Source: Eurosta solidaginis
Lineage: Eukaryota > Arthropoda > Insecta > Diptera > Tephritidae
DNA length: 64,000 bases
Reading direction: 5' to 3'
NCBI RefSeq assembly: GCF_040869045.1
Contig: NC_090321.1
Location: 128,517,689-128,581,688 of the forward strand
The position numbers and the translations under genes were made by a program. The notes under the pieces were generated by a model, which was given only the letters and a program-made list of their open reading frames with translations, was not told the origin of the DNA and made no database searches. This document shows, in pieces, positions 1-64,000 of the stretch. The number at the start of each line of letters is the position of its first letter. Positions within the stretch are counted from its first letter, which is position 1.

Positions 1-1266
1 GGAGCCAGCAGGTGGCTGCCGGTTATAAAATGTCCTGGGGTTAGTGGTTCCAGATCCGTTGGGTCGTTTGACCCTGGACTAAGAGAGCGCGAATTGAGGC
101 ACGCCTCAATGCGGCACAAAAGTCTTTGGAACTCCTCCATAGTATACTTATGGGGAGACGCGACCTTTTTGAAGTGGCTTTTGAAGCTCTTCACTCCCGC
201 CTCCCACAAGCCGCCCATATGTGGCGCGCCGGCGGGAATAAAATGCCAAGTTAATGATTGATGGCTATACCTGGAGACTGTTTTGTCTCGGCTTTCTGCC
301 AGGAAGGCTTTGAATTCCGATCGTAGAGATCTGGAAGCTCCGACAAAGTTCGTACCATTGTCGGAGTAGATGTTTTTCGGACATCCTCTTCTCCCGATAA
401 AACGCGAAAAGGCTGCGAGGAAGCATGGATTGGTTAGGTCACTAGTGGCTTCTAGGTGGATGGCCTTAGTGGAGATACAGACAAATAGGCATACGTAGCC
501 TTTGGACAGTCGACATCCCCTACCGCGGTAGCTTTTGATGTCGAAAGGCCCCGCAAAGTCTACCCCGGTATTGGTGAACGCGTTCGCAGGGAAGGGTACC
601 CATAAGTTGGGACTGTGCCTGCTTTCGATGAATAGTGCAGGTTTTGCAATTTTGGATGACGGCTCTGATCATGGTCTTGACATTCGGTATCCAGTATTGG
701 GTTCGGATGAGACGGAGCATGAGCTGGTTCTCGCCATGAAGGGAGTCATGATGAGCCATCATAACTGTAAGGCGAGACAGCCTACAGTTGTAAGGCAAGA
801 TGATCGGATGACGCTCGTTGTATGACATGTCTTTTGACGCCCCTAGACGCCCCCCTGTTCTAATAATATCATCTTTGTCGATATATGGGTTTAGGGACAG
901 TATTTCACTCTTTCGATCGATAGGTTCCCTATTTTTCAATTTTAAATATTCTGTCCCGTAAAATTGTTTCTGGCAGACTCGTATTAATGCTTGAGTCGTT
1001 GCCTTAATCTCATCGGCTGAGATTATACATGACCTTTCGTGGAACATTGCTTTAGTTTTTGGGTGAGTTCTTTTATAAAACCTCCTAACATAGGATAGAA
1101 CCTTCAAAGCCCTGGGTAAATTTGAAAAACGGTCGAGAATATCTACCTGATCTACCCTTGTCGTGGCATATGTTTGTGCCCTCTTCTCCTCAATTGACGT
1201 TTTGTATTCGGTCTCTTGTGCTGGCCAGTGGGAATTGTTTTCTTGCAGCCAAGAAGGTCCCTGCCA
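1..1266 (-). pseudogene. pol: BEL-1 integrase, truncated by window edge
   Basis: Continues from the RNase H nonsense codon. The open frame 1107-520 has the zinc-binding HHCC region (HHDSLHGENQL ... CKTCTIHRK). A frameshift at about 530-545 precedes the catalytic core, whose frame is then open to base 1. The second and third acidic residues of the DDE triad are visible (YSDNGTNF near 370; GGLWEAG near 200). The match to BEL-2 integrase continues past the place where BEL-2 carries a SINE, so this copy shows the uninterrupted target site. Confidence 0.9.
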
Positions 1267-3306
1267 CTACAACGAATTGTTGACCAACTCTGATGCAAGT
1301 AGTCCTCTGCTTCCTAGATCCGCTGGATTAGATTCCGAGTCCACGTGAAGCCAGTCCTTGCTACCGACCATATCGACGATCTTAGTGATTCGGTGTGCGA
1401 CGAAGGTTGACCAGGAACAGGGCGGCTTTCTTATCCATGCGAGTACGATGGTTGAATCCGTCCAGAGGTGAACTTTTGCTGGTCCCAGATGAATGTTTCT
1501 GAATATTGATTCCATGATCTCTGCAAGCAGCACGGCGCCGCATAGTTCTAAACGTGGTAGCGAGATGGTTTTCACTGGAGCTGCTCTGGTTTTCGCTAAA
1601 AGTAAGTGTATGAAAACCTGATCGTTTCTTTTCACGCGCATGTATATCGCTGCCGCATATGCTTTCTCGGAAGCGTCACAGAAGCCGTGGATTTCTATGT
1701 CGTCTTCCGGTGAAAAATTTACCCACCGCGGTATCCTAATGTTACCTATTTCGCTATAGTGTTGGGTGAAATTTTCCCACCGTTCTAAGGTAGTTGGGGA
1801 GACAGGTTCATCCCATCCGGTGCCCTCTAACCAGATGTTCTGCATTAGTATTTTTGCTACTATGACCATTGGTGCAAGCCAGCCTAAAGGATCGAAAAGT
1901 TTGGCTATAGCGGATAGGATTGCGCGTTTGGTGATGTTCTCGCCATTCTCTAAAACTCCTGCGGTGAAGTAAAACATGTCTGAATGCGCGTTCCATCGTA
2001 TTCCGAGTGCCTTCATCGAGCTAGCCTCTTCAAACGCTAGGAAGTCCTCGCTGAGCAAATCCGTTTTGGGGATTTCCTGAAGGATTTCCTCACAATTGGA
2101 TGTCCACTTGCGCAATGGAAAGTCAGCTGAGTGTAATGCTTCGCGAATCTCGTTCCCTGCTTTGATAGTTGACGCTATTGTATGCGTTCCAGATAAAACT
2201 TCGTCGACATACATACTTTCGCGTAATATACCCGATGCTATTGGGTGGGTATTTTCTACATCATCAGCCAATTGTAGAAGTGACCGTGTCGCGAGGTAGG
2301 GGGCGCAGTTTACACCAAAGGTGACAGTCTTTAGTTCGTAAAGACTGATGGGTTCGTTGGGGGATGTTGGATGGACAATTCTTTGAAATTTGGCGTGATT
2401 ATCGGTCACCCAAATCTGCCTATACATCTTTTCTATGTCGCTATTAAAGACAAAGCGGTATAGTCTCCAACGTAGAATTAAAATAGGCAAGTCTGCTTGG
2501 AGTACTGGACCTGGGTGGAGTATGTCGTTTAGACTAATGCCATTTGCTGAAGGACTTGACGCGTTGAAGACGACGCGCACCTTGGTGGTGGTATTTTCCA
2601 CCTTTACAACGGCGTGGTGGGGCAGGCAATAATTATCCGAATCGTCGGATGGCACATTATTTTTAATTTTTCTCATATGTCCAAGCGTTTCGTATTCGGA
2701 TAACACCCGAACATACTCTTTCCCTAACTCTTGGTTTTTCAGTAACCGCCCCTCATTTCTGAAGAAATGTGAACATGCGCGCTTTAGGGACGGTCCTAAT
2801 GCAATCTTCTCAGGGTAATCCTGCCTGAATGGTAGCGAAACTGTATATCTTCCACTTTCATCACGTTTTGTTGTGTCCTTAAATAATTGTTCACAATACC
2901 TTTCTTCTTCATTAAGCATTTTGTTTTTGGGAATATTTTCTACCTCCCAGAAAGCTTTTAATTGGTTGTCCAACGCAACTTCGTTGTAGAATGACATGAT
3001 GCTCTTCGTTGGACTCGGTGCTTCGATGCGACCGGTTAGTATCCAACCGAACACTGTCTCTTGGGCCAAGAGTGTATTTAGTATATTCTTTTTCAGACCG
3101 CTCAGTATAATTTGGAGATATATGTTTCCTCAAAGTATGAGGTCTACGTCTTCGTTGATGTAGAACCTTTTGTCTGCCAAAACCAAGTCTGGGAATGCCT
3201 GCATAGTCATGGCGTTGATATGGCAGGATGGAAGATTCCCAGTGAGTTTGGCTAGGACTAGAACGGGTGTAGTCAGGCTGAAGCAGGCATCCATTGGTGA
3301 ACGTAA
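1267..3306 (-). pseudogene. pol: BEL-1 pol: reverse transcriptase and RNase H, broken
   Basis: The long open part is 3069-1267 (600 codons); homology extends upstream to the Gag stop and contains a TGA near 3131. RT motifs are clear (NSDIEKMYRQIWV, then the active-site box). The box reads YVDE where YVDD is expected, so the second catalytic aspartate is lost; BEL-2 has YLDD here. RNase H follows (GFCDASEKAYAAAIYM, PRLELCGAV, WTDSTIVLAW). The frame ends at a TAG at 1269-1267 that replaces a Trp codon of BEL-2. Divergence from BEL-2 is spread evenly, so these are old sister copies. Confidence 0.92.
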
Positions 3307-4822
3307 TTAAATTTTGGATGCCTCTTTCACCTGAGCTGACACCGCATTTGTGATGCCTGAAACTCGGGCATGCATTTTTCTCGCTGGCAAATTGATTCTG
3401 CGTTTCAGTCTTTCAGTTATGAAGGAACATTCAGACCCTGAATCAATTAATGCCCGTGCGGAGAAGTCGGTACCATTATGGCGAATGTGTGCGCGAGCAG
3501 TTCCTAATATCACGCCTGTGCTGGAATTGGCATGACAGGATTTTACATTCTGGTTCGCAGATTGTCGCGCCTGTGCCAAAGTTGTTTGGGTATTATCCGC
3601 ATCTTTGAAAGGATTGCGTACAGCCGTGTGCTGAGATGTATCCGCATGCAGGAGCGTGTGGTGACGAGAGTGGTATTTGGAACAGTTGTAGGAACTGGTG
3701 CACTTTGTCACGGTGTGTGCTGGGGATAAGCAATTCAGACAGCCACTTGTGGATTTTATAAATTTAATCCTTTCTACTGGGGTTAACTCGCAGAAGCGTG
3801 AACAGTTGCGTAATCTGTGTTCAGGGGATTTACACATTTTACAAATTGATTTTATTGTTTGCTTGGATACTTTCGTTTGAAAAGCACCAAGTCTTTTCGT
3901 AGGGGTTTTTGACGATTGTCGCGACGCGTTTTGTTTTTGCACTTTCGAAGTGGCATGCCCTGTAAAACCAGACACTGTTTCATGTGTCTGAAACCGATTA
4001 GACAGGAATTTATCCATATCCTCCCACTTGGATATGTCCATTTTATGGTCTATACTTTGCTCCCAAAGAGCCAGCGTGCTCTCTGGTAACTTGGTTGAGC
4101 TTAGATAGGTCAGGATTGCATCCCAATTGGAAGTGTCAATTTTGTGGCATTTGAGGAACGAAATACAATTATTTATATCATTTTGCAGCTTTTCTATTGA
4201 ACTGCCACACTCATTTTCTACCTTTTTTAAGCTAAATAAAATTTGTAGTTGTGTGTTAACTAAGATGCGTTTGTTTTCGTATCTTTCACACAAGTTTTTC
4301 CAGGCCATCTCGAAACCTTCATTTGTGAGAGGGCATTTTTTAATGATATCTTTTGCTTCGCCCTGCTTTTTGTTGTTGAGATGGAATAACTTTTCCACCC
4401 CTTTCAAGCTGGAATTGTTTATATAAATTTACGTGAAAAGTTGGCCAAGACAGATAATCCCCTTTAAAAACTTCCGTGTCGCAAGCAGGGAGGCGAATTT
4501 TATGCGCATGAGGTTCTTGCTCAGGGTTGACGTTCTTGTCCTCTTTCTTGTATTTTTCTGCCTCAGCAGATATAGACGCTAGGCATCGCATGTAGATTGC
4601 GTATGCTGCTTTTTGCTTTTTTCTTACCGCCATAACGTCATCCCCTGACACCTCCTCAGATCCTAGTAGTGAATCAAACGCAGACTTTACCTTCTTCCAC
4701 AAGGACCGCAACTCTTCCTGCTGTATCGCAAGGGTGTGTTTGCTATGGTCGCTTTCCGGAATAAGGCTGTAATCTGTATCAAACTCTGCGATTAATTCTA
4801 CCAGTCTGATGTAGGTTTCCAT
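3307..4822 (-). pseudogene. gag: BEL-1 gag and protease, frameshifted
   Basis: Gag starts at 4822 (METYIRLVELIAEF), matching the BEL-2 start at 7407. A small deletion near 4440, just after the SWPTF motif, shifts the frame; the rest reads from 4407 to 3307. Two CCHC knuckles are visible (CKMCKSPEHRLRNC and CLNCLSPAHTVTKC); the third cysteine cluster has a Cys-to-Tyr change (CSKYHSRHH). The aspartic protease active site is DSGSECSF near the end. Reading stops at a TAA at 3307-3309, which in BEL-2 is a sense codon. Gag packages RNA into particles; the protease cuts Gag-Pol. Inactive as it stands. Confidence 0.9.
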
Positions 4823-5822
4823 GGTCTTATTTGAATTTATTAAAGAAATAATTGCTGATTAGAGAGATGGAACGATTTTGAGTAAAAATACCTGCCCAGC
4901 CGTAAATAAACACTATTGAAATTCGAAGCTTTATTATTTCTTTTTATATTGCAGACTTTTTGTCTCGGTAGCAACAACAACAGAGGTTTATTTTTCAACT
5001 TCTTGTCACAACAGGGACAGCAAAAAGGATTTATTTTTGGACTTTTTGTCACAGCAGCGAAAACAGCAAAAGATTTTATGTACAAATTTTTGTCTCAGCG
5101 GCAACAACAAAAAGGGGACCACTCGCCACCTCCACAAATAATGGGTGTATTTTTGAAGAAGTGAAAAAATGCGTGCGATATTGCAAAACAAGCGCCAAAA
5201 AAATTGTAAAAAGTGTTTAAAAAGTGAAGTGAGCACCGGATTAATTAATTAAATTGAACTTAAGTTCGTGTTTGTGAAGTACAAAAAAAACAACAACAAA
5301 AACCTATTTAGTATGGTGCGGAAAGTGAGGTTAGGTTACACTCTTCCTTGTGTTGTGTCTGGAAAACCTTACCACTGGTGGGGAGATAGACCAGATAATC
5401 ACAAGGACTGAAAATAAAGGCTAACAAACCGAGTGATTTAACCTTTGAAATTAGAAAAATAAATTGGTGCTCACTAAATCACTTCACTGTTTTCACTTTT
5501 ATTTTTAATTTTTCGCGGACTGCACGGGGTTTTTTTCTTTACTTTGCAAAAAACAACACTCAAAAAAAAAGTGGCAAGAAATATAAACTTACTTTGTTTT
5601 TGTGGAAAAATTGATGTGATGGCTGTGGCTCCGGCGGCTGCTAATGTCGTGTATAGTATCAAACTTCCAACTTTTTGGTGGTTCTGCTGGACTATGCTGT
5701 GACAAATAAACTTTTGATGATTTTTTTGTGGCAATTCGTGCAAATTTAGTAGTAGGCAAATGTGCTGTGTTGTGGACTGTATATATAAAGAGGCGCTTTT
5801 AGTTCCTGGTGAGGAGGACCAA
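4823..5822 (-). other. BEL-1 untranslated leader (primer-binding region to gag)
   Basis: About 1 kb without a convincing gene between the LTR and the gag start. On the minus strand it begins TTGGTCC right after the LTR, in the place of the primer-binding site. A block near 5335-5400 reads (minus strand) CCACCAGTGGTAAGG and is matched in the BEL-2 leader near 6930-6950. The stretch at 4940-5110 repeats a Gln/Asn-rich-looking unit (GGCAACAACAA-type) three times. Small ORFs here have no counterpart in BEL-2 and are taken as noise. Confidence 0.6.
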
Positions 5823-6332
5823 TGTTCGGCCTGGGTGCGTCTAAACCGGCAATGGGTAGGCGTACACGGGTCGATCTCGGGTTGATAGTGCACTCGAAAG
5901 AAATACGAGAAAGAAAACACCAAGAGGAATTCCTCGTTATAATAATGTATTTAATCGAATTGAATGGAAATGTACAATGTAAAGATGACAAGGGTTATTT
6001 TACCTGTGTAGCAAAGTACAGCGTTGATCCTTGGACGATGCGTATCGGTAGGCGGTTGATCGAAAAAGAGGCCGGTTGTGCCGTTGATGACAACCGCTAA
6101 GCCGCGAAAAGGTCCTCTGGTATTAAGGAGGGGAAAAACCACACACACAACCACCCTTACGTATAGGTGCATGGGTGCTGACAACCTGCACACACACATG
6201 CATGTGTACGCAACGCATGCATGTGCATGCATGCACACAAATGCGGCGTGAGTGTGGGTGGCTGGAAATATTATTAAAACATTAGGGAGGGGCGCCGTCA
6301 ATCAAGTGAAAGTTAGGCATTGGGCCTAAACA
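5823..6332 (-). repeat. 5' LTR of BEL-1
   Basis: Read on the minus strand it starts TGTTTAGGC and ends CCGAACA, i.e. the canonical TG...CA ends, 510 bp long. The LTR at 20031-20506 shares both ends and a central pyrimidine-rich block, but the two have diverged widely in the middle, where this copy carries alternating CA/TGCATG repeats (about 6140-6240). The leader that follows starts with TGGTCC, as in BEL-2. The open frames across it (5822-6100, 5951-6301) are incidental. Confidence 0.85.
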
Positions 6333-6494
6333 AGTAATATTGTAACCAGTTTATTTTACTTTTACCCAATAAATCATATCTTTTATAACGAGAAATCTCG
6401 TATTCTCTTATTTTATTCCAACCCGCTTATTCCCACTGAGATCGACCCCGGTGCGTCCACCTACCTCCAGGAGCAAACGCACCCCGGCCGAACA
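6333..6494 (+). repeat. 3' remnant of BEL-2 5' LTR
   Basis: These 162 bases match 20345-20506 with three substitutions by eye, and end CCGAACA followed by the TTTGGTCC leader. It includes AATAAA (about 6368), probably the LTR polyadenylation signal. The first two thirds of the LTR are missing, replaced abruptly by the BEL-1 LTR at 6332. The missing part should lie left of BEL-1, outside the window, if this is a simple insertion. Confidence 0.85.
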
Positions 6495-7406
6495 TTTGGT
6501 CCATCTTCACCAGGAATTTGGAATACAGTACCTATAAACAGTCCACATCACAAGATACCATAGCTGACCGCACACACTTCAGAATTCCTAACATAAAAAG
6601 TTAGCCGGAGAATTTTTGCCACAACCAAAAAAAGGCTATTATTTCATACCAGCGTGCAAAAGCACTGAGAGATCAAGCCATTTTGCCACATCAGCGACAG
6701 TATAAGAATCACCAAAAAAGTTCAAAGTAAGTGCAATATTTCTTGCCACATTTTTTTTGGTTCAAAACTAATAAATAAAAAAGTGCGAAAAATCGATTTA
6801 AAGTGCCATACGTGATTATAATTAACCGCGAAAAGTGTGAAAAAACTGTGTAGTGCCAAAAAGGAAAATAAGTACAAACGCGTTGCATTAACATTGTTTA
6901 AGATTCCTTGTGACTATCTGGTATGTCCCCCCACCAGCGGTAAGGCTCTCCAGACACAGCACAGGGAAGAGGTGCACATAACCTCACTTTCACAAAAAAA
7001 ATTCACGCCATTCGATTGCGGCATTGAATTTTCTTTTGCGTCACTATTACTTTCACTAATTTCTCTAATTAATCTTGTTACACAGTTTTGTTCTTTGTTG
7101 CATAAGATTTATTTCACGGTTTTCACACTTTTCGTCGAGTTTATATCAACGCGCGCACTTATTTTATAATAAAATTGAAGGTTGAAGTGACGAGTGGCCG
7201 CCCTTTACTTCGCACAATACACATTGGTGTTGATTCCCCCTGCTCCCTGTTTTAAGGCACAAATAATCTGCAAAGTCAGATAAAAATAAACAAATTAAAA
7301 GTAAGAAATCAATTATGCGTAATTTTAATAGTTCTTGGTTGGGTGATTCGCTCAGGTTTTCAAAGTTTTTACATCCCTTGGTTAATTTGCTCTCCACCTT
7401 TCAACC
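6495..7406 (+). other. BEL-2 untranslated leader
   Basis: Begins TTTGGTCCATCTTCACCAGG directly after the LTR, the position of the primer-binding site. Contains CCACCAGCGGTAAGG near 6931-6945, matched in the BEL-1 leader and, in a closely related form, in the BEL-3 LTR. The GGTAAG core looks like a splice donor. No supported gene; the ORFs 6837-7169 and 7164-7397 lack matches in BEL-1. Confidence 0.55.
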
Positions 7407-8447
7407 ATGAACATGGATTCTTACATTAGATTGGCCGATCGAATAATCGAATTCGAGGCCGATTTTAATGATATCAGTGCGGCTCTGCACGAGTGTGCAA
7501 TACAGCAAAAAGAGTTGCAAGCTAAGTGGGAAAAAGCAGAGAACGCCCTAGAGGAGTTGCTTGGCTCTGACACGCTCGACGCAAAGAAAATTGCAGCGGT
7601 CAAGATCAAGCATAAAGCTGCATATTCCGTATTTTTGCGATGCATGTCGAACATGGAGGAACTTCAAGCCAAATTGAAGCAGGAAAGAGATAGTCAGGTT
7701 CGACCTGAAGGAGGGCGTGCGCGTGAACAAAGTATCCGCCTGCCAGCTTGCGATACTGAGGTATTCAAGGGCGACTACCTATCTTGGCCAACGTTTCGTG
7801 ACCTGTTCACGGCCATCTATAAAAATAACAGTCGTTCCACCTTAACCAAAAAACCCAAGGTGAGGCAAAGGACATTGTCAAGAAATGTCCTTTGACAAAT
7901 GAAGGCTTCGAAACAGCCTGGAAAAACCTATGTGAGAGATTCGAGAATAAGCGGATTCTCGTAAACTCACAACTACAAATTTTGTTTAATCTAAAAAAGA
8001 TAGATAGCGAGTGCGGCAGCTCAATCAAAACCTTACAGCGCGACATAAATAATTGTTTAGCATCCTTAAAAACACATCAGATTGACGTTTCAAATTGGGA
8101 TGCGATTATTACTTATTTATGTTCGACAAAATTTCCCGAGAATACGTTGGCTCTATGGGAGCAGAGCATTGATCACAAGACGGACATATCCAAGTGGGAG
8201 GATATGGACAAATTCTTGTCAAATCGTTTCCAGACACTTAAAACCGTGTCTGGTTTTACAGGGAATGCCACGTCTAACGTGCAAAAGTCAAACACGTCGC
8301 GCCAGTCGACAGAAACCCCTACAAAAAGACTTGGTGCTTTTCAAACAAAAGTAACCAAACAAACAACAAAAGCAATGTGTAAAATGTGCAAATCTACGGA
8401 GCACAGATTACGCAACTGTTCACGTTTTGCGACCTAAACCCGGTAGA
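7407..8447 (+). pseudogene. gag: BEL-2 gag, two frameshifts
   Basis: Starts at 7407 (MNMDSYIRLADRIIEFE). The N-terminal 140 residues are helical and charged, ending at SWPTFRDLFTAIY. A deletion near 7835 shifts the frame; the rest is read from 7892 onward (TNEGFETAWKNLCERFENK). A second small deletion near 8430 falls after the first zinc knuckle (CKMCKSTEHRLRNC) and moves the frame to the protease segment. BEL-1 has its own independent frameshift very close to the first of these. Confidence 0.9.
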
Positions 8448-9028
8448 AAGGATTAAATTCGTCAAATCCACAAATGGCTGCCTGAATTGTTTATCCCCAG
8501 GAACCACAGTGACGAGGTGCACCAGTTCGTACAACTGTTCCAAATGCCACTCTCGTCACCACACGCTGCTGCATGCGGACACACTTCAGCAACCGGCGGT
8601 GCGCAACCTTTTCAAAGATGCGGATAATATCCCATCACCTTCGGTACAGGCACGGAAAAGACAGGAATCGGGACAACCACCTTCATCTACGAACCAGAAT
8701 GTCAAATCCTGCTATGCCAATTCCAGCACAGATGTGCTATTAGGAACTGCTCGCGTACACATTCACCAAAATGGTACCGACTTCTCCGCACGGGCATTAA
8801 TTGATTCTGGGTCTGAATGTTCCTTTATAACTGAAAGACTGAAACGCAGAATCAATTTGCCAGCGAGGAAAATGCATGCCCATGTCTCAGGCGTCACAAA
8901 TGCGGTGTCACCTAAGGTGAAAGAAGCATCCAACATCGAATTACGTTCATCAGTGGATCCCTGCTTCAGCCTGACTTACGGGTGTAGCGAAACTCACTGG
9001 GAAACTTCCATCCTGCCATATCAACGCA
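8386..9028 (+). pseudogene. pol: BEL-2 zinc knuckles and aspartic protease
   Basis: The open frame continues Gag after the frameshift: a second knuckle that has lost its histidine (CLNCLSPGTTVTRC; BEL-1 has His), a third cysteine/histidine cluster (CSKCHSRHHTLLH) and the protease site LIDSGSECSF. Near 8980-8990 a deletion relative to BEL-1 changes frame, so the open frame to 9318 is out of register with Pol after that point. Confidence 0.85.
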
Positions 9029-11050
9029 ATGACTATGCAGGCATTCCCAGAATTGGTTTTGGCAGACAAGAGGTTCTACGTCAACGAAGACGTAGACCTC
9101 ATACTTGGCGGAGACATATATCCCCAAATTATAATGAGCGGTATAAAGAAGAATGTGTTAAACACATTCTTAGCCCAAGAGACAGTGTTCGGTTGGATAC
9201 TAACCGGTCGTATCGAATCACCGAATCCAACGAAGAGCATTATGTCTTTCTACAACGAGGTTGCGTTAGACAACCAACTCAAAGCTTTCTGGGAGGTAGA
9301 AAATGTACCCAAAAATAAAATATTAAATGAAGAGGAGAGGTATTGCGAAAAATTATTTAAAGAAACAACGAAATGTGATGAAGATGGAAGATACACAGTA
9401 TCACTACCATTCAGGCAGAATTACCCTAATAACATTAATTTAGGACCATCCCTGAAACGAGCATGCTCTCAATTCTTCCGGAATGAGGGGCGGCTAATAA
9501 AAAACCCAGTTTTAGGTAAAGAATATGTTCGAGTGTTGTCAGAATATGAAACTCTTGGACATATGAGAAAATTAAAAAGGAATATCCCATCCGACGATTC
9601 GGATCATTACTTCCTGCCCCACCACGCCGTTATTAAAGCGGAAAGAATCAATACAAAGGTACGCGTAGTATTCAATGCCTCGAGCCCTACGGCCAACGGT
9701 AATAGCTTAAATGATATTCTACTCCCAGGCCCAGTTCTACAAGCCGATCTACCCATCCTTATATTACGATGGAGACTATACCGTTTTGTCTTCAATAGCG
9801 ACATCGAAAAGATGTATCGTCAAATTTGGGTGAACGAAAATCACACCAAATTTCAACGCATTGTATATCGCACTTCCCCGAATGACCCTATTAGTCTCTA
9901 CGAATTAAAGACGGTTACCTTCGGAGTGAATTGCGCACAATATCTCGCGATTAGAACGCTCCTACAACTAGCAGATGACGTCGCAAGTTCACACCCTACA
10001 GCGGCTAGCATACTGCGAGAATACATGTATCTAGATGACGTGTTAGCGGGTGGACATACGATCACATCGACCATTAAAGCCAGAGATGAAATTCGTCAAG
10101 TCATACACTCCGCGGGCTTTCCACTTCGCAAATGGACATCCAATTCAGAGGACATTCTAAGGGACATCCCCAAAGCAGACCTCCTCAGTGAAAACTTCCT
10201 GGCCTTCGAAGATACCAGTTCAGTTAAAGCATTAGGAATTCGATGGAATGCCCTCTCCGATTTATTTTATTTTAAAACAGGGACGCTGGACAACCCGGAA
10301 AACATTACAAAGAGAGCGATACTATCAGCAATCGCCAAACTTCTCGATCCATTAGGATGGCTTGCGCCAATGGTCATTGTGGCCAAAATACTCATGCAGA
10401 GTATTTGGTTAGAAGGCACCGCTTGGGACGACCCAGTATCGACCAGTACGCTCGAAAAATGGAAAACCTTCACCGACCAATACCATGAAATCGATAAAAT
10501 CAGGATACCTAGATGGGTCAACTTTTCTCCAGGAACCGACATCGAGATCCAGGGATTTTGTGACGCATCCGAGAAGGCCTACGCAGCAGCCATTTACATG
10601 CGCGTGAAAACGGATAACGACATCTGGACAAACCTGCTGCTAGCAAAAACCCGAGTAGCCCCGATGAAAACCCTGTCGCTTCCACGATTGGAACTTTGCG
10701 GAGCCGTACTGTTAACGGAAATCGCCGAATCAATTTTCAGGAACCTTAAATTGGGACCAGTGAGAGTTCACCTGTGCACGGATTCAACGATCCTCCTCGC
10801 ATGGATAAGGAAACCGCCTTGTTCCTGGTCCACTTTCGTCGCACATCGGATCACCAAAATCATCGACATGGTCGGAAATAAGGACTGGTTGCCCGTAAAT
10901 TCAGAATCAAACCCAGCAGATTTAGGTAGCAGAGGATTACCTGCGTCTGAATTGGTCAACAATTCGTTGTGGTGGCAGGGACCTTCTTGGCTGCTTGGGA
11001 AGACACTTCCCAATGGCCAGCACAAGAAAGTGACTACATCACTTCCGTAG
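9029..11050 (+). CDS. pol: BEL-2 reverse transcriptase-RNase H, long open frame
   Basis: A 673-codon open segment without lesions, the best preserved BEL sequence here. The Met at 9029 is internal; coding homology starts upstream in a shifted frame. It contains the BEL spacer (QETVFGWILTGRIE), RT (FNSDIEKMYRQIW, active box YLDDVLAG), and RNase H (GFCDASEKAYAAAIYM, PRLELCGAVLL, CTDSTILLAWI). Both catalytic aspartates of RT are present. It ends where a frameshift separates it from the integrase, which opens at 10969 in another frame. It cannot act alone since gag, integrase and LTR are damaged. Confidence 0.88.
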   Translation: MTMQAFPELVLADKRFYVNEDVDLILGGDIYPQIIMSGIKKNVLNTFLAQETVFGWILTGRIESPNPTKSIMSFYNEVALDNQLKAFWEVENVPKNKILNEEERYCEKLFKETTKCDEDGRYTVSLPFRQNYPNNINLGPSLKRACSQFFRNEGRLIKNPVLGKEYVRVLSEYETLGHMRKLKRNIPSDDSDHYFLPHHAVIKAERINTKVRVVFNASSPTANGNSLNDILLPGPVLQADLPILILRWRLYRFVFNSDIEKMYRQIWVNENHTKFQRIVYRTSPNDPISLYELKTVTFGVNCAQYLAIRTLLQLADDVASSHPTAASILREYMYLDDVLAGGHTITSTIKARDEIRQVIHSAGFPLRKWTSNSEDILRDIPKADLLSENFLAFEDTSSVKALGIRWNALSDLFYFKTGTLDNPENITKRAILSAIAKLLDPLGWLAPMVIVAKILMQSIWLEGTAWDDPVSTSTLEKWKTFTDQYHEIDKIRIPRWVNFSPGTDIEIQGFCDASEKAYAAAIYMRVKTDNDIWTNLLLAKTRVAPMKTLSLPRLELCGAVLLTEIAESIFRNLKLGPVRVHLCTDSTILLAWIRKPPCSWSTFVAHRITKIIDMVGNKDWLPVNSESNPADLGSRGLPASELVNNSLWWQGPSWLLGKTLPNGQHKKVTTSLP

Positions 11051-11899
11051 AGGAAAAGAGGGCGAAGACCTGCGCAACAACAACAGTAAATACTACCGAT
11101 ATTCTCCAACGCTTTTCAGACCTACCTAGGGCTTTACGGGTGCTCTCATACGTTATGAGGTTCTACCGAAGAACTCACCCCAAAAAAAAAAAATCATTTC
11201 AGGTCAAGTCACCTTTAATCTCTCCTGATGAGATCAAATCAGTAACCCAACTCTTAATTAAAATCTATCAGAAACAACACTATAGTTCCGAATATAAAGA
11301 TCTAAAGGCCGGAAAACCAATTGCAGGGAAAAGTGCAATACTCTCACTTAATCCCTATCTAGACCAACATGGCATCATTCGGGTAGGAGGGCGACTCGGG
11401 GCGTCAAAGGACTTAGCCTTTAATGAACGCCACCCAATCCTCCTCCCATACAACTGCCGGTTATCCCGTCTGCCAGTCCTAATGTTTCATCAACAAAGTC
11501 TGCATGGGGAAAACCAACTCATGTTACGTCTGATACGCACCCAATACTAGATACCTAACATCAAAACCATGATTAGGGCAACAATTCACAATTGCAAAGT
11601 TTGCACTATACACCGAAAGCGTGCTCATACCCAACTTATGGGTATTCTCCCTCGCGAACGCACGACATTCAGCCGTGCATTTACGAATACTGGAGTCGAC
11701 TTCGCCGGACCCTTCGACATCAAAAGTTACCGCTGTGGAGGGTGTCGACTATCCAAAGGCTATGTCTGCCTTTTCGTGTGTTTTCCACACGAGCGATTCA
11801 TCTGGAGGCCACTACTGACCTCAGCACCCCATCATTTCTTGCGGCTTTTGCCCGTTTTATATCTAGACGCGGATGCCCGAAAGATATGTACTCCGACAA

Positions 11900-12251
11900 T
11901 AAAAAAAATAAATGTAATGCGCGATAACCTCCGAAGAGATCTAAGGCCGAGCTTCTCTTCCAATTTGCGTCGTGCTCCTCTTGATTTTTCCCTACAAATT
12001 GGCCGGACGGGACCTACATGTTTTATGCCGACTCCGAACGGCATCTGCAAGGCAGATGAGTTTTCACTGAGAGCTTTTCATGGCAGAAATACAATCGGAG
12101 TGCTTGCCAGACGCTGCCGAGGGGCGACCCCGCTTAGAAAAATGTTCTTCTAATTGAAAAATCTTATTTCTAAAATTTTGATGTTGCTTTGCCCGGGAGT
12201 TGAACCCAGGGCATACGGTGTGATAGGCGGAGCACGCTACCATCACACCAC
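11900..12251 (-). mobile_element. SINE copy A (tRNA-derived), inserted in BEL-2 integrase
   Basis: Read on the minus strand: a tRNA-like head (12251-12186), a body of about 270 bases, and an A/T-rich tail (TTACATTTATTTTTTTTATT, plus-strand positions 11900-11919). The uninterrupted BEL-1 integrase shows it lies between YSDN and the following TTTGTCGGAG. About eight bases of target appear lost or replaced and no clear target duplication is seen. SINE B (24713-25032) is the same family in the opposite orientation. Confidence 0.85.
12186..12251 (-). promoter_or_regulatory. tRNA-like head with internal pol III promoter (A and B boxes)
   Basis: On the minus strand TGGTAGCGTGCTC fits the A box and GGTTCAACTCC the B box, about 35 bases apart. 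The B box lies in a good T-arm (CTGGG TTCAACT CCCGG). The acceptor and anticodon stems are poor and no CCA-proximal pairing is clear, so it is a SINE promoter and not a working tRNA gene. Confidence 0.8.
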
Positions 12252-12944
12252 TTTGTCGGAGCGTCACGATCCTTACGATCAGAATTCAAGACCTTCATCT
12301 CACAAGCGCGAGAGAACGCTGACTCAAAGTACAGCCACCAGTCACTCACGTGGCATTTCATCCCTGCGGGCGCTCCCCATATGGGAGGGCTGTGGGAGGT
12401 TTGAGTGAAAAGCTTCAAAAGCCATTTCAAAAAGATAGCCTCACAACACAAATTCGCCTTCGAGGAATTCCATACCCTCTTGTGCCGCATCGAGGCATGC
12501 CTGAACTCGCGGTCGCTCAGCCCGGCGTCCAATGACCCGACGGACCTAGAGCCGCTCACCCCAGGACATTTCCTCACTGGCAGCCATCTAGTGGCTCCGC
12601 CAGAGCCGGATGCGAGTGAGAGCCCTGCCTCGATGATCAATCGGTGGCAGAAACTCAGAGCCCTCCATCATACTTTCTGCAAGCGATGGAAAACCGAATA
12701 TCTCACCGAGATCCAGAAACGATACAAGTGGAAACAGCCACAACCTAATCTAAAACCCGGAGACCTGGTTGTTATCAAAGAGGACAACCTCCAACCCAAC
12801 GAGTGGGGAATGGGGAGAGCCGACAACACACACCCAGGCTCTGATAACCGCGTGCGTGTTGTTGACGTTCATACGAACAAGGGACAAATAACTAGACCAA
12901 TTACGAAATTGGTACTCCTTCCGTCCCACGACAAGGAGGATTAA

Positions 12945-13460
12945 ATATAAGGGGCCAAATGCCGCCTTACAAAACCCCAAAAACCAAAATTCTATTTCCC
13001 CCGACTACCTAAAATCAGAGGCCCACGGTTGGTGATAGCATAGAAGGCAAATTAAGGAACCCGCGTCTTCGTGTCTCTCTGTCCCTAAGCCTGCATTTCT
13101 CCCGAGCCATATATTATAATCAACCCCCCGGTCTCGTGATGGTGCGAGTCTACCGGAAGGGAATTCAAAACGTACTACGCGATGACAATGGGGAAAGGGA
13201 GCGCGGGACATAAAGACGCGTTCAACCACGCGCCGTGATGCCCCGCTATCCCTAAGCTTGTGTCTCTCCCGAGGCCCCAAATATAATCAACCCCCCGGTC
13301 TCGTGATGGTGCGAGTCTACCGGAGGGCGATCCTACATCTTCCTTTTTTGGTTTTCTACCCGCGGTCTCGTGTCGAGTCTACCGGAGGGAATCCTACACC
13401 TTGCTACTGGTGGGCAATGGGGAAAAGGAGCGAGAGGCACGAGGACGCATGAGAGTTTAG
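12945..13460 (+). repeat. Region after BEL-2 pol with direct repeats
   Basis: A unit of about 77 bases occurs at 13084-13160 and 13250-13326, with a shorter third part at 13359-13388. The shared core is CCCCGGTCTCGTGATGGTGC followed by GAGTCTACCGGA. AATGGGGAAA-GGAGCG recurs near 13183 and 13411. It follows the integrase stop and may be BEL-2 3' untranslated sequence, but no LTR follows within 7 kb. Confidence 0.6.
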
Positions 13461-14920
13461 CAAAAGCTCACAAACAAAAAAAAACATTTTTTTTTCTATG
13501 TGATTTAACAATACTAACCGAGGGCCCTCTGAACAGAAAACCCCACAATTCACTCACTCACCCCGAGCGAGGACACCCGAAACCATCCCATTCACTCGTT
13601 ATTCCATAACGAGGACATCATAAAAGCCTACCGCAGAAGGGCGAGCCGATCTGCCACAGAATCTAAGGGCTTTAAGCCCTTGGTATATTTTAAATTTCCA
13701 AAAGTCAACCCACATTCACTCGCCCCGAACGAGGACACCAGAACCCTAACGCAGATCCATTGTCTGACAGAGAACATAAATGCACTCGGCTAAAGGCATG
13801 AGGCCAACAGTAGTTTCATCTCAAAAATAATACAATTTAAAAAAAAAATAAAAATCGAATAAAATTCGTTTAAGAGGCATGGAAATTTTATCCCATTATA
13901 AACAGAGCATATACTGATAATTAATTGAAACTCGAACAATCACATATCGTTAAGATCTGATTGTTTGGCAATCAGTTTTTCAGATCACCAACTGAAGAAT
14001 GGCCGCAATTCTAATGGGTTGTGGGAGAACCCAAGAAATGATTTAAATGCAGCCATTCTCTCTTAGAAAAAAACGTTTATGATCATAATTTGAAATTTTC
14101 CAAGTTATCTATTCAGGAAGAGCGATCAAATTGTACTCATTGGTAGAGATATTCAAATTCAATCAACAGCTTTTAACTCGCGAATCGGATTAACGAAATA
14201 TGGTGAATAGGTGTTTCTCATAGTTACGAATGGATTGACAGATTCCTTTTTATCGTCTCACTGAACAAGCATATCCAAAACCATCGCCCACCCCCCCCCC
14301 CCCCCCCCCCCTCCCCCTCCTCATTTTTGTTCTTTATCAAACCGATAACATTGTCGTATGTAAGTAGCATAGTTTCACGGGTCCTTTATTCTACAAAGGG
14401 TCGTGACACGTTCATTTTCGCAAACCTCCTATAAATTATTGCTCAGATTTGGCACCCAATTGCAACAATTCTTTCCCTTGCTGGTCAAAATTTTGATACA
14501 CAAATTTTAATGGTTAGGGAATTACTTTTAAAATTTTACCTCGGTAGTGCCGTAATGTGGTTTGATTGTTTTGTGAAAGTGACAGCAAGGTGCAAAATCC
14601 AAACGATTGACCCGTTAGGGACTATGTTTTGAAGGCTAGTAATTACTTTGCAATTGCGTCGTGCTCCGACCCTCCATTTCTTCCAGCTTTTTCCCCGCGG
14701 ACGGCCGCGACGTCGACCTACACAAACATTTAAACGGTTATTCGGTACTGTGTTTATTTTCAAACTTCGATTACTACATAGTAAGAATTTACGAACCATT
14801 GTATACAGTTTATACAATACAAATACAATTATATAAAGTGAATTAGTAAATAATTTAACAAATTCATTGAATTCCGCTGCACTTACACTGCTATTATCCT
14901 TTTTGTATTTGATTTTTTAC
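13461..14920. other. No gene seen; includes a C21 run
   Basis: AT-rich sequence. CATTCACTCG-CCCGA(G/A)CGAGGACACC-like phrases recur near 13550, 13590 and 13715. A homopolymer of 21 C lies at 14291-14311. An ORF on the minus strand (14817-14536) has a basic RRRGRPRGKSWKKW stretch but no recognisable domain or support. Nothing else could be assigned. Confidence 0.5.
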
Positions 14921-14925
14921 ATCAT

Positions 14926-15882
14926 CTCACACCTTTACGGTCTGCACATAATAAATTAACCAGCTTTTGCAGCTCTTTTGCATCATGCATATTATTTGCT
15001 TGCAGTATGTCGCCGACTCCCTTTCGCAACAACAAATCAAATTGATGTACCACAGATTGTACGGATCCAATGTTATAATCGCGCATTTGATTTGTCATTG
15101 GCTGTAGGTTATTTTCCAATGTTATATCTAGAAATACCAAAGCTTGAGTTCTCAAATTTGTATAATCATCATATTCAACAGTTAACTGGTCCATTCACTA
15201 CCCCTTACGCTCCTTTTAACTAATGTTATATAACCCAGGCAGTCTAAAGGTAATCAAACCATCCAGCGTGTGCGCAGATGAAGCCCGTCCTGGATGCTTT
15301 TAACTACACTAGGCCTCAACTGTTCATCAAAACCAGCGATAAATGCGCAACCGACAGGCACGAATGAATATTCATCTGTCCTTTTCACAACTAAATCGAG
15401 ACGACCTAAAAGTAGACTTGCACTATATAGGCCATGGGCTCTAGCTACTAAATGTGGTAGGGAATGTACGGCCCCACATTTTGAGTCAGCGATATTATCA
15501 CTGGACGTGGCGCAAAGCAGATCGTTGGTGCATAAACAGAGTATCTTTTGCTCCCTACTGTTTGCTAACTACTGGAATGAGCCCTGCGGTGATAAGTACT
15601 CTTAAATCAGGACTCCTGATCGGTGCCTGACCATAAAACATATCTAGTTTGTGATCTTTGCTGATGCAGAGTGGGAAAGCATCGCATCATTGACATACCT
15701 GCAGCTGGTGTGCTAAAAAGCAACAACGTTAACTGCCTACACCCATTCCATGTATGAGATCTAACAGTAGGAAGTTTGTTAGGTTGGCCATTAACGGTGA
15801 CCCAGCTGTTTTCGGTTGTGCCTCTTAACAGATCACCTGAACGTTTCGCAGCTTGAAAAAAAAAATTAGCCGCATTTTGCAT
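14926..15882 (-). pseudogene. Fragment of an unidentified multi-exon gene
   Basis: Three open blocks on the minus strand look like exons of one conserved protein that I do not recognise. Block 1 (15882 to about 15710) has NGQPNKLPTVRSHTWN. Block 2 (about 15578-15265) has REQKILCLCTNDLLCATSSD and VARAHGLYSASLLLGRLDL. Block 3 (about 15184-14926) has VHQFDLLLRKGVGDILQ. Blocks 2 and 3 are separated by about 80 bases with a GTTTGA donor and a CCAG acceptor that keep phase; block 3 ends at a plausible AAG-GTGTGA donor. An intron is thus retained, so it is a DNA-level copy, not a retrocopy. Whether it is a live gene end or debris is unclear. Confidence 0.45.
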
Positions 15883-15927
15883 GTTCCGATAGTATTTTTA
15901 AAGAAATTTTGTTATACAATTGTAAAA

Positions 15928-17510
15928 ATGAAGTCTCCTAAATTATACGTAATTAAGCGAGATGGACGTAAAGAGGATATACACTAAGATAAAATTACTT
16001 CACGCGTACAAAAGCTTTGCTATGGACTCAACATGGATTTCATTGATCCGGCAGCCATCACATTAAAGGTAATAAATGGTTTATATTGCGGTGTCACTAC
16101 ACAAGACCTTGAGAATTTGGCAGCGGAAATTGCAGCAAGTCTTACAACACAACATGCCGACTATGCAGTGCTAGCTGCACGTATTGCTTTATCAAATTTA
16201 CACAAAGAAACGAACAAACTTTTCTCAGATGTTATTAGTGCATTGTATTATCATGTGATCGACGAAACTGGCTTAGCTACACCCATAATATCAGATTTTC
16301 ATTATGAAGTGGTAAAGAATAATGCTGATCGCTTAAATTCAGCTATAATATACGATCATGATCTCGGTTACAATTATTTTGGTTTCAAAACGCTAGAGCG
16401 TTCTTATTTGCTTAAACTCAATTGTAAAATAGTTGAGCGTCCACAGCACATGTTAATGCGTGTTTCCATTGGTATACATGGTGAAGATATTGATGCTGCT
16501 ATTGAAACATACAACTTACTATCCGAACGTTATTTTACACATGCTTCACCAACTCTCTTTGCTGCAGCTACTAGACAACCACAGTTATCATCGTGTTTCC
16601 TTTTAACTATGGTTGCTGATTCGAGTGATGGCATATTCACTTCAGCTCACCAATGTGCTTTAATTTCCAAACCAGCGGGTGGTATTGGACTAAATGTACA
16701 TTGTATACGCGCAAAAGGCACAGCAATTGCGGGAACCAATGGCACATCAAATGGTTGGGTACCAATGTTGAGAGTATTCAATAATGTATCACGTTATGTT
16801 ATGAGTTTTTGGATTTAAAGAAAAATACTGGCAAAGAGGAGCGTAGAGCTCGAGATTTATTTTACGCTCTATGGATACCAGATCTGTTTATGAAACGGGT
16901 TGAAGCTAATGAAGATTGGTCGCTTATGTGCCCACACAAATGTCCTGGCTTGCATGAAGTATGGGGCGATGAGTTTGAAAAATTGTATTCTAAATATGAG
17001 CAAGCGGGGCGTGCTAATAAGAAAGTAAAAGCACAAAGCCTTTGGTTTTGCCATTATAGAATCGCAAGTAGAGACAGGCACACCGTATATGCTGTACAAG
17101 GATGTATGTAATAGAAAGAGTAATCAACAAAATGTTGGCACCATTAAATGTAGTAATTTATGCATAGAAATCGTTGAGTATTCAGCACCAGATGAAGTGG
17201 CAGTGTGTAATTTAGCATCGATTGCGCTTAATATTTTTGTAACACCAGAAAAAACTTACAATTTTAAGCGTTTGAAGGAGGTTACAAAGACTGTCACACG
17301 TAATCTAAATAAAATAATCGATGTAAATCATTATCCATTGCATGAGGCAAAGAAATCCAACTTCCGACATCGTCCGATTGGTATTGGCATACAGGGTTTT
17401 GCAGACGCCTTAATTCTTAAGCGTTATCCACACGAGAGTGAGTAGGCTGCACTCTTAAATCAACTTATGAAACGTATGAGGGTTCACCAGTCAGTAAGGA
17501 TATGCGCCAG
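15928..17510 (+). pseudogene. RnrL: Ribonucleotide reductase large subunit pseudogene
   Basis: The translation follows the class Ia ribonucleotide reductase large (R1) subunit, which makes dNTPs from NDPs in the cytosol. The start MKSPKLYVIKRDGRKEDIH is hit by TAA at 15985-15987. The barrel follows with [25 protein letters not shown], the redox-Cys motif [10 protein letters not shown] and GGIGLN. At about 16800 a deletion removes the segment between ARYV and [11 protein letters not shown] frameshift near 17045 follows, then NLCIEIVEY, carrying the radical-site Cys and Glu. A TAG after RYPHESE and another deletion end it near 17510. The C-terminal third, with the regenerating cysteines, is absent. 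No intron is visible in the copy. Confidence 0.9.
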
Positions 17511-17919
17511 CCACCTAAAACAAAAAAGAAAAGAAATCAAAAGTTGTCAATGAAATAAAAGAAATAAAAAATTCAACAATGAAATAAAATAAAATCTAAC
17601 CTACGACATACTTACCGCGTGCGTTTTTCAATGGAAATGTCATAAATTTTCACACGTCACATACCGTTTTGGCAAATTCACCACGACCATCATCGCATAT
17701 ACCTGTTGACATTGGAACGAGAAACGAAAAGAGTTGCCATGCTCGCTAACTCGACCCCCAATGGTTCTTCCACAAAGAGAAAAAAAGCAAGATCGACATT
17801 GTTTTTAAACTTTATTTTTTTTTTAACCTAATAACCCAAATCCACTTCATGAAAATAAAAAAACAAAACCAAATCAAATGCAAACCAAAATGACAAAATC
17901 TCCTCGCACATCTAAATGC
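17511..17919. other. No gene seen between RnrL copy and zinc-finger ORF
   Basis: A-rich, with several AATAAA-like runs near 17560-17595 and 17850. These could serve the minus-strand ORF that ends at 17920, but that is guesswork. Confidence 0.4.
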
Positions 17920-18375
17920 CTAATGCATCCGAGTTCTGTGCTGGGACAGTGACGCGGACGAAGCATACCGCTTCGGGCAATCCCAGCACCGAAACGGAAG
18001 TAATCTCATATACCCATTTAAGTGGGCTACCAAACACGAAACAGTAGAGATGGTGCGGGCGCACACACGGCATTGGAACGTACCGTGGGGTGGCTGCCGC
18101 CACCACAATATGCCCTCGAGACTCGCGTAGAACGTCCTGTAGCAGGCGTTAGTATTCCCACGCAGGTGAACCACAAGAGGCGTCCGCAGAACTCTGAGGA
18201 CAATGGGGTTCACGCGCCTCAGCCCTTCCGCCACCGCCTGCTGCACCAGCTCGTCCGGCGGGTGGCAAATATAGGAGCCCCTCCGCCGCTCAGGATATAG
18301 TACATCCGCCACCACGTGTATGGGCTCCTCATCCTCAGTCTCCAAACTTACTATGAGTAATTGCATCGGTTCCAT
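17920..18375 (-). CDS. Small C2H2 zinc-finger protein, function unknown
   Basis: An uninterrupted 151-codon frame, start at 18375 (MEPMQLLIVSLETEDEEP), GC-rich compared with its surroundings. The C-terminus has a good C2H2 finger (FRCWDCPKRYASSASLSQH, then RTRMH) at about residues 126-151. An imperfect one before it (FQCRVCARTISTVSCLVAHL) has a normal CxxC and first His but no clear second His. The N-terminal 100 residues show no known domain. It may be a small nuclear DNA-binding protein, an exon of a longer gene, or an element-derived ORF. No retroelement gene adjoins it. Confidence 0.5.
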   Translation of the reverse strand: MEPMQLLIVSLETEDEEPIHVVADVLYPERRRGSYICHPPDELVQQAVAEGLRRVNPIVLRVLRTPLVVHLRGNTNACYRTFYASLEGILWWRQPPHGTFQCRVCARTISTVSCLVAHLNGYMRLLPFRCWDCPKRYASSASLSQHRTRMH

Positions 18376-19544
18376 CTGAAACGAAAAAGAAAAAAAAAAA
18401 GAAAAGAACCATTAGGACAAATACTAAAATACCTTATAATTATCTCGTACTTAAGTCGTTCCACGTTGGCTTTTGCTTAGATAGTGACAATGGAGCAGAA
18501 GGCATGTACTCACCACAACCTTCCAGTAACGGGTCCTTAAAATCCCGGTTCCGTGGCTATAGCAAAAGGAATCAGGGCTGCCATAAACCCTTATAAGTAC
18601 ACATCACCCATACCTTTTGCGTGTATAATCCATAAACACCATAATTTTCCACGAGATGGCAACCCACGGCACAACACCGACAGTTTCATTAGTGCTGTCA
18701 TATTAAGAAAGAAAAAAAGCGGATACCGATAACTACACCACAGCAGTACCGAAAACCGCAAAACATCAGAATCGGTACTGACGTGTTTTTGTCGAATATG
18801 GGCATCTAATGGAGTACCAACCAGTCATACACAACAAAGGAATTCAAAAAAAAAAAAAAAAAAACACAACAAAAACAAAACTCTCCTTGCACAAAAAATG
18901 TAACATTTTTTTTACAAAGAAGTTTTTTTTTGTTGTTTTTTACCCTTTCCGTTTTTTGGGCCCTGTTTTCTGGCTGGGGGCAGGACTTGTTGTTTTTCAG
19001 CAACAAACAGTAATTATAAGGGCTCGGTACAAAAACAATCCGAGCCCCGAAATAAAACAATCCCGACATGACAAAGTCCCGAAATTAGAAAAAGTAAAAT
19101 GTTTCTACTGGCTTAGTGTGCTACTGCCCCAGTGACCTAGTTTTTTTTTCAAGGGCAAGCAAATACATATATGTATATCTATATATTCGCACGCCACAAA
19201 CTCACCATACCAGCTATCAGCTGACCAATAAATACACGACAGGGTTGCATGGTACATTGAGCATAATGGTACGTGCAAATAGAACGCGTCACGGAGAACG
19301 CATCGCCAATCTGCAAATTTATGTCAGGTGAACGTAAGTAACGCATCTCTGCTTGGTAAGAATTGTATTTAATAATATGCTTCGCATATGCACTTAATTC
19401 ATCTATTTTAACATACGTTTTGTAATAAAACATCTCCGCTTCACCCAACCAACCTCACGGTCACGCGCCCTGGCACCTCAACAGATGCCACACCTCATCC
19501 AACAAAAAAGGCAGTCGCCCCGAGATCGACACGATACATTAGAC
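18376..19544. other. No gene seen; A- and T-runs
   Basis: Includes purine tracts upstream of the zinc-finger ORF (18380-18405), an A18 run at 18847-18864 and T-rich tracts at 18905-18950. The ORFs across these tracts are low-complexity (KKKKK, FFFFF). GCCCTGTTTTCTGG-type and GAGCCCCGAA segments near 18960-19050 are not recognised. Confidence 0.45.
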
Positions 19545-19745
19545 GCTGGAACGGAGACCTCGGCCTCTTCGTCCAGCCCAGAAAAACCTAAAAAAAATAA
19601 TACGAGTCTGGAACGGAGACTTCGGCCTCTTCGTCCAACCAAACAAAAATAATGCGAATCTGGAACGGAGACCGCGGCCTCTCCGTCCAACAAAAAAAAA
19701 AATTTTTGCCAGTCTGGAACGGAGACCTCGGCCTCTTCGTCCAGC
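19545..19745. repeat. Minisatellite, four copies
   Basis: The core CTGGAACGGAGACCTCGGCC followed by TCTTCGTCCA starts at about 19546, 19617, 19670 and 19713. Spacing is 43 to 71 bases because the A-rich linkers differ in length. On the minus strand the core reads LDEEAEVSVPD in an open frame, but the linkers bring poly-Phe and nothing supports a protein. Confidence 0.8.
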
Positions 19746-20016
19746 ACGATTGACCTTCTATGTCATATCACTTCATGGATTCTATATATATCTAAGAATT
19801 ATGTATAACCAAAGGCAAGAAATATTCACTTTCCTCCACTTCTAATGTTTATTTTTCATCCTAGCTTAGGTGACATGCTGCGCAAGTCGGAAAGGATTCG
19901 CGGCCATTTTGCGTCGCAGACGAACTCCTCATTTAGATTAAGTTAGTGTGTAAGCCTTATATTCATTTTTCTCGTTTCAGCGGAGGTCATTGGCGGAAAA
20001 CGATGTTGCGTATCGC

Positions 20017-20030
20017 AAGGGGGGGTGGCA
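20017..20030 (+). promoter_or_regulatory. Polypurine tract of a BEL-type element
   Basis: AAGGGGGGGTGG lies directly before the LTR start at 20031 (two bases, CA, between). A purine tract at this place primes plus-strand DNA synthesis, so the LTR to its right is a 3' LTR and its element lies to the left on the plus strand. Confidence 0.65.
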
Positions 20031-20506
20031 TGTTTAGGCAGGATGCCTAACTTTTCCGCATCTGATTGCGACCCCCCCAATGCAACTCTGCATATCGATA
20101 CTCGATACTCGAACTAATTTATAACCACCCACACCATCACCCTCATGCACGCTTATGTGTGCCTTTTGTCAGCACTCATGCATATGCATGTCGGGGTTGA
20201 TGTGTGGGTGCCTTTCCCCTCCAAAACGGAGGATTTTGCGGGTCAACGGTTGTAGCTTGCTATACAACGGGCCTCTTGGATTCTAACAGCCAATCAGCTA
20301 ACATCTGCCGCCAGCGATCTCCACTGTTTTCAACAAGATACTCAGGTAATATTGTAACCAGTTTATTTTACTTTTACCCAATAAATCATATCTATTATAA
20401 CGAGAAATCTCGTATTCGCTTACTTTATTCCAACCCGCTTATTCCCACTGAGATCGACCCCGGTGCGTCCACCTACCTCCAGGAGCAAACGCACCCCGGC
20501 CGAACA
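20031..20506 (+). repeat. Complete BEL-type LTR (3' LTR)
   Basis: 476 bp, from TGTTTAGGC to CCGAACA. The last 162 bases match the BEL-2 5' LTR remnant (6333-6494) with three substitutions by eye. It ends exactly where the GYP-A reverse transcriptase begins (20507). The flanks TGGCA on the left and ATGCC on the right are not a direct duplication. It may be the 3' LTR of BEL-2, with 7 kb of foreign DNA between pol and LTR, or of another BEL copy. Confidence 0.85.
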
Positions 20507-21023
20507 ATGCCAATCCTTGACACAACAAAACCGAGGTACTCAATTTCGTGTTTGAAAAACTGTGATTTTTCAACTGAAGCCCTCATGTTAGCATCGTATA
20601 AACTTTTCAAAACGCAATCTATATCTTTAATGTGTTGCTCCTTTGTTTGTGAATACGTCATCCACGTAAACATAACAACTCTTAACGATTTACTCCCTAA
20701 GTACATGGTCTATAGCTCTTTGAAATATGCTAGGAGCGTTTTTTAAACCCAATGGAAGGCGACAAAATTCGTATTTTCCATTGTTGACAGAAAAAACCGT
20801 TTTCTCTCTATCTCGGTCTGCCAGCTCAATTTGGTGAAACCCCGATTTGAGATCGAGGGTTGTAAAGTACTGAGAATGGCCCATGTTTGATAAGATCGAC
20901 ATAACATTTTGTATTGGATGCTTATCATCAATGGTTATTTCGTTTAATTTTCGGAAATATACTACTAGACACTTCTTCCTGTTACCTTTCTTATCCACTA
21001 CCCAAATTGGGTTACTGTAGGGG
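20507..21023 (-). pseudogene. pol: GYP-A reverse transcriptase, distal part
   Basis: Minus-strand Ty3/gypsy RT of the 17.6/297 kind: NPIWVVDKKGNRKK, then YFRKLNEITIDDKHPIQN, TTLDLKSGFHQIE and PLGLKNAPSIFQRA. A frameshift precedes the YVDD box, which is present in the shifted frame (about 20660-20672). It continues to EYLGFVVSRIG and is cut at 20507 by the BEL LTR. The N-terminal half of this RT is at 36728-37000, displaced by GYP-B. RNase H, integrase and 3' LTR are not in the window. Confidence 0.9.
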
Positions 21024-21324
21024 TGTAATGGACAAAGTTAATCAGCGCAATTATATTTTTACAATATAACAATATCGCCTGAGTCATCCACCTCAGATTG
21101 CTCAACTCATTTGCAGTGCAATACACTTTCGCTATTTCGATATTGTATACCTACTGACCTACTTAACGGTCAGCATATGCGAACTCAGATTACCCTTGTC
21201 CATTCACACCAATCATTGACTTAGTCATAAAAATTATATACCTTTTAGCTTTAAATAGAAGAAAATATTAAATAAAGTCGGGTTTTGATTTGCTACAAGC
21301 CAACGCAACGTGTTTCTCTCCACA
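21024..21324 (+). repeat. GYP-B 5' LTR
   Basis: Starts TGTAATGGACAA and ends CTCTCCACA. Matches 36422-36727 over the full length. It lacks five bases (GTTAT) before AAATAGAAG that form a TATAAATA box in the 3' LTR copy, so its promoter may be damaged. An ATTAAATAAAG polyadenylation-like signal lies near 21274. Confidence 0.92.
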
Positions 21325-21342
21325 TGGCGACTGTGACATGTG
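21325..21342 (+). promoter_or_regulatory. GYP-B primer-binding site
   Basis: TGGCGACTGTGACATG starts immediately after the LTR. The TGG start fits pairing with a tRNA 3' CCA. The tRNA was not identified with certainty. Confidence 0.75.
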
Positions 21343-21503
21343 ACATGGTGACTTTATTAAACGGCGAACGATGTTAATCACTCACATGCAGGACCTACAT
21401 ACAATGTCCTGAAATTTCCGTCGTGTTGCCAAATGTAGTGAAAAAAAATCCTTTTATATATACAAAAAGGTGAATACAGTGCGCAAAAAGAAAAAGTTTA
21501 AAA

Positions 21504-21785
21504 ATGACTTCGTGGAAACCAGTTCTTACAACTATTATGATAGCCATAACCGACTACGAAATAGGAAAGGACACCAATACAGAAAGTGACATTGAGAAAA
21601 AAAATATCGTAAAATACAACTACGACTTATACGTAAAACAAGATAAAACGAACTATAATATAGGGACAGTCAGCGCCACTGAACTTTTATTAATAATGGC
21701 CCTATTAACCATGGTGTACATACTAATTAAATATTATGTGAATAAAATAAAACGGGAAATTCGGAACGGGCCACAACAAATATAA
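21504..21785 (+). CDS. Small membrane-spanning ORF before gag in GYP-B
   Basis: 93 codons, uninterrupted. The first 65 residues are polar and acidic. A hydrophobic segment (ATELLLIMALLTMVYILIKY, residues about 59-78) looks like one transmembrane helix and is followed by a basic tail (KIKREIR), suggesting an N-outside, C-inside topology. It lies between the primer-binding site and Gag. Its function is unknown; it could be a diverged Gag N-terminus or an accessory protein. Confidence 0.45.
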   Translation: MTSWKPVLTTIMIAITDYEIGKDTNTESDIEKKNIVKYNYDLYVKQDKTNYNIGTVSATELLLIMALLTMVYILIKYYVNKIKREIRNGPQQI

Positions 21786-21847
21786 TTACAAAACTAATAA
21801 CATAGAACACTTAGAGTTTAGGCAAATTGATACAAACAAAATGTGGT

Positions 21848-22005
21848 CCAAACTTTATCTAGCAACACCAAATATGGAACAATAAAAACAAATCACCAAC
21901 CTTGAGAGCTGCTTAAATTAGTGGCCCCAATTCAAACTTTTTCTGGCAACACCAAATGTGGAACAGCAACAACAAATCCGGTAACCTGGAGAGCTGTTTA
22001 AGTAG
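21848..22005 (+). repeat. Direct repeat in the GYP-B leader
   Basis: A unit of about 65 bases (CAACACCAAAT(A/G)TGGAACA ... GAGAGCTG) occurs at 21848-21914 and 21937-22005 with about a quarter of positions different. Confidence 0.7.
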
Positions 22006-22069
22006 GTAATATATAGTGAAAATAGTAATTCCATTGTAATGTAGCAATAATAGTAAAATAAAAAGTTAC

Positions 22070-23035
22070 ATGCAATATTTTATTAAAATTCCACTTAGAT
22101 TACGCTGTGAAGTTGATAGCAACATTGAGGACACAGATGCAAGTGAGGCAGACGAGGGTGAATTTGAAAAGAAAGAAACGGAAAACTATCGAAGGAAGAA
22201 CAAAATCGATATAATGGCTCCCACAGTTTTAAGTTTAGGAGCAAAGATTCTGCCCGAATTCGATGGAAAACCAGAAAATTTTAACAGATTTATCGATGCC
22301 ATAAATTTGGTGGATACTTTCAAAGGTGACCACGAAGCAGTGGCTGTGCAGTCAAGACTAACTTGGCTGGCGGCGCACGGCAATTAATAGTCAACGAGGA
22401 TACACAAGCTAGAATAATTGATAAACTGAAATATGCAGTGAAAGGTGAGTCGACTGAATTGATAACAACGAAAATTTTGAACATAAAACAAGGTAGTAAA
22501 ACGGCGAACCAATTCGCTGACAAGATAAATACACTGTGTACTAAGCTTGAGGGAGCGTATATTTCTGAGGGTCTAAGTGGTGAATTGGCCCAAAAGTACA
22601 CTACCCAAGTAACAGTAAAAGCTCTATCTAAAAATTCCAATTACGATAAAATAAAATTAATTATGGAAAGTGGCCAGTTCGCTAACCGAAACGATGCTAT
22701 CGCGATATTTATCAGTACAAGCACCGACTCCCCTAACAATAACAACATGTTTTATCACAATAATTATAGTTCTCCCCAAGGTTAGAATCGTGGGCAAGGA
22801 CGTGGCCGCGGCCGTTATAATCATAACAATAACCTTGGTGGCAGTTATAATGGAGGTAGGGTCAGTTACAATAACAACCAGCGCAACCGTATTTATAACA
22901 ATAATGACCACGGAAATAGAACCGGCCAACGCGGACAAGTACGAGTTACAACACAAGAATCGGGAAACTCAGACGCCCCCCCCCCCTTGCCTGCTACGCA
23001 GGGGGATCACGCTCAAATATAGGGGCAAATGAAAT
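22070..23035 (+). pseudogene. gag: GYP-B gag, frameshift and stop
   Basis: Gag-like frame with LGAKILPEFDGKPENFNRFI, the capsid region of 17.6-like elements. It shifts frame near 22370 and continues (LIVNEDTQARIIDKLKYAVK ... NQFADKINTLCTKLE) to a TAG at 22783-22785. Beyond that the same frame is Asn/Gly/Arg-rich (GQGRGRGRYNHNNN), a nucleocapsid-like RNA-binding tail without zinc knuckles, to about 23020. Confidence 0.85.
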
Positions 23036-24349
23036 GTGTCATTAAATATGAGCAGCTTCGCTTGTTTCTCGACCTCATTTTCAATAAATAAGCAAACCTT
23101 TTTAATAGACACAGGCGCGGATATCTCTATAATTAAGGATGACGTAATAATGGAAAATGCTGAAATTAACACCAACCTAACCACATCCATCAAAGGTAGC
23201 GCCAACGGTAACCTCATTATAGGAAATTATTGGCTCAATCATAACTTCCAAGTAGTAGATCATAGTTTTCCGGTACCCTGCAACGGAATACTGGGATTAG
23301 ATTTTATGAAAAAGTATAACTGCGTACTAGATTATACTGGTAAAACAAACTGGCTAATAATACAGCCAATTAATGCCAGAAAATTGTATGTTAATATAAC
23401 ATACAGTACCCCCAATTACATCTTTTCCTTGCCAGCAAGATCAGAAGTCGTTAGAGAAATACAAATAAACTCGAAGGAAGATAACTTAGTCATACCAAAC
23501 CAAGAAATTCAAAAAGGGATTTTCATTGCAAATACCCTAATATCAACCAAAAAAGCATTTGTAAGGCTCGTAAATACGACCGATAAAGAGGTGTCAATAA
23601 AAAGTTTGAATTTAAAATCCGAAAATCTATCCAACTATCAGATAGTCGAAAATAATTTTGTAAGAACCGCAAACTATAGAAGCGAAGTTTTATCGAAACT
23701 CAGGAAAAGTTTTCCGGAATTTGTTAAAGATAAATTAAGGAACCTGTGCCAGGAATATATAGACATATTTGCTTTGGACTCGGATAAAATAACTTCAAAT
23801 ATTTTTTATAAACAGAAACTGAAATTAAAAGATACAACGCCAGTCTACATAAAAAATTTAAGGATACCACATTCACAGAAAGAGGAAATAATTAAGCAAG
23901 TAGACAAACTAATTAATAATGATATCGTTGAGCCATCTGTGTCAGAGTACAATAGTCCGGTTTTACTCGTACCCAAAAATCTCTACCAAACTCCTCCGAA
24001 AAATGATGGAGATTGGTCATTGACTATAGGCAAATAAATAAAAAAATAGTAGCTGACAAATACCCACTGCCTCGGATCGACGATATCTTAGACTAACTGG
24101 GACGAGCGAGATATTTCTCATGCCGGATTTCATCAGATCGAGTTGGAAAAGGATGCGAGAGATATTACGTCGTTCTCAACAAGCCAGGGGTCGTTCAGGT
24201 TCAAAAGGTTGCCCTTTGGCCTGAAAGTAGCTCCAAATTCTTTTCAGCGTATGATATCATTGGCTTTTTCAGGACTGTTTCCTTCTCAAGTTTTTCTGTA
24301 CATGGACTACTTAGTTGTCATCGGTTTTTCAGAGAAACATATCTTAGCT
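23036..24349 (+). pseudogene. pol: GYP-B protease and reverse transcriptase, broken
   Basis: Open from 23036 to 24037: protease (TFLIDTGADISIIKDD), a spacer, then the RT start (INNDIVEPSVSEYNSPVLLV). A frameshift near 23990 precedes DYRQINKKIVADKYPLPRID; a TAG near 24094 and a small deletion near 24120 follow. The RT palm ends at FLYMDYLVVIG near 24300, where YMDD is expected, so one catalytic Asp is lost. The frame is then interrupted by the TIR insertion at 24350. Confidence 0.88.
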
Positions 24350-24712
24350 TAATGTGAAAATCTGCTAAGTCAGTTTTTACGAATTTTACAGGAGACGAAA
24401 AAAACTGAATAATTTTTGAAATAACCTTCTTTTTTCAAAACTGTGAATGAGGATACCTTAGTTGCAATACTTTTGAGTGTAGAAGCTTTAAAAAAGATAA
24501 ATAAAAATCATGTATGCTAACCCAGCAGCTATTTTATGACTTAGCACAATTTCCTCACTCAAAAAAATTTTTTCTCCTGACTTAGCACTTTTTACTCAAA
24601 ATGTTTTCCCATCACTTCTCGCTTATAATGATTGAAATAAAACACTAAAACTATATATTTCACAAAAAATACTATTTATTTGTCAAACTATTTCTAACTA
24701 TTGGCGAACACC

Positions 24713-25032
24713 GTGGTGTGATGGTAGCGTGCTCCGTCTACCACACAAAGCAACATCAAAATTTTAGAAATAAGGTTTTTGAATTAGAAGAAAATTTTTC
24801 TAAGCGGGTTCGCCCCTGGCAAGCACTGCGAATGTATTTGTGCCACGAAAAGCTCTCAGTGAAAACTCATCTGCCTCGCAGGCGCTGTTCGGAGTTGGCA
24901 TAAAACAAGTAGGTCCCGTCCCGCCAATTTGTAGGAAAAATTAAAAAGAAGGAGCACGACGTAAATTGGAAGAGAAGCCTAAAATCTCTTCGGAGGTTAT
25001 CGCGCCTTACATTTATTTATTTATTTTATTTC
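24713..25032 (+). mobile_element. SINE copy B, B box deleted
   Basis: Same family as SINE A: the head GTGGTGTGATGGTAGCGTGC is followed by CTCCGTCTACCACAC, then a deletion of about 27 bases that removes the whole T-arm/B box. The body matches SINE A to the TTTATTTATTTATTTTA tail. The missing B box should abolish pol III transcription if the deletion predates insertion. Confidence 0.85.
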
Positions 25033-25770
25033 TAACGGTTCTGATCTGGACTCTTTTGGCGGATGGTGCGCAGACAATAACTTATTTTTAAATTCAAACA
25101 AATGCTGTGTTGTGCCTTATTCCATAAAGACAACTGCCACATACTTTATCTACAACCTAAATGCTAAATCTCTTAATCGTTGTCATGAGAGTAAAGACTT
25201 GGTTGTAATTCTTGACTCCAAACTCTCTTTTGTAGTCACATTGATTTCGTTGTTTCTAAATTTGTTGCAATGGTTGGGTTCAGTAGACGTAACACCAGTC
25301 AATTTAAGGTCCTTATGACGTTGAAGGCACTTTATATATCCTTGGTCAGAAGTGGTATTGAATATTGCTCAATAATATGGAATCCTTTCTATGAATCTAA
25401 CTCCTATAAAATTGAGAAAGTTCCAACAAATTTTACAAACTTGCTTTACGTATGCTTCACTGGCCAGACGGCCTCCCATCATATACCAGCAGTCACAAAT
25501 TGCTTGGTCTTCAGGCTTTGCATGACAGAAGAATTTTTATCTCACTCATGCTTGCTATAATTGAGCATAAATTGCTCTGATTTATCTACTTTGTTCATTC
25601 CATATATTCCACTGCGTGATCTTCGGCATGATAAATTATTTATCGAAATAACTCATAAAACGAATTATGCTATGAATGAACCTATAACTAGGACTATACA
25701 TCTAGCAAATCGATTCAGTAGTATTATTAACACAACATATAATAACAGCTTATATAAGTTTAAACTTTAA
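25033..25770 (+). pseudogene. 5'-truncated non-LTR retrotransposon, RT C-terminal part
   Basis: The frame reads GGWCADNNLFLNSNKCCVV, then DLVVILDSKLSF, LKALYISLVRSGIEYCSIIW and PYIPLRDLRHDKLF, the thumb and C-terminal region of Jockey-like non-LTR RTs. At least two frameshifts (near 25255 and 25430) and a stop near 25560 break it. It ends ANRFSSIINTTYNNSLYKFKL at 25770. The 5' truncation is typical of incomplete target-primed insertion. Confidence 0.75.
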
Positions 25771-25815
25771 TTGTTTTCTATTTTTAACTGGTCTGTAAGA
25801 AAGCATGTAGGTATC

Positions 25816-25944
25816 ATGGCGGAACGATACAAGGTGGCAGCATGGAACATTGTCCATCGAATTTACAAAAACAAAGTGCATGGGACTTTTAGTTATGTTT
25901 GTAGGTATGTCACCATGCTGCCACCTTGTATCGTTCCGCTATGG
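25816..25944. mobile_element. 129-bp MITE with 8-bp target duplication
   Basis: Almost a hairpin: ATGGCGGAACGATACAAGGT followed by GGCAGCATGG on the left, its inverted copy on the right with one substitution. Flanked by TAGGTATC at 25808-25815 and 25945-25952. An 8-bp duplication fits hAT-type (or P-type) transposase; the element is far too short to encode one. Confidence 0.88.
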
Positions 25945-26029
25945 TAGGTATCGACATGTAAGAATTGAAGTAGATTATAGTCAGCGCAAAGCATTTATCA
26001 TACACCAAAGGCATGTCTCAATTGGGTAA

Positions 26030-26370
26030 ATCCAATTTCAATGGGTTGCCAGCACAATATATAGCTTCTCCAACTCAATCGTCAACTCACCTAACCGTGG
26101 CGAATCCTGTTTCATTGACAGCCGAGGCTCTGGCGACCCCAAGTTCCTCATGGAACTAGGGGGTGGGGAGGGCGGGACTGCCTAGAAGGTTTAATGTGGT
26201 CATATAAATCGTTCCCGAGATGGTCGAGCTAGAAGTACCTTAATAGTGCTTTGTTACGGGAACGTACCGGATCTATATCCAAAGCCTTCGAGGAGTGTCT
26301 TTATCGTTAATATAACAACATCAACAAAGAATGTTCTTTTAGACTGAATGAATTAGATAAATAAATAAAA
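26030..26370 (+). repeat. Unassigned dispersed-repeat-like sequence
   Basis: GC-richer than its surroundings (GGAACTAGGGGGTGGGGAGG, then CCGAGATGGTCG, GGAACGTACCGGATC), ending in an AACAACATCAACAAAG and TAAATAAATAAAA stretch that looks like a retroposon tail. No coding capacity. It lies between the MITE and the right arm of the TIR element. Confidence 0.4.
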
Positions 26371-26610
26371 TACACGCACAAAGAAATTACTAGTAATTCA
26401 GATTGATATTATTGACAGGTTGACTTAGCACATTTTTTTAACAGCTGACGACTTAGAACATTTACACATCATTGCCCACAGCACGAAAAAATTAAAAATT
26501 TAAATATGTTTTTTTTTTTTTGTGATCGATGTATTTTGAATTCAGTTTTAAAACTGCATTAAAATAAAATTTTTCAAAAAAAGTGACTTAGCACATTTTC
26601 GCATTAAGCT

Positions 26611-27138
26611 AACGATATGCTTAATAGCTTAAAAGAGGTTTTTGACATTTGCAGAAAATGTGATCTAAAGCTGCACCGAGATAAGTGTACATCTTTTAGC
26701 CATGAAGTAACTTACCTGGGGCACAAATGCACAACAAACGGTATATTGCCTGATGAAACAAAATATGAGGCAATAAAAAACTACTAAACTAATAAGTCGA
26801 CAATAGAATAAGAACTAGCGGCTATACACTGGGCAACCTACTTTTTCAGACCCTATATTTATGGTACGAAATTTCGGATCAAAAGTGACCATAAACCACT
26901 TACTTACTTTTTGCCATGAAAAACCCATCTTCCAAGCTCACTAGAATGAGACTGGACCTTGAAGAATTTGACTTCGAGGTCGAGTATATTAAAGGTAGAG
27001 ATAATTGTGGTGCGGACGCCTTATCTCGCATTTATTTCGGAAAAATCAAACGAATAAAGGAAGAAAATTCAACACATGTCTTAGCAGTTAAAACACGATC
27101 ACAGACTAAACAAACGGAATTACACAATAACAAGGAAG
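26611..27138 (+). pseudogene. pol: GYP-B RT end and RNase H, with internal deletion
   Basis: Resumes the RT after the TIR element (LNSLKEVFDICRKCDLKLHR, HEVTYLGHKCTTNGILPD) to TAA at 26784. About 100 codons are then missing before the RNase H part ([21 protein letters not shown]). After a frameshift it ends with [20 protein letters not shown], the typical RNase H C-terminus. The repeat block starts at 27139. Confidence 0.87.
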
Positions 27139-27237
27139 GCTAAGTTCGGGTGTAACCGAACATTACATACTCAGCTGAGAGCTATGGAGACAAAATAAGG
27201 GAAAATCACGATGTAGGAAAATGAACCTAGGGTAACC

Positions 27238-27425
27238 CTGGAATGTGTTTGTACGATATGGGTATCAAATGAAAGGTGTTAATAAGTATTTTAATAGGGC
27301 GTGGGCCTTAGTTCTATAGTTGGATGACATTTAGGGATATCGCCATAAAGGTGGACCAGTGCTGAGTCTAGAATTTGTTTGTACGATATGGGTATCAAAC
27401 GAAAGGTGTTAATGAGTACTAGTAT
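27238..27425. repeat. First copies of the ~130-bp satellite
   Basis: One and a half units (TTTGTACGATATGGGTATCA, AAGGTGTTAATGAG) near the left end of the block, separated from the main array by 2.7 kb. Confidence 0.8.
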
Positions 27426-28768
27426 CGCCTGTGGTCGAAATTCGACCAACGTGTATTTTTTTCAACTCAGTCTATGCATCAAGTGTTGGAAATATAGCAA
27501 ACTGGTCTAACTTACTTAACTTTTTCTTTAAAATTTTGAATTTGATCTAAGACTTTGTACTTTTTGATTTTATTTTCTTAAATTTTCTACAAACTTTTCA
27601 CATGTAATTATAACGTTTTGGTATGGAGCTCCTTAAACAAAAATATAAAAATTATGTAAAATCATATGAAATTGACATAGAATTATGGTGAAATTACTTG
27701 AAATTGAATTGTAAAATAGGTTTTCCACACCACCCGGAAGGTACCCGTTGGCGCGCTACCGAATTTAGTTTTGGGAGCTCGGTTCCCCAGTAGGCCTATA
27801 TCACCCATATACACATATCGCCCATTTACGTCAATAGTGTCATAATTCAAAAAACACGAACTTTTAGTTAAAATTAAGAAATTTGCTAAAGGAATTTAGC
27901 CTATTTCACGCCACCCGTTTAAGTTGGTATAAATATATATCTAATATGTAAGTGTGACACAAAACAAAAATTTCGCGTAAAATAGAGGATACCTTCATAA
28001 AAAATAAAATAAAAATATAAAACAATTATGTAATGAGAAAGAAGGCAGAGTTTACTAAAAAAATGTTTAATTAAAGAAAAAAAAATAAAGTACTTAAATT
28101 GCGAAAAATTAAGTGAAGTGAACAAACACTTCCATATAAAAATGCATTAAGTGCACTTATACTTTTTTCCGGGTTTTAATGTGATCATTGTGGAAATATG
28201 AAGATTCTAATATTCGGATATTTAATGTTGGGATCCCATTGAGATCTATGTACGTAATTAATTTGTATTAAATTTGTAAACACTCCATTTCATGAATATA
28301 TATGACCATATCACCCATAAAATATCGTCTGTGAACAATATAATACTAAGATATAACAGAGCAGAATAAATTAGGAAGAAAGGAAAAACAAACAAAAACA
28401 TTGAAATTATTCACGAAATCATATTTACTAAAATAAAATTGATTTCACTACTTTAAGCGACATAAAACAATTAGGGTTTTGGGATCTAAGCATCCGATTA
28501 ATGGATATATAATCCAACAAAGTTAGCCTAATAATAAATATAGTGGGTAATATACTGCCTATGCAAGACGGCCGCTATGATGCCGGTTGCCGCTCTGACC
28601 TAAAATAAAAAAAGTTTTTGGCACGTTTTTTTGTTTCGTAATTAGCAAAAAATGTTATATTTTTGTAACTTATTTTTTTTGTTCAGTATAAGACGTACTT
28701 TATCTAAAATGAGAATTAAATCTGCAAATGCAACAACATTTTCGAGCAAATTTGCCATTAATTGTTAT
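27426..28768. other. AT-rich stretch with no gene
   Basis: Interrupts the ~130-bp satellite. Only short phrases recur (TATCACCCATA near 27800 and 28312). No open frame of interest and no clear termini. Confidence 0.4.
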
Positions 28769-29912
28769 AAATAAATTAGTTAGTTTCAACAAAAGTTAAC
28801 TCATTATTTGTGATTTCATGTTTTTTTGAAAACAACTAAAATAAAAAACAAAGAATCTGTTAAATAAAGACTTATGTATTTACGTGTAGGTAAAATTTGC
28901 CACAAAAAATGGGCCGGTCAAAAATTAATTCTATTTAAGATTTTTGGTACGCTATAAATTATTTTGGAACAATTATTTAGGATTTTGGTAGAGGCTATTA
29001 TAGGTAAGCGGCAACCATGGGAAACCATATTTGTATGCAAGTGAAACATTTGTGCCTTCGAATTTAGCGGGGATATATAAATTTTAAATTCACATTAAAC
29101 ATTTGGATAATTGTTCCCAAAGACGGCGCGCAATAAATTATTTAGTTTCAACAAAAGTTAACTCATTATTTGTGATTTCATGTTTTTTTGAAAACAACTA
29201 AATTAAAAAACAAAGAATCTGTTAAATAAAGACTTATGTATTTACGTGTAGGTAAAATTTGCCACAAATAATGGGCCGGCCAAAAATTAATTCTATTTAA
29301 GGTTTTTAGTACGCTATAAATTATTTTGGAACACTTTTTTAGGATTTTGGTAGAGGCTATTATAGGTAAGCGGCAACAATGGGAAATCATTTTTGTATGC
29401 AGGTGAAACATTTGTGCCTTCGAATTTAGTGGGGATACATAAAATTTGAAATTCACATTAAACACTTAGATAATTGTTCCCAAAGACGGCGCGCAATAAA
29501 TAAGTTAGGTTCAACAAAAGTTAACTCATTATTTGTGATTTCATGTTTTTTTGAAAACAACTAAAATAAAAAACAAAGAATCTGTATTTACGTGTAGGTA
29601 AAATTTGCCACAAAAAATGGGCCGGTCAAAAATTAATTCTATTTAAGATTTTTGGTACGCTATAAATTATTTTGGAACAATTTTTTAGGATTTTGGTAGA
29701 GGCTATTATAAGTAAGCGGCAACAATGGGAAACCATATTTGTATGCAGGTGAAACATTTGTGCCTTCGAATTTAGCGGGGATACATAAAATTTGAAATTC
29801 ACATTAAATCCTTAGATAATTGTTCCCAAAGACGGCGCGCTTATGCATAAAGGTTTAGGTCTTTGAAATTCGTATTAGAAAACTTAGATAATTTTTCCCA
29901 AAGATGGCGCGC
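28769..29912. repeat. ~363-bp tandem repeat, three copies and a remnant
   Basis: Units at 28769-29130, 29131-29493 and 29494-29840, each running from AATAAATTA-TTTAGTTTCAAC to GTTCCCAAAGACGGCGCGC. The third lacks about 16 bases (TTAAATAAAGACTTAT). A partial fourth (29865-29912) ends AAAGATGGCGCGC. Confidence 0.9.
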
Positions 29913-30159
29913 TTGTGCACGACAATGAATTACGATATTTGTATGAATTTTTCGAATTTGCAAAAAACTTTATCTATTAATTATAAACAAATAGAGTAAT
30001 ATTTGTTAACAAAAATAGGCATATGCACTGCGGCTGATCAATACGAATCGATTCATATAACTTTTATATGATTTTACGTGTGCTAAGTATGCGAAACAGC
30101 CTGTCAATTGATTGTATGGAAATTTTTTTAGCGTATTAATATATAGATTTTAAAAAGGA

Positions 30160-33100
30160 GTGGGCCTAAGCTCTATAGGTGGACGCCTCTTCGAGATATC
30201 GCCATAAAGGTGCACCAGGGGTGACTCTAGAATGCGTTTGTACAATATGGGTATCAAAGGAAAGGTGTTAATAAATATTTTAAAATGTAGTGGGCCTTAG
30301 TTCTATGGGTGGACGCCTTTTCGAAATATCTCCATAAAGGTGGACCAGGGGTGACTCTAGACTTTGTTTGTACGATATGGGTATCAAATGAAAGGTGTTA
30401 ATGAGCATTGTAAAGGACGTGGGCCTTAGTTCTATAGGTCGACGCCTTTTCGAGATATCGCCGTAAAGGTGGACCAGGGGTCACTCCAAAATTTGTTTGT
30501 ACGATATGGGTATCAAATTAGAGTTGTTAATGAGTATTTTAAAAGAGCGTGGGCCCTAGTTCTATAGGTGGACGCCTTTTCGAGATATCGCCATAACGTG
30601 GACCAGGGGTGACTCTAGAATTTATTTGTACGATACGGGTATCAAATGTAAGGCGTTAATGAGTATTTTAAAAGGGAGTGGGCCTTAGTTCTCTAGGTGG
30701 ACGCCTTTTCGAGATATAGCCCTAAAGGTGGACCAGGGGTGACTAAAGAATTTATTTGTACGATATGGGTATCAAATGAGAGTTGTTAATGAGTATTTTA
30801 AAAGAGCGTGAGCCCTAGTTCTATAGGTGGACGCCTTTTCGAGATATCGCCATAAGGTGGACCAGGGGTGACTCTAGAATTTATTTGTACGATATGGGTA
30901 TCAAATGTAAGGCGTTAATGAGTATTTTAAAAGGGAGTGGGCCTTAGTTCTCTAGGTGGACGCCTTTTCGAGATATAGCCCTAAAGGTGGACCAGGGGTG
31001 ACTCTAGAATTTGTTTGTACAATATGGGTATCAAATGAGAGTTGTTAATGAGTATTTTAAAAGGGCGTGGGCCCTAGTTCTATGGGTGGACGCCTTTTCG
31101 AAATATCTCCATAAAGGTGGACCAGGGGTGACTCTAGACTTTGTTTGTACGATATGGGTATCAAATGTAAGGTGTTAGTGATTATTTTAAAAGGGAGTGG
31201 GCCTTATTTCTATAGGTGGACGCCTTTTCGAGATATCGCCATAAGGTGGACCAGGGGTGACTCTAGAATTTGTTTGTACGATATGGGTATCAAATGTAAG
31301 GCGTTAATGAGTATTTTAAAAGGGAGTGGGCCTTAGTTCTCTAGGTGGACGCCTTTTCGAGATATAGCCCTAAAGGTGGACCAGGGGTGACTCTAGAATT
31401 TGTTTGTACGATATGGGTATCAAATGAGAGTTGTTAATGACTATTTTAAAAGAGCGTGGGCCCTAGTTCTATAGGTGGATGCTTTTTCGAGATATCGCCA
31501 TAAGGTGGACCAGGGATGACTCTAGAATTTATTTGTACGGTATGGTGATCAAATGAAAGGTGTTAATGAGTATTTTAAAAGCGAGTGAGCCTTATTTCTA
31601 TAGGTGGACGCCTTTTCGAGATATAGCCCTAAAGGTGGACCGGGGGTGACTCTAGAATGTAAGGCGTTAATGAGTATTTTAAAAGGGAGTGGGCCTTAGT
31701 TCTCTAGGTGGACGCCTTTTCGAGTAATCGTTAAAAAGGTGGACCAGGGTTCACTCTAGAATGCGTTTGTACAATATGGGTATCAAACGAAAGGTGTTAA
31801 TAAGTATTTTAAAAGGGCGTGGGCCTTAGTTCTATAGGTGGACACCTTTTCGAGAAATCGCCATAAAGGTGGACCAGGGGTTACTCTAGAATGTGATTGT
31901 ACGATATGGGCATCAAATTAAAGGTATTAATGATGGTTTTAAAAGGGAGTGGCCCTTAGTTTTATATGTGAAGGCGTTTTCGAGATATCGACCAAAATGG
32001 TGACCAGGGTGACCCAAAACATCATCTGTCGGATACAGCAAATTTATTTATATATGTAATACCACGAACAGTATTTCTGCCAAGATTCCAAGGGCTTTTG
32101 ATTTCGCCCTGCAGAACTTTTTCATTTTCTTTTACTTAATATGGTAGGTGTCACACCCATTTTACAAAGTTATTTTCTAAAGTTATATTTTGCGTCAATA
32201 ACCCAATCGAATTACCATGTTTCATCCCTTTTTCGTATTTGGTATAAAATTATGGAATTTTTTTAATTTTTAAATAAAGGTGGACCAGGGGTGACTCAAG
32301 AATTTGTTTGTACGATATGGGTATCAAATGAGAGTTGTTAATGAGTATTTTAAAAGAGCGTGAGCCCTAGTTCTATAGGTGGACGCCTTTTCGAGATATC
32401 GCCATAAGGTGGACCAGGGGTGACTCTAGAATTTATTTGTAAGATATGGGTATCAAATGTAAGGCGTTAATGAGTATTTTAAAAGGGAGTGGGCCTTAGT
32501 TCTCTAGGTGGACGCCTTTTCGAGATATAGCCCTAAAGGTGGACCAGGGGTGACTCTAGAATTTGTTTGTACAATATGGGTATCAAATGAGAGTTGTTAA
32601 TGAGTATTTTAAAAGAGCGTGGGCCCTAGTACCATGGGTGGACGCCTTTTCGAAATATCTCCATAAAGGTGGACCAGGGGTGACTCTAGACTTTGTTTGT
32701 ACGATATGGGTATCAAATGTAAGGTGTTAATGATTATTTTAAAAGGGAGTGGGCCTTATTTCTATAGGTGGACGCCTTTTCGAGATATCGCCATAAGGTG
32801 GACCAGGGGTGACTCTAGAATTTGTTTGTACGATATGGGGTATCAAATGTAAGGCGTTAATGAGTATTTTAAAAGGGAGTGGGCCTTAGTTCTCTAGGTG
32901 GACGCCTTTTCGAGATATAGCCCTAAAGGTGGACCAGGGGTGACTCTAGAATTTGTTTATACGATATGGGTATCAAATGAGAGTTGTTAATGAGTATTTT
33001 AAAAGAGCGTGGGCCCTAGTTCTATAGGTGGACGCCTTTTCTAGATATCCCCATAAGGTGGACCAGGGGTGACTCTAGAAATTGTTTGTACGATATGGGT

Positions 33101-34350
33101 ATCAAATGTAAGGTGTTAATGATTATTTTAAAAGGGAGTGGGCCTTATTTCTATAGGTGGACGCCTTTTCGAGATATCGCCATAAGGTGGACCAGGGGTG
33201 ACTCTAGAATTTGTTTGTACGATATGGGGTATCAAATGTAAGGCGTTAATGAGTATTTTAAAAGGGAGTGGGCCTTAGTTCTCTAGGTGGACGCCTTTTC
33301 GAGATATAGCCCTAAAGGTGGACCAGGGGTGACTCTAGAATTTGTTTGTACGATATGGGTATCAAGTGAGAGTTGTTAATGATTATTTTAAAAGAGCGTG
33401 GGCCCTAGTTCTATAGGTGGACGCCTTTTCTAGATATCCCCATAAGGTGGACCAGGGGTGACTCTAGAAATTGTTTGTACGATATGGGTATCAAATGTAA
33501 GGCGTTAATGAGTATTTTAAAAGGGAGTGGGCCTTAGTTCTCTAGGTGGACGCCTTTTCGAGATATAGCCCTAAAGGTGGACCAGGGGTGACTCTAGAAT
33601 TTGTTTATACGATATGGGTATCAAATGAGAGTTGTTAATGAGTATTTTAAAAGAGCGTGGGCCCTAGTTCTATAGGTGGACGCCTTTTCGAGATATCGCC
33701 ATAAGGTGGACCAGGGGTGACTCTAAAATTTATTTGTACGATATGGGTATCAAATGTAAGGTGTTAGTGATTATTTTAAAAGGGAGTGGGCCTTATTTCT
33801 ATAGGTGGACGCCTTTTCGAGATATCGCCATAAGGTGGACCGGGGGTGACTCTAGAATTTGTTTGTACGATATGGGTATCAAGTGAGAGTTGTTAATGAT
33901 TATTTTAAAAGAGCGTGGGCCCTAGTTCTATAGGTGGACGCCTTTTCTAGATATCCCCATAAGGTGGACCAGGGGTGACTCTAGAAATTGTTTGTACGAT
34001 ATGGGTATCAAATGTAAGGCGTTAATGAGTATTTTAAAAGGGAGTGGGCCTTAGTTCTCTAGGTGGACGCCTTTTCGAGTAATCGTTAAAAAGGTGGACC
34101 AGGGTTCACTCTAGAATGCGTTTGTACAATATGGGTATCAAACGAAAGGTGTTAATAAGTATTTTAAAAGGGCGTGGGCCTTAGTTCTATAGGTGGACAC
34201 CTTTTCGAGAAATCGCCATAAAGGTGGACCAGGGGTTACTCTAGAATGTGATTGTACGATATGGGCATCAAATTAAAGGTATTAATGATGGTTTTAAAAG
34301 GGAGTGGCCCTTAGTTTTATATGTGAAGTCGTTTTCGAGATATCGACCAA
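30160..34350. repeat. ~130-bp satellite array, about 30 units
   Basis: Unit of 129-131 bases: GACTCTAGAATTTGTTTGTA, then CGATATGGGTATCAAATG, TTAATGAGTATTTTAAAAG, GGTGGACGCCTTTTCGAGAT and AAAGGTGGACCAGGGGT. Variant types alternate (ATGAGAGTTG against ATGTAAGGCG). The array is interrupted at 32015-32274 by an end module (ATCATCTGTCGGATACAGCA) that recurs at 34371-34625. Confidence 0.93.
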
Positions 34351-34625
34351 AATGGTGACCAGGGTGACCCAAAACATCATCTGTCGGATACAGCAAATTT
34401 ATTTATATATGTAATACCACGAACAGTATTTCTGCCAAGATTCCAAGGGCTTTTGATTTCGCCCTGCAGAACTTTTTCATTGTCTTTTACTTAATATGGT
34501 AGGTGTCACACCCATTTTACAAAGTTATTTTCTAAAGTTATATTTTGCGTCAATAACCCAATCGAATTACCATGTTTCATCCCTTTTTCGTATTTGGTAT
34601 AAAATTATGGAATTTTTTTAATTTT

Positions 34626-35058
34626 TCGTAATTTTCGATATCGAAAAAATGGGCGTGGTCGTGGTCGGATTTCGACTATTTTTTATACCAATAGAAAGTG
34701 AGTTCAGGTAAGTGCGTGAACTGAATTGTGTAAAGATATATCGATTTTTGCTGACATTATCGTATTAACGGCCGAGCGAAAGGACAGGCGGTCGACTGTG
34801 TATAAAAACTGGGCGTGGCTTCAACAGATTTCGCCCGTTTTCACAAAAAACAGTTATCGTCATAGAATCTCTGCCCCTACCAAATTTCACAAGGATTTGT
34901 GAATTTTTGTTCGACTTATGGCATTAAAAGTATCCTAGACAAATTAAATGAAAAACGGCGGAGCCACGCCCATTTTGAAATTTTCTTTTATTTTTGTATT
35001 TTGTTGCACCATATCATTACTGGAGTTGAATGTTGACATAATTTAGTTAAGTTAAGTT
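34626..35058. other. Right flank of the repeat block, no gene
   Basis: Contains GGGCGTGG/CCACGCCC phrases and TATCG-rich segments. No open frame. The junction with GYP-B integrase lies in a TTAAGTTAAGTTAAG repeat near 35045-35060, which may be where slippage or the original duplication occurred. Confidence 0.5.
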
Positions 35059-35929
35059 AAGCCAAAAACAAAGGAAAATCTTGTCCTTACTCCAACACCC
35101 TGAAAACCATTTGGCATAGTAATTGTCGATACAATAGGCCCACTTCCAGAATCCAAATATGATAAAAAGTTCACTGTTACTATGATCTGTGATTTATCAA
35201 AATATTTGGTGACGATAGCCGTACCAGACAAATCGGCAAAAACAATTGCATGTGCTATTTTTGAAAGTTTCATATTAACTTATGGAAATATGAAAGCAAT
35301 TAGATCTGATTTAAGCACCGAGTACAGAAATGAATTATTCTCTGAGCTGACAAAACTTTTAGATATTGATCATGATTTCTCAATAGCTTACCACCATGAA
35401 ACTGTTGGTACTGTTGAAAGAAATCATATAGTCTTTAACGAATACTTACGTGCTTATCTAAATGAAACGTATTCATATTGGGATACATATTTAAAATACT
35501 TCACGTTTTTACACAATACTACAACTAGCTCGGTTTTTGACAATAAATTTTCTCCTTTTGAACTAATATTTGGAAGAAAATCTACTTTGCCACATGAATT
35601 CCAAAAAAAAAAAATTTATCCGATATATAATGTAGAAAATAACGTAAAAAATTAAAATTTGGAATGCAAATATCTCATAAAATGGCTATAAATTTAATTA
35701 ATAAATATAAAATTAGACATAAAGAATTGCATGATAAAACAGCTAGACCTTTAGAAATGAATATAAATGATAAAGTTTTAGTAGAAAAAGAACAAAAGAT
35801 ACACATGAAAATATATATCAACGCCCATACATAATAAAGGAAATAGATGACCCTAATGTTATAATTTATGATGAAATTACTAAAGCCAATAAGATTGTTC
35901 ACAAAAATAGAATAGTAAAGATTAAATAA
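35059..35929 (+). pseudogene. pol: GYP-B integrase core and C-terminus
   Basis: The core starts in a shifted frame near 35064 (IVDTIGPLPES carries the first catalytic Asp). The open frame 35182-35655 has RSDLSTEYRNE, the second Asp, and ETVGTVERNH, the catalytic Glu, so the DDE triad is readable. After a stop at 35653 the frame continues with HKELHDKTARP and an RPYIIKEIDDPN segment to a stop at about 35929. The zinc-binding N-terminal domain is absent. Confidence 0.88.
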
Positions 35930-36421
35930 ATAAGTGGATTGTAATTATGCTATGAAAAAAAAATTTATTAAATAAAATTAAAATTATGTATATCTATTAC
36001 TTGCGTTTAGGTTTAATTATTTACATATCAAACAAAAACAATTGTTATTTACATATCTTTAAAAGTATTGGTAATAAATTTTTTTTTAATAAAACCGCTC
36101 ACTTAAAGCTGATTCTAAATTTTGCAATAAATTTTCGACATTTAAAATCAATCTTTACTTAACAAAAATATTAATTATTTACCTTTTAAATTTTCCAGGA
36201 AAATGTTGCACTGCGGTAAATGAACGAATCCTGGGTTATAACCACCCTAAAGCATGCAAATTCGTTCATTTACAACAGTACAACTGAATTAGAAAAATCA
36301 TAAGAAATACTAAAAATACATATATATATTAATTTAATGATATAATAAAGCGAATGACATTTTGTTTGTTTGAATTCTTTTTTTTTTGTGTTCTTTCTTT
36401 TTTTTCCCCAAAAAGGGAAGG
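35930..36421 (+). other. GYP-B 3' untranslated region with hairpin and polypurine tract
   Basis: No env gene. GTAAATGAACGAAT at 36216-36229 and its exact inverted copy at 36260-36273 form a 14-bp stem with a 30-base loop. A T-rich tract is followed by the polypurine tract AAAAAGGGAAGG (36410-36421) abutting the LTR. Confidence 0.75.
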
Positions 36422-36727
36422 TGTAATGGACAACGGTAATCAGGCGATTACATTTTTACAATATAACAATATCGCCTGAGTCATCCACCTCAGATTGCTC
36501 AACTCATTTGCAGTGCAAGACACTTTCGGTATTTCGATATTGGATACCTACTGACCTACTTAACGGTCAGCATATGCGAACTCAGATTACCCTTGTCCAT
36601 TCACACCAATCATTACTTAGTCATAAAAACTACATACCTTTTAGCTTTAAGTTATAAATAGAAGAAAATATTAAATAAAGGTAGTTTTTGATTTGCTACA
36701 AGCCAAAGCAACGTGTTTCTCTCCACA
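36422..36727 (+). repeat. GYP-B 3' LTR
   Basis: 306 bp, TGTAATGGACAA to CTCTCCACA, followed by GGGG. It keeps a TATAAATA box near 36653 that the 5' LTR has lost. Confidence 0.92.
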
Positions 36728-37500
36728 GGGGGATCTAGAGGGCCTTATAATTCCATTGTGTAAAGGTTCTTTCCCTTCTTTATTGACAAAATCTGCAACC
36801 CCCATTGGGTATGGATAGACCTTAGAATAAATGGGGTTCTCGTGTTTGGTACGAATTGAGGCAACTGCATTCGTATTGAATGGTAGACATGTATTTGGGT
36901 CAACAAAAGCATTAGGTCTTTCTTTGGTTATTTCAAAAACTTCTCCTTTTTTGCATAAGGTACGTTATCCTGCATAATTTTGATAGTGATGATACTCTGA
37001 CATTTAGTAAAGAAAAGCCTTTCTGCTCCAAAGTCGTGCATAATTCTGTTTTTTTTTCAAGTCAAATATAGCATTAACCTGCGTTAGTAGATCAAGTCCA
37101 ATTATTGCATCAAAAGTTAACAAATTAGATAATAAAATAAAATCTGAAGTTACCCCAAACAAATTTATACTGCATTTCTCACATACTTTTGTTTCCCCAT
37201 GTATTGATCTGCCTAAAAATGGGTTCACTAATGGTCCTTTAAGTTCTGTAAATGGTTTAATGTAACTCTTTGAAGATCCTGTATCTATTAGCATTTTAAT
37301 AAGTCTTCTCTCAGTTCCTATGTATCTGTTAATCCAAGGGCATAGGGTCCTCCCCCTAAAAAATTAATTTCTTCATCAATATCCTCAACCTCATTATTCA
37401 CGATTTTATCGTAAGAATTATTTTCAGCCGTATCTTGCGAAATATGATTTATTCTTAGAACTTTTGGTCCCGTACTCATTCAGATTCGTAGCGTCGCTTA
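36728..37500 (-). pseudogene. pol: GYP-A protease and RT N-terminus
   Basis: Minus strand. The protease frame 37294-37004 has MLIDTGSSKSYIKPF and later FDAIIGLDLL. After frameshifts the RT starts with YPYPMGVADFVNKEGKE and reaches NGIIRPSRS at 36732, where GYP-B is inserted. The continuation PYSNPIWVV is at 21023 downward. Upstream (37500-37300) is a Gag-Pol linker with Asn/Asp-rich, frame-broken sequence. Confidence 0.85.
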
Positions 37501-38589
37501 GACTGTGGTCCGTGGTTGACGGCATTTGACGAAAATGGTCTTTGTGTATTGGTCTTATTATTTTGCGAGTACGCATTCGACGGGTTTTGAAGTTCATAGT
37601 TTGGTGAACGACGTAAACGGGATATTGATGGGTCTATATCCATCGTTTCAGGCTTTTCCTGTCCACCGTAAAAGGTACTGCGCTTTTGTGGCTTAATGTT
37701 ACTATTCCGATAGTGTGGATTTTTATGTTCTGGTTGGTTACTTTTGGTCTAACTTTCTATCATTTTCATCATAACGCTTTGAAAATTTTTTAGCAAATAC
37801 GTACCGTTCATGGTTCGCTTCCACCTCCTCTGCAAGAGCCAAGGCTGATGGTGGTCTGTTGGGTGCGCAGAAAATAAAATGTCACAAAGGGATTTTTTCA
37901 GACCAGAAATGAAAACGCGCAGTGCATCCATTCTATATTTTTCGTTTATAGACTTCGATTACTGGCTTTCGTAGGTCATTATAGTTTTATTGGTTAGCTG
38001 GTTGAGCTTTCCCTCGACCTCATCATAAAATTTCAAAACCGTCAGACTTCCCTGCCTTAGAGTGCTCAACTCCTGCTCTATTAAATAAATCGGCCCTTTA
38101 TCAGCATAAGTGAAGTCTATGTAGTCTTGCAATAATAGCACGGAAATTCAACAAAGTATTGAAGGAAGCCAAAACATCATCTACAGAGCCTCTCACTTTA
38201 TTTCTGATAAGTGCGACGGCTTGGTAATGTTTTGAGCTTCCGTCATAACCTTGGTACAGTTTGTAAGTCATGTGTGCCGCTTGTCTCCATGATACATATT
38301 TTTCTGCTTGCCGCCAAACTCAGGCAAAGCTTTTACGAGATCGAGGGTTTCTTCGCATCGGACATGACTTAAAATTTGCACTTCTTCAAAAGATTCTACT
38401 TTGGTAGTTAAGGAGGTTATAAACTTTTTCGTATAACTTTTTGTCGAAATCTTCCATTTGGGATTTTAATGCAGCCGATATTGCTTCTGTAAAAATAGTG
38501 ATTATGTCTTCAGGAAGCATGGTCGCTTGAGTTTTATCTTTTATAGCTAATGAGTCAAAAAGGCTAGATAGTTCAGACTGGCTCATCAA
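37501..38589 (-). pseudogene. gag: GYP-A gag, fragmented
   Basis: Starts at 38589 (MMSQSELSSLFDSLAIKDKT). Reading moves among three frames: 38589-38386, 38141-37959 (IYLIEQELSTLRQGSLTVLK) and 37931-37749 (LRVFISGLKKSL). The middle segment, with a leucine-rich capsid-like helix region, is typical of gypsy Gag. No zinc knuckle remains; the C-terminal part is Asn/Pro/Arg-rich (YELQNPSNAYSQNN). Several indels, dead. Confidence 0.8.
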
Positions 38590-38724
38590 TTAAAAGTGCT
38601 ACAAAGCAAAATGGCTCAAAAAAACTGTGACACAGCAAAAATTTTGTGCATAAAAATAGCTTCTTTATATTACTTAAATAAACTGAGCAACTAACTTAAA
38701 AAGAAATTTATTATAAACAAGTAA
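38590..38724 (-). other. GYP-A leader remnant
   Basis: 135 bases between the Gag start and the next repeat. The GYP-A 5' LTR is not seen and has probably been displaced or lost. Confidence 0.5.
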
Positions 38725-40736
38725 AGGTGTCTAAGTTCGGGTGTAATCGAAAATTGTACATTTCATTTCAGATAAATTACTTTTCTACATAACACGTGGC
38801 ACCGCCCGTTTAAAAGAAAAATGTCTCCCCATTTCCTCTTACAGTAAAACTTGATCATTGATTCAAAACTATATTTTGCTAAGTTATAGCTTATTATTCT
38901 AGTCTACGACCGTTTAAACTATTTAAGTTGCCGTGGTTTTTAACCGATCCCGTCCATTTTTACTATAAATATTTTCTGCTATAAGGAAAATATGCGTACA
39001 CAATTTCGTTACGATATGTTAATTTTTCTTCGAGTTATGGCTTCCGAAACATAGAAAATTGCTTAGCCATAAAAGGGGCGGTGCCACACCTGTTTTTAAA
39101 AATTTTAGTGTTTTCCAATTTAATGTTATAATTCAATTTAGAAAGGAAAATTCTATTGACACAAAGATCTTTTTTGCAGATATAGCTTATTATTTTCGTC
39201 TACGACCCTTTTAAAAATCTTTTTTATAAAAGTGCGTCTCGTTCATTTTTCTGGAAATATTTCCTGCTATAAGGAAAATATATGTACCCAATTTTGTTAC
39301 GATATGCAAATTATTCGTCGAGTTATGGCTCCCGAAACATAGAAAATTGCTTAGTCATAAAAGGGGCGTTGCCACGCCCATTTTTTTAAATTTGAAGTTT
39401 TTCCTATTTATTGTTATAAATCGACTTGGGAAATGAAATACCATTGATATAAAACTCTTTAATGCAAAGAAATATTTTATATAAAAGTGGGCGTGTTTCT
39501 TAACCGATTTCGTTAATTTTTCTTCAAAGCATTCCTTGTAGTAAAGGCAACCTCTCTGCCGAACTTTGTTACGATAGGTTTAGCGATTTTTGATTTATGA
39601 CTAATAATATTGGTAAAATTGATTTTATCACAAGTGGGCGGTGCCACGCCCATTTTAAACAAATTTTTTCAAATTTTTATCAAGAGTCTCGTCTGTCCGT
39701 CCGTCTGCCCGTTAACACGATAACCTGAGTAAATATTGAGATATCTTCACCAAATTTGGTACACGAGCTTATCTGGTCCCAGAATAGATGGGTATTGAAA
39801 ATGAGCGAAATCGGATGATAACCACGCCTACTTTTTAGATATATAAAATTTTGGAAAACACAAAAAACCTGATTATTTAGTAATAATACACCTAGAATGT
39901 AGAAATTTGACGTGTGGACTGATATTGAGACTCTTGATAAAAATGTTTAAAATGGGTATGGCACCACCCACTTGTGATAAAATCAATTTTACAAATATTA
40001 TTATATTAATTCATAATCAAAAATATCATAAATCAAAAATCGTTAATCCTATCGTAACAAAATTCGGCAGAGAGGTTACCCTTATTATAAGGAATGCTTT
40101 GACGAAAAATTATCGAAATCGGTTAAGGACCACGCCCACTTTTAGATAAAAGATTTTTACAAGAGTCGTGGACGAATAAAGTAAGATATATCTTTCCACA
40201 AAAATAGGTTTATATCAATGGTATTTCATTTCCCAAGAAGATTTATAACAATAAATAGGAAAAAATTCAAATTTAAAAAAATTGGCGTGCTACCGCCCCT
40301 TTATTGACTAAGCAATTTTCTATGTTTCGGGAGCCATAACTCGAAGAAAAATTTACATATCCTAACAAAATTGGGTGCAAGTATTTTCCTTATAGAAGAA
40401 AATATTTCTAGAAAAAATGGACGAGATCGGTTAAAGACCACGCCCACTTTTATATAAAATATTCTTAAACGGGTCGTAGACGAAAATAATAAGCTTTATC
40501 TTAGCAAAAAAGACCTTTGTATCAATAGAATTTTACTTTCCAAATTGAGTTATAACATTAAATTGGAAAAAACTAAAATTTTTGAAACTACGTGTGGCAC
40601 CGCCCATTTTATGACTAAGCAATTTTCTATGTTTCGGGGGCCATAACTCGATGAAAAATTAACATATCGTAATGAAACATATTTTCCTTAAAGCGCAAAA
40701 TATTTCTAGATGAGATCGGTTAAAGATCATGGCAAC
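38725..40736. repeat. Large inverted repeat (hairpin) element
   Basis: Left arm 38926-39690 and right arm 39927-40736 are inverted copies with moderate divergence, around a 236-bp spacer (39691-39926). Each arm contains about three related subunits marked by CGAGTTATGGC, CATAGAAAATTGCTTAG and GCCACGCCCATTTT. Left of the arm, 38733 starts CTAAGTTCGGGTGTAATCGA, almost the same as 27139. The right counterpart of that end is missing because an LTR starts at 40737. Confidence 0.85.
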
Positions 40737-41230
40737 TGTTCAAGCAAGCAAAGATAAGATAATGCATACGAGATCGCTCATATAAACATACTAAAATAAC
40801 AAAATAAATATAGTTAAAAATAAGATATCTACACACACATATATATATACCTTCTAACATAAATATATAAATTCCATAAGTAAATAATCAATATGCTAGA
40901 CATTTGTTAACACAGCTATCATTAAAACTCAGTGTAGGTATTTTTATCGCCAAGCAATTAAACAAAAAGGGACCAACTGAAGATAAGAATCGGTCCCTTC
41001 ACACAAACACATTCATTTAGAATAGAAACATAATATTAAGATTTTGTATATAAACTCCTGTAAATATTTCAATAAATTAGTAGTCTTACAAACTCTCAAA
41101 ACAGTTGATCTCTATATTCAACGGAATTGTTTCTGCCACCCAGCAGTGGTGAGGCAGATTCAATTAAATAATTAATATTTGGTTTCTGCCCCCCACCAGT
41201 GGTAAGGCAGATTCAATTAAATATTTAACA
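40737..41230 (+). repeat. Probable 5' LTR of BEL-3
   Basis: TGTTCAAGC...TTTAACA, 494 bp, starting where the inverted-repeat arm breaks off and followed by TTTGGTCCATGAGAGTC, a leader start like that of BEL-2. It has TATATAAAC near 41045 and AATAAA near 41070. The last part contains a near-duplicate of about 53 bases (41126-41178, 41179-41231) with CCACCAGTGGTAAGGCAG. No second LTR copy is in the window. Confidence 0.6.
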
Positions 41231-41586
41231 TTTGGTCCATGAGAGTCGTTGATCCAGGACAGTTAATAAAATAAAAGAACATTTTGTTAAATGTATCTTT
41301 AATAAATATCCGTACTAGCGGCTGTAACAGCTAGTTAAAAAGAAGTCTGTGTATTAATGCGTACTAGCGGCTAAAACAGCTAGTTAGTTAAAAAGAACAA
41401 ATAAAAATATATGTAAAACGGGACAGCAAAGTCTGCCCGCATTAATAAATACAAAAAGTGCTATAAAATTAGGCATTGGCTAGAAAAATTTACCCGGCAG
41501 GACCACTTTGTGGTGGTAATAAGCCTATTAAAAAAAAAACATATACAGCAATAAAAAAGCCAAATTTTAATACATAGCCAAACACT
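41231..41586 (+). other. BEL-3 leader
   Basis: Starts TTTGGTCC. CGTACTAGCGGCT(G/A)(T/A)AACAGCTAGTTA appears twice (41312-41338, 41358-41386). No gene. Confidence 0.5.
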
Positions 41587-41868
41587 ATGCCAAAAAAAAC
41601 TCGAATGCCAGCGAGACTTCTGTCTGCCTATCAAAAAAATGTACTAAAACGGAAAATTGAGCATCTTCGAATGGTGCTTGAAAGATGTGAAATTGAAGAA
41701 GGCAGAGAATTCAATATCATGCTCCACCCGTTGATGGAGGAAATGCGATCTTATCACGAAAAACATTTTTCTGAGGTCTTTGACCCAGAAATGGAATTTC
41801 TCTATACTAACATATTAATGGAATATAAAAAAATATGTATTCATATCTTTAAAGGCAATAAAGTCTAA
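41587..41868 (+). CDS. BEL-3 Gag-like N-terminus, truncated
   Basis: 93 codons, start MPKKTRMPARLLSAYQK. Charged and helical (IEHLRMVLERCEIEEGREFN), with no known domain. Its place after an LTR and leader argues for an element Gag. It is cut short and a second partial copy follows. This is inference from position only. Confidence 0.45.
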   Translation: MPKKTRMPARLLSAYQKNVLKRKIEHLRMVLERCEIEEGREFNIMLHPLMEEMRSYHEKHFSEVFDPEMEFLYTNILMEYKKICIHIFKGNKV

Positions 41869-41929
41869 TTCGTCAATTAAGGAAGAGCTAAAATCAAATG
41901 GACAAATTTTAGATGAATCTTCAAACACT

Positions 41930-42105
41930 ATGACAAAAGACACCGCAGGCCAGCGAGACTTCGGTCTGCCTATCAAAAAAAAAAAAATGTACTAAAAAGG
42001 AAAATTGATCATCTTCAAATGCTGCTTGAAAGATGTGAAATTGAAGAGAGCAGAGAATTCAATATCATGCTCCATACGTTGATGGAGGAAATGAAATGAT
42101 GAGCA
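41930..42105 (+). repeat. Partial tandem duplicate of the BEL-3 ORF start
   Basis: Repeats 41606-41752 (CCAGCGAGACTTC-GTCTGCC to GATGGAGGAAATG) with an A-run expansion near 41980 and about 7% substitutions by eye. The frame is lost by the A-run. Confidence 0.8.
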
Positions 42106-42660
42106 AATAACTTCCCTGGGCGGAAAATTCTGGTCGAATTTGCCAATCTGGGGATAAAAGTGGAATAAACCAAGAAGATGCTAATTTGGATAATACTACG
42201 CTGATACCAAGAGAAAGCTTCGCACTGAACATTAGGGTGGCCGTAAAAAATCGATTTCGTATTTTTGTCAATGGGAGCCCCATAAAATGATCAGCCTTTG
42301 CAGATATACGATAGCCAAAGTTTAAGAACGATTGGATCATATTAACAGGTGCTCCTGGGCGCTTAAAGTTTCAAAAAACTTGATTTTTTGGCTGATAAGC
42401 GACGTTTTTGGGCCGTATCTCCGGAACTCTTCATTATTTTCTCATGATTCATATCTCCAGGTAAAGGCATGTTGTTCCCACTAATTTATATTCCATATAT
42501 ATTTTTTGTTATTTGTAACCGAACCGAGCTATTACAGCCTTTGTCACCAAACATTTTAATAGGCACCTCTAGGAACAAACTTATGATATCATGAAAAATC
42601 TCTTATATTCTTTAAAGTATAAATGTTGAAATGGGAAAACGGTTTTTTTTTTTACGTACG

Positions 42661-43660
42661 TTAATGTATTTTAACACATTTTATTATTTTTAAGGACGCA
42701 AGGATATAATAATGAATACTCTGTTCTACAGGTTTCCTCAATGTTCTTTTTGAACAGTCAGGATACAACTTTCGGCATTGGCTTACGACTTGCAAAATAT
42801 ATTGTTTCTGCTCCTCATCTTTGGTTAGAAGGTCATTGAAGTCAGTAATTAATTTCATCCCTCGTTCTGCAATATCGATAACGACCTTTAGTGACTTCAC
42901 AATCTCCAATCCTTCCTTAAAATTATTAATTTTCGACCAGCTACTGGGGTGTTCTTTGATAAAATCTGGGTTGATTTGGAAACGCTGAAAAAATGCATAG
43001 TTTCATTGGTATTAAATCAGATAGCCCTGCATTAATCATTTCCTTCAACTGGTGTCCTAGAAATTTGGGATTTAAAGTTCTTGAATTTTCTGACTCGGTT
43101 TCGGTCCGATTCAGCTTTTGTACGGTGTGAGTAAGGACATTGTTCGCCATTTTCGATTTTTCTTCGTCTGAAATTGTGGGATCAAAGAACACTAGTGCTA
43201 CCAATTCGGCATTGAAATACCACAAATGATTGGAGAATTTTAACAGAGCTCTCTCAGAGATATCCTTGTCAATCACCTGATAGTCGAACAAAGATCGTAA
43301 AAAATCAAAGTCTTGCTTGGGGGTCATATATGCTATGGGAGCATTGAACCAAGCTTTCAATACACTCTAACGGGAAAAACACAGACAGCTTCTACTCCAC
43401 TGTTTTCTTTATCACTCAGTTTGAATTGTCCACGGAATAAGAATATCTTTAGACAGTAGATGGCCTTGGCCATCCACCGGGCATGACTAATGGCACCCGG
43501 AGCTCTAAAGCGCACTTCGTTTCCATCCAAAGATCCCACAAACATCAGTACCAACTGCAGAAGCTCCTTGTAATAATCTCTAGGTTGAGATAATTTAACA
43601 CGAAAAGACTGGAAATAGTTTTGATTTCTCCGAAATAGACGCTGTTACTCGTGCATGCAA
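42661..43660 (-). pseudogene. Probable transposase remnant
   Basis: Minus-strand pieces of one protein: 43554-43357 (FVGSLDGNEVRFRAPGAISH, ARWMAKAIYCLKIFL), 43360-42941 (KAWFNAPIAYMTP, LWYFNAELVALVFFD) and 42909-42661 (IVKSLKVVIDIAERG, LLTKDEEQKQYIL). Two frame breaks and no clear start; the 5' part between 43660 and 44270 is lost. It lies between inverted ends, so transposase is the likely role. I recognise the style from insect element proteins but cannot name the superfamily. Confidence 0.6.
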
Positions 43661-43729
43661 TTCACAAATGGCATTTGGCTTTGCCAATGCGCTAGCAGAT
43701 GTCCGTTGTCATACGGAATGGCCTAAAAT

Positions 43730-43845
43730 GGCCCGCACGTACACGCAGTCAATCGCAAAGAAATTCGAATTTATATTCGAGAAGGGATTCGAACGCAAAA
43801 TAGTTGCGTTTCTTCTATTTTGACTGCGTTTTTTTGCGTGCAGCC
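43730..43845. repeat. Imperfect palindrome inside the transposon remnant
   Basis: GCACGTACACGCAGTCAA on the left and TTGACTGCGTTTTTTTGCGT on the right, inverted, about 115 bases overall. It may be a small MITE that broke the transposase gene. The pairing is imperfect. Confidence 0.4.
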
Positions 43846-44515
43846 AACTTCATGTTGGTTACAGTGCGATTAGTATACACAAAAATATTAAAAAATATCA
43901 ACCAAACACAAATATAAAAAATTTGCTTATGTATATGCAAAAAATTTTACAAAACATATGAACTGTCAAACGCACGGAAATGCTTACACTGTAGATGCAC
44001 TCATCCTTTCGTGCATACCTGCAGAGAAATGCAGACGCACGCATCGTGTATTTTAGGACGGCCTTAAGCAAATTTTTAAATTCCAGCCTCCGGATTCTGG
44101 AAATCGCCATCGCTAAAACTGCATCGCCAAAAAGCTCTAAAGCAATATCAAGTGCGCAGAATTCGGGCTAAACTCGAAATACCTTGAAGTTAATTACCAT
44201 ACAAGGGAAAGCGAAGTGTTACATAACTTAACGTGTAATTCTCTTAAAAGATGTGCGTTCCTAGAGGTATGCATAGAATATAAATTAGTGGGAACAACAT
44301 GCCTTTACCTGGAGATATGAATCATGAGAAAATAATGAAGAGTTCCGGAGATATGGCCCAAAAACTTTGCCCATCGGCCAAAATCAAGTTTTTTGAAACT
44401 TTAAGCGCCCAGCGGCGCGAGTTAATATCATCCAATCTTTCTTAAACTTTGGTTATCTTAAAATTTGCAAAGGCTGATCATTTTATGGGGTTCCCGTTGA
44501 CAAACATACGTACTC

Positions 44516-45091
44516 ACCTTCAACAGAAGATCAACAACGATACGGCAATGAAAGAAGAAATCAGTGAATTTCTACGAAAATCGCATCTGATTCCTCGGGC
44601 AAAATTTTCTGCGGGAATGTCTAAAACCGGGGTAAAAATTGTAATATTCAAAGGTGATATCGATTCAAATTGTTGGAACCGATGGCGAGTTAAATACACC
44701 CACATCTTTCAACAAATAAAAACTTGGAGAACACCAAAAAATAAGGAACCAGGCATTCCGATCACTACATCAAATTTCGAGGATAATAATGAGACGGAAC
44801 CTTACATCCGAGACAAAGGTAGAGGCGGCATAAATAAACTTATTTACCAATAGTAAAAACAATAGAGGAAATATCTGAAGACCAAATAACACAACTTGAA
44901 ATGAACAATATAACCATTGAGAACTTGGCCAAACTGCAAGGTGGCATACAAAAAATTAGCAATACGGGTATAGAATTAAGTAATTTAAATATAAAAAAAG
45001 GACGTGTGGCACTCGGGGACTGCCGCGGTAAAGCTATTGCATATATCAACTTATGCAATTATAATATTTATGCAACATTTTGTTTTCTTTG
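44516..45091 (+). pseudogene. BEL-3 Gag-like continuation
   Basis: Frames 44516-44853 (QQKINNDTAMKEEISEFLRK, WNRWRVKYTHIFQQIK) and 44901-45092 (NITIENLAKLQGGIQKISN) are polar, helical and follow the transposon remnant. They may be the rest of the BEL-3 Gag. No motif confirms it. The element ends without pol where the simple repeat begins. Confidence 0.35.
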
Positions 45092-45204
45092 ATATTAATT
45101 CAAGTTTTGTCTTTGATATCAATTCAAGTTAACCTTTTTAAGCGTGGTGACCGATAAGAAAACAAATTTTTTACTTTTATTGAATAAATTAGAAGTTCAT
45201 ATTT

Positions 45205-48200
45205 AACTTTCACTTTAACTTTATTTTTAACTTTAACTATCACTTTAACTATAACATTCACTTTAACTTTAACTGTAACTTTAACTTTAACATTCACTTT
45301 AACTTTAACTTTAACTTTAAATTTAACTTTAACTTTAACTTTAACTTTATGTTAAACTTTAACTATCACTTTAACTATAACATTCACTTTAACTTTAACT
45401 TTAACATTCACTTTAACTTTAACTTTAACTTTAAATTTAACTTTGACTTTAACTTTAACTTCAACTTTAACTTTAACTTTAACTTCAACTTTAACTTTAA
45501 CCTTAACTTTAACTTTAACTTTAACTTTAACTTTAACTTTAACTTTAACTTTAACTTCAACTTTAACTTTAACCTTAACTTTAACTTTAACCTTAACTTT
45601 AACTTTAACTGTAACTTTAACTTTAACATTCACTTTAACTTTAACTTTAACTTTAACTTTAAATTTAACTTTAACTTTAATTTATTTTTAACTTTAACTA
45701 TCACTTTAACTATAACATTCACTTTAACTTTAACTGTAACTTTAACTTTAACATTCACTTTAACTTTAACTTTAACTTTAAATTTAACTTTAACTTTAAC
45801 TTTAACTTTAACTTTAACTTCAACTTTAACTTTAACTTCAACTTTAACTTTAACCTTAACTTTAACTTCAACTTTAACTTTAACCTTAACTTTAACTTTA
45901 ACCTTAACTTTAACTTTAACTTTAACTTTAACTTTAACTTTAACTTTAAATTTAACTTTAACTTTAACTTTAACTTTAACTTTAACTTCAACTTTAACTT
46001 TAACCTTAACTTTAACTTTAACTTTAACTTTAACTTTAACTTAAACTTAAACTTTAACTTTAACTTTAACTTTAACTTTAACTATAACTTTAACTTTAAC
46101 TTTAATTTTAACTTTAACTTTAACCTTAACTTTAACTTTAACTTTAACCTTAACTTTATCTTTAACTTTAACTTTAACTTTAACTTTAACTTTAACTTTA
46201 ACTTTAACTTTAACTTTAACTTTAACTTTAACTTTAACTTTAACTTTAACTTTAACTTTAACTTTAACTTTAACTTTAACTTTAACCTTAACCTTAACTT
46301 TAACTTTAACTTTAACTTTAAACTTAACTTTATTTTTAACTTTAAATTTAACTTTAACTTTAACTTTAACTTTAATTTTAACTCTAACTTTAACTTTAAC
46401 TTTAACTTTAACTTCAACTTTAACTTTAACCTTAACTTTAACTTAAACTTTAACTTTAACTTTAACTTTAACTTTAACTTTAACTTTAACTTTAACTTTA
46501 ACTTTAACTTTAACTTCAACTTTAAATTTAACTTTAACTTTAACTTTAACTTTAACCTTAACTTTAACTTTAACTTTAACTTTAACTTTAACTTTAACTT
46601 TAACTTTAACTTTAATTTTAACTTTAATTTTAACTTTAACTTTAACTTTAACTTTAACTTCAACTTTAACCTTAACTTTAACTTTAACTTTAACTTTAAC
46701 TTTAACTTTAACCTTAACTTTAACTTTAACTTTAACCTTAACTTCAACTTTAACTTTAACGTTAAAGTTAACTTTAACTTTAACTTTAACTTTAACTTTA
46801 ACTTTAACCTTAACTTTAACTTTAACCTTAACTTTAACTTTAACTTTATCTTTAACTTTAACTTTAACTTTAACTTTAACTTTAACTTTAACTTTAACTT
46901 TAAATTTAAATTTAACTTTAACTTTAACTTTAACTTTAACCTTAACTTTAACTTTAACTTTAACTTTAAGCTTAACCTTAACTTTAACTTTAACTTTAAA
47001 TCTAACTTCAACTTTAACTTTAACTTCAACTTTAACTTTAACCTTAATTTTAACTTTAACTTTAACTTTAACCTTAACTTTAACTTTAACTTTAACTTTA
47101 ACCTTAACTTTAACTTTAACTTTAACTTTAACTTTAACTTTAACTTTAACTTTAACTTTAACTTTAACTTTAACTTTAACTTTAACTTTAATTTTAACTT
47201 TAACTTCAACTTTAACTTTAACTTTAACTTAAAGTTAAACTTAAACTTTAACTTTAACTTTAACTTTAACTATAACTTTAACTTTAACTTTACCCTTAAC
47301 TTTAACTTTAACTTTAACTTTAACTTTAACCTTAACTTTATCTTTAACTTTAACTTTAACTTTAACTTTAACTTTAACTTTAACTTTAACTTTAACCTTA
47401 ACCTTAACTTTAACTTTAACTTTAACTTTAACTTTAACTTTAACTTTAACTTTAACTTTAACTTTAACTTTAACTTTAACCTTAACTTTATCTTTAACTT
47501 TAACTTTAAATTTAACTTTAACTCTAACTCTAACTTTAACTTTAACTTTAACTTTAACTTTAACTTTAACTTTAACTTCAACTTTAACTTTAACCTTAAC
47601 TTTAACTTTAACTTTAACTTTAACTTTAACTTTAACTTTAACTTTAACTTTAACTTTAACTTTAACTTTAACTTTAACTTTAACTTTAACTTTAACTTAA
47701 ACTTTAACTTTAACTTTAACTTTAACTTTAACTTTAACTTTAACTTTAACTTTAACTTCAACTTTAAATTTAATTTTAACTTTAACTTTAACTTTAACCT
47801 TAACTTTAACTTTAGCTTTAACTTTAACTTTAACTTTAACTTTAACCTTAACTTTAACTTTAACTTTAACTTTAACTTTAACTTTAACTTTAACTTAAAC
47901 TTTAACATTAACTTTAACTTTAATTTTAACTTTAACTTTAAATTTAATTTTAACTTTAACTTTAACTTTAACTTTAACTTCAACTTTAACTTTAACTTTA
48001 ACTTTAACCTTAACTTTAACTTTAACTTTAACTTTAACTTTAACTTTAACTTCAACTTTAACTTTAACCTTAACTTTAACTTCAACTTTAACTTTAACTT
48101 CAACTTTAACTTTAACCTTAACTTTAACTTTAACTTTAACTTTAACTTTAACTTTAACTTCAACTTTAACTTTAACCTTAACTTTAACTTCAACTTTAAC

Positions 48201-50784
48201 TTTAACTTCAACTTTAACCTTAACTTTAACTTTAACCATAACTTTAACTTTAACTTTAACTTTAAATTTAACTTTAACTTTAACTTTAACTTTAACTTTA
48301 ACTTTAACTTTAACTTTAACTTTAACTTTAACTTTAACTTTAACTTTAACTTTAACTTTAACTTTAACTTCAACTTTAACTTTAACTTTAACTTCGACTT
48401 TAACTTCAACTTTAACTTTAACCTTAACTTTATCTTTAACTTTAACTTTAAATTTAACTTTAATTTTAACTTTACCTTTAACTTTAACTTTAACTTTAAC
48501 TTTAACTTTAACTCTAACTTTAACTTTAACTTTAACTTTAACTTCAACTTTAACTTTAACCTTAACTTAAACTTTAACTTTAACTTTAACTATAACTTTA
48601 ACTTTAACTTTACCCTTAACTTTAACTTTAACTTTAACTTTAACTTTAACCTTAACTTTATCTTTAACTTTAACTTTAACTTTAACTTTAACTTTAACTT
48701 TAACTTTAACTTTAACCTTAACCTTAACTTTAACTTTAACTTTAACTTTAACTTTAACTTTAACTTTAACTTTAACTTTAACTTTAACTTTAACTTTAAC
48801 TTTAACTTTAACCTTAACTTTATCTTTAACTTTAACTTTAAATTTAACTTTAACTCTAACTCTAACTTTAACTTTAACTTTAACTTTAACTTTAACTTTA
48901 ACTTTAACTTCAACTTTAACTTTAACCTTAACTTTAACTTTAACTTTAACTTTAACTTTAACTTTAACTTTAACTTTAACTTTAACTTTAACTTTAACTT
49001 TAACTTTAACTTTAACTTTAACTTTAACTTTAACTTTAACTTTAACTTTAACTTTAACTTTAACTTTAACTTTAACTTTAACTTTAACTTTAACTTTAAC
49101 TTTAACTTTAACTTTAACTTTAACTTCAACTTTAAATTTAATTTTAACTTTAACTTTAACTTTAACCTTAACTTTAACTTTAGCTTTAACTTTAACTTTA
49201 ACTTTAACTTTAACCTTAACTTTAACTTTAACTTTAACTTTAACTTTAACTTTAACTTAAACTTTAACTTTAACTTTAACTTTAATTTTAACTTTAACTT
49301 TAAATTTAATTTTAACTTTAACTTTAACTTTAACTTTAACTTCAACTTTAACTTTAACTTTAACTTTAACCTTAACTTTAACTTTAACTTTAACTTTAAC
49401 TTTAACTTCAACTTTAACTTTAACCTTAACTTTAACTTCAACTTTAACTTTAACTTCAACTTTAACTTTAACCTTAACTTTAACTTTAACTTTAACTTTA
49501 ACTTTAACTTCAACTTTAACTTTAACCTTAACTTTAACTTCAACTTTAACTTTAACTTCAACTTTAACCTTAACTTTAACTTTAACCATAACTTTAACTT
49601 TAACTTTAACTTTAAATTTAACTTTAACTTTAACTTTAACTTTAACTTTAACTTTAACTTTAACTTTAACTTTAACTTTAACTTTAACTTTAACTTTAAC
49701 TTTAACTTTAACTTCAACTTTAACTTTAACTTTAACTTCGACTTTAACTTCAACTTTAACTTTAACCTTAACTTTATCTTTAACTTTAACTTTAAATTTA
49801 ACTTTAATTTTAACTTTACCTTTAACTTTAACTTTAACTTTAACTTTAACTTTAACTTTAACTCTAACTTTAACTTTAACTTTAACTTTAACTTCAACTT
49901 TAACTTTAACCTTAACTTTAACTTTAACTTTAACTTTAACTTTAACTTTAACTTTAACTTTAACTTTAACTTCAACTTTAAATTTAATTTTAACTTTAAC
50001 TTTAACTTTAACTTTAACTTTAACCTTAACTTTAACTTTAACTTTAGCTTTAACTTTAACTTTAACTTTAACTTTAACTTTAACTTTAACTTTAACCTTA
50101 ACTTTAACTTTAACTTTAACTTTAACTTTAACTTTAACTTAAACTTAAACTTTAACTTTAACTTTAATTTTAACTTTAACTTTAACTTTAACTTTAAATT
50201 TAATTTTAACTTTAACTTTAACTTTAACTTTAACTTTAACTTCAACTTTAACTTTAACTTTAACTTTAACCTTAACTTTAACTTTAACTTTAACTTTAAC
50301 TTTAACTTCAACTTTAACTTTAACCGTAACTTTAACTTCAACTTTAACTTTAACTTCAACTTTAACTTTAACCTTAACCTTAACTTTAACCATATCTTTA
50401 ACTTTAACTTTAACTTTAAATTTAACTTTAACTTTAACTTTAACTTTAACTTTAACTTTAACTTTAACTTTAACTTTAACTTCAACTTTAACTTTAACTT
50501 TAACTTCAACTTTAACTTTAACTTTAACCTTAACTTTAACTTTAACTTTAACTTTAACTTTAACTTTAACTTTAACTTTAACTTTAACTTTAACTTTAAC
50601 TTTAACTTTAACTTTAACTTTAACTTTAACTTAAACTTAAACTTTAACTTTAACTTTAACTTTAACTTTAACTTTAACTATAACATTAACTTTAAATTTA
50701 AGTTTAACTTTAACTTTAACCTTAACTTTAACTTTAACTTTAACCTTAACTTTATCTTTAACTTTATCTTTAACTTTAACTTTA
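45205..50784. repeat. (CTTTAA)n hexamer array, 5.6 kb
   Basis: Nearly uninterrupted CTTTAA on the plus strand (TTAAAG on the minus) with recurring variants CTTCAA, CCTTAA, ATTTAA, ATCTTT. The left 500 bases are more diverged (CACTTTAACTATAACATTCA recurs at about 45240, 45367 and 45700). The plus strand has nearly no G and the minus strand nearly no C. Open frames across it (LKLK, LTLT, FNFN, VKVK) are artefacts of a stop-free hexamer. A ~1.33-kb higher-order repeat is visible from 47240. Confidence 0.97.
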
Positions 50785-51407
50785 CCCGCGGGGGTATCGG
50801 TCCCCTACCGGGCGCCTCCTCAGGTGGTGGATAGAGGAACGCTTCCCACAAGACGGGAGGTACTGAGTGAATTAAGTACTCAGGGCGAACCAAAACGAGC
50901 AATCCGGTGGAAAAATGGGAATGTGTTGCTCTAAGGGCAACACACCCCAGAGTTCCGGTGGAAGAGCGATAGGATGCCGCCCTAAAATACCCCATCAAGC
51001 ATCCACAGGATCGAGACCAGTAAGATCCTGTTGACAAAAACTGGAAATATGATTATGAACTGATTGCTACGGGCTGGCGATGACGATAGGCTACTACCTT
51101 AATAAGCAAGGGTGACACCTTGCCGAAACGGCTGGTAGGTTAATATCGGCATCGTCTCCGTCTCGTTAAAACCTTGGCAGGTCTTCAAGTACGTTCGAAG
51201 CACGTCGCCATTAAGTTGGTGGTGCAGGCTCAGTTGAGACGACTCCTGACTAACGCTGTATTCTGGCTCTGAACACAGACTCCCATAAGGACCTGTGTCA
51301 ACCCACGCGTGGCCTCCCTGCTTCTGCAAAGATAACAACGGGAATTGAAGACGGCGACTGCACATCGTGCGGAGATAGCGGCTTGAAGCGGAGACCCAAT
51401 AGAACAA
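50785..51407 (+). promoter_or_regulatory. R1-A 5' UTR
   Basis: 623 bases, GC-rich at the start (CCCGCGGGGGTATCGGTCCC). Two local hairpins are clear: CTGAGT...ACTCAG (50863-50883) followed by GGCGAA, and GTGTTGC...GCAACAC (50920-50942). R1-clade elements carry an internal promoter in this region; none is identifiable here. The R1-B 5' UTR is almost the same and starts at the same base. Confidence 0.7.
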
Positions 51408-52865
51408 ATGAGCAACAAAATAAAAACAACAAAGGAAGATAAAAGTAGAGAAAGCGAGAAAGAAAGGGGCGATGAAGCGGTGTTCAAGAAGAGCACCAAA
51501 GTGCTGAGATCGCCGGTTTTAACAACCCCCGCTAAAGCGACCTTGTCGGTAATGCCCACACAAGGCACCGAATCGGCGGAAAAGACAAAGGCAGCGAAAG
51601 CACAGCTGCGCAATAACCCCAGCCAGTCAACACCTGCTACTGCAAGGGAAAAAGCGTCGGTCAGCTCACCCAATGTCGTTGCACAGCGCGCTGTTGGGAA
51701 GGAGAAACGTGCGACTCCGCCAAGAGGCTCACTCTCATACACAAGCCTCGAAGGGAAGAGCCAAGACGAACTGCTGGAGTACGCGGTATCAGTGCTGCGC
51801 GAGATGCAGGAAACCGCTCTCAAGCAGAAGACCGTGTCCAAGGACATAAAAACCGGTGTGGCTCTTCTCGAGGAAGCGTTAAGCTGCATGGGATCGTTAA
51901 GGGCCCAAAAGGTAGATGAGAGCAGAGAATCGGGCCGAAAATGCAAGAGGGCACGAACGAGCTCAGATTCCCACTCGGAGGACTTGGAAGCCAAAAAGAA
52001 ACGAGATGAAAGAATAAATACGCTTTCACAAGGTGAGTCTGGGTCCAATGTAGCGCGCCGGAGGCTGAAACAGCGGGCCCAGCCAGCCAAGCAGGCAACC
52101 CCCGTCCAAGCTCCTAAAGCTCAAAAACGGGCGAGAAAGAGGAGACAAGCAGCAACTTTTGTGGTAAAACCTGTGGAAGGCAAAAGCTATGCCCAGGTAC
52201 TAGGGGCCATACGCGGCCAGCTCCGCCCTAATGACACAGGTACGGTGGTACGGTCAGTACGAAAAACCAAATCTGGTAACGTACTGATTGAAACGGCGCG
52301 CTGCAGTGACCAGACGGCCTTCAGAGCAGCTATAGGTAGTGCAGTAGGAGAGGTCGGTGAAGCACAACAGCTCTCCAAGCGGATGAAGTTGGAAGTACTT
52401 GGCATGGACTGTCTCACAACTGAAACAGAAATCCAAGACGCAATAAGGAGGGAGGTCGGAAAAGAAGAAATCACTAGACCTCTCCGTGTCTCTGTGTTCG
52501 CAGCAAACCAAAGAGAACAAAAAATGGCGGTCGTCGAAGTGGACGAGAATATTGGCAACGCCCTACTCAAAAAAGGTAAAATTCCTATCGGATGGATACA
52601 GTGCCGAATCAGACAGCGAGCAGAAGTACAACGCTGCTTTAGGTGTCTCGGCTACGGACACCGGAAGGCAGAATGCAAGGGTCCAGACAGGAGTAACGCC
52701 TGCTGGAAGTGTGGGCAAAGCAGCCACAAAGCTTCGGCCTGTACCGCAGCTCCAAAATGTTACCTGTGTAATACACAGAAGCTCGATCATGTCCCTGGAT
52801 CTGGAGCATGCAGCATTTTCAGAGCGGCACTCGCTGTTGCAAAGGCCAAAGTCTCAATTCAATAG
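51408..52865 (+). CDS. R1-A ORF1, Gag-like nucleic-acid-binding protein
   Basis: 485 codons, intact. The first 250 residues are Lys/Arg/Ser-rich and probably disordered. About residues 250-390 form the conserved ORF1 middle domain (SYAQVLGAIRGQLRPNDTGT onward). Three CCHC knuckles close it: CFRCLGYGHRKAEC, CWKCGQSSHKASAC and CYLCNTQKLDHVPGSGAC (the last non-standard in spacing). ORF1 proteins of this clade coat element RNA and, in telomere-targeting relatives, help to direct it to chromosome ends. It overlaps the start of ORF2 by 58 bases. Confidence 0.92.
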   Translation: MSNKIKTTKEDKSRESEKERGDEAVFKKSTKVLRSPVLTTPAKATLSVMPTQGTESAEKTKAAKAQLRNNPSQSTPATAREKASVSSPNVVAQRAVGKEKRATPPRGSLSYTSLEGKSQDELLEYAVSVLREMQETALKQKTVSKDIKTGVALLEEALSCMGSLRAQKVDESRESGRKCKRARTSSDSHSEDLEAKKKRDERINTLSQGESGSNVARRRLKQRAQPAKQATPVQAPKAQKRARKRRQAATFVVKPVEGKSYAQVLGAIRGQLRPNDTGTVVRSVRKTKSGNVLIETARCSDQTAFRAAIGSAVGEVGEAQQLSKRMKLEVLGMDCLTTETEIQDAIRREVGKEEITRPLRVSVFAANQREQKMAVVEVDENIGNALLKKGKIPIGWIQCRIRQRAEVQRCFRCLGYGHRKAECKGPDRSNACWKCGQSSHKASACTAAPKCYLCNTQKLDHVPGSGACSIFRAALAVAKAKVSIQ

Positions 52866-55805
52866 TGATTAGTTTTATCCAAGGAAACCTAAACCGGAGC
52901 AGACTTGCTGATGAGCTACTACAACAGTTGGTCTTAGACCATAAAGCTAACATCGTTATCATCAGCGAACCCTATAGAGCCCGAAATGATTGGCATATAG
53001 AAAACACCGGCACCGCCGCAATCTGGATGACAGATGCAAACGCCAATATTGTGAACCGTCCGCCTAACTACGAATAATACCACAATAGTAAGCTGCTACT
53101 TGTCCCCGAATGATCCCATTCAAACGTTCAGGGAGAAGCTTGAACTTATTGAAGACGACCTGAGGGACTTAACTAGTAACCTGGTTGTGGCGGGAGATTT
53201 TAACGCAAGAGCCGTCGAATGGGGAATGCCGCAGACTAACACCCGTGGAAGGTTAGTCCTTGAGATGGCAGCCAGGCTCGGTTTGAACGTGCTTAACACT
53301 GGTACGACCCCTACATACCGACGGCCAGGCTTTGGATACTCGATCCCCGATGTAACACTAGTGTCAGAAAGCCTGCTGCTGACCGCTGCTGGATGGAGAG
53401 TCATAGAGGATCTGACTGGCAGCGATCACAACTACATCACTTTCCACCTAAACGACCCCGGTCAGAGGCAGATTCCGAACGGGCCACGCAGAACAAAAGC
53501 ATGGGACGCATCCAAGGTCGACTCTGCCACGTTCTCCGCATCAGTACTGGGGGATGCCCGACGGATAATCAACAACTTCAGTCCGACGGAAGAGACGGTT
53601 GAAAAGACAATGAGCTGTCTTCGCCACGCTTGCAACCTCTCTATGCCACGGAGGGGAGTGTGGAGGGGTAAAAAGCAGGTATACTGGTGGAATAGCGAAA
53701 TCGCGGAGCTGCGGAAAATATGCCACAGGATGCGAAGGCTAGCAACTCGCGCGCGCGGCAGGCCTGAGGCTCTAGAAAAGTCGGAAGCGTACAAAGGAGC
53801 GAATGAAGCTCTTAGTGCTGCCATTAAGCAAAGCAAGCTTAAGTGCTGGAAAGCGCTTTGCGAGGAAGTGGATCGAGATCCATGGGGGCAGGGATATAAG
53901 ATAGTAATGAAGAAGTTCCGTCCGCCAAACCAGCTGATGGACGAGAACCAAATAAAGAACATTGTGGATGGCCTGTTTCCCACCCAACTGCCTAGGGATG
54001 GCGGGTACGTTACCCATGAAGATCGCAACGTGGAACCATTCCAAGAAGAAGAGCTTAAAACTGCCGTGCGAACTATGAAACCTAGGAAAGCATCTGGGCC
54101 CGACGGAATACCCGCGGAGGCAATTAGACTAGCTGCAAACGACTGCCCAGAACTTATGTTGCACATGTACAACAAATGTCTCGAAGAAAGAATTTTCCCC
54201 ACCATATGGAAGACAGCACGACTGGTTCTCATTCCAAAAGGGAAAGGAGATCCCAACTCTCCATCATCCTACCGTCCCCTATGTATGTTGGACACAGCAG
54301 GGAAATTGATGGAGAGTCTCCTGAAGCAACGCCTCACCAGAGCGTTACAGGACGCCGGAGGACTGTCGCCCAGACAGCATGGTTTTCGGAGGGGGCACTC
54401 TACAATAGATGCCATAGCAGAAGTTATAGACGCAGTCAAGAAAGCCGAGACAGCGTGCCACAGAGCAAGACCTATAGTGTTGCTGGTCACGCTGGACGTC
54501 AAAAACGCTTTTAACTCAGCTAGGTGGGAGGACATGCTTGAGGCACTAGAAAGCACTTTCAAAGTACCGCAATATTTGTTAGAAATTTTAAGGGACTACC
54601 TAAGAGAGAGGTATCTAATATATGAAAGTACTCACGGTCAAAAAAAGGTAAAAATAACAGGTGGAGCAGCCCAGGGTTCGGTACTAGGTCCCGAACTCTG
54701 GAATATAACTTACGACAGTCTTCTTCGATTAGACATGCCAGAAAGCACCTTCCTCGTTGCATTTGCAGACGACGTGGCAGCTGTGATAACAGCACCAAGC
54801 TGCGAGCTGGCACAGCTAAAATTAAACCAGTTCATGCGTAATGTAAATAGGTGGATGGCTGAGCACGGTCTCCAGTTAGCAACAGCCAAAACGGAGATCG
54901 TCATCCTCACAAAGAGACGTATTCCCACTACCAGGAACATGATGGTTGGGGACCAGCCAATAGAAACACTCGCTTCAACGAAAAATCTGGGAGTGAGGTT
55001 AGACAGCAAACTCAACTTCTCGGATCACATACGAGGGACCTGCGAAAGAGCTGCGCGCATAATAGCGCAGTTGAGTAGATTAATGGCAAACACAGGTGGC
55101 CCAAAGCCATGCACAAGGAAGTTGCTTGCATCAGCCTCGGATTCTATATTCTTATATGGTGCAGAAATCTGGGCGGACGCAATGAAATACCGGAAGAACC
55201 GAGTCGCCCTCAACTCGGTCCAACGCAGAGGGGCGCTGCGAATATCTTCGGCTTACCGCACGGTATCAGCTGAAGCTGTCCTGGTCGTTGCGGGAACCAT
55301 ACCGATATATCTTCTCGTTGAGGAAAGAAAAACAATATATGACAACGGATCGCAAGCAAGTAGAGCTGCTGTTGCCATGCAGGCGCGAGAAGAATCGATC
55401 CGATGTTGGCAAGATCAGTGGAGCAACAGCATCGTAGGAAAGTGGACTAGGGAACTAATCCCTGAACTTGATCCATGGTTGAAGCGACCGCACGGAGAGG
55501 TAGACTTTTACCTGACCCAGTTTCTAACGGGACATGGTTACTTCCGCAAATACCTACACAGAATGGGTAAGGTTGATAGCCCGAGCTGCCTGTACTGTGG
55601 GGAAATAGACGATGTACGCCACACCTTCTTCGAATGCAGGCACTTCTCCCATCAGCGAAGGAGGGTAGAAGAGGTACTTGGCGACCTATCCCCGGGCAGT
55701 GTCATTAATAACATGACCTGTCGAAGAGACAGATGGGATACGGTCAGCACATATGTGAGGCATATACTTACCAGTAAACGAGAAGACGGATGCCTAGCCC
55801 ATTAG
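52808..55805 (+). pseudogene. R1-A ORF2: endonuclease-reverse transcriptase, single 20-bp deletion
   Basis: The start frame is 52808-53077, the rest 53100-55805; a 20-bp deletion at about 53059 relative to R1-B shifts the frame. APE-type endonuclease: IISEPYRARNDW, VVAGDFNARAVEW, TLVSES and GSDHNYITF. RT: VLIPKGKGDPNSPSSYRPL, LVTLDVKNAFNSARW, GAAQGSVLGPELWN and the active site FADDVAAV. The C-terminus has CLYCGEIDDVRHTFFEC, the CCHC of this clade. Apart from the deletion the 901-codon second part is open with all catalytic motifs, so a relative without the deletion may be active. Confidence 0.92.
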
Positions 55806-56046
55806 CGTGAGAGTAGCCATAGAGCTCACGTAGCGCGCACCCGTACCCGAAGTAATGCTAAACGCGGTCCCAGGTACGGGGATTTGCGCGGGCCGTGGGA
55901 GGTTAGGTTTTAGTGGGTAGGCCTTCATGGAAGAAGGGAGTCCTACACTCGGAGAGTCTCGCAGTGAGGCTTAAATATCCCGGTCAGTGCATAAAGCATT
56001 TCCTCCTTCCACGAAACACAAAAAAAAAAAAAAAAAAAAAATAAAA
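55806..56046 (+). other. R1-A 3' UTR and poly(A) tail
   Basis: About 215 bases, then about 23 A, ATAAAA and the CTTTAA array. The long tail directly joined to array units is what target-primed reverse transcription leaves; the bottom strand would have primed with an end like ...TTAAAG. Confidence 0.85.
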
Positions 56047-57121
56047 CTTTAACTTTAACTTTAACTTTAACCTTAACCTTAACTTTAACTTTAACCTTAA
56101 CTTTATCTTAAACTTTAACCTTAACTTTAACTTTAACCTTAACTTTAACTTTAACTTCAACTTTAACTTTAACTTTAACTTTAACTTTAACTTTAACTTT
56201 AACTTTAACTTTAACTTTAACTTCAACTTTAACTTTAACCTTAACTTTAACTTTAACCTTAACTTTAACTTTAACTTTAACTTCAACTTTAACTTTAACT
56301 TTAACTTTAACTTCAACTTTAACTTTAACCTTAACTTTAACTTTAACTTTAACTTTAACTTTAACTTCAACTTTAACTTTAACTTTAACTTTAACTTTAA
56401 CTTTAACTTTAACTTTAACTTTAACTTTAACTTTAACTTTAACTTTAACTTTAACTTCAAATTTAAATTTAACTTTAACTTTAACTTTAACTTTAACTTC
56501 AACTTTAACTTTAACCTTAACTTTAACTTTAACTTTTACTTTAACTTTAACTTTAACTTTAACCTTAACTTTAACTTTAACTTTAACTTTAACTTTAACT
56601 TTAACTTTAACTTTAACTTTAACTTTAACTTTAACTTTAACTTTAACTTTAACTTCAACTTTAACTTTAACTTCAACTTTAACTTTAACCTTAACTTTAA
56701 CTTTAACCTTAACTTTAACTTTAACTTTAACTTGAACTTTAACTTTAACTTTGACTTTAACTTTTACTTTAACTTTAACTTTAACTTTAACTTTAACTTT
56801 AACTTTAACTTCAACTTTAACTTTAACCTTAACTTTAACTTTAACTTTAACTTTAACTTTAACTTCAACTTTAACCTTAACTTTAACTTTAACTTTAACT
56901 TTAACCTTAGCTTTAACTTTAACTTTAAATTTAAATTTAAATTTAACTTTAACTTTAACTTTAACTTTAACTTTAACTATAACTTAACTTAACTTTAACT
57001 TTAACTTTCACTTTCACTTTAACTTTAACTTTATTTTTAACTTTATCTTTAACTTTAACATTCACTTTAACTTTAGTTTTAACTTTAACTTTAATTTTAA
57101 CTTTAACTTTAACTTTAACTA
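56047..57121. repeat. (CTTTAA)n array between the two R1 elements
   Basis: 1.07 kb of the same hexamer with the same variants and a more diverged right end (57000-57110: CTTTCACTTT, TTATTTTTAACTTTATC). It continues the left array, so R1-A is an insertion within one array. Confidence 0.96.
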
Positions 57122-57743
57122 CCCGCGGGGGTATCGGTCCCCTACCGGGCGCCTCCTCAGGTGGTGGATAGAGGAACGCTTCCCAAAAGACGGGAGGTAC
57201 TGAGTGAATTAAGTACTCAGGGCGAACCAAAACGAGCAATCCAGTGGAAAATGGGAATGTGTTGCTCTAAGGGCAACACATTCCAAAGTTCCGGTGGAAG
57301 GGCGATAGGATGCCGCCCTAAAATACCCCATCAAACATCCACAGGATCGAGACCAGTAAGATCCTGTTGACCAAAACTGGAAATATGATTATGAACTGAT
57401 TGCTACGGGCTGGCGATGACGATAGGCTACTACCTTAATAAGCAAGGGTGACACCTTGCCAAAACGGCTGGTAGGTTAATATCGGCATCGTCTCCGTCTC
57501 GTTAAAACCGTGGCAGGTCTTCAAGTACGTTCGAAGCACGTCGCCATTAAGTTGGTGGTGCAGGCTCAGTTGAGACGACTCCTGACTAACGCTGTATTCT
57601 GGCTCTGAACACAGACTCCCATAAGGACCTGTGTAAACCCACGTGTGGCCTCCCTGCTTCTGCAAAGATAACCAAGGGAATTGAAGACGGCGACTGCACA
57701 TCGTGCGGAGATAGCGGCTTGAAGCGGAGACCCAATAGAACAA

Positions 57744-59193
57744 ATGAGCAACAAAATAAAAACAACAAAGCAGGATAAAAGTAGAGAAAGCGAGAAAGAA
57801 AGTGGCGATGAAGCGGTGTTCAAGAAGAGCACTAAAGTGCTGAGATCGCCGGTTTTAACAACCCCCGTTAAAGCGACCTTGTCGGTAATGCCCTTACAAG
57901 GCACCGAATCGGCGGAAAAAACAAAGGCGGCGAAAGCACAGCTGCGCGACAACCCCAGCCAGTCAACACCTGCTACTGCAAGAGAAAAAGCGTCGGTCAG
58001 CTCACCCAGTGTCGTTGCGCAGCGCGCTGTTGTGAAGGAGAAACGTGCGACTCCGCCAAGAGGCTCACTCTCATACACAAGCCTCGAAGGGAAGAGCCAA
58101 GACGAACTGCTGGAGTACGCGGTATCAGTGCTGCGCGAGATGCAGGAAACCCCTCTCAAGCAGAAGGCCGTGTCCAAGGACATAAAAACCGGTATGGCTC
58201 TTCTCGAGGAAGCGTTAAGCTGCATGGGATCGTTAAGGGCCCAAACGGTAGATGAGAGCAGAGAATCGGGCCGAAAAAGCAAGAGGGCACGAACGAGCTC
58301 AGATTCCCACTCAGAGGACTTGGAAGCCAAAAAGAAACGAGGTGAAAGAACAAATACGCTTTCACAAGGTGAGTCTTGGTCCAATGTAGCACGCTGGAGG
58401 CTGAAACAGCGGGCTCAGCCAGCCAAGCAGGCAACCCCCGTCCAAGCTCAAAAATGAGCGAGAAAGAGGAGACAAGCAGCAACTTTTGTGGTAAAACCTG
58501 TGGAAGGCAAAAGCTATGCCCAGTTACTAGGGGCCATACGCGGCCAGCTCCGCCCTAATGATACAGGTACGGTGGTACGGTCAGTACGAAAAACCAAATC
58601 TGGTAACGTACTGATTGAAACGGCGCACTGCAGTGACCAGACGGCCTTCAGAGCAGCTATAGGTAGTGCAGTAGGAGAGGTCGGTGAACCACAACAGCTT
58701 TCCAAGCGGATGAAGTTGGAAGTACTTGGTATGGACAGTCTCACAACTGAAACAGAAATCCAAGACGCAATAAGGAGGGAGGTCGGAAAAGAAGAAATCA
58801 CTAGACCTCTCCGTGTCTCTGTGTTCGCAGCAAACCAAAGATAACAGAAAATGGCGGTCGTCGAAGTGGACGAGAATATTGGCAACGCCCTACTCAAAAA
58901 AGGTTAAATTCCTATCGGATGGATACAGTGCCGAATCAGACAGCGAGCAGAAGTACAACGCTGCTTTAGGTGTCTCGGCTACGGACACCGGAAGGCTGAA
59001 TGCAAGGGTCCAGACAGGAGTAACGCCTGCTTGAAGTGTGGGCAAAGCGGCCACAAAGCTTCGGCCTGTACCGCAGCTCCAAAATGTTACCTGTGTAATA
59101 CACAGAAGCTCGATCATGTCCCTGGATCTGGAGCATGCAGCATTTTCAGAGCGGCACTCGCTGTTGCAAAGGCCAAAGTCTCAATTCAATAGT
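57744..59193 (+). pseudogene. R1-B ORF1, several nonsense codons
   Basis: Open from 57744 to TGA at 58455-58457. In the continued R1-A alignment TAA appears at about 58841 and 58906. The knuckles are still readable past the stops; the second reads CLKCGQSGHKASAC, a better zinc knuckle than the CWKC of R1-A. Confidence 0.9.
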
Positions 59194-61232
59194 GATTAGT
59201 TTTATCCAAGGCAACCTAAACCGGAGCAGACTTGCTGATGAGCTACTACAACAGTTGGTCTTAGACCATAAAGCTAACTGCGTTATCATCAGCGAACCCT
59301 ATAGAGCCCGAAATGATTGGCATATAGACAACGCCGGCACCGCCGCAATCTGGATGACAGATGCAAACGCCAATATTGTGAACCGTGTTGCCGGACAAGG
59401 CTACGTCCGCCTAACTACGAATAATACCACAATAGTAAGCTGCTACTTGTCCCCGAATGATCCCATTCAAACGTTCAGGGTCAAGCTTGAACTTATTGAA
59501 GACGACCTGAGGGACTTAACTAGAGCAAGAGCCGTCGAATGGGGAATGCCGCAGACTAACACCCGTGGAAGGTTAGTCCTTGAGATGGCAGCCAGGATCG
59601 GTTTGAACGTGCTTAACACTGGTACGACCCCTACATACCGACGGCCAGGCTTTGGATACTCGATCCCCGATGTGACATTAGTGTCAGAAAGCCTGCTGAT
59701 GCCCGCTGCTGGATGGAGAGTCATAGAGGATCTGGCTGGCAGCGATCACAACTACATCATTTTCCACCTAAACGATCCCGTTCAGAGGCAGATTCCGAAC
59801 GGGCCACGCAGAACAATAGCATGAGACGCATCCAAGGTCGACTCTGCCACGTTCTCCGCATCAGTACTGGGGGATGCTCGACGGATAATCAACAACTCCA
59901 GTCCGACGGAAGAGGCGGTTGAAACGACAATGAGCTGTCTTTGCCACGCTTGCAACCTCTCTATGCCACGGAGGGGAGTGTGGAGGGGTAAAAAGCAGGG
60001 ATACTGGTGGAATAGCGAAATCGCGGAGCTGCGGAAACTATGCCACAGGATGCGAAGGCTAGCAACTCGCGCGCGCGGCAGGCCTGAGGCTCTAGAAAAG
60101 TCGGAAGCGTGCAAAGGAGCGAAGAAAGCTCTTAGTGCTGCCATTAAGCAAAGCAAGATTAAGTGCTGGAAAGCGCTTTGCGAGGAAGTGGATCGAGACC
60201 CCTTGGGGCAGGGATATAAGATAGTAATGAAGAAGTTCCGTCCGCCAAACCAGCTGATGGACGAGAACCAAATAAGGAACATTGTGGATGGCCTGTTTCC
60301 CACCCAACTGCCTAGGGAGGGCGGGTACGTTACCCATGAAGATCGCAACGTGGAACCATTCCAAGAAGAAGAGCTTAAAACTGCCGTGCGAACTATGAAA
60401 CCTAGGAAAGCATCTGGGGCCGACGGAATACCGGCGGAGGCAAGTAGACTAGCTACAAATAACTGCCCAGAACTTATGTTGCACATGTACAACAAATGTC
60501 TCGAAGAAAGAAGTTTCCCCACCATATGGAAGACAGCACGACTGGTTCTCATTCCAAAAGGGAAAGGAGATCCCAACTCTCCATCATCCTACCGTCCCCT
60601 ATGTATGTTGGACACAGCATGGAAATTGATGGAGAGTCTCCTGAAGCAACGCCTCACCAGAGCGTTACAGGACGCCGGAGGACTATCGCCCAGACAGCAT
60701 GGTTTTCGGAGGGGGAACTCCACAATCGATGCCATAGCAGAAGTTATAGACGCAGTCAAGAAAGCCGAGACAGCGTGCCACAGAGCAAGACCTATAGTGT
60801 TGCTGGTTACGCTGGACGTCAAAAACGCTTTTAACTCAGCTAGGTGGGAGGACATGCTTGAGGCACTAGAAAGCACTTTCAAAGTACCGCAATATTTGTT
60901 AGAAATTTTAAGGGACTACCTAAGAGAGATGTATCTAATATACGAAAGTACTCACGGTAAAAAAAAAGGTAAAAATAACAGGTGGAGCAGCCCAGGGTTC
61001 GGTACTAAGTCCCGATCTCTGGAATATAACTTACGACAGTCTTCTTCGATTAGACATGCCAGAAAGCACCTTCCTCGTTGCCTTTGCAGACGACGTGGCA
61101 GCTGTGATAACAGCACCAAGCTGCGAGCTGACACAGCTAAAATTAAACCAGGTCATGCGTAATGTAAATAGGTGGATGGCTGAGCACGGTCTCCAGTTAG
61201 CAACAGCCAAAACGGAGATCGTCATCCTCACT
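59135..61232 (+). pseudogene. R1-B ORF2, endonuclease motif deleted and RT truncated
   Basis: Start frame 59135-59824. It retains the 20 bases (GTTGCCGGACAAGGCTACGT) that R1-A lost. A 27-bp in-frame deletion at about 59525 removes the GDFN catalytic motif of the endonuclease. A TGA at 59822-59824, a one-base insertion in an A-run near 60960 (frameshift before the RT active site) and truncation at 61232 follow. FADDVAAV is still readable at 61085-61110. Confidence 0.9.
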
Positions 61233-62841
61233 GTTTGAGCGACTGTCGTAGTCGTCAACACCCAACCCTTTTATTTTAAGAGCTGAATTTATAAACGATT
61301 TTTTAATTAGTACACGCTTCCATATGTTTTATTGCATGTTTTATTGAATTAAACCTATTTGAACTTAAACGTATATTTATGAATTATTATACGTGGAAAT
61401 ATGTACTTCATTACATATTTTATACCTTTATATTATATTTGAGCTATTCATGAATAAATTAAAATACGTATAACCATTATACGTAACACTCATGTTAAAC
61501 TAGGATTAGCACTTATAGACTTGTAAATGAATGCTTGAACATATTTCGCCCCTCTGGCAACCCCAACTGATGTGTTGACAGGTGCCATATGTACATATAT
61601 ATATAATTTTTGTTTTGACATTTCTTTTATATTATAAGCTTTTATTTACTTTCACTTTTGTTGTCTGTAATGGAATCTTGCAAGTTAAATTTGATACACT
61701 TCCCGGTGTCCGATGGAGCTGAAATTTTGCACACATGTATAACTCCGATGACAATGCAATATTACTTTGTTAGAATTCGATAAATTAATCGATAACACAG
61801 TTATCGGTAAAGATTTGTATTTACTTTGGCATAACAGCCTAAGTCCCATACAAACACGCCGGTACCTATCCGTGGATTGTGATATTTGGACGTGGTGAAT
61901 CACGTATCACGCGTGGTGAATCTCATCGCTTGCGAAAAGCGGAGACACAACCCTCTGTTGTATTTCTGTGTATAACCAACATAGCTGAATGTTTAAGGCT
62001 GTTTAACCTTGTAATCTTTTCTGTAATTTATTTTGCTTTTGGAAAAATTACCTATTTGAAAAAAGCTGGCTGAAAAATATTGGCATAACAGCTTAAGTTA
62101 AATCAAGAATGGAAAATCTTTGGAAAATTTGAGCAGATGTGGCAATTTCGCGCGTCCGTTGAACGAAATATTGACAATCTGCTGATCATCGCTAAGAAAT
62201 TAGCGGCATTCCATCAACTAAGCAGCACTTTAGCAATACTACTGTTATTATTTGGCCGCTCAAACACACAAATATTAATTGTGCATTAAATCTAAAATAT
62301 ACAAATACACCATAATAATTTACACGGCCAAAGCCATAATAATTCACACGGGTCATCAATTCTTTCTCTGATTCAAAATCTGAACTACCAGCGCTACCGC
62401 CAACAGCTCAGTGTCATCACTGCCAGTAGCGCCAATAACACCAAACTCGTGCCTGACACGCAAAAGTCGTTTCACTTAATAGCGCAAGTAAAATGTACTA
62501 CGCACTCACTACTAAGAAGCGTCAAAAATTCGCTTGGAGTAATTTCGTCAATGAGCTACCATTGAGCTGGCACCGTATTGGCGCTGGCGCCATGCAATTT
62601 ACATCACTAAAATTGCGCGAATGCCCAGGCTCATGACTTCAATACTTATATTTACAATGCTTTAAACTTTAAATACACCTCTGAAGTTGCTGCGCATAAA
62701 ATGTGTACTAATAAATTCCAATACGCATTATACGCAGATGTAACTGATATATGTGTTTTTGTTTCACCCCCTATACTTATATTTAAAGCTTTTATAAGAA
62801 CAAGCTTCTATTACTTGTTAATAAAACGAACTAAAAAGTAA
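61233..62841. other. AT-rich region, no gene
   Basis: Starts TGTTTGAGCG right at the R1-B break; CGCTCAAACA, its exact inverse, is at 62258-62267. The 1.03 kb between could be a small inverted-end element, but no target duplication is seen and R1-B does not resume. GTGAATC(A/T)C recurs at 61896-61922. The rest holds nothing I can assign. Confidence 0.45.
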
Positions 62842-63453
62842 AAAATAAAATTAAAGAAAAAAAAACTTTTTTAAAAATAAGCTTTTATTATTTTGGTTAA
62901 TAAAATTAACTAAAAAGTAAACAATAAATTGACTCTAAAGAAATATAACACTTTATAAGTTCATTGTAAGCTTAAACGATAATTAGGCTTTTTCGTCTGC
63001 GACAAAAAAATTCTATATTGTACATAATTATATATTTTTAACATTAAAACTTTACACCTAAATTATTAAATCTTACAGTTTATATCACAGTCCTAATTGT
63101 TCTAATAAAAGCGTGTTACATTGCGATAGCAAGAAAAGGAGATCCTAAATGTTCTTAATTATACCATCAAAATTTAACACGTTTTTTATTAGAACAATTA
63201 GGACTGTGATATAAACTGTAAGATTTAATAATTTAGGTGTAAAGTTTTAATGTTAAAAATATATAATTATGTACAATATAGAATTTTTTTGTCGCAGACG
63301 AAAAAGCCTAATTATCGTTTAAGCTTACAATGAACTTATAAAGTGTTATATTTCTTTAGAGTCAATTTATTGTTTACTTTTTAGTTAATTTTATTAGCCA
63401 AAATAATAAAAGCTTATTTTTAAAAAAGTTTTTTTTTCTTTAATTTTATTTTA
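62842..63453. repeat. Near-perfect 277-bp inverted repeat
   Basis: Arms 62842-63118 and 63175-63453, almost identical, around a 56-base loop. Landmarks: TAATTAGGCTTTTTCGTCTG in the left arm and its inverse in the right. The outer ends are A/T runs. A degraded third copy of the outer part (AAGCTTCTATTACTTGTTAA) lies at 62793-62840. Confidence 0.95.
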
Positions 63454-64000
63454 TTATTCATTCGAAATTTTTCATCCCGTGTGTGACACAAAATTTGTAA
63501 AGTCTCTTTAAAAGATATATACTATATTAAATGAAATAGTAATTTTCGCTAAAGTTTAAACCCCTAGTTTCCTTTATAAAGTTATAAAGTGCTTTTCCTT
63601 TTCGGTTCGAGAAATATTCTCCGTTGTTTTTGTGTGTGCCGCAAGTATCTATCCTAAAATTTAGGAACGCACTCTGCTATCATCGAGGTCGTAGAAAACC
63701 GAATCCACGGAGCGTTAGATTTCCATCCATTCGCCACCATCAAAAAAGCTCAGCCACTAGCACAGCCATCATAGCATCACGACAGCACCGCCACAGCCAT
63801 ATCCATCAGCTACATCCCACTGTAGAAAAAGGAAGGTAAATTTTAGCCTGCCATCCCCCTAAACAGTGGTCCCTCGACGCCACTAAGGAAACCAGCGCAA
63901 TAAAAACGCAAGTACCTTCGCCCTTTTCGTAAACCGTGAGTATTAAATGAGATATAATACAACCCAATCACGGAAAAAATACACATAAACGAGAAAAATC
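63454..64000. other. End of window, no certain gene
   Basis: 63623-63900 is GC-richer. TGGTCCCTCGACGCCAC at 63868-63884 resembles the TGGTCC leader starts of the BEL elements, so an LTR element may begin here. AAG-GTAAAT at 63832 could be a splice donor. The ORF 63624-63839 (Ser/His/Arg-rich) has no known domain. Confidence 0.35.

Follow-up and report, generated by a model that had tools for sequence, protein, structure and literature searches.

A TRAS/R1-like retrotransposon that very probably selects (CTTTAA)n arrays inside a dispersed repeat of Eurosta solidaginis

The choice of targets by R1-clade endonucleases has long been studied, and every additional target provides a natural experiment in cut-site reading. 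R1 itself inserts into the 28S gene with a target site duplication of about 14 bp, Waldo and Mino are microsatellite-specific R1-clade families with AC-rich targets, and TRAS elements carry a poly(A) tail. TRAS1 of Bombyx mori combines an APE-type endonuclease with a reverse transcriptase (RT) and inserts at a fixed point in a short tandem repeat, the telomeric (TTAGG)n. According to PMC7265360, its endonuclease nicks TTAGGTT^AGG, where GTTAG is essential, and SART1 is also polyadenylated, specific for a short repeat and targeted by its endonuclease. SART inserts into TTAGG in the orientation opposite to that of TRAS (PMC10088271 and PMC7265360). Target-specific elements whose targets are transposons form a named category (PMC4640811). 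Here we describe an element of E. solidaginis that shares features with each of these systems. We analysed a window of 64,000 nucleotides, in which two copies, R1-A and R1-B, are associated with arrays of a hexamer:

44990..45197, plus strand: left flank of the array-bearing dispersed repeat, with conserved counterparts beside arrays at other loci
45198..50784, plus strand: (CTTTAA)n array on the 5' target side of R1-A (sequence; TRF, period 6, 91% matches)
50785..56044, plus strand: non-LTR retrotransposon R1-A, from its fixed 5' start (CCCGCGGGGG) to its poly(A) end
51408..52865, plus strand: ORF1 of R1-A, 485 aa
53100..55805, plus strand: ORF2 of R1-A, in-frame remainder with part of the endonuclease, the RT and the C-terminal region, 901 aa
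56045..57121, plus strand: (CTTTAA)n array between R1-A and R1-B (TRF, period 6)
57122..61231, plus strand: 5' part of R1-B, with the same start base as R1-A; the rest lies beyond the window, after an insert
61232..64000, no strand assigned: insert interrupting R1-B, the first part of about 10.7 kb, running past the window end; it begins TGTTTGAGCG

As stated in a preliminary description of this DNA, both elements start at the same base directly behind hexamer arrays, which TRF places at 45202-50784 and 56045-57120. R1-A (50785) and R1-B (57122) share the start CCCGCGGGGGTATCGG, their alignment of 4,146 columns shows 95.9% identity, and CTTTAA units resume after the poly(A) of R1-A at about 56045. 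The hexamer phase of the two 5' junctions, however, differs by 2 nt: the initial CCCG follows CTTTA in R1-A and CTA in R1-B. R1-B is not truncated at its 3' end, as it is split by the insert of about 10.7 kb, whose edges overlap by 5 bp of R1-B sequence; the window does not reach the 3' end of R1-B, where array again directly follows the poly(A). The locus is at 128.5 Mb on a contig of 289 Mb, and this mid-contig position rules out a telomeric location. Within the 5.6 kb array, the best self-match (96.5% over 600 bases, offset 1332) is barely above that at offset 6 (95.5%) and thus gives little information on duplication.

To locate further copies, we searched the genome with the ends of the element; when up to 2 mismatches were allowed, the 5' 25-mer had 187 copies and the 3' 31-mer 1,024. 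The sample of 5' ends comprises the 100 listed exact matches on contigs C1–C5, out of the 187. Among these 100 matches, 85 directly abut a CTTTAA array, all 85 in the same orientation. The junction follows CTTTA in 56 and CTTT in 22 of them, so that 78 of the 85 fall at two neighbouring positions; when only the 81 distinct upstream flanks are counted, 74 fall in two of the six phases (P about 1e-27). A genome-wide count, which covered the phase-5 junction (after CTTTA) alone, yielded 103 junctions with up to 3 mismatches and none in the control. The array had been described as a rare repeat; this is wrong, as its exact 24-mers occur 247,205 times (160,990 + 86,215) in the 1.9 Gb genome, compared to 6 + 2 for the reversed sequence. 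Nevertheless, chance insertion, already judged improbable in the preliminary description, is ruled out, with 85 of the 100 listed copies at an array that makes up roughly 0.26% of the genome. None of 20,000 random 30-mers from outside the arrays of the window passed the array-abutment test, and the end of another repeat with 45,441 copies has 21 array junctions of one comparable kind. The tabulation of flanks that had been proposed as a check thus did not place most of the 100 listed copies in unrelated DNA and bears out a CTTTAA-targeting family.

Variant hexamers within the arrays serve as bar codes by which locus-specific duplications can be recognized. For the 3' ends, we took 26 loci, selected because variant units lie no more than about 20 bases from the 5' junction; at five of them, the 3' end is missing from its expected position. 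A duplication of at least 10 bases is present in 17 of the 23 copies with both ends read. When a variant lies in the last 13 bases and both ends were read, 13 of 19 copies have an exact locus-specific duplication of at least 10 bases; ten of these are 13 bp long, two are 12 bp and one is at least 25 bp (repeated variant). Mispaired controls gave a duplication in 2 of 342 cases. We thus conclude that most copies are separate target-primed insertions and not one segment that was copied. The six of the 23 copies that fail the exact test include two that are off by one base (L101 and L086), one that is off by two (L032) and R1-B, which has no match; L074 and L016 match, by eye, only when an additional base or a second run of A is permitted. 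Since the variant-coded arrays give unusually clear duplications for a simple repeat, the sequence by itself allows the cut positions to be read for both strands.

The strict array test was passed by 21 of 30 3' ends; four others have such units no more than about 20 bases away, and five lie away from arrays. Among 12 rows of 5'-truncated copies, seven are flanked by array on both sides, which on the 5' side is either adjacent or a few bases away (L150, L152, L153, L154, L155, L156 and L161, of which L154 and L155 are alike), and five have 5' sides away from arrays. Eight of the 100 listed 5' ends adjoin no array. Four of these (L081, L092, L104 and L106) have real duplications in unrelated DNA, and the copy L174 is inserted in a (GTAAA)n microsatellite. 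The specificity is thus strong but not absolute. The off-target duplications start with A, as do those in the array.

By eye, ORF1 of R1-A shows two CX2CX4HX4C knuckles and a third, irregular cysteine/histidine cluster; Pfam assigns it to no family. ORF2, which is disrupted in its endonuclease part relative to R1-B, matches RVT_1 (E=4e-29), Exo_endo_phos_2 (E=5e-18) and Exo_endo_phos, with RNase H absent from its Pfam matches; the same Pfam set, again without RNase H, is found in the 120 listed of its 730 relatives. This combination of an APE-type endonuclease and RT without RNase H is that of the R1 clade. When a profile of 18 ORF2 proteins was compared to PDB sequences, the TRAS1 endonuclease was the top match (97.1 bits), and the R1Bm endonuclease also matched (48.7 bits). 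L1 ORF2 chains reach 93–97 bits, but these scores span endonuclease and RT jointly and are thus not directly comparable with endonuclease-only scores. The endonuclease therefore appears closest to those of the R1 clade, and the R1-clade label given earlier is supported by endonuclease similarity and architecture, rather than by an RT tree.

For the copies examined, the places, the orientation, the phase, the poly(A) and the locus-specific duplications are established. With high confidence, we regard the element as a polyadenylated TRAS/R1-type non-LTR retrotransposon whose endonuclease selects (CTTTAA)n/(TTAAAG)n. The enzyme would nick the TTAAAG strand at AGTT^AAAG, and from the T-ended 3' end, reverse transcription would be primed on the poly(A) tail. 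A second cut, in the CTTTAA strand, would follow at CTTTA^A, about 13 nt further downstream, and the cDNA would be joined there. The outcome would be an element in a single orientation between array units with a duplication of 13 bp, or 12 bp where the junction follows CTTT. The duplications point to these cut positions and, together with the 3' junctions, suggest a nick beside a T-A step and a poly(A)-primed 3' junction, as in TRAS and SART. By analogy with TRAS1 and SART1, the choice of target is probably driven by the endonuclease. The element may be active at present.

In the copies examined, the CTTTAA array lies within a dispersed repeat as one of its internal parts, so that the element resides inside another repeat family. 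One flank of the array-bearing repeat has 827 genome copies. The left flank in the window matches 12 of 13 other left flanks, which were preselected for looking alike, with 85–98% identity over 125–234 bases, and the matches begin between window positions 44978 and 44995. Element 3' ends lie at most 6 kb upstream of a listed right flank of the repeat on the same strand in 19 of 100 cases, compared to none on the opposite strand (shifted control: mean 0.10, maximum 3). The array-bearing repeats are probably mobile themselves. This raises the question of whether the element is a passenger of another transposon, with the array-bearing repeat moving with the element inside. The dispersal of the array with conserved flanks would fit such transport; however, the element may lie only tens of bases from the array edge (L069) or over 1.4 kb away from it (L012 and others), 17 of the 23 tested loci have a duplication at the element's own ends and four off-target copies are in array-free DNA. 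We thus consider transport as a passenger highly improbable.

We give equally little credence to one or a few chance insertions in the array from which the other copies arose as segments of array plus element were duplicated or unequally exchanged. Segmental duplication, the alternative named in the preliminary description, does occur: 4 of the 85 flanks are near-duplicates, one of them that of L071, which repeats R1-A's own upstream flank 28 kb downstream; L027/L020, L050/L048 and L056/L055 are paired in the same way, and L154/L155 and L159/L160 look duplicated. Yet its contribution is minor, as 81 of the 85 flanks are distinct, the main junction is spread over contigs C1–C6 and several small contigs, and the flank of R1-B does not match that of R1-A. 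The variation of the variant-coded duplications between loci refutes multiplication as the main cause. Loosely specific insertion at any A/T-rich TT^A site, with survival mainly in arrays as neutral sinks, is unlikely, if somewhat less so; it could account for the five off-target copies and for the initial A shared by duplications inside and outside the array. In contrast, the preference for two phases and one orientation requires a choice of sequence at cutting, and the far commoner repeat hardly ever forms the counted kind of junction with the array.

Selection of the array by the endonuclease sets the element beside the known systems as follows. The putative nick, TTAAAGTT^AAAG, has the GTT^A core of TRAS1, whereas the target is (CTTTAA)n in an interspersed repeat and not telomeric (TTAGG)n; three successive TTAGG units are absent from the 200 bases before each of the 100 listed 5' ends. 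In contrast to SART, the element does not use TTAGG. It resembles Waldo and Mino as an R1-clade element in a microsatellite but differs from these families, whose targets are AC-rich, in using an A/T-rich hexamer borne by another repeat, and the same 200-base flanks contain no run of AC x5 or ACAY x4. R1 has the same type of endonuclease and a duplication close to 13 bp, but its 28S site is found in none of the 100 listed flanks. As in transposon-targeting elements, the niche lies inside another transposon-like repeat; here, however, the target is a hexamer array within that repeat, and the part of PMC4640811 consulted names no such case. In the openly licensed literature, we found no earlier report of an element that targets CTTTAA/TTAAAG, and a CTTTAA-repeat target of a TRAS/R1-like element may thus be new.

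A tentative reading, which we consider possible rather than probable, is that a TRAS-type element switched the target of its endonuclease from TTAGG to the similar TTAAAG in a lineage lacking long TTAGG arrays, keeping GTT^A, and that it now obtains its target from a mobile carrier repeat. The genome contains only 111 starts of exact (TTAGG)5, and the 100 of these that were listed lie in short internal runs. This reading presumes that TTAGG was the former target and that the carrier is mobile; its nested niche is shown insofar as the array belongs to a dispersed repeat. As the target is similar to the TRAS telomeric repeat and the core of the nick is kept, the retargeting hypothesis is directly testable. 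If true, the element would itself parasitize a parasite, in a niche that expands by itself and offers harmless landing sites. More generally, the case shows how a repeat that bears the landing pad of a selective retrotransposon can sustain it in a large genome.

Lastly, a search for relatives in viral contigs confirmed none. An HDV-like ribozyme at the fixed 5' start was rejected, with no Rfam match at E up to 1 in 50700–51400; a crude double-pseudoknot descriptor matched neither R1-A nor R1-B and gave a hit in 1 of 60 shuffles. The 5' 176 nt of the element fold better than shuffled sequences (z -3.1).

The elements described here belong to a real, strongly target-specific retrotransposon family that inserts into (CTTTAA)n arrays. 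The window lies about 128.5 Mb along C3 (a 289 Mb contig of the 1.9 Gb genome) and contains two copies in the same orientation, R1-A and R1-B:

45202-50784, period-6 array upstream of R1-A (TRF)
50785 to about 56044, R1-A, between the two period-6 arrays
51408-52865, ORF1, with two regular CCHC knuckles (by eye)
56045-57120, period-6 array downstream of R1-A (TRF)
57122, start of R1-B, whose R1 sequence is broken off at 61231

As the preliminary description held, both elements start on the same base inside the hexamer array; they are 95.9% identical (4,146 aligned columns). R1-B is picked up again at base 7929 of the neighbouring stretch L010, with five R1 bases repeated, and is thus split by an insert of about 10.7 kb. 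Directly after its poly(A) come about 0.4 kb of array and, beyond that, the array's right flank. Array had been described after the poly(A) of R1-A; since it is present before and after each element, both copies are array-flanked on both sides.

The first 25 bases of R1-A have 187 matches in the genome (at most 2 mismatches; control 0). We read the 5' flanks of 100 of these, all exact and located on contigs C1-C5, and inspected at least 200 bases upstream of every copy; the flanks of R1-A and R1-B were taken from the window. Array was scored when the 30 bases before the 5' end were at least 75% identical to the CTTTAA repeat, whatever its phase and strand. This tabulation, proposed in the preliminary description as a check, bears out the claimed target: among the 100 exact matches listed, array adjoins the 5' end in 85, always on one strand and with a preferred phase (the array stops after CTTTA in 56, after CTTT in 22 and elsewhere in 7). 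The upstream flanks are distinct in 81 of the 85. With C6 and small contigs included, the main array junction is found 103 times (at most 3 mismatches; control 0). As a negative control, the end of another repeat with 45,441 copies yielded 21 array junctions of one kind (one phase and strand). The hexamer repeat had been considered rare; however, its exact 24-mer occurs 247,205 times, which at 20.2 array bases per 24-mer (a ratio measured in the window) gives a rough estimate of 5.0 Mb, or 0.26% of the genome. The 24-mer is nearly twofold more frequent on the contig forward strand (160,990) than on the reverse (86,215).

Two further copies (L068, L097) are preceded by a few array units after the poly(A) of another copy. 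L025 and L026 begin about 30 bases past an array, within its right flank, and both array and an internal fragment precede the 5' end of L105. In L029 and L030 (C1:276223735 and C1:276228640), the 5' end sits directly on another copy's poly(A), a head-to-tail stacking with no array units between. Eight of the 100 lack array beside the 5' end. Among these, the match of L034 to R1-A is only 97 bases long, L062 and L093 lack a 3' end where one was expected, and L061 is probably rearranged, as its 3' end sits inside an array. The other four are genuine off-target insertions, as they carry duplications in unrelated DNA (L081, 7-10 bp; L092, 14-15; L104, 11-14; L106, 11-14 with one mismatch; ranges because poly(A) blurs the edge). 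Neither AC or ACAY runs (the AC-rich type of target of Waldo and Mino) nor TTAGG runs nor the 28S R1 site occur in the 200 bases upstream of any of the 100 copies.

The 3' end of the element is a poly(A) tail, and its terminal 31-mer occurs 1,024 times in the genome (at most 2 mismatches; control 0). Of the first 30 3' ends, 21 passed a strict test for array after the tail, in four (L156, L157, L164, L175) array units occur some 20 bases or less from it, and five have none (L149, L166, L172, L177 and L174, which is situated in a (GTAAA)n repeat); L154/L155, L156/L157 and L159/L160 are non-independent pairs. Array flanks both sides in 7 of 12 5'-truncated or rearranged copies (L150, L152, L153, L154, L155, L156, L161) and is not directly 5' in five (L149, L162, L164, L174, L176). 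That 5'-truncated copies are also array-flanked suggests that the target is chosen during priming.

A perfect repeat would hide any target site duplication, but about 9% of positions vary within the array (TRF), which makes duplications readable. We fetched the expected 3' region of 26 in-array copies, selected because their 5' junction has a variant unit no more than about 20 bases away; in five of them (L046, L098, L021, L037, L070) that region contained no 3' end. Together with R1-A and R1-B, both flanks could be compared in 23 copies, and 17 of these show an exact match of at least 10 bases. A variant lies within the last 13 bases in 19 copies, of which 13 match (ten over 13 bp, two over 12 bp, one over more as the variant itself repeats), compared to 2 of 342 mispaired flanks. 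By eye, L074 and L016 match once an additional base or a second run of A is permitted, L101 and L086 mismatch at one base each, and L032 at two. The flanks of R1-B, which has an unusual hexamer phase at both ends, do not match as a duplication. In L059, L077 and L088 the duplication must stop short of a variant that lies 14-16 bases away from the junction, as this variant is not repeated.

With a poly(A) followed by AAC... at the 3' junction and a duplication of 13 bp, the bottom strand would be nicked at AGTT^AAAG and the top strand cut 13 nt further downstream, at CTTTA^A. The GTT^A core of this putative nick is shared with TRAS1, whose endonuclease nicks TTAGGTT^AGG and requires GTTAG; swapping the endonuclease domain makes SART1 adopt the TRAS1 target (PMC7265360). 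SART elements insert in the orientation opposite to that of TRAS elements (PMC10088271, PMC7265360), and PMC2868851 covers the TRAS1 enzyme. ORF2 encodes an APE-type endonuclease and RT. In a PDB search with a profile of 18 ORF2 proteins, the TRAS1 endonuclease came first and that of R1Bm also matched, a likeness at the level of sequence profiles. Among the 120 ORF2 matches listed, the closest is 66% identical and the remaining 119 are 47-55% identical; the few named relatives include Bactrocera tryoni and Molorchus minor. Judging by such relatives and by repeats of kinds known from Diptera, the host is probably a fly. Exact (TTAGG)5 starts at 111 places; those listed, 100 in all, are internal and short, at most 45 bases, in an assembly that may miss chromosome ends. 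As GTT^A is kept and the TTAGG runs listed are this short, it is attractive to suppose that the target may have shifted from TTAGG to TTAAAG. Non-LTR element targets include microsatellites, telomeric repeats and transposons, and the R1 clade is one of three groups holding most target-specific families (PMC4640811). We found no earlier description of a CTTTAA/TTAAAG-targeting element in the openly licensed literature searched, little of it by motif.

The target is a niche inside another repeat, as the array is itself part of a dispersed repeat. The same non-array flanks recur at array edges of many loci; of 13 further left flanks compared with that of the window, 12 are conserved back to about window position 44990, and right flanks are of two types, starting ATGATCCGGGGTGGGCGTGAG or ATGATAGAGATCCAATTTTATG. 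The former has 827 genome copies (at most 1 mismatch). When 100 R1 3' ends on C1 were compared with the flank matches listed, 19 had a same-strand ATGATCCGGGGTGGGCGTGAG flank at most 6 kb downstream and none had an opposite-strand one (shifted controls: mean 0.10, maximum 3). Being dispersed, the array-bearing repeat is probably mobile. Penelope-like-looking pieces (GIY-YIG type by eye) lie in or beside the same arrays at two loci (L001, about 1210-2400; L006, about 920-1165), so other elements may use this niche. Furthermore, genome-wide junction matches include a second 5'-end variant (GGGGGTACCGG in place of GGGGGTATCGG) at the same array junction, which suggests subfamilies sharing one target.

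The R1 5' end at L071 (G000:C3:128596661) lies 28 kb downstream of R1-A and shares its upstream array flank; it is a local segmental duplication of the R1-A junction. The insert in R1-B (window 61232 to L010 7928) starts with TG, has the 5-bp R1-B repeat at its edges and is perhaps an LTR element; it contains an inverted repeat (62842-63110 and 63184-63452; 269-base arms, 100% complementary, 73 bases between). The window also contains a satellite array with a unit of about 130 bp at 30147-34368 (TRF periods 130, 259 and 389) and two diverged copies of a retroelement (520-4822, minus strand; 7407-12944, plus strand), whose coding regions are, by eye, presumably BEL/Pao-like.
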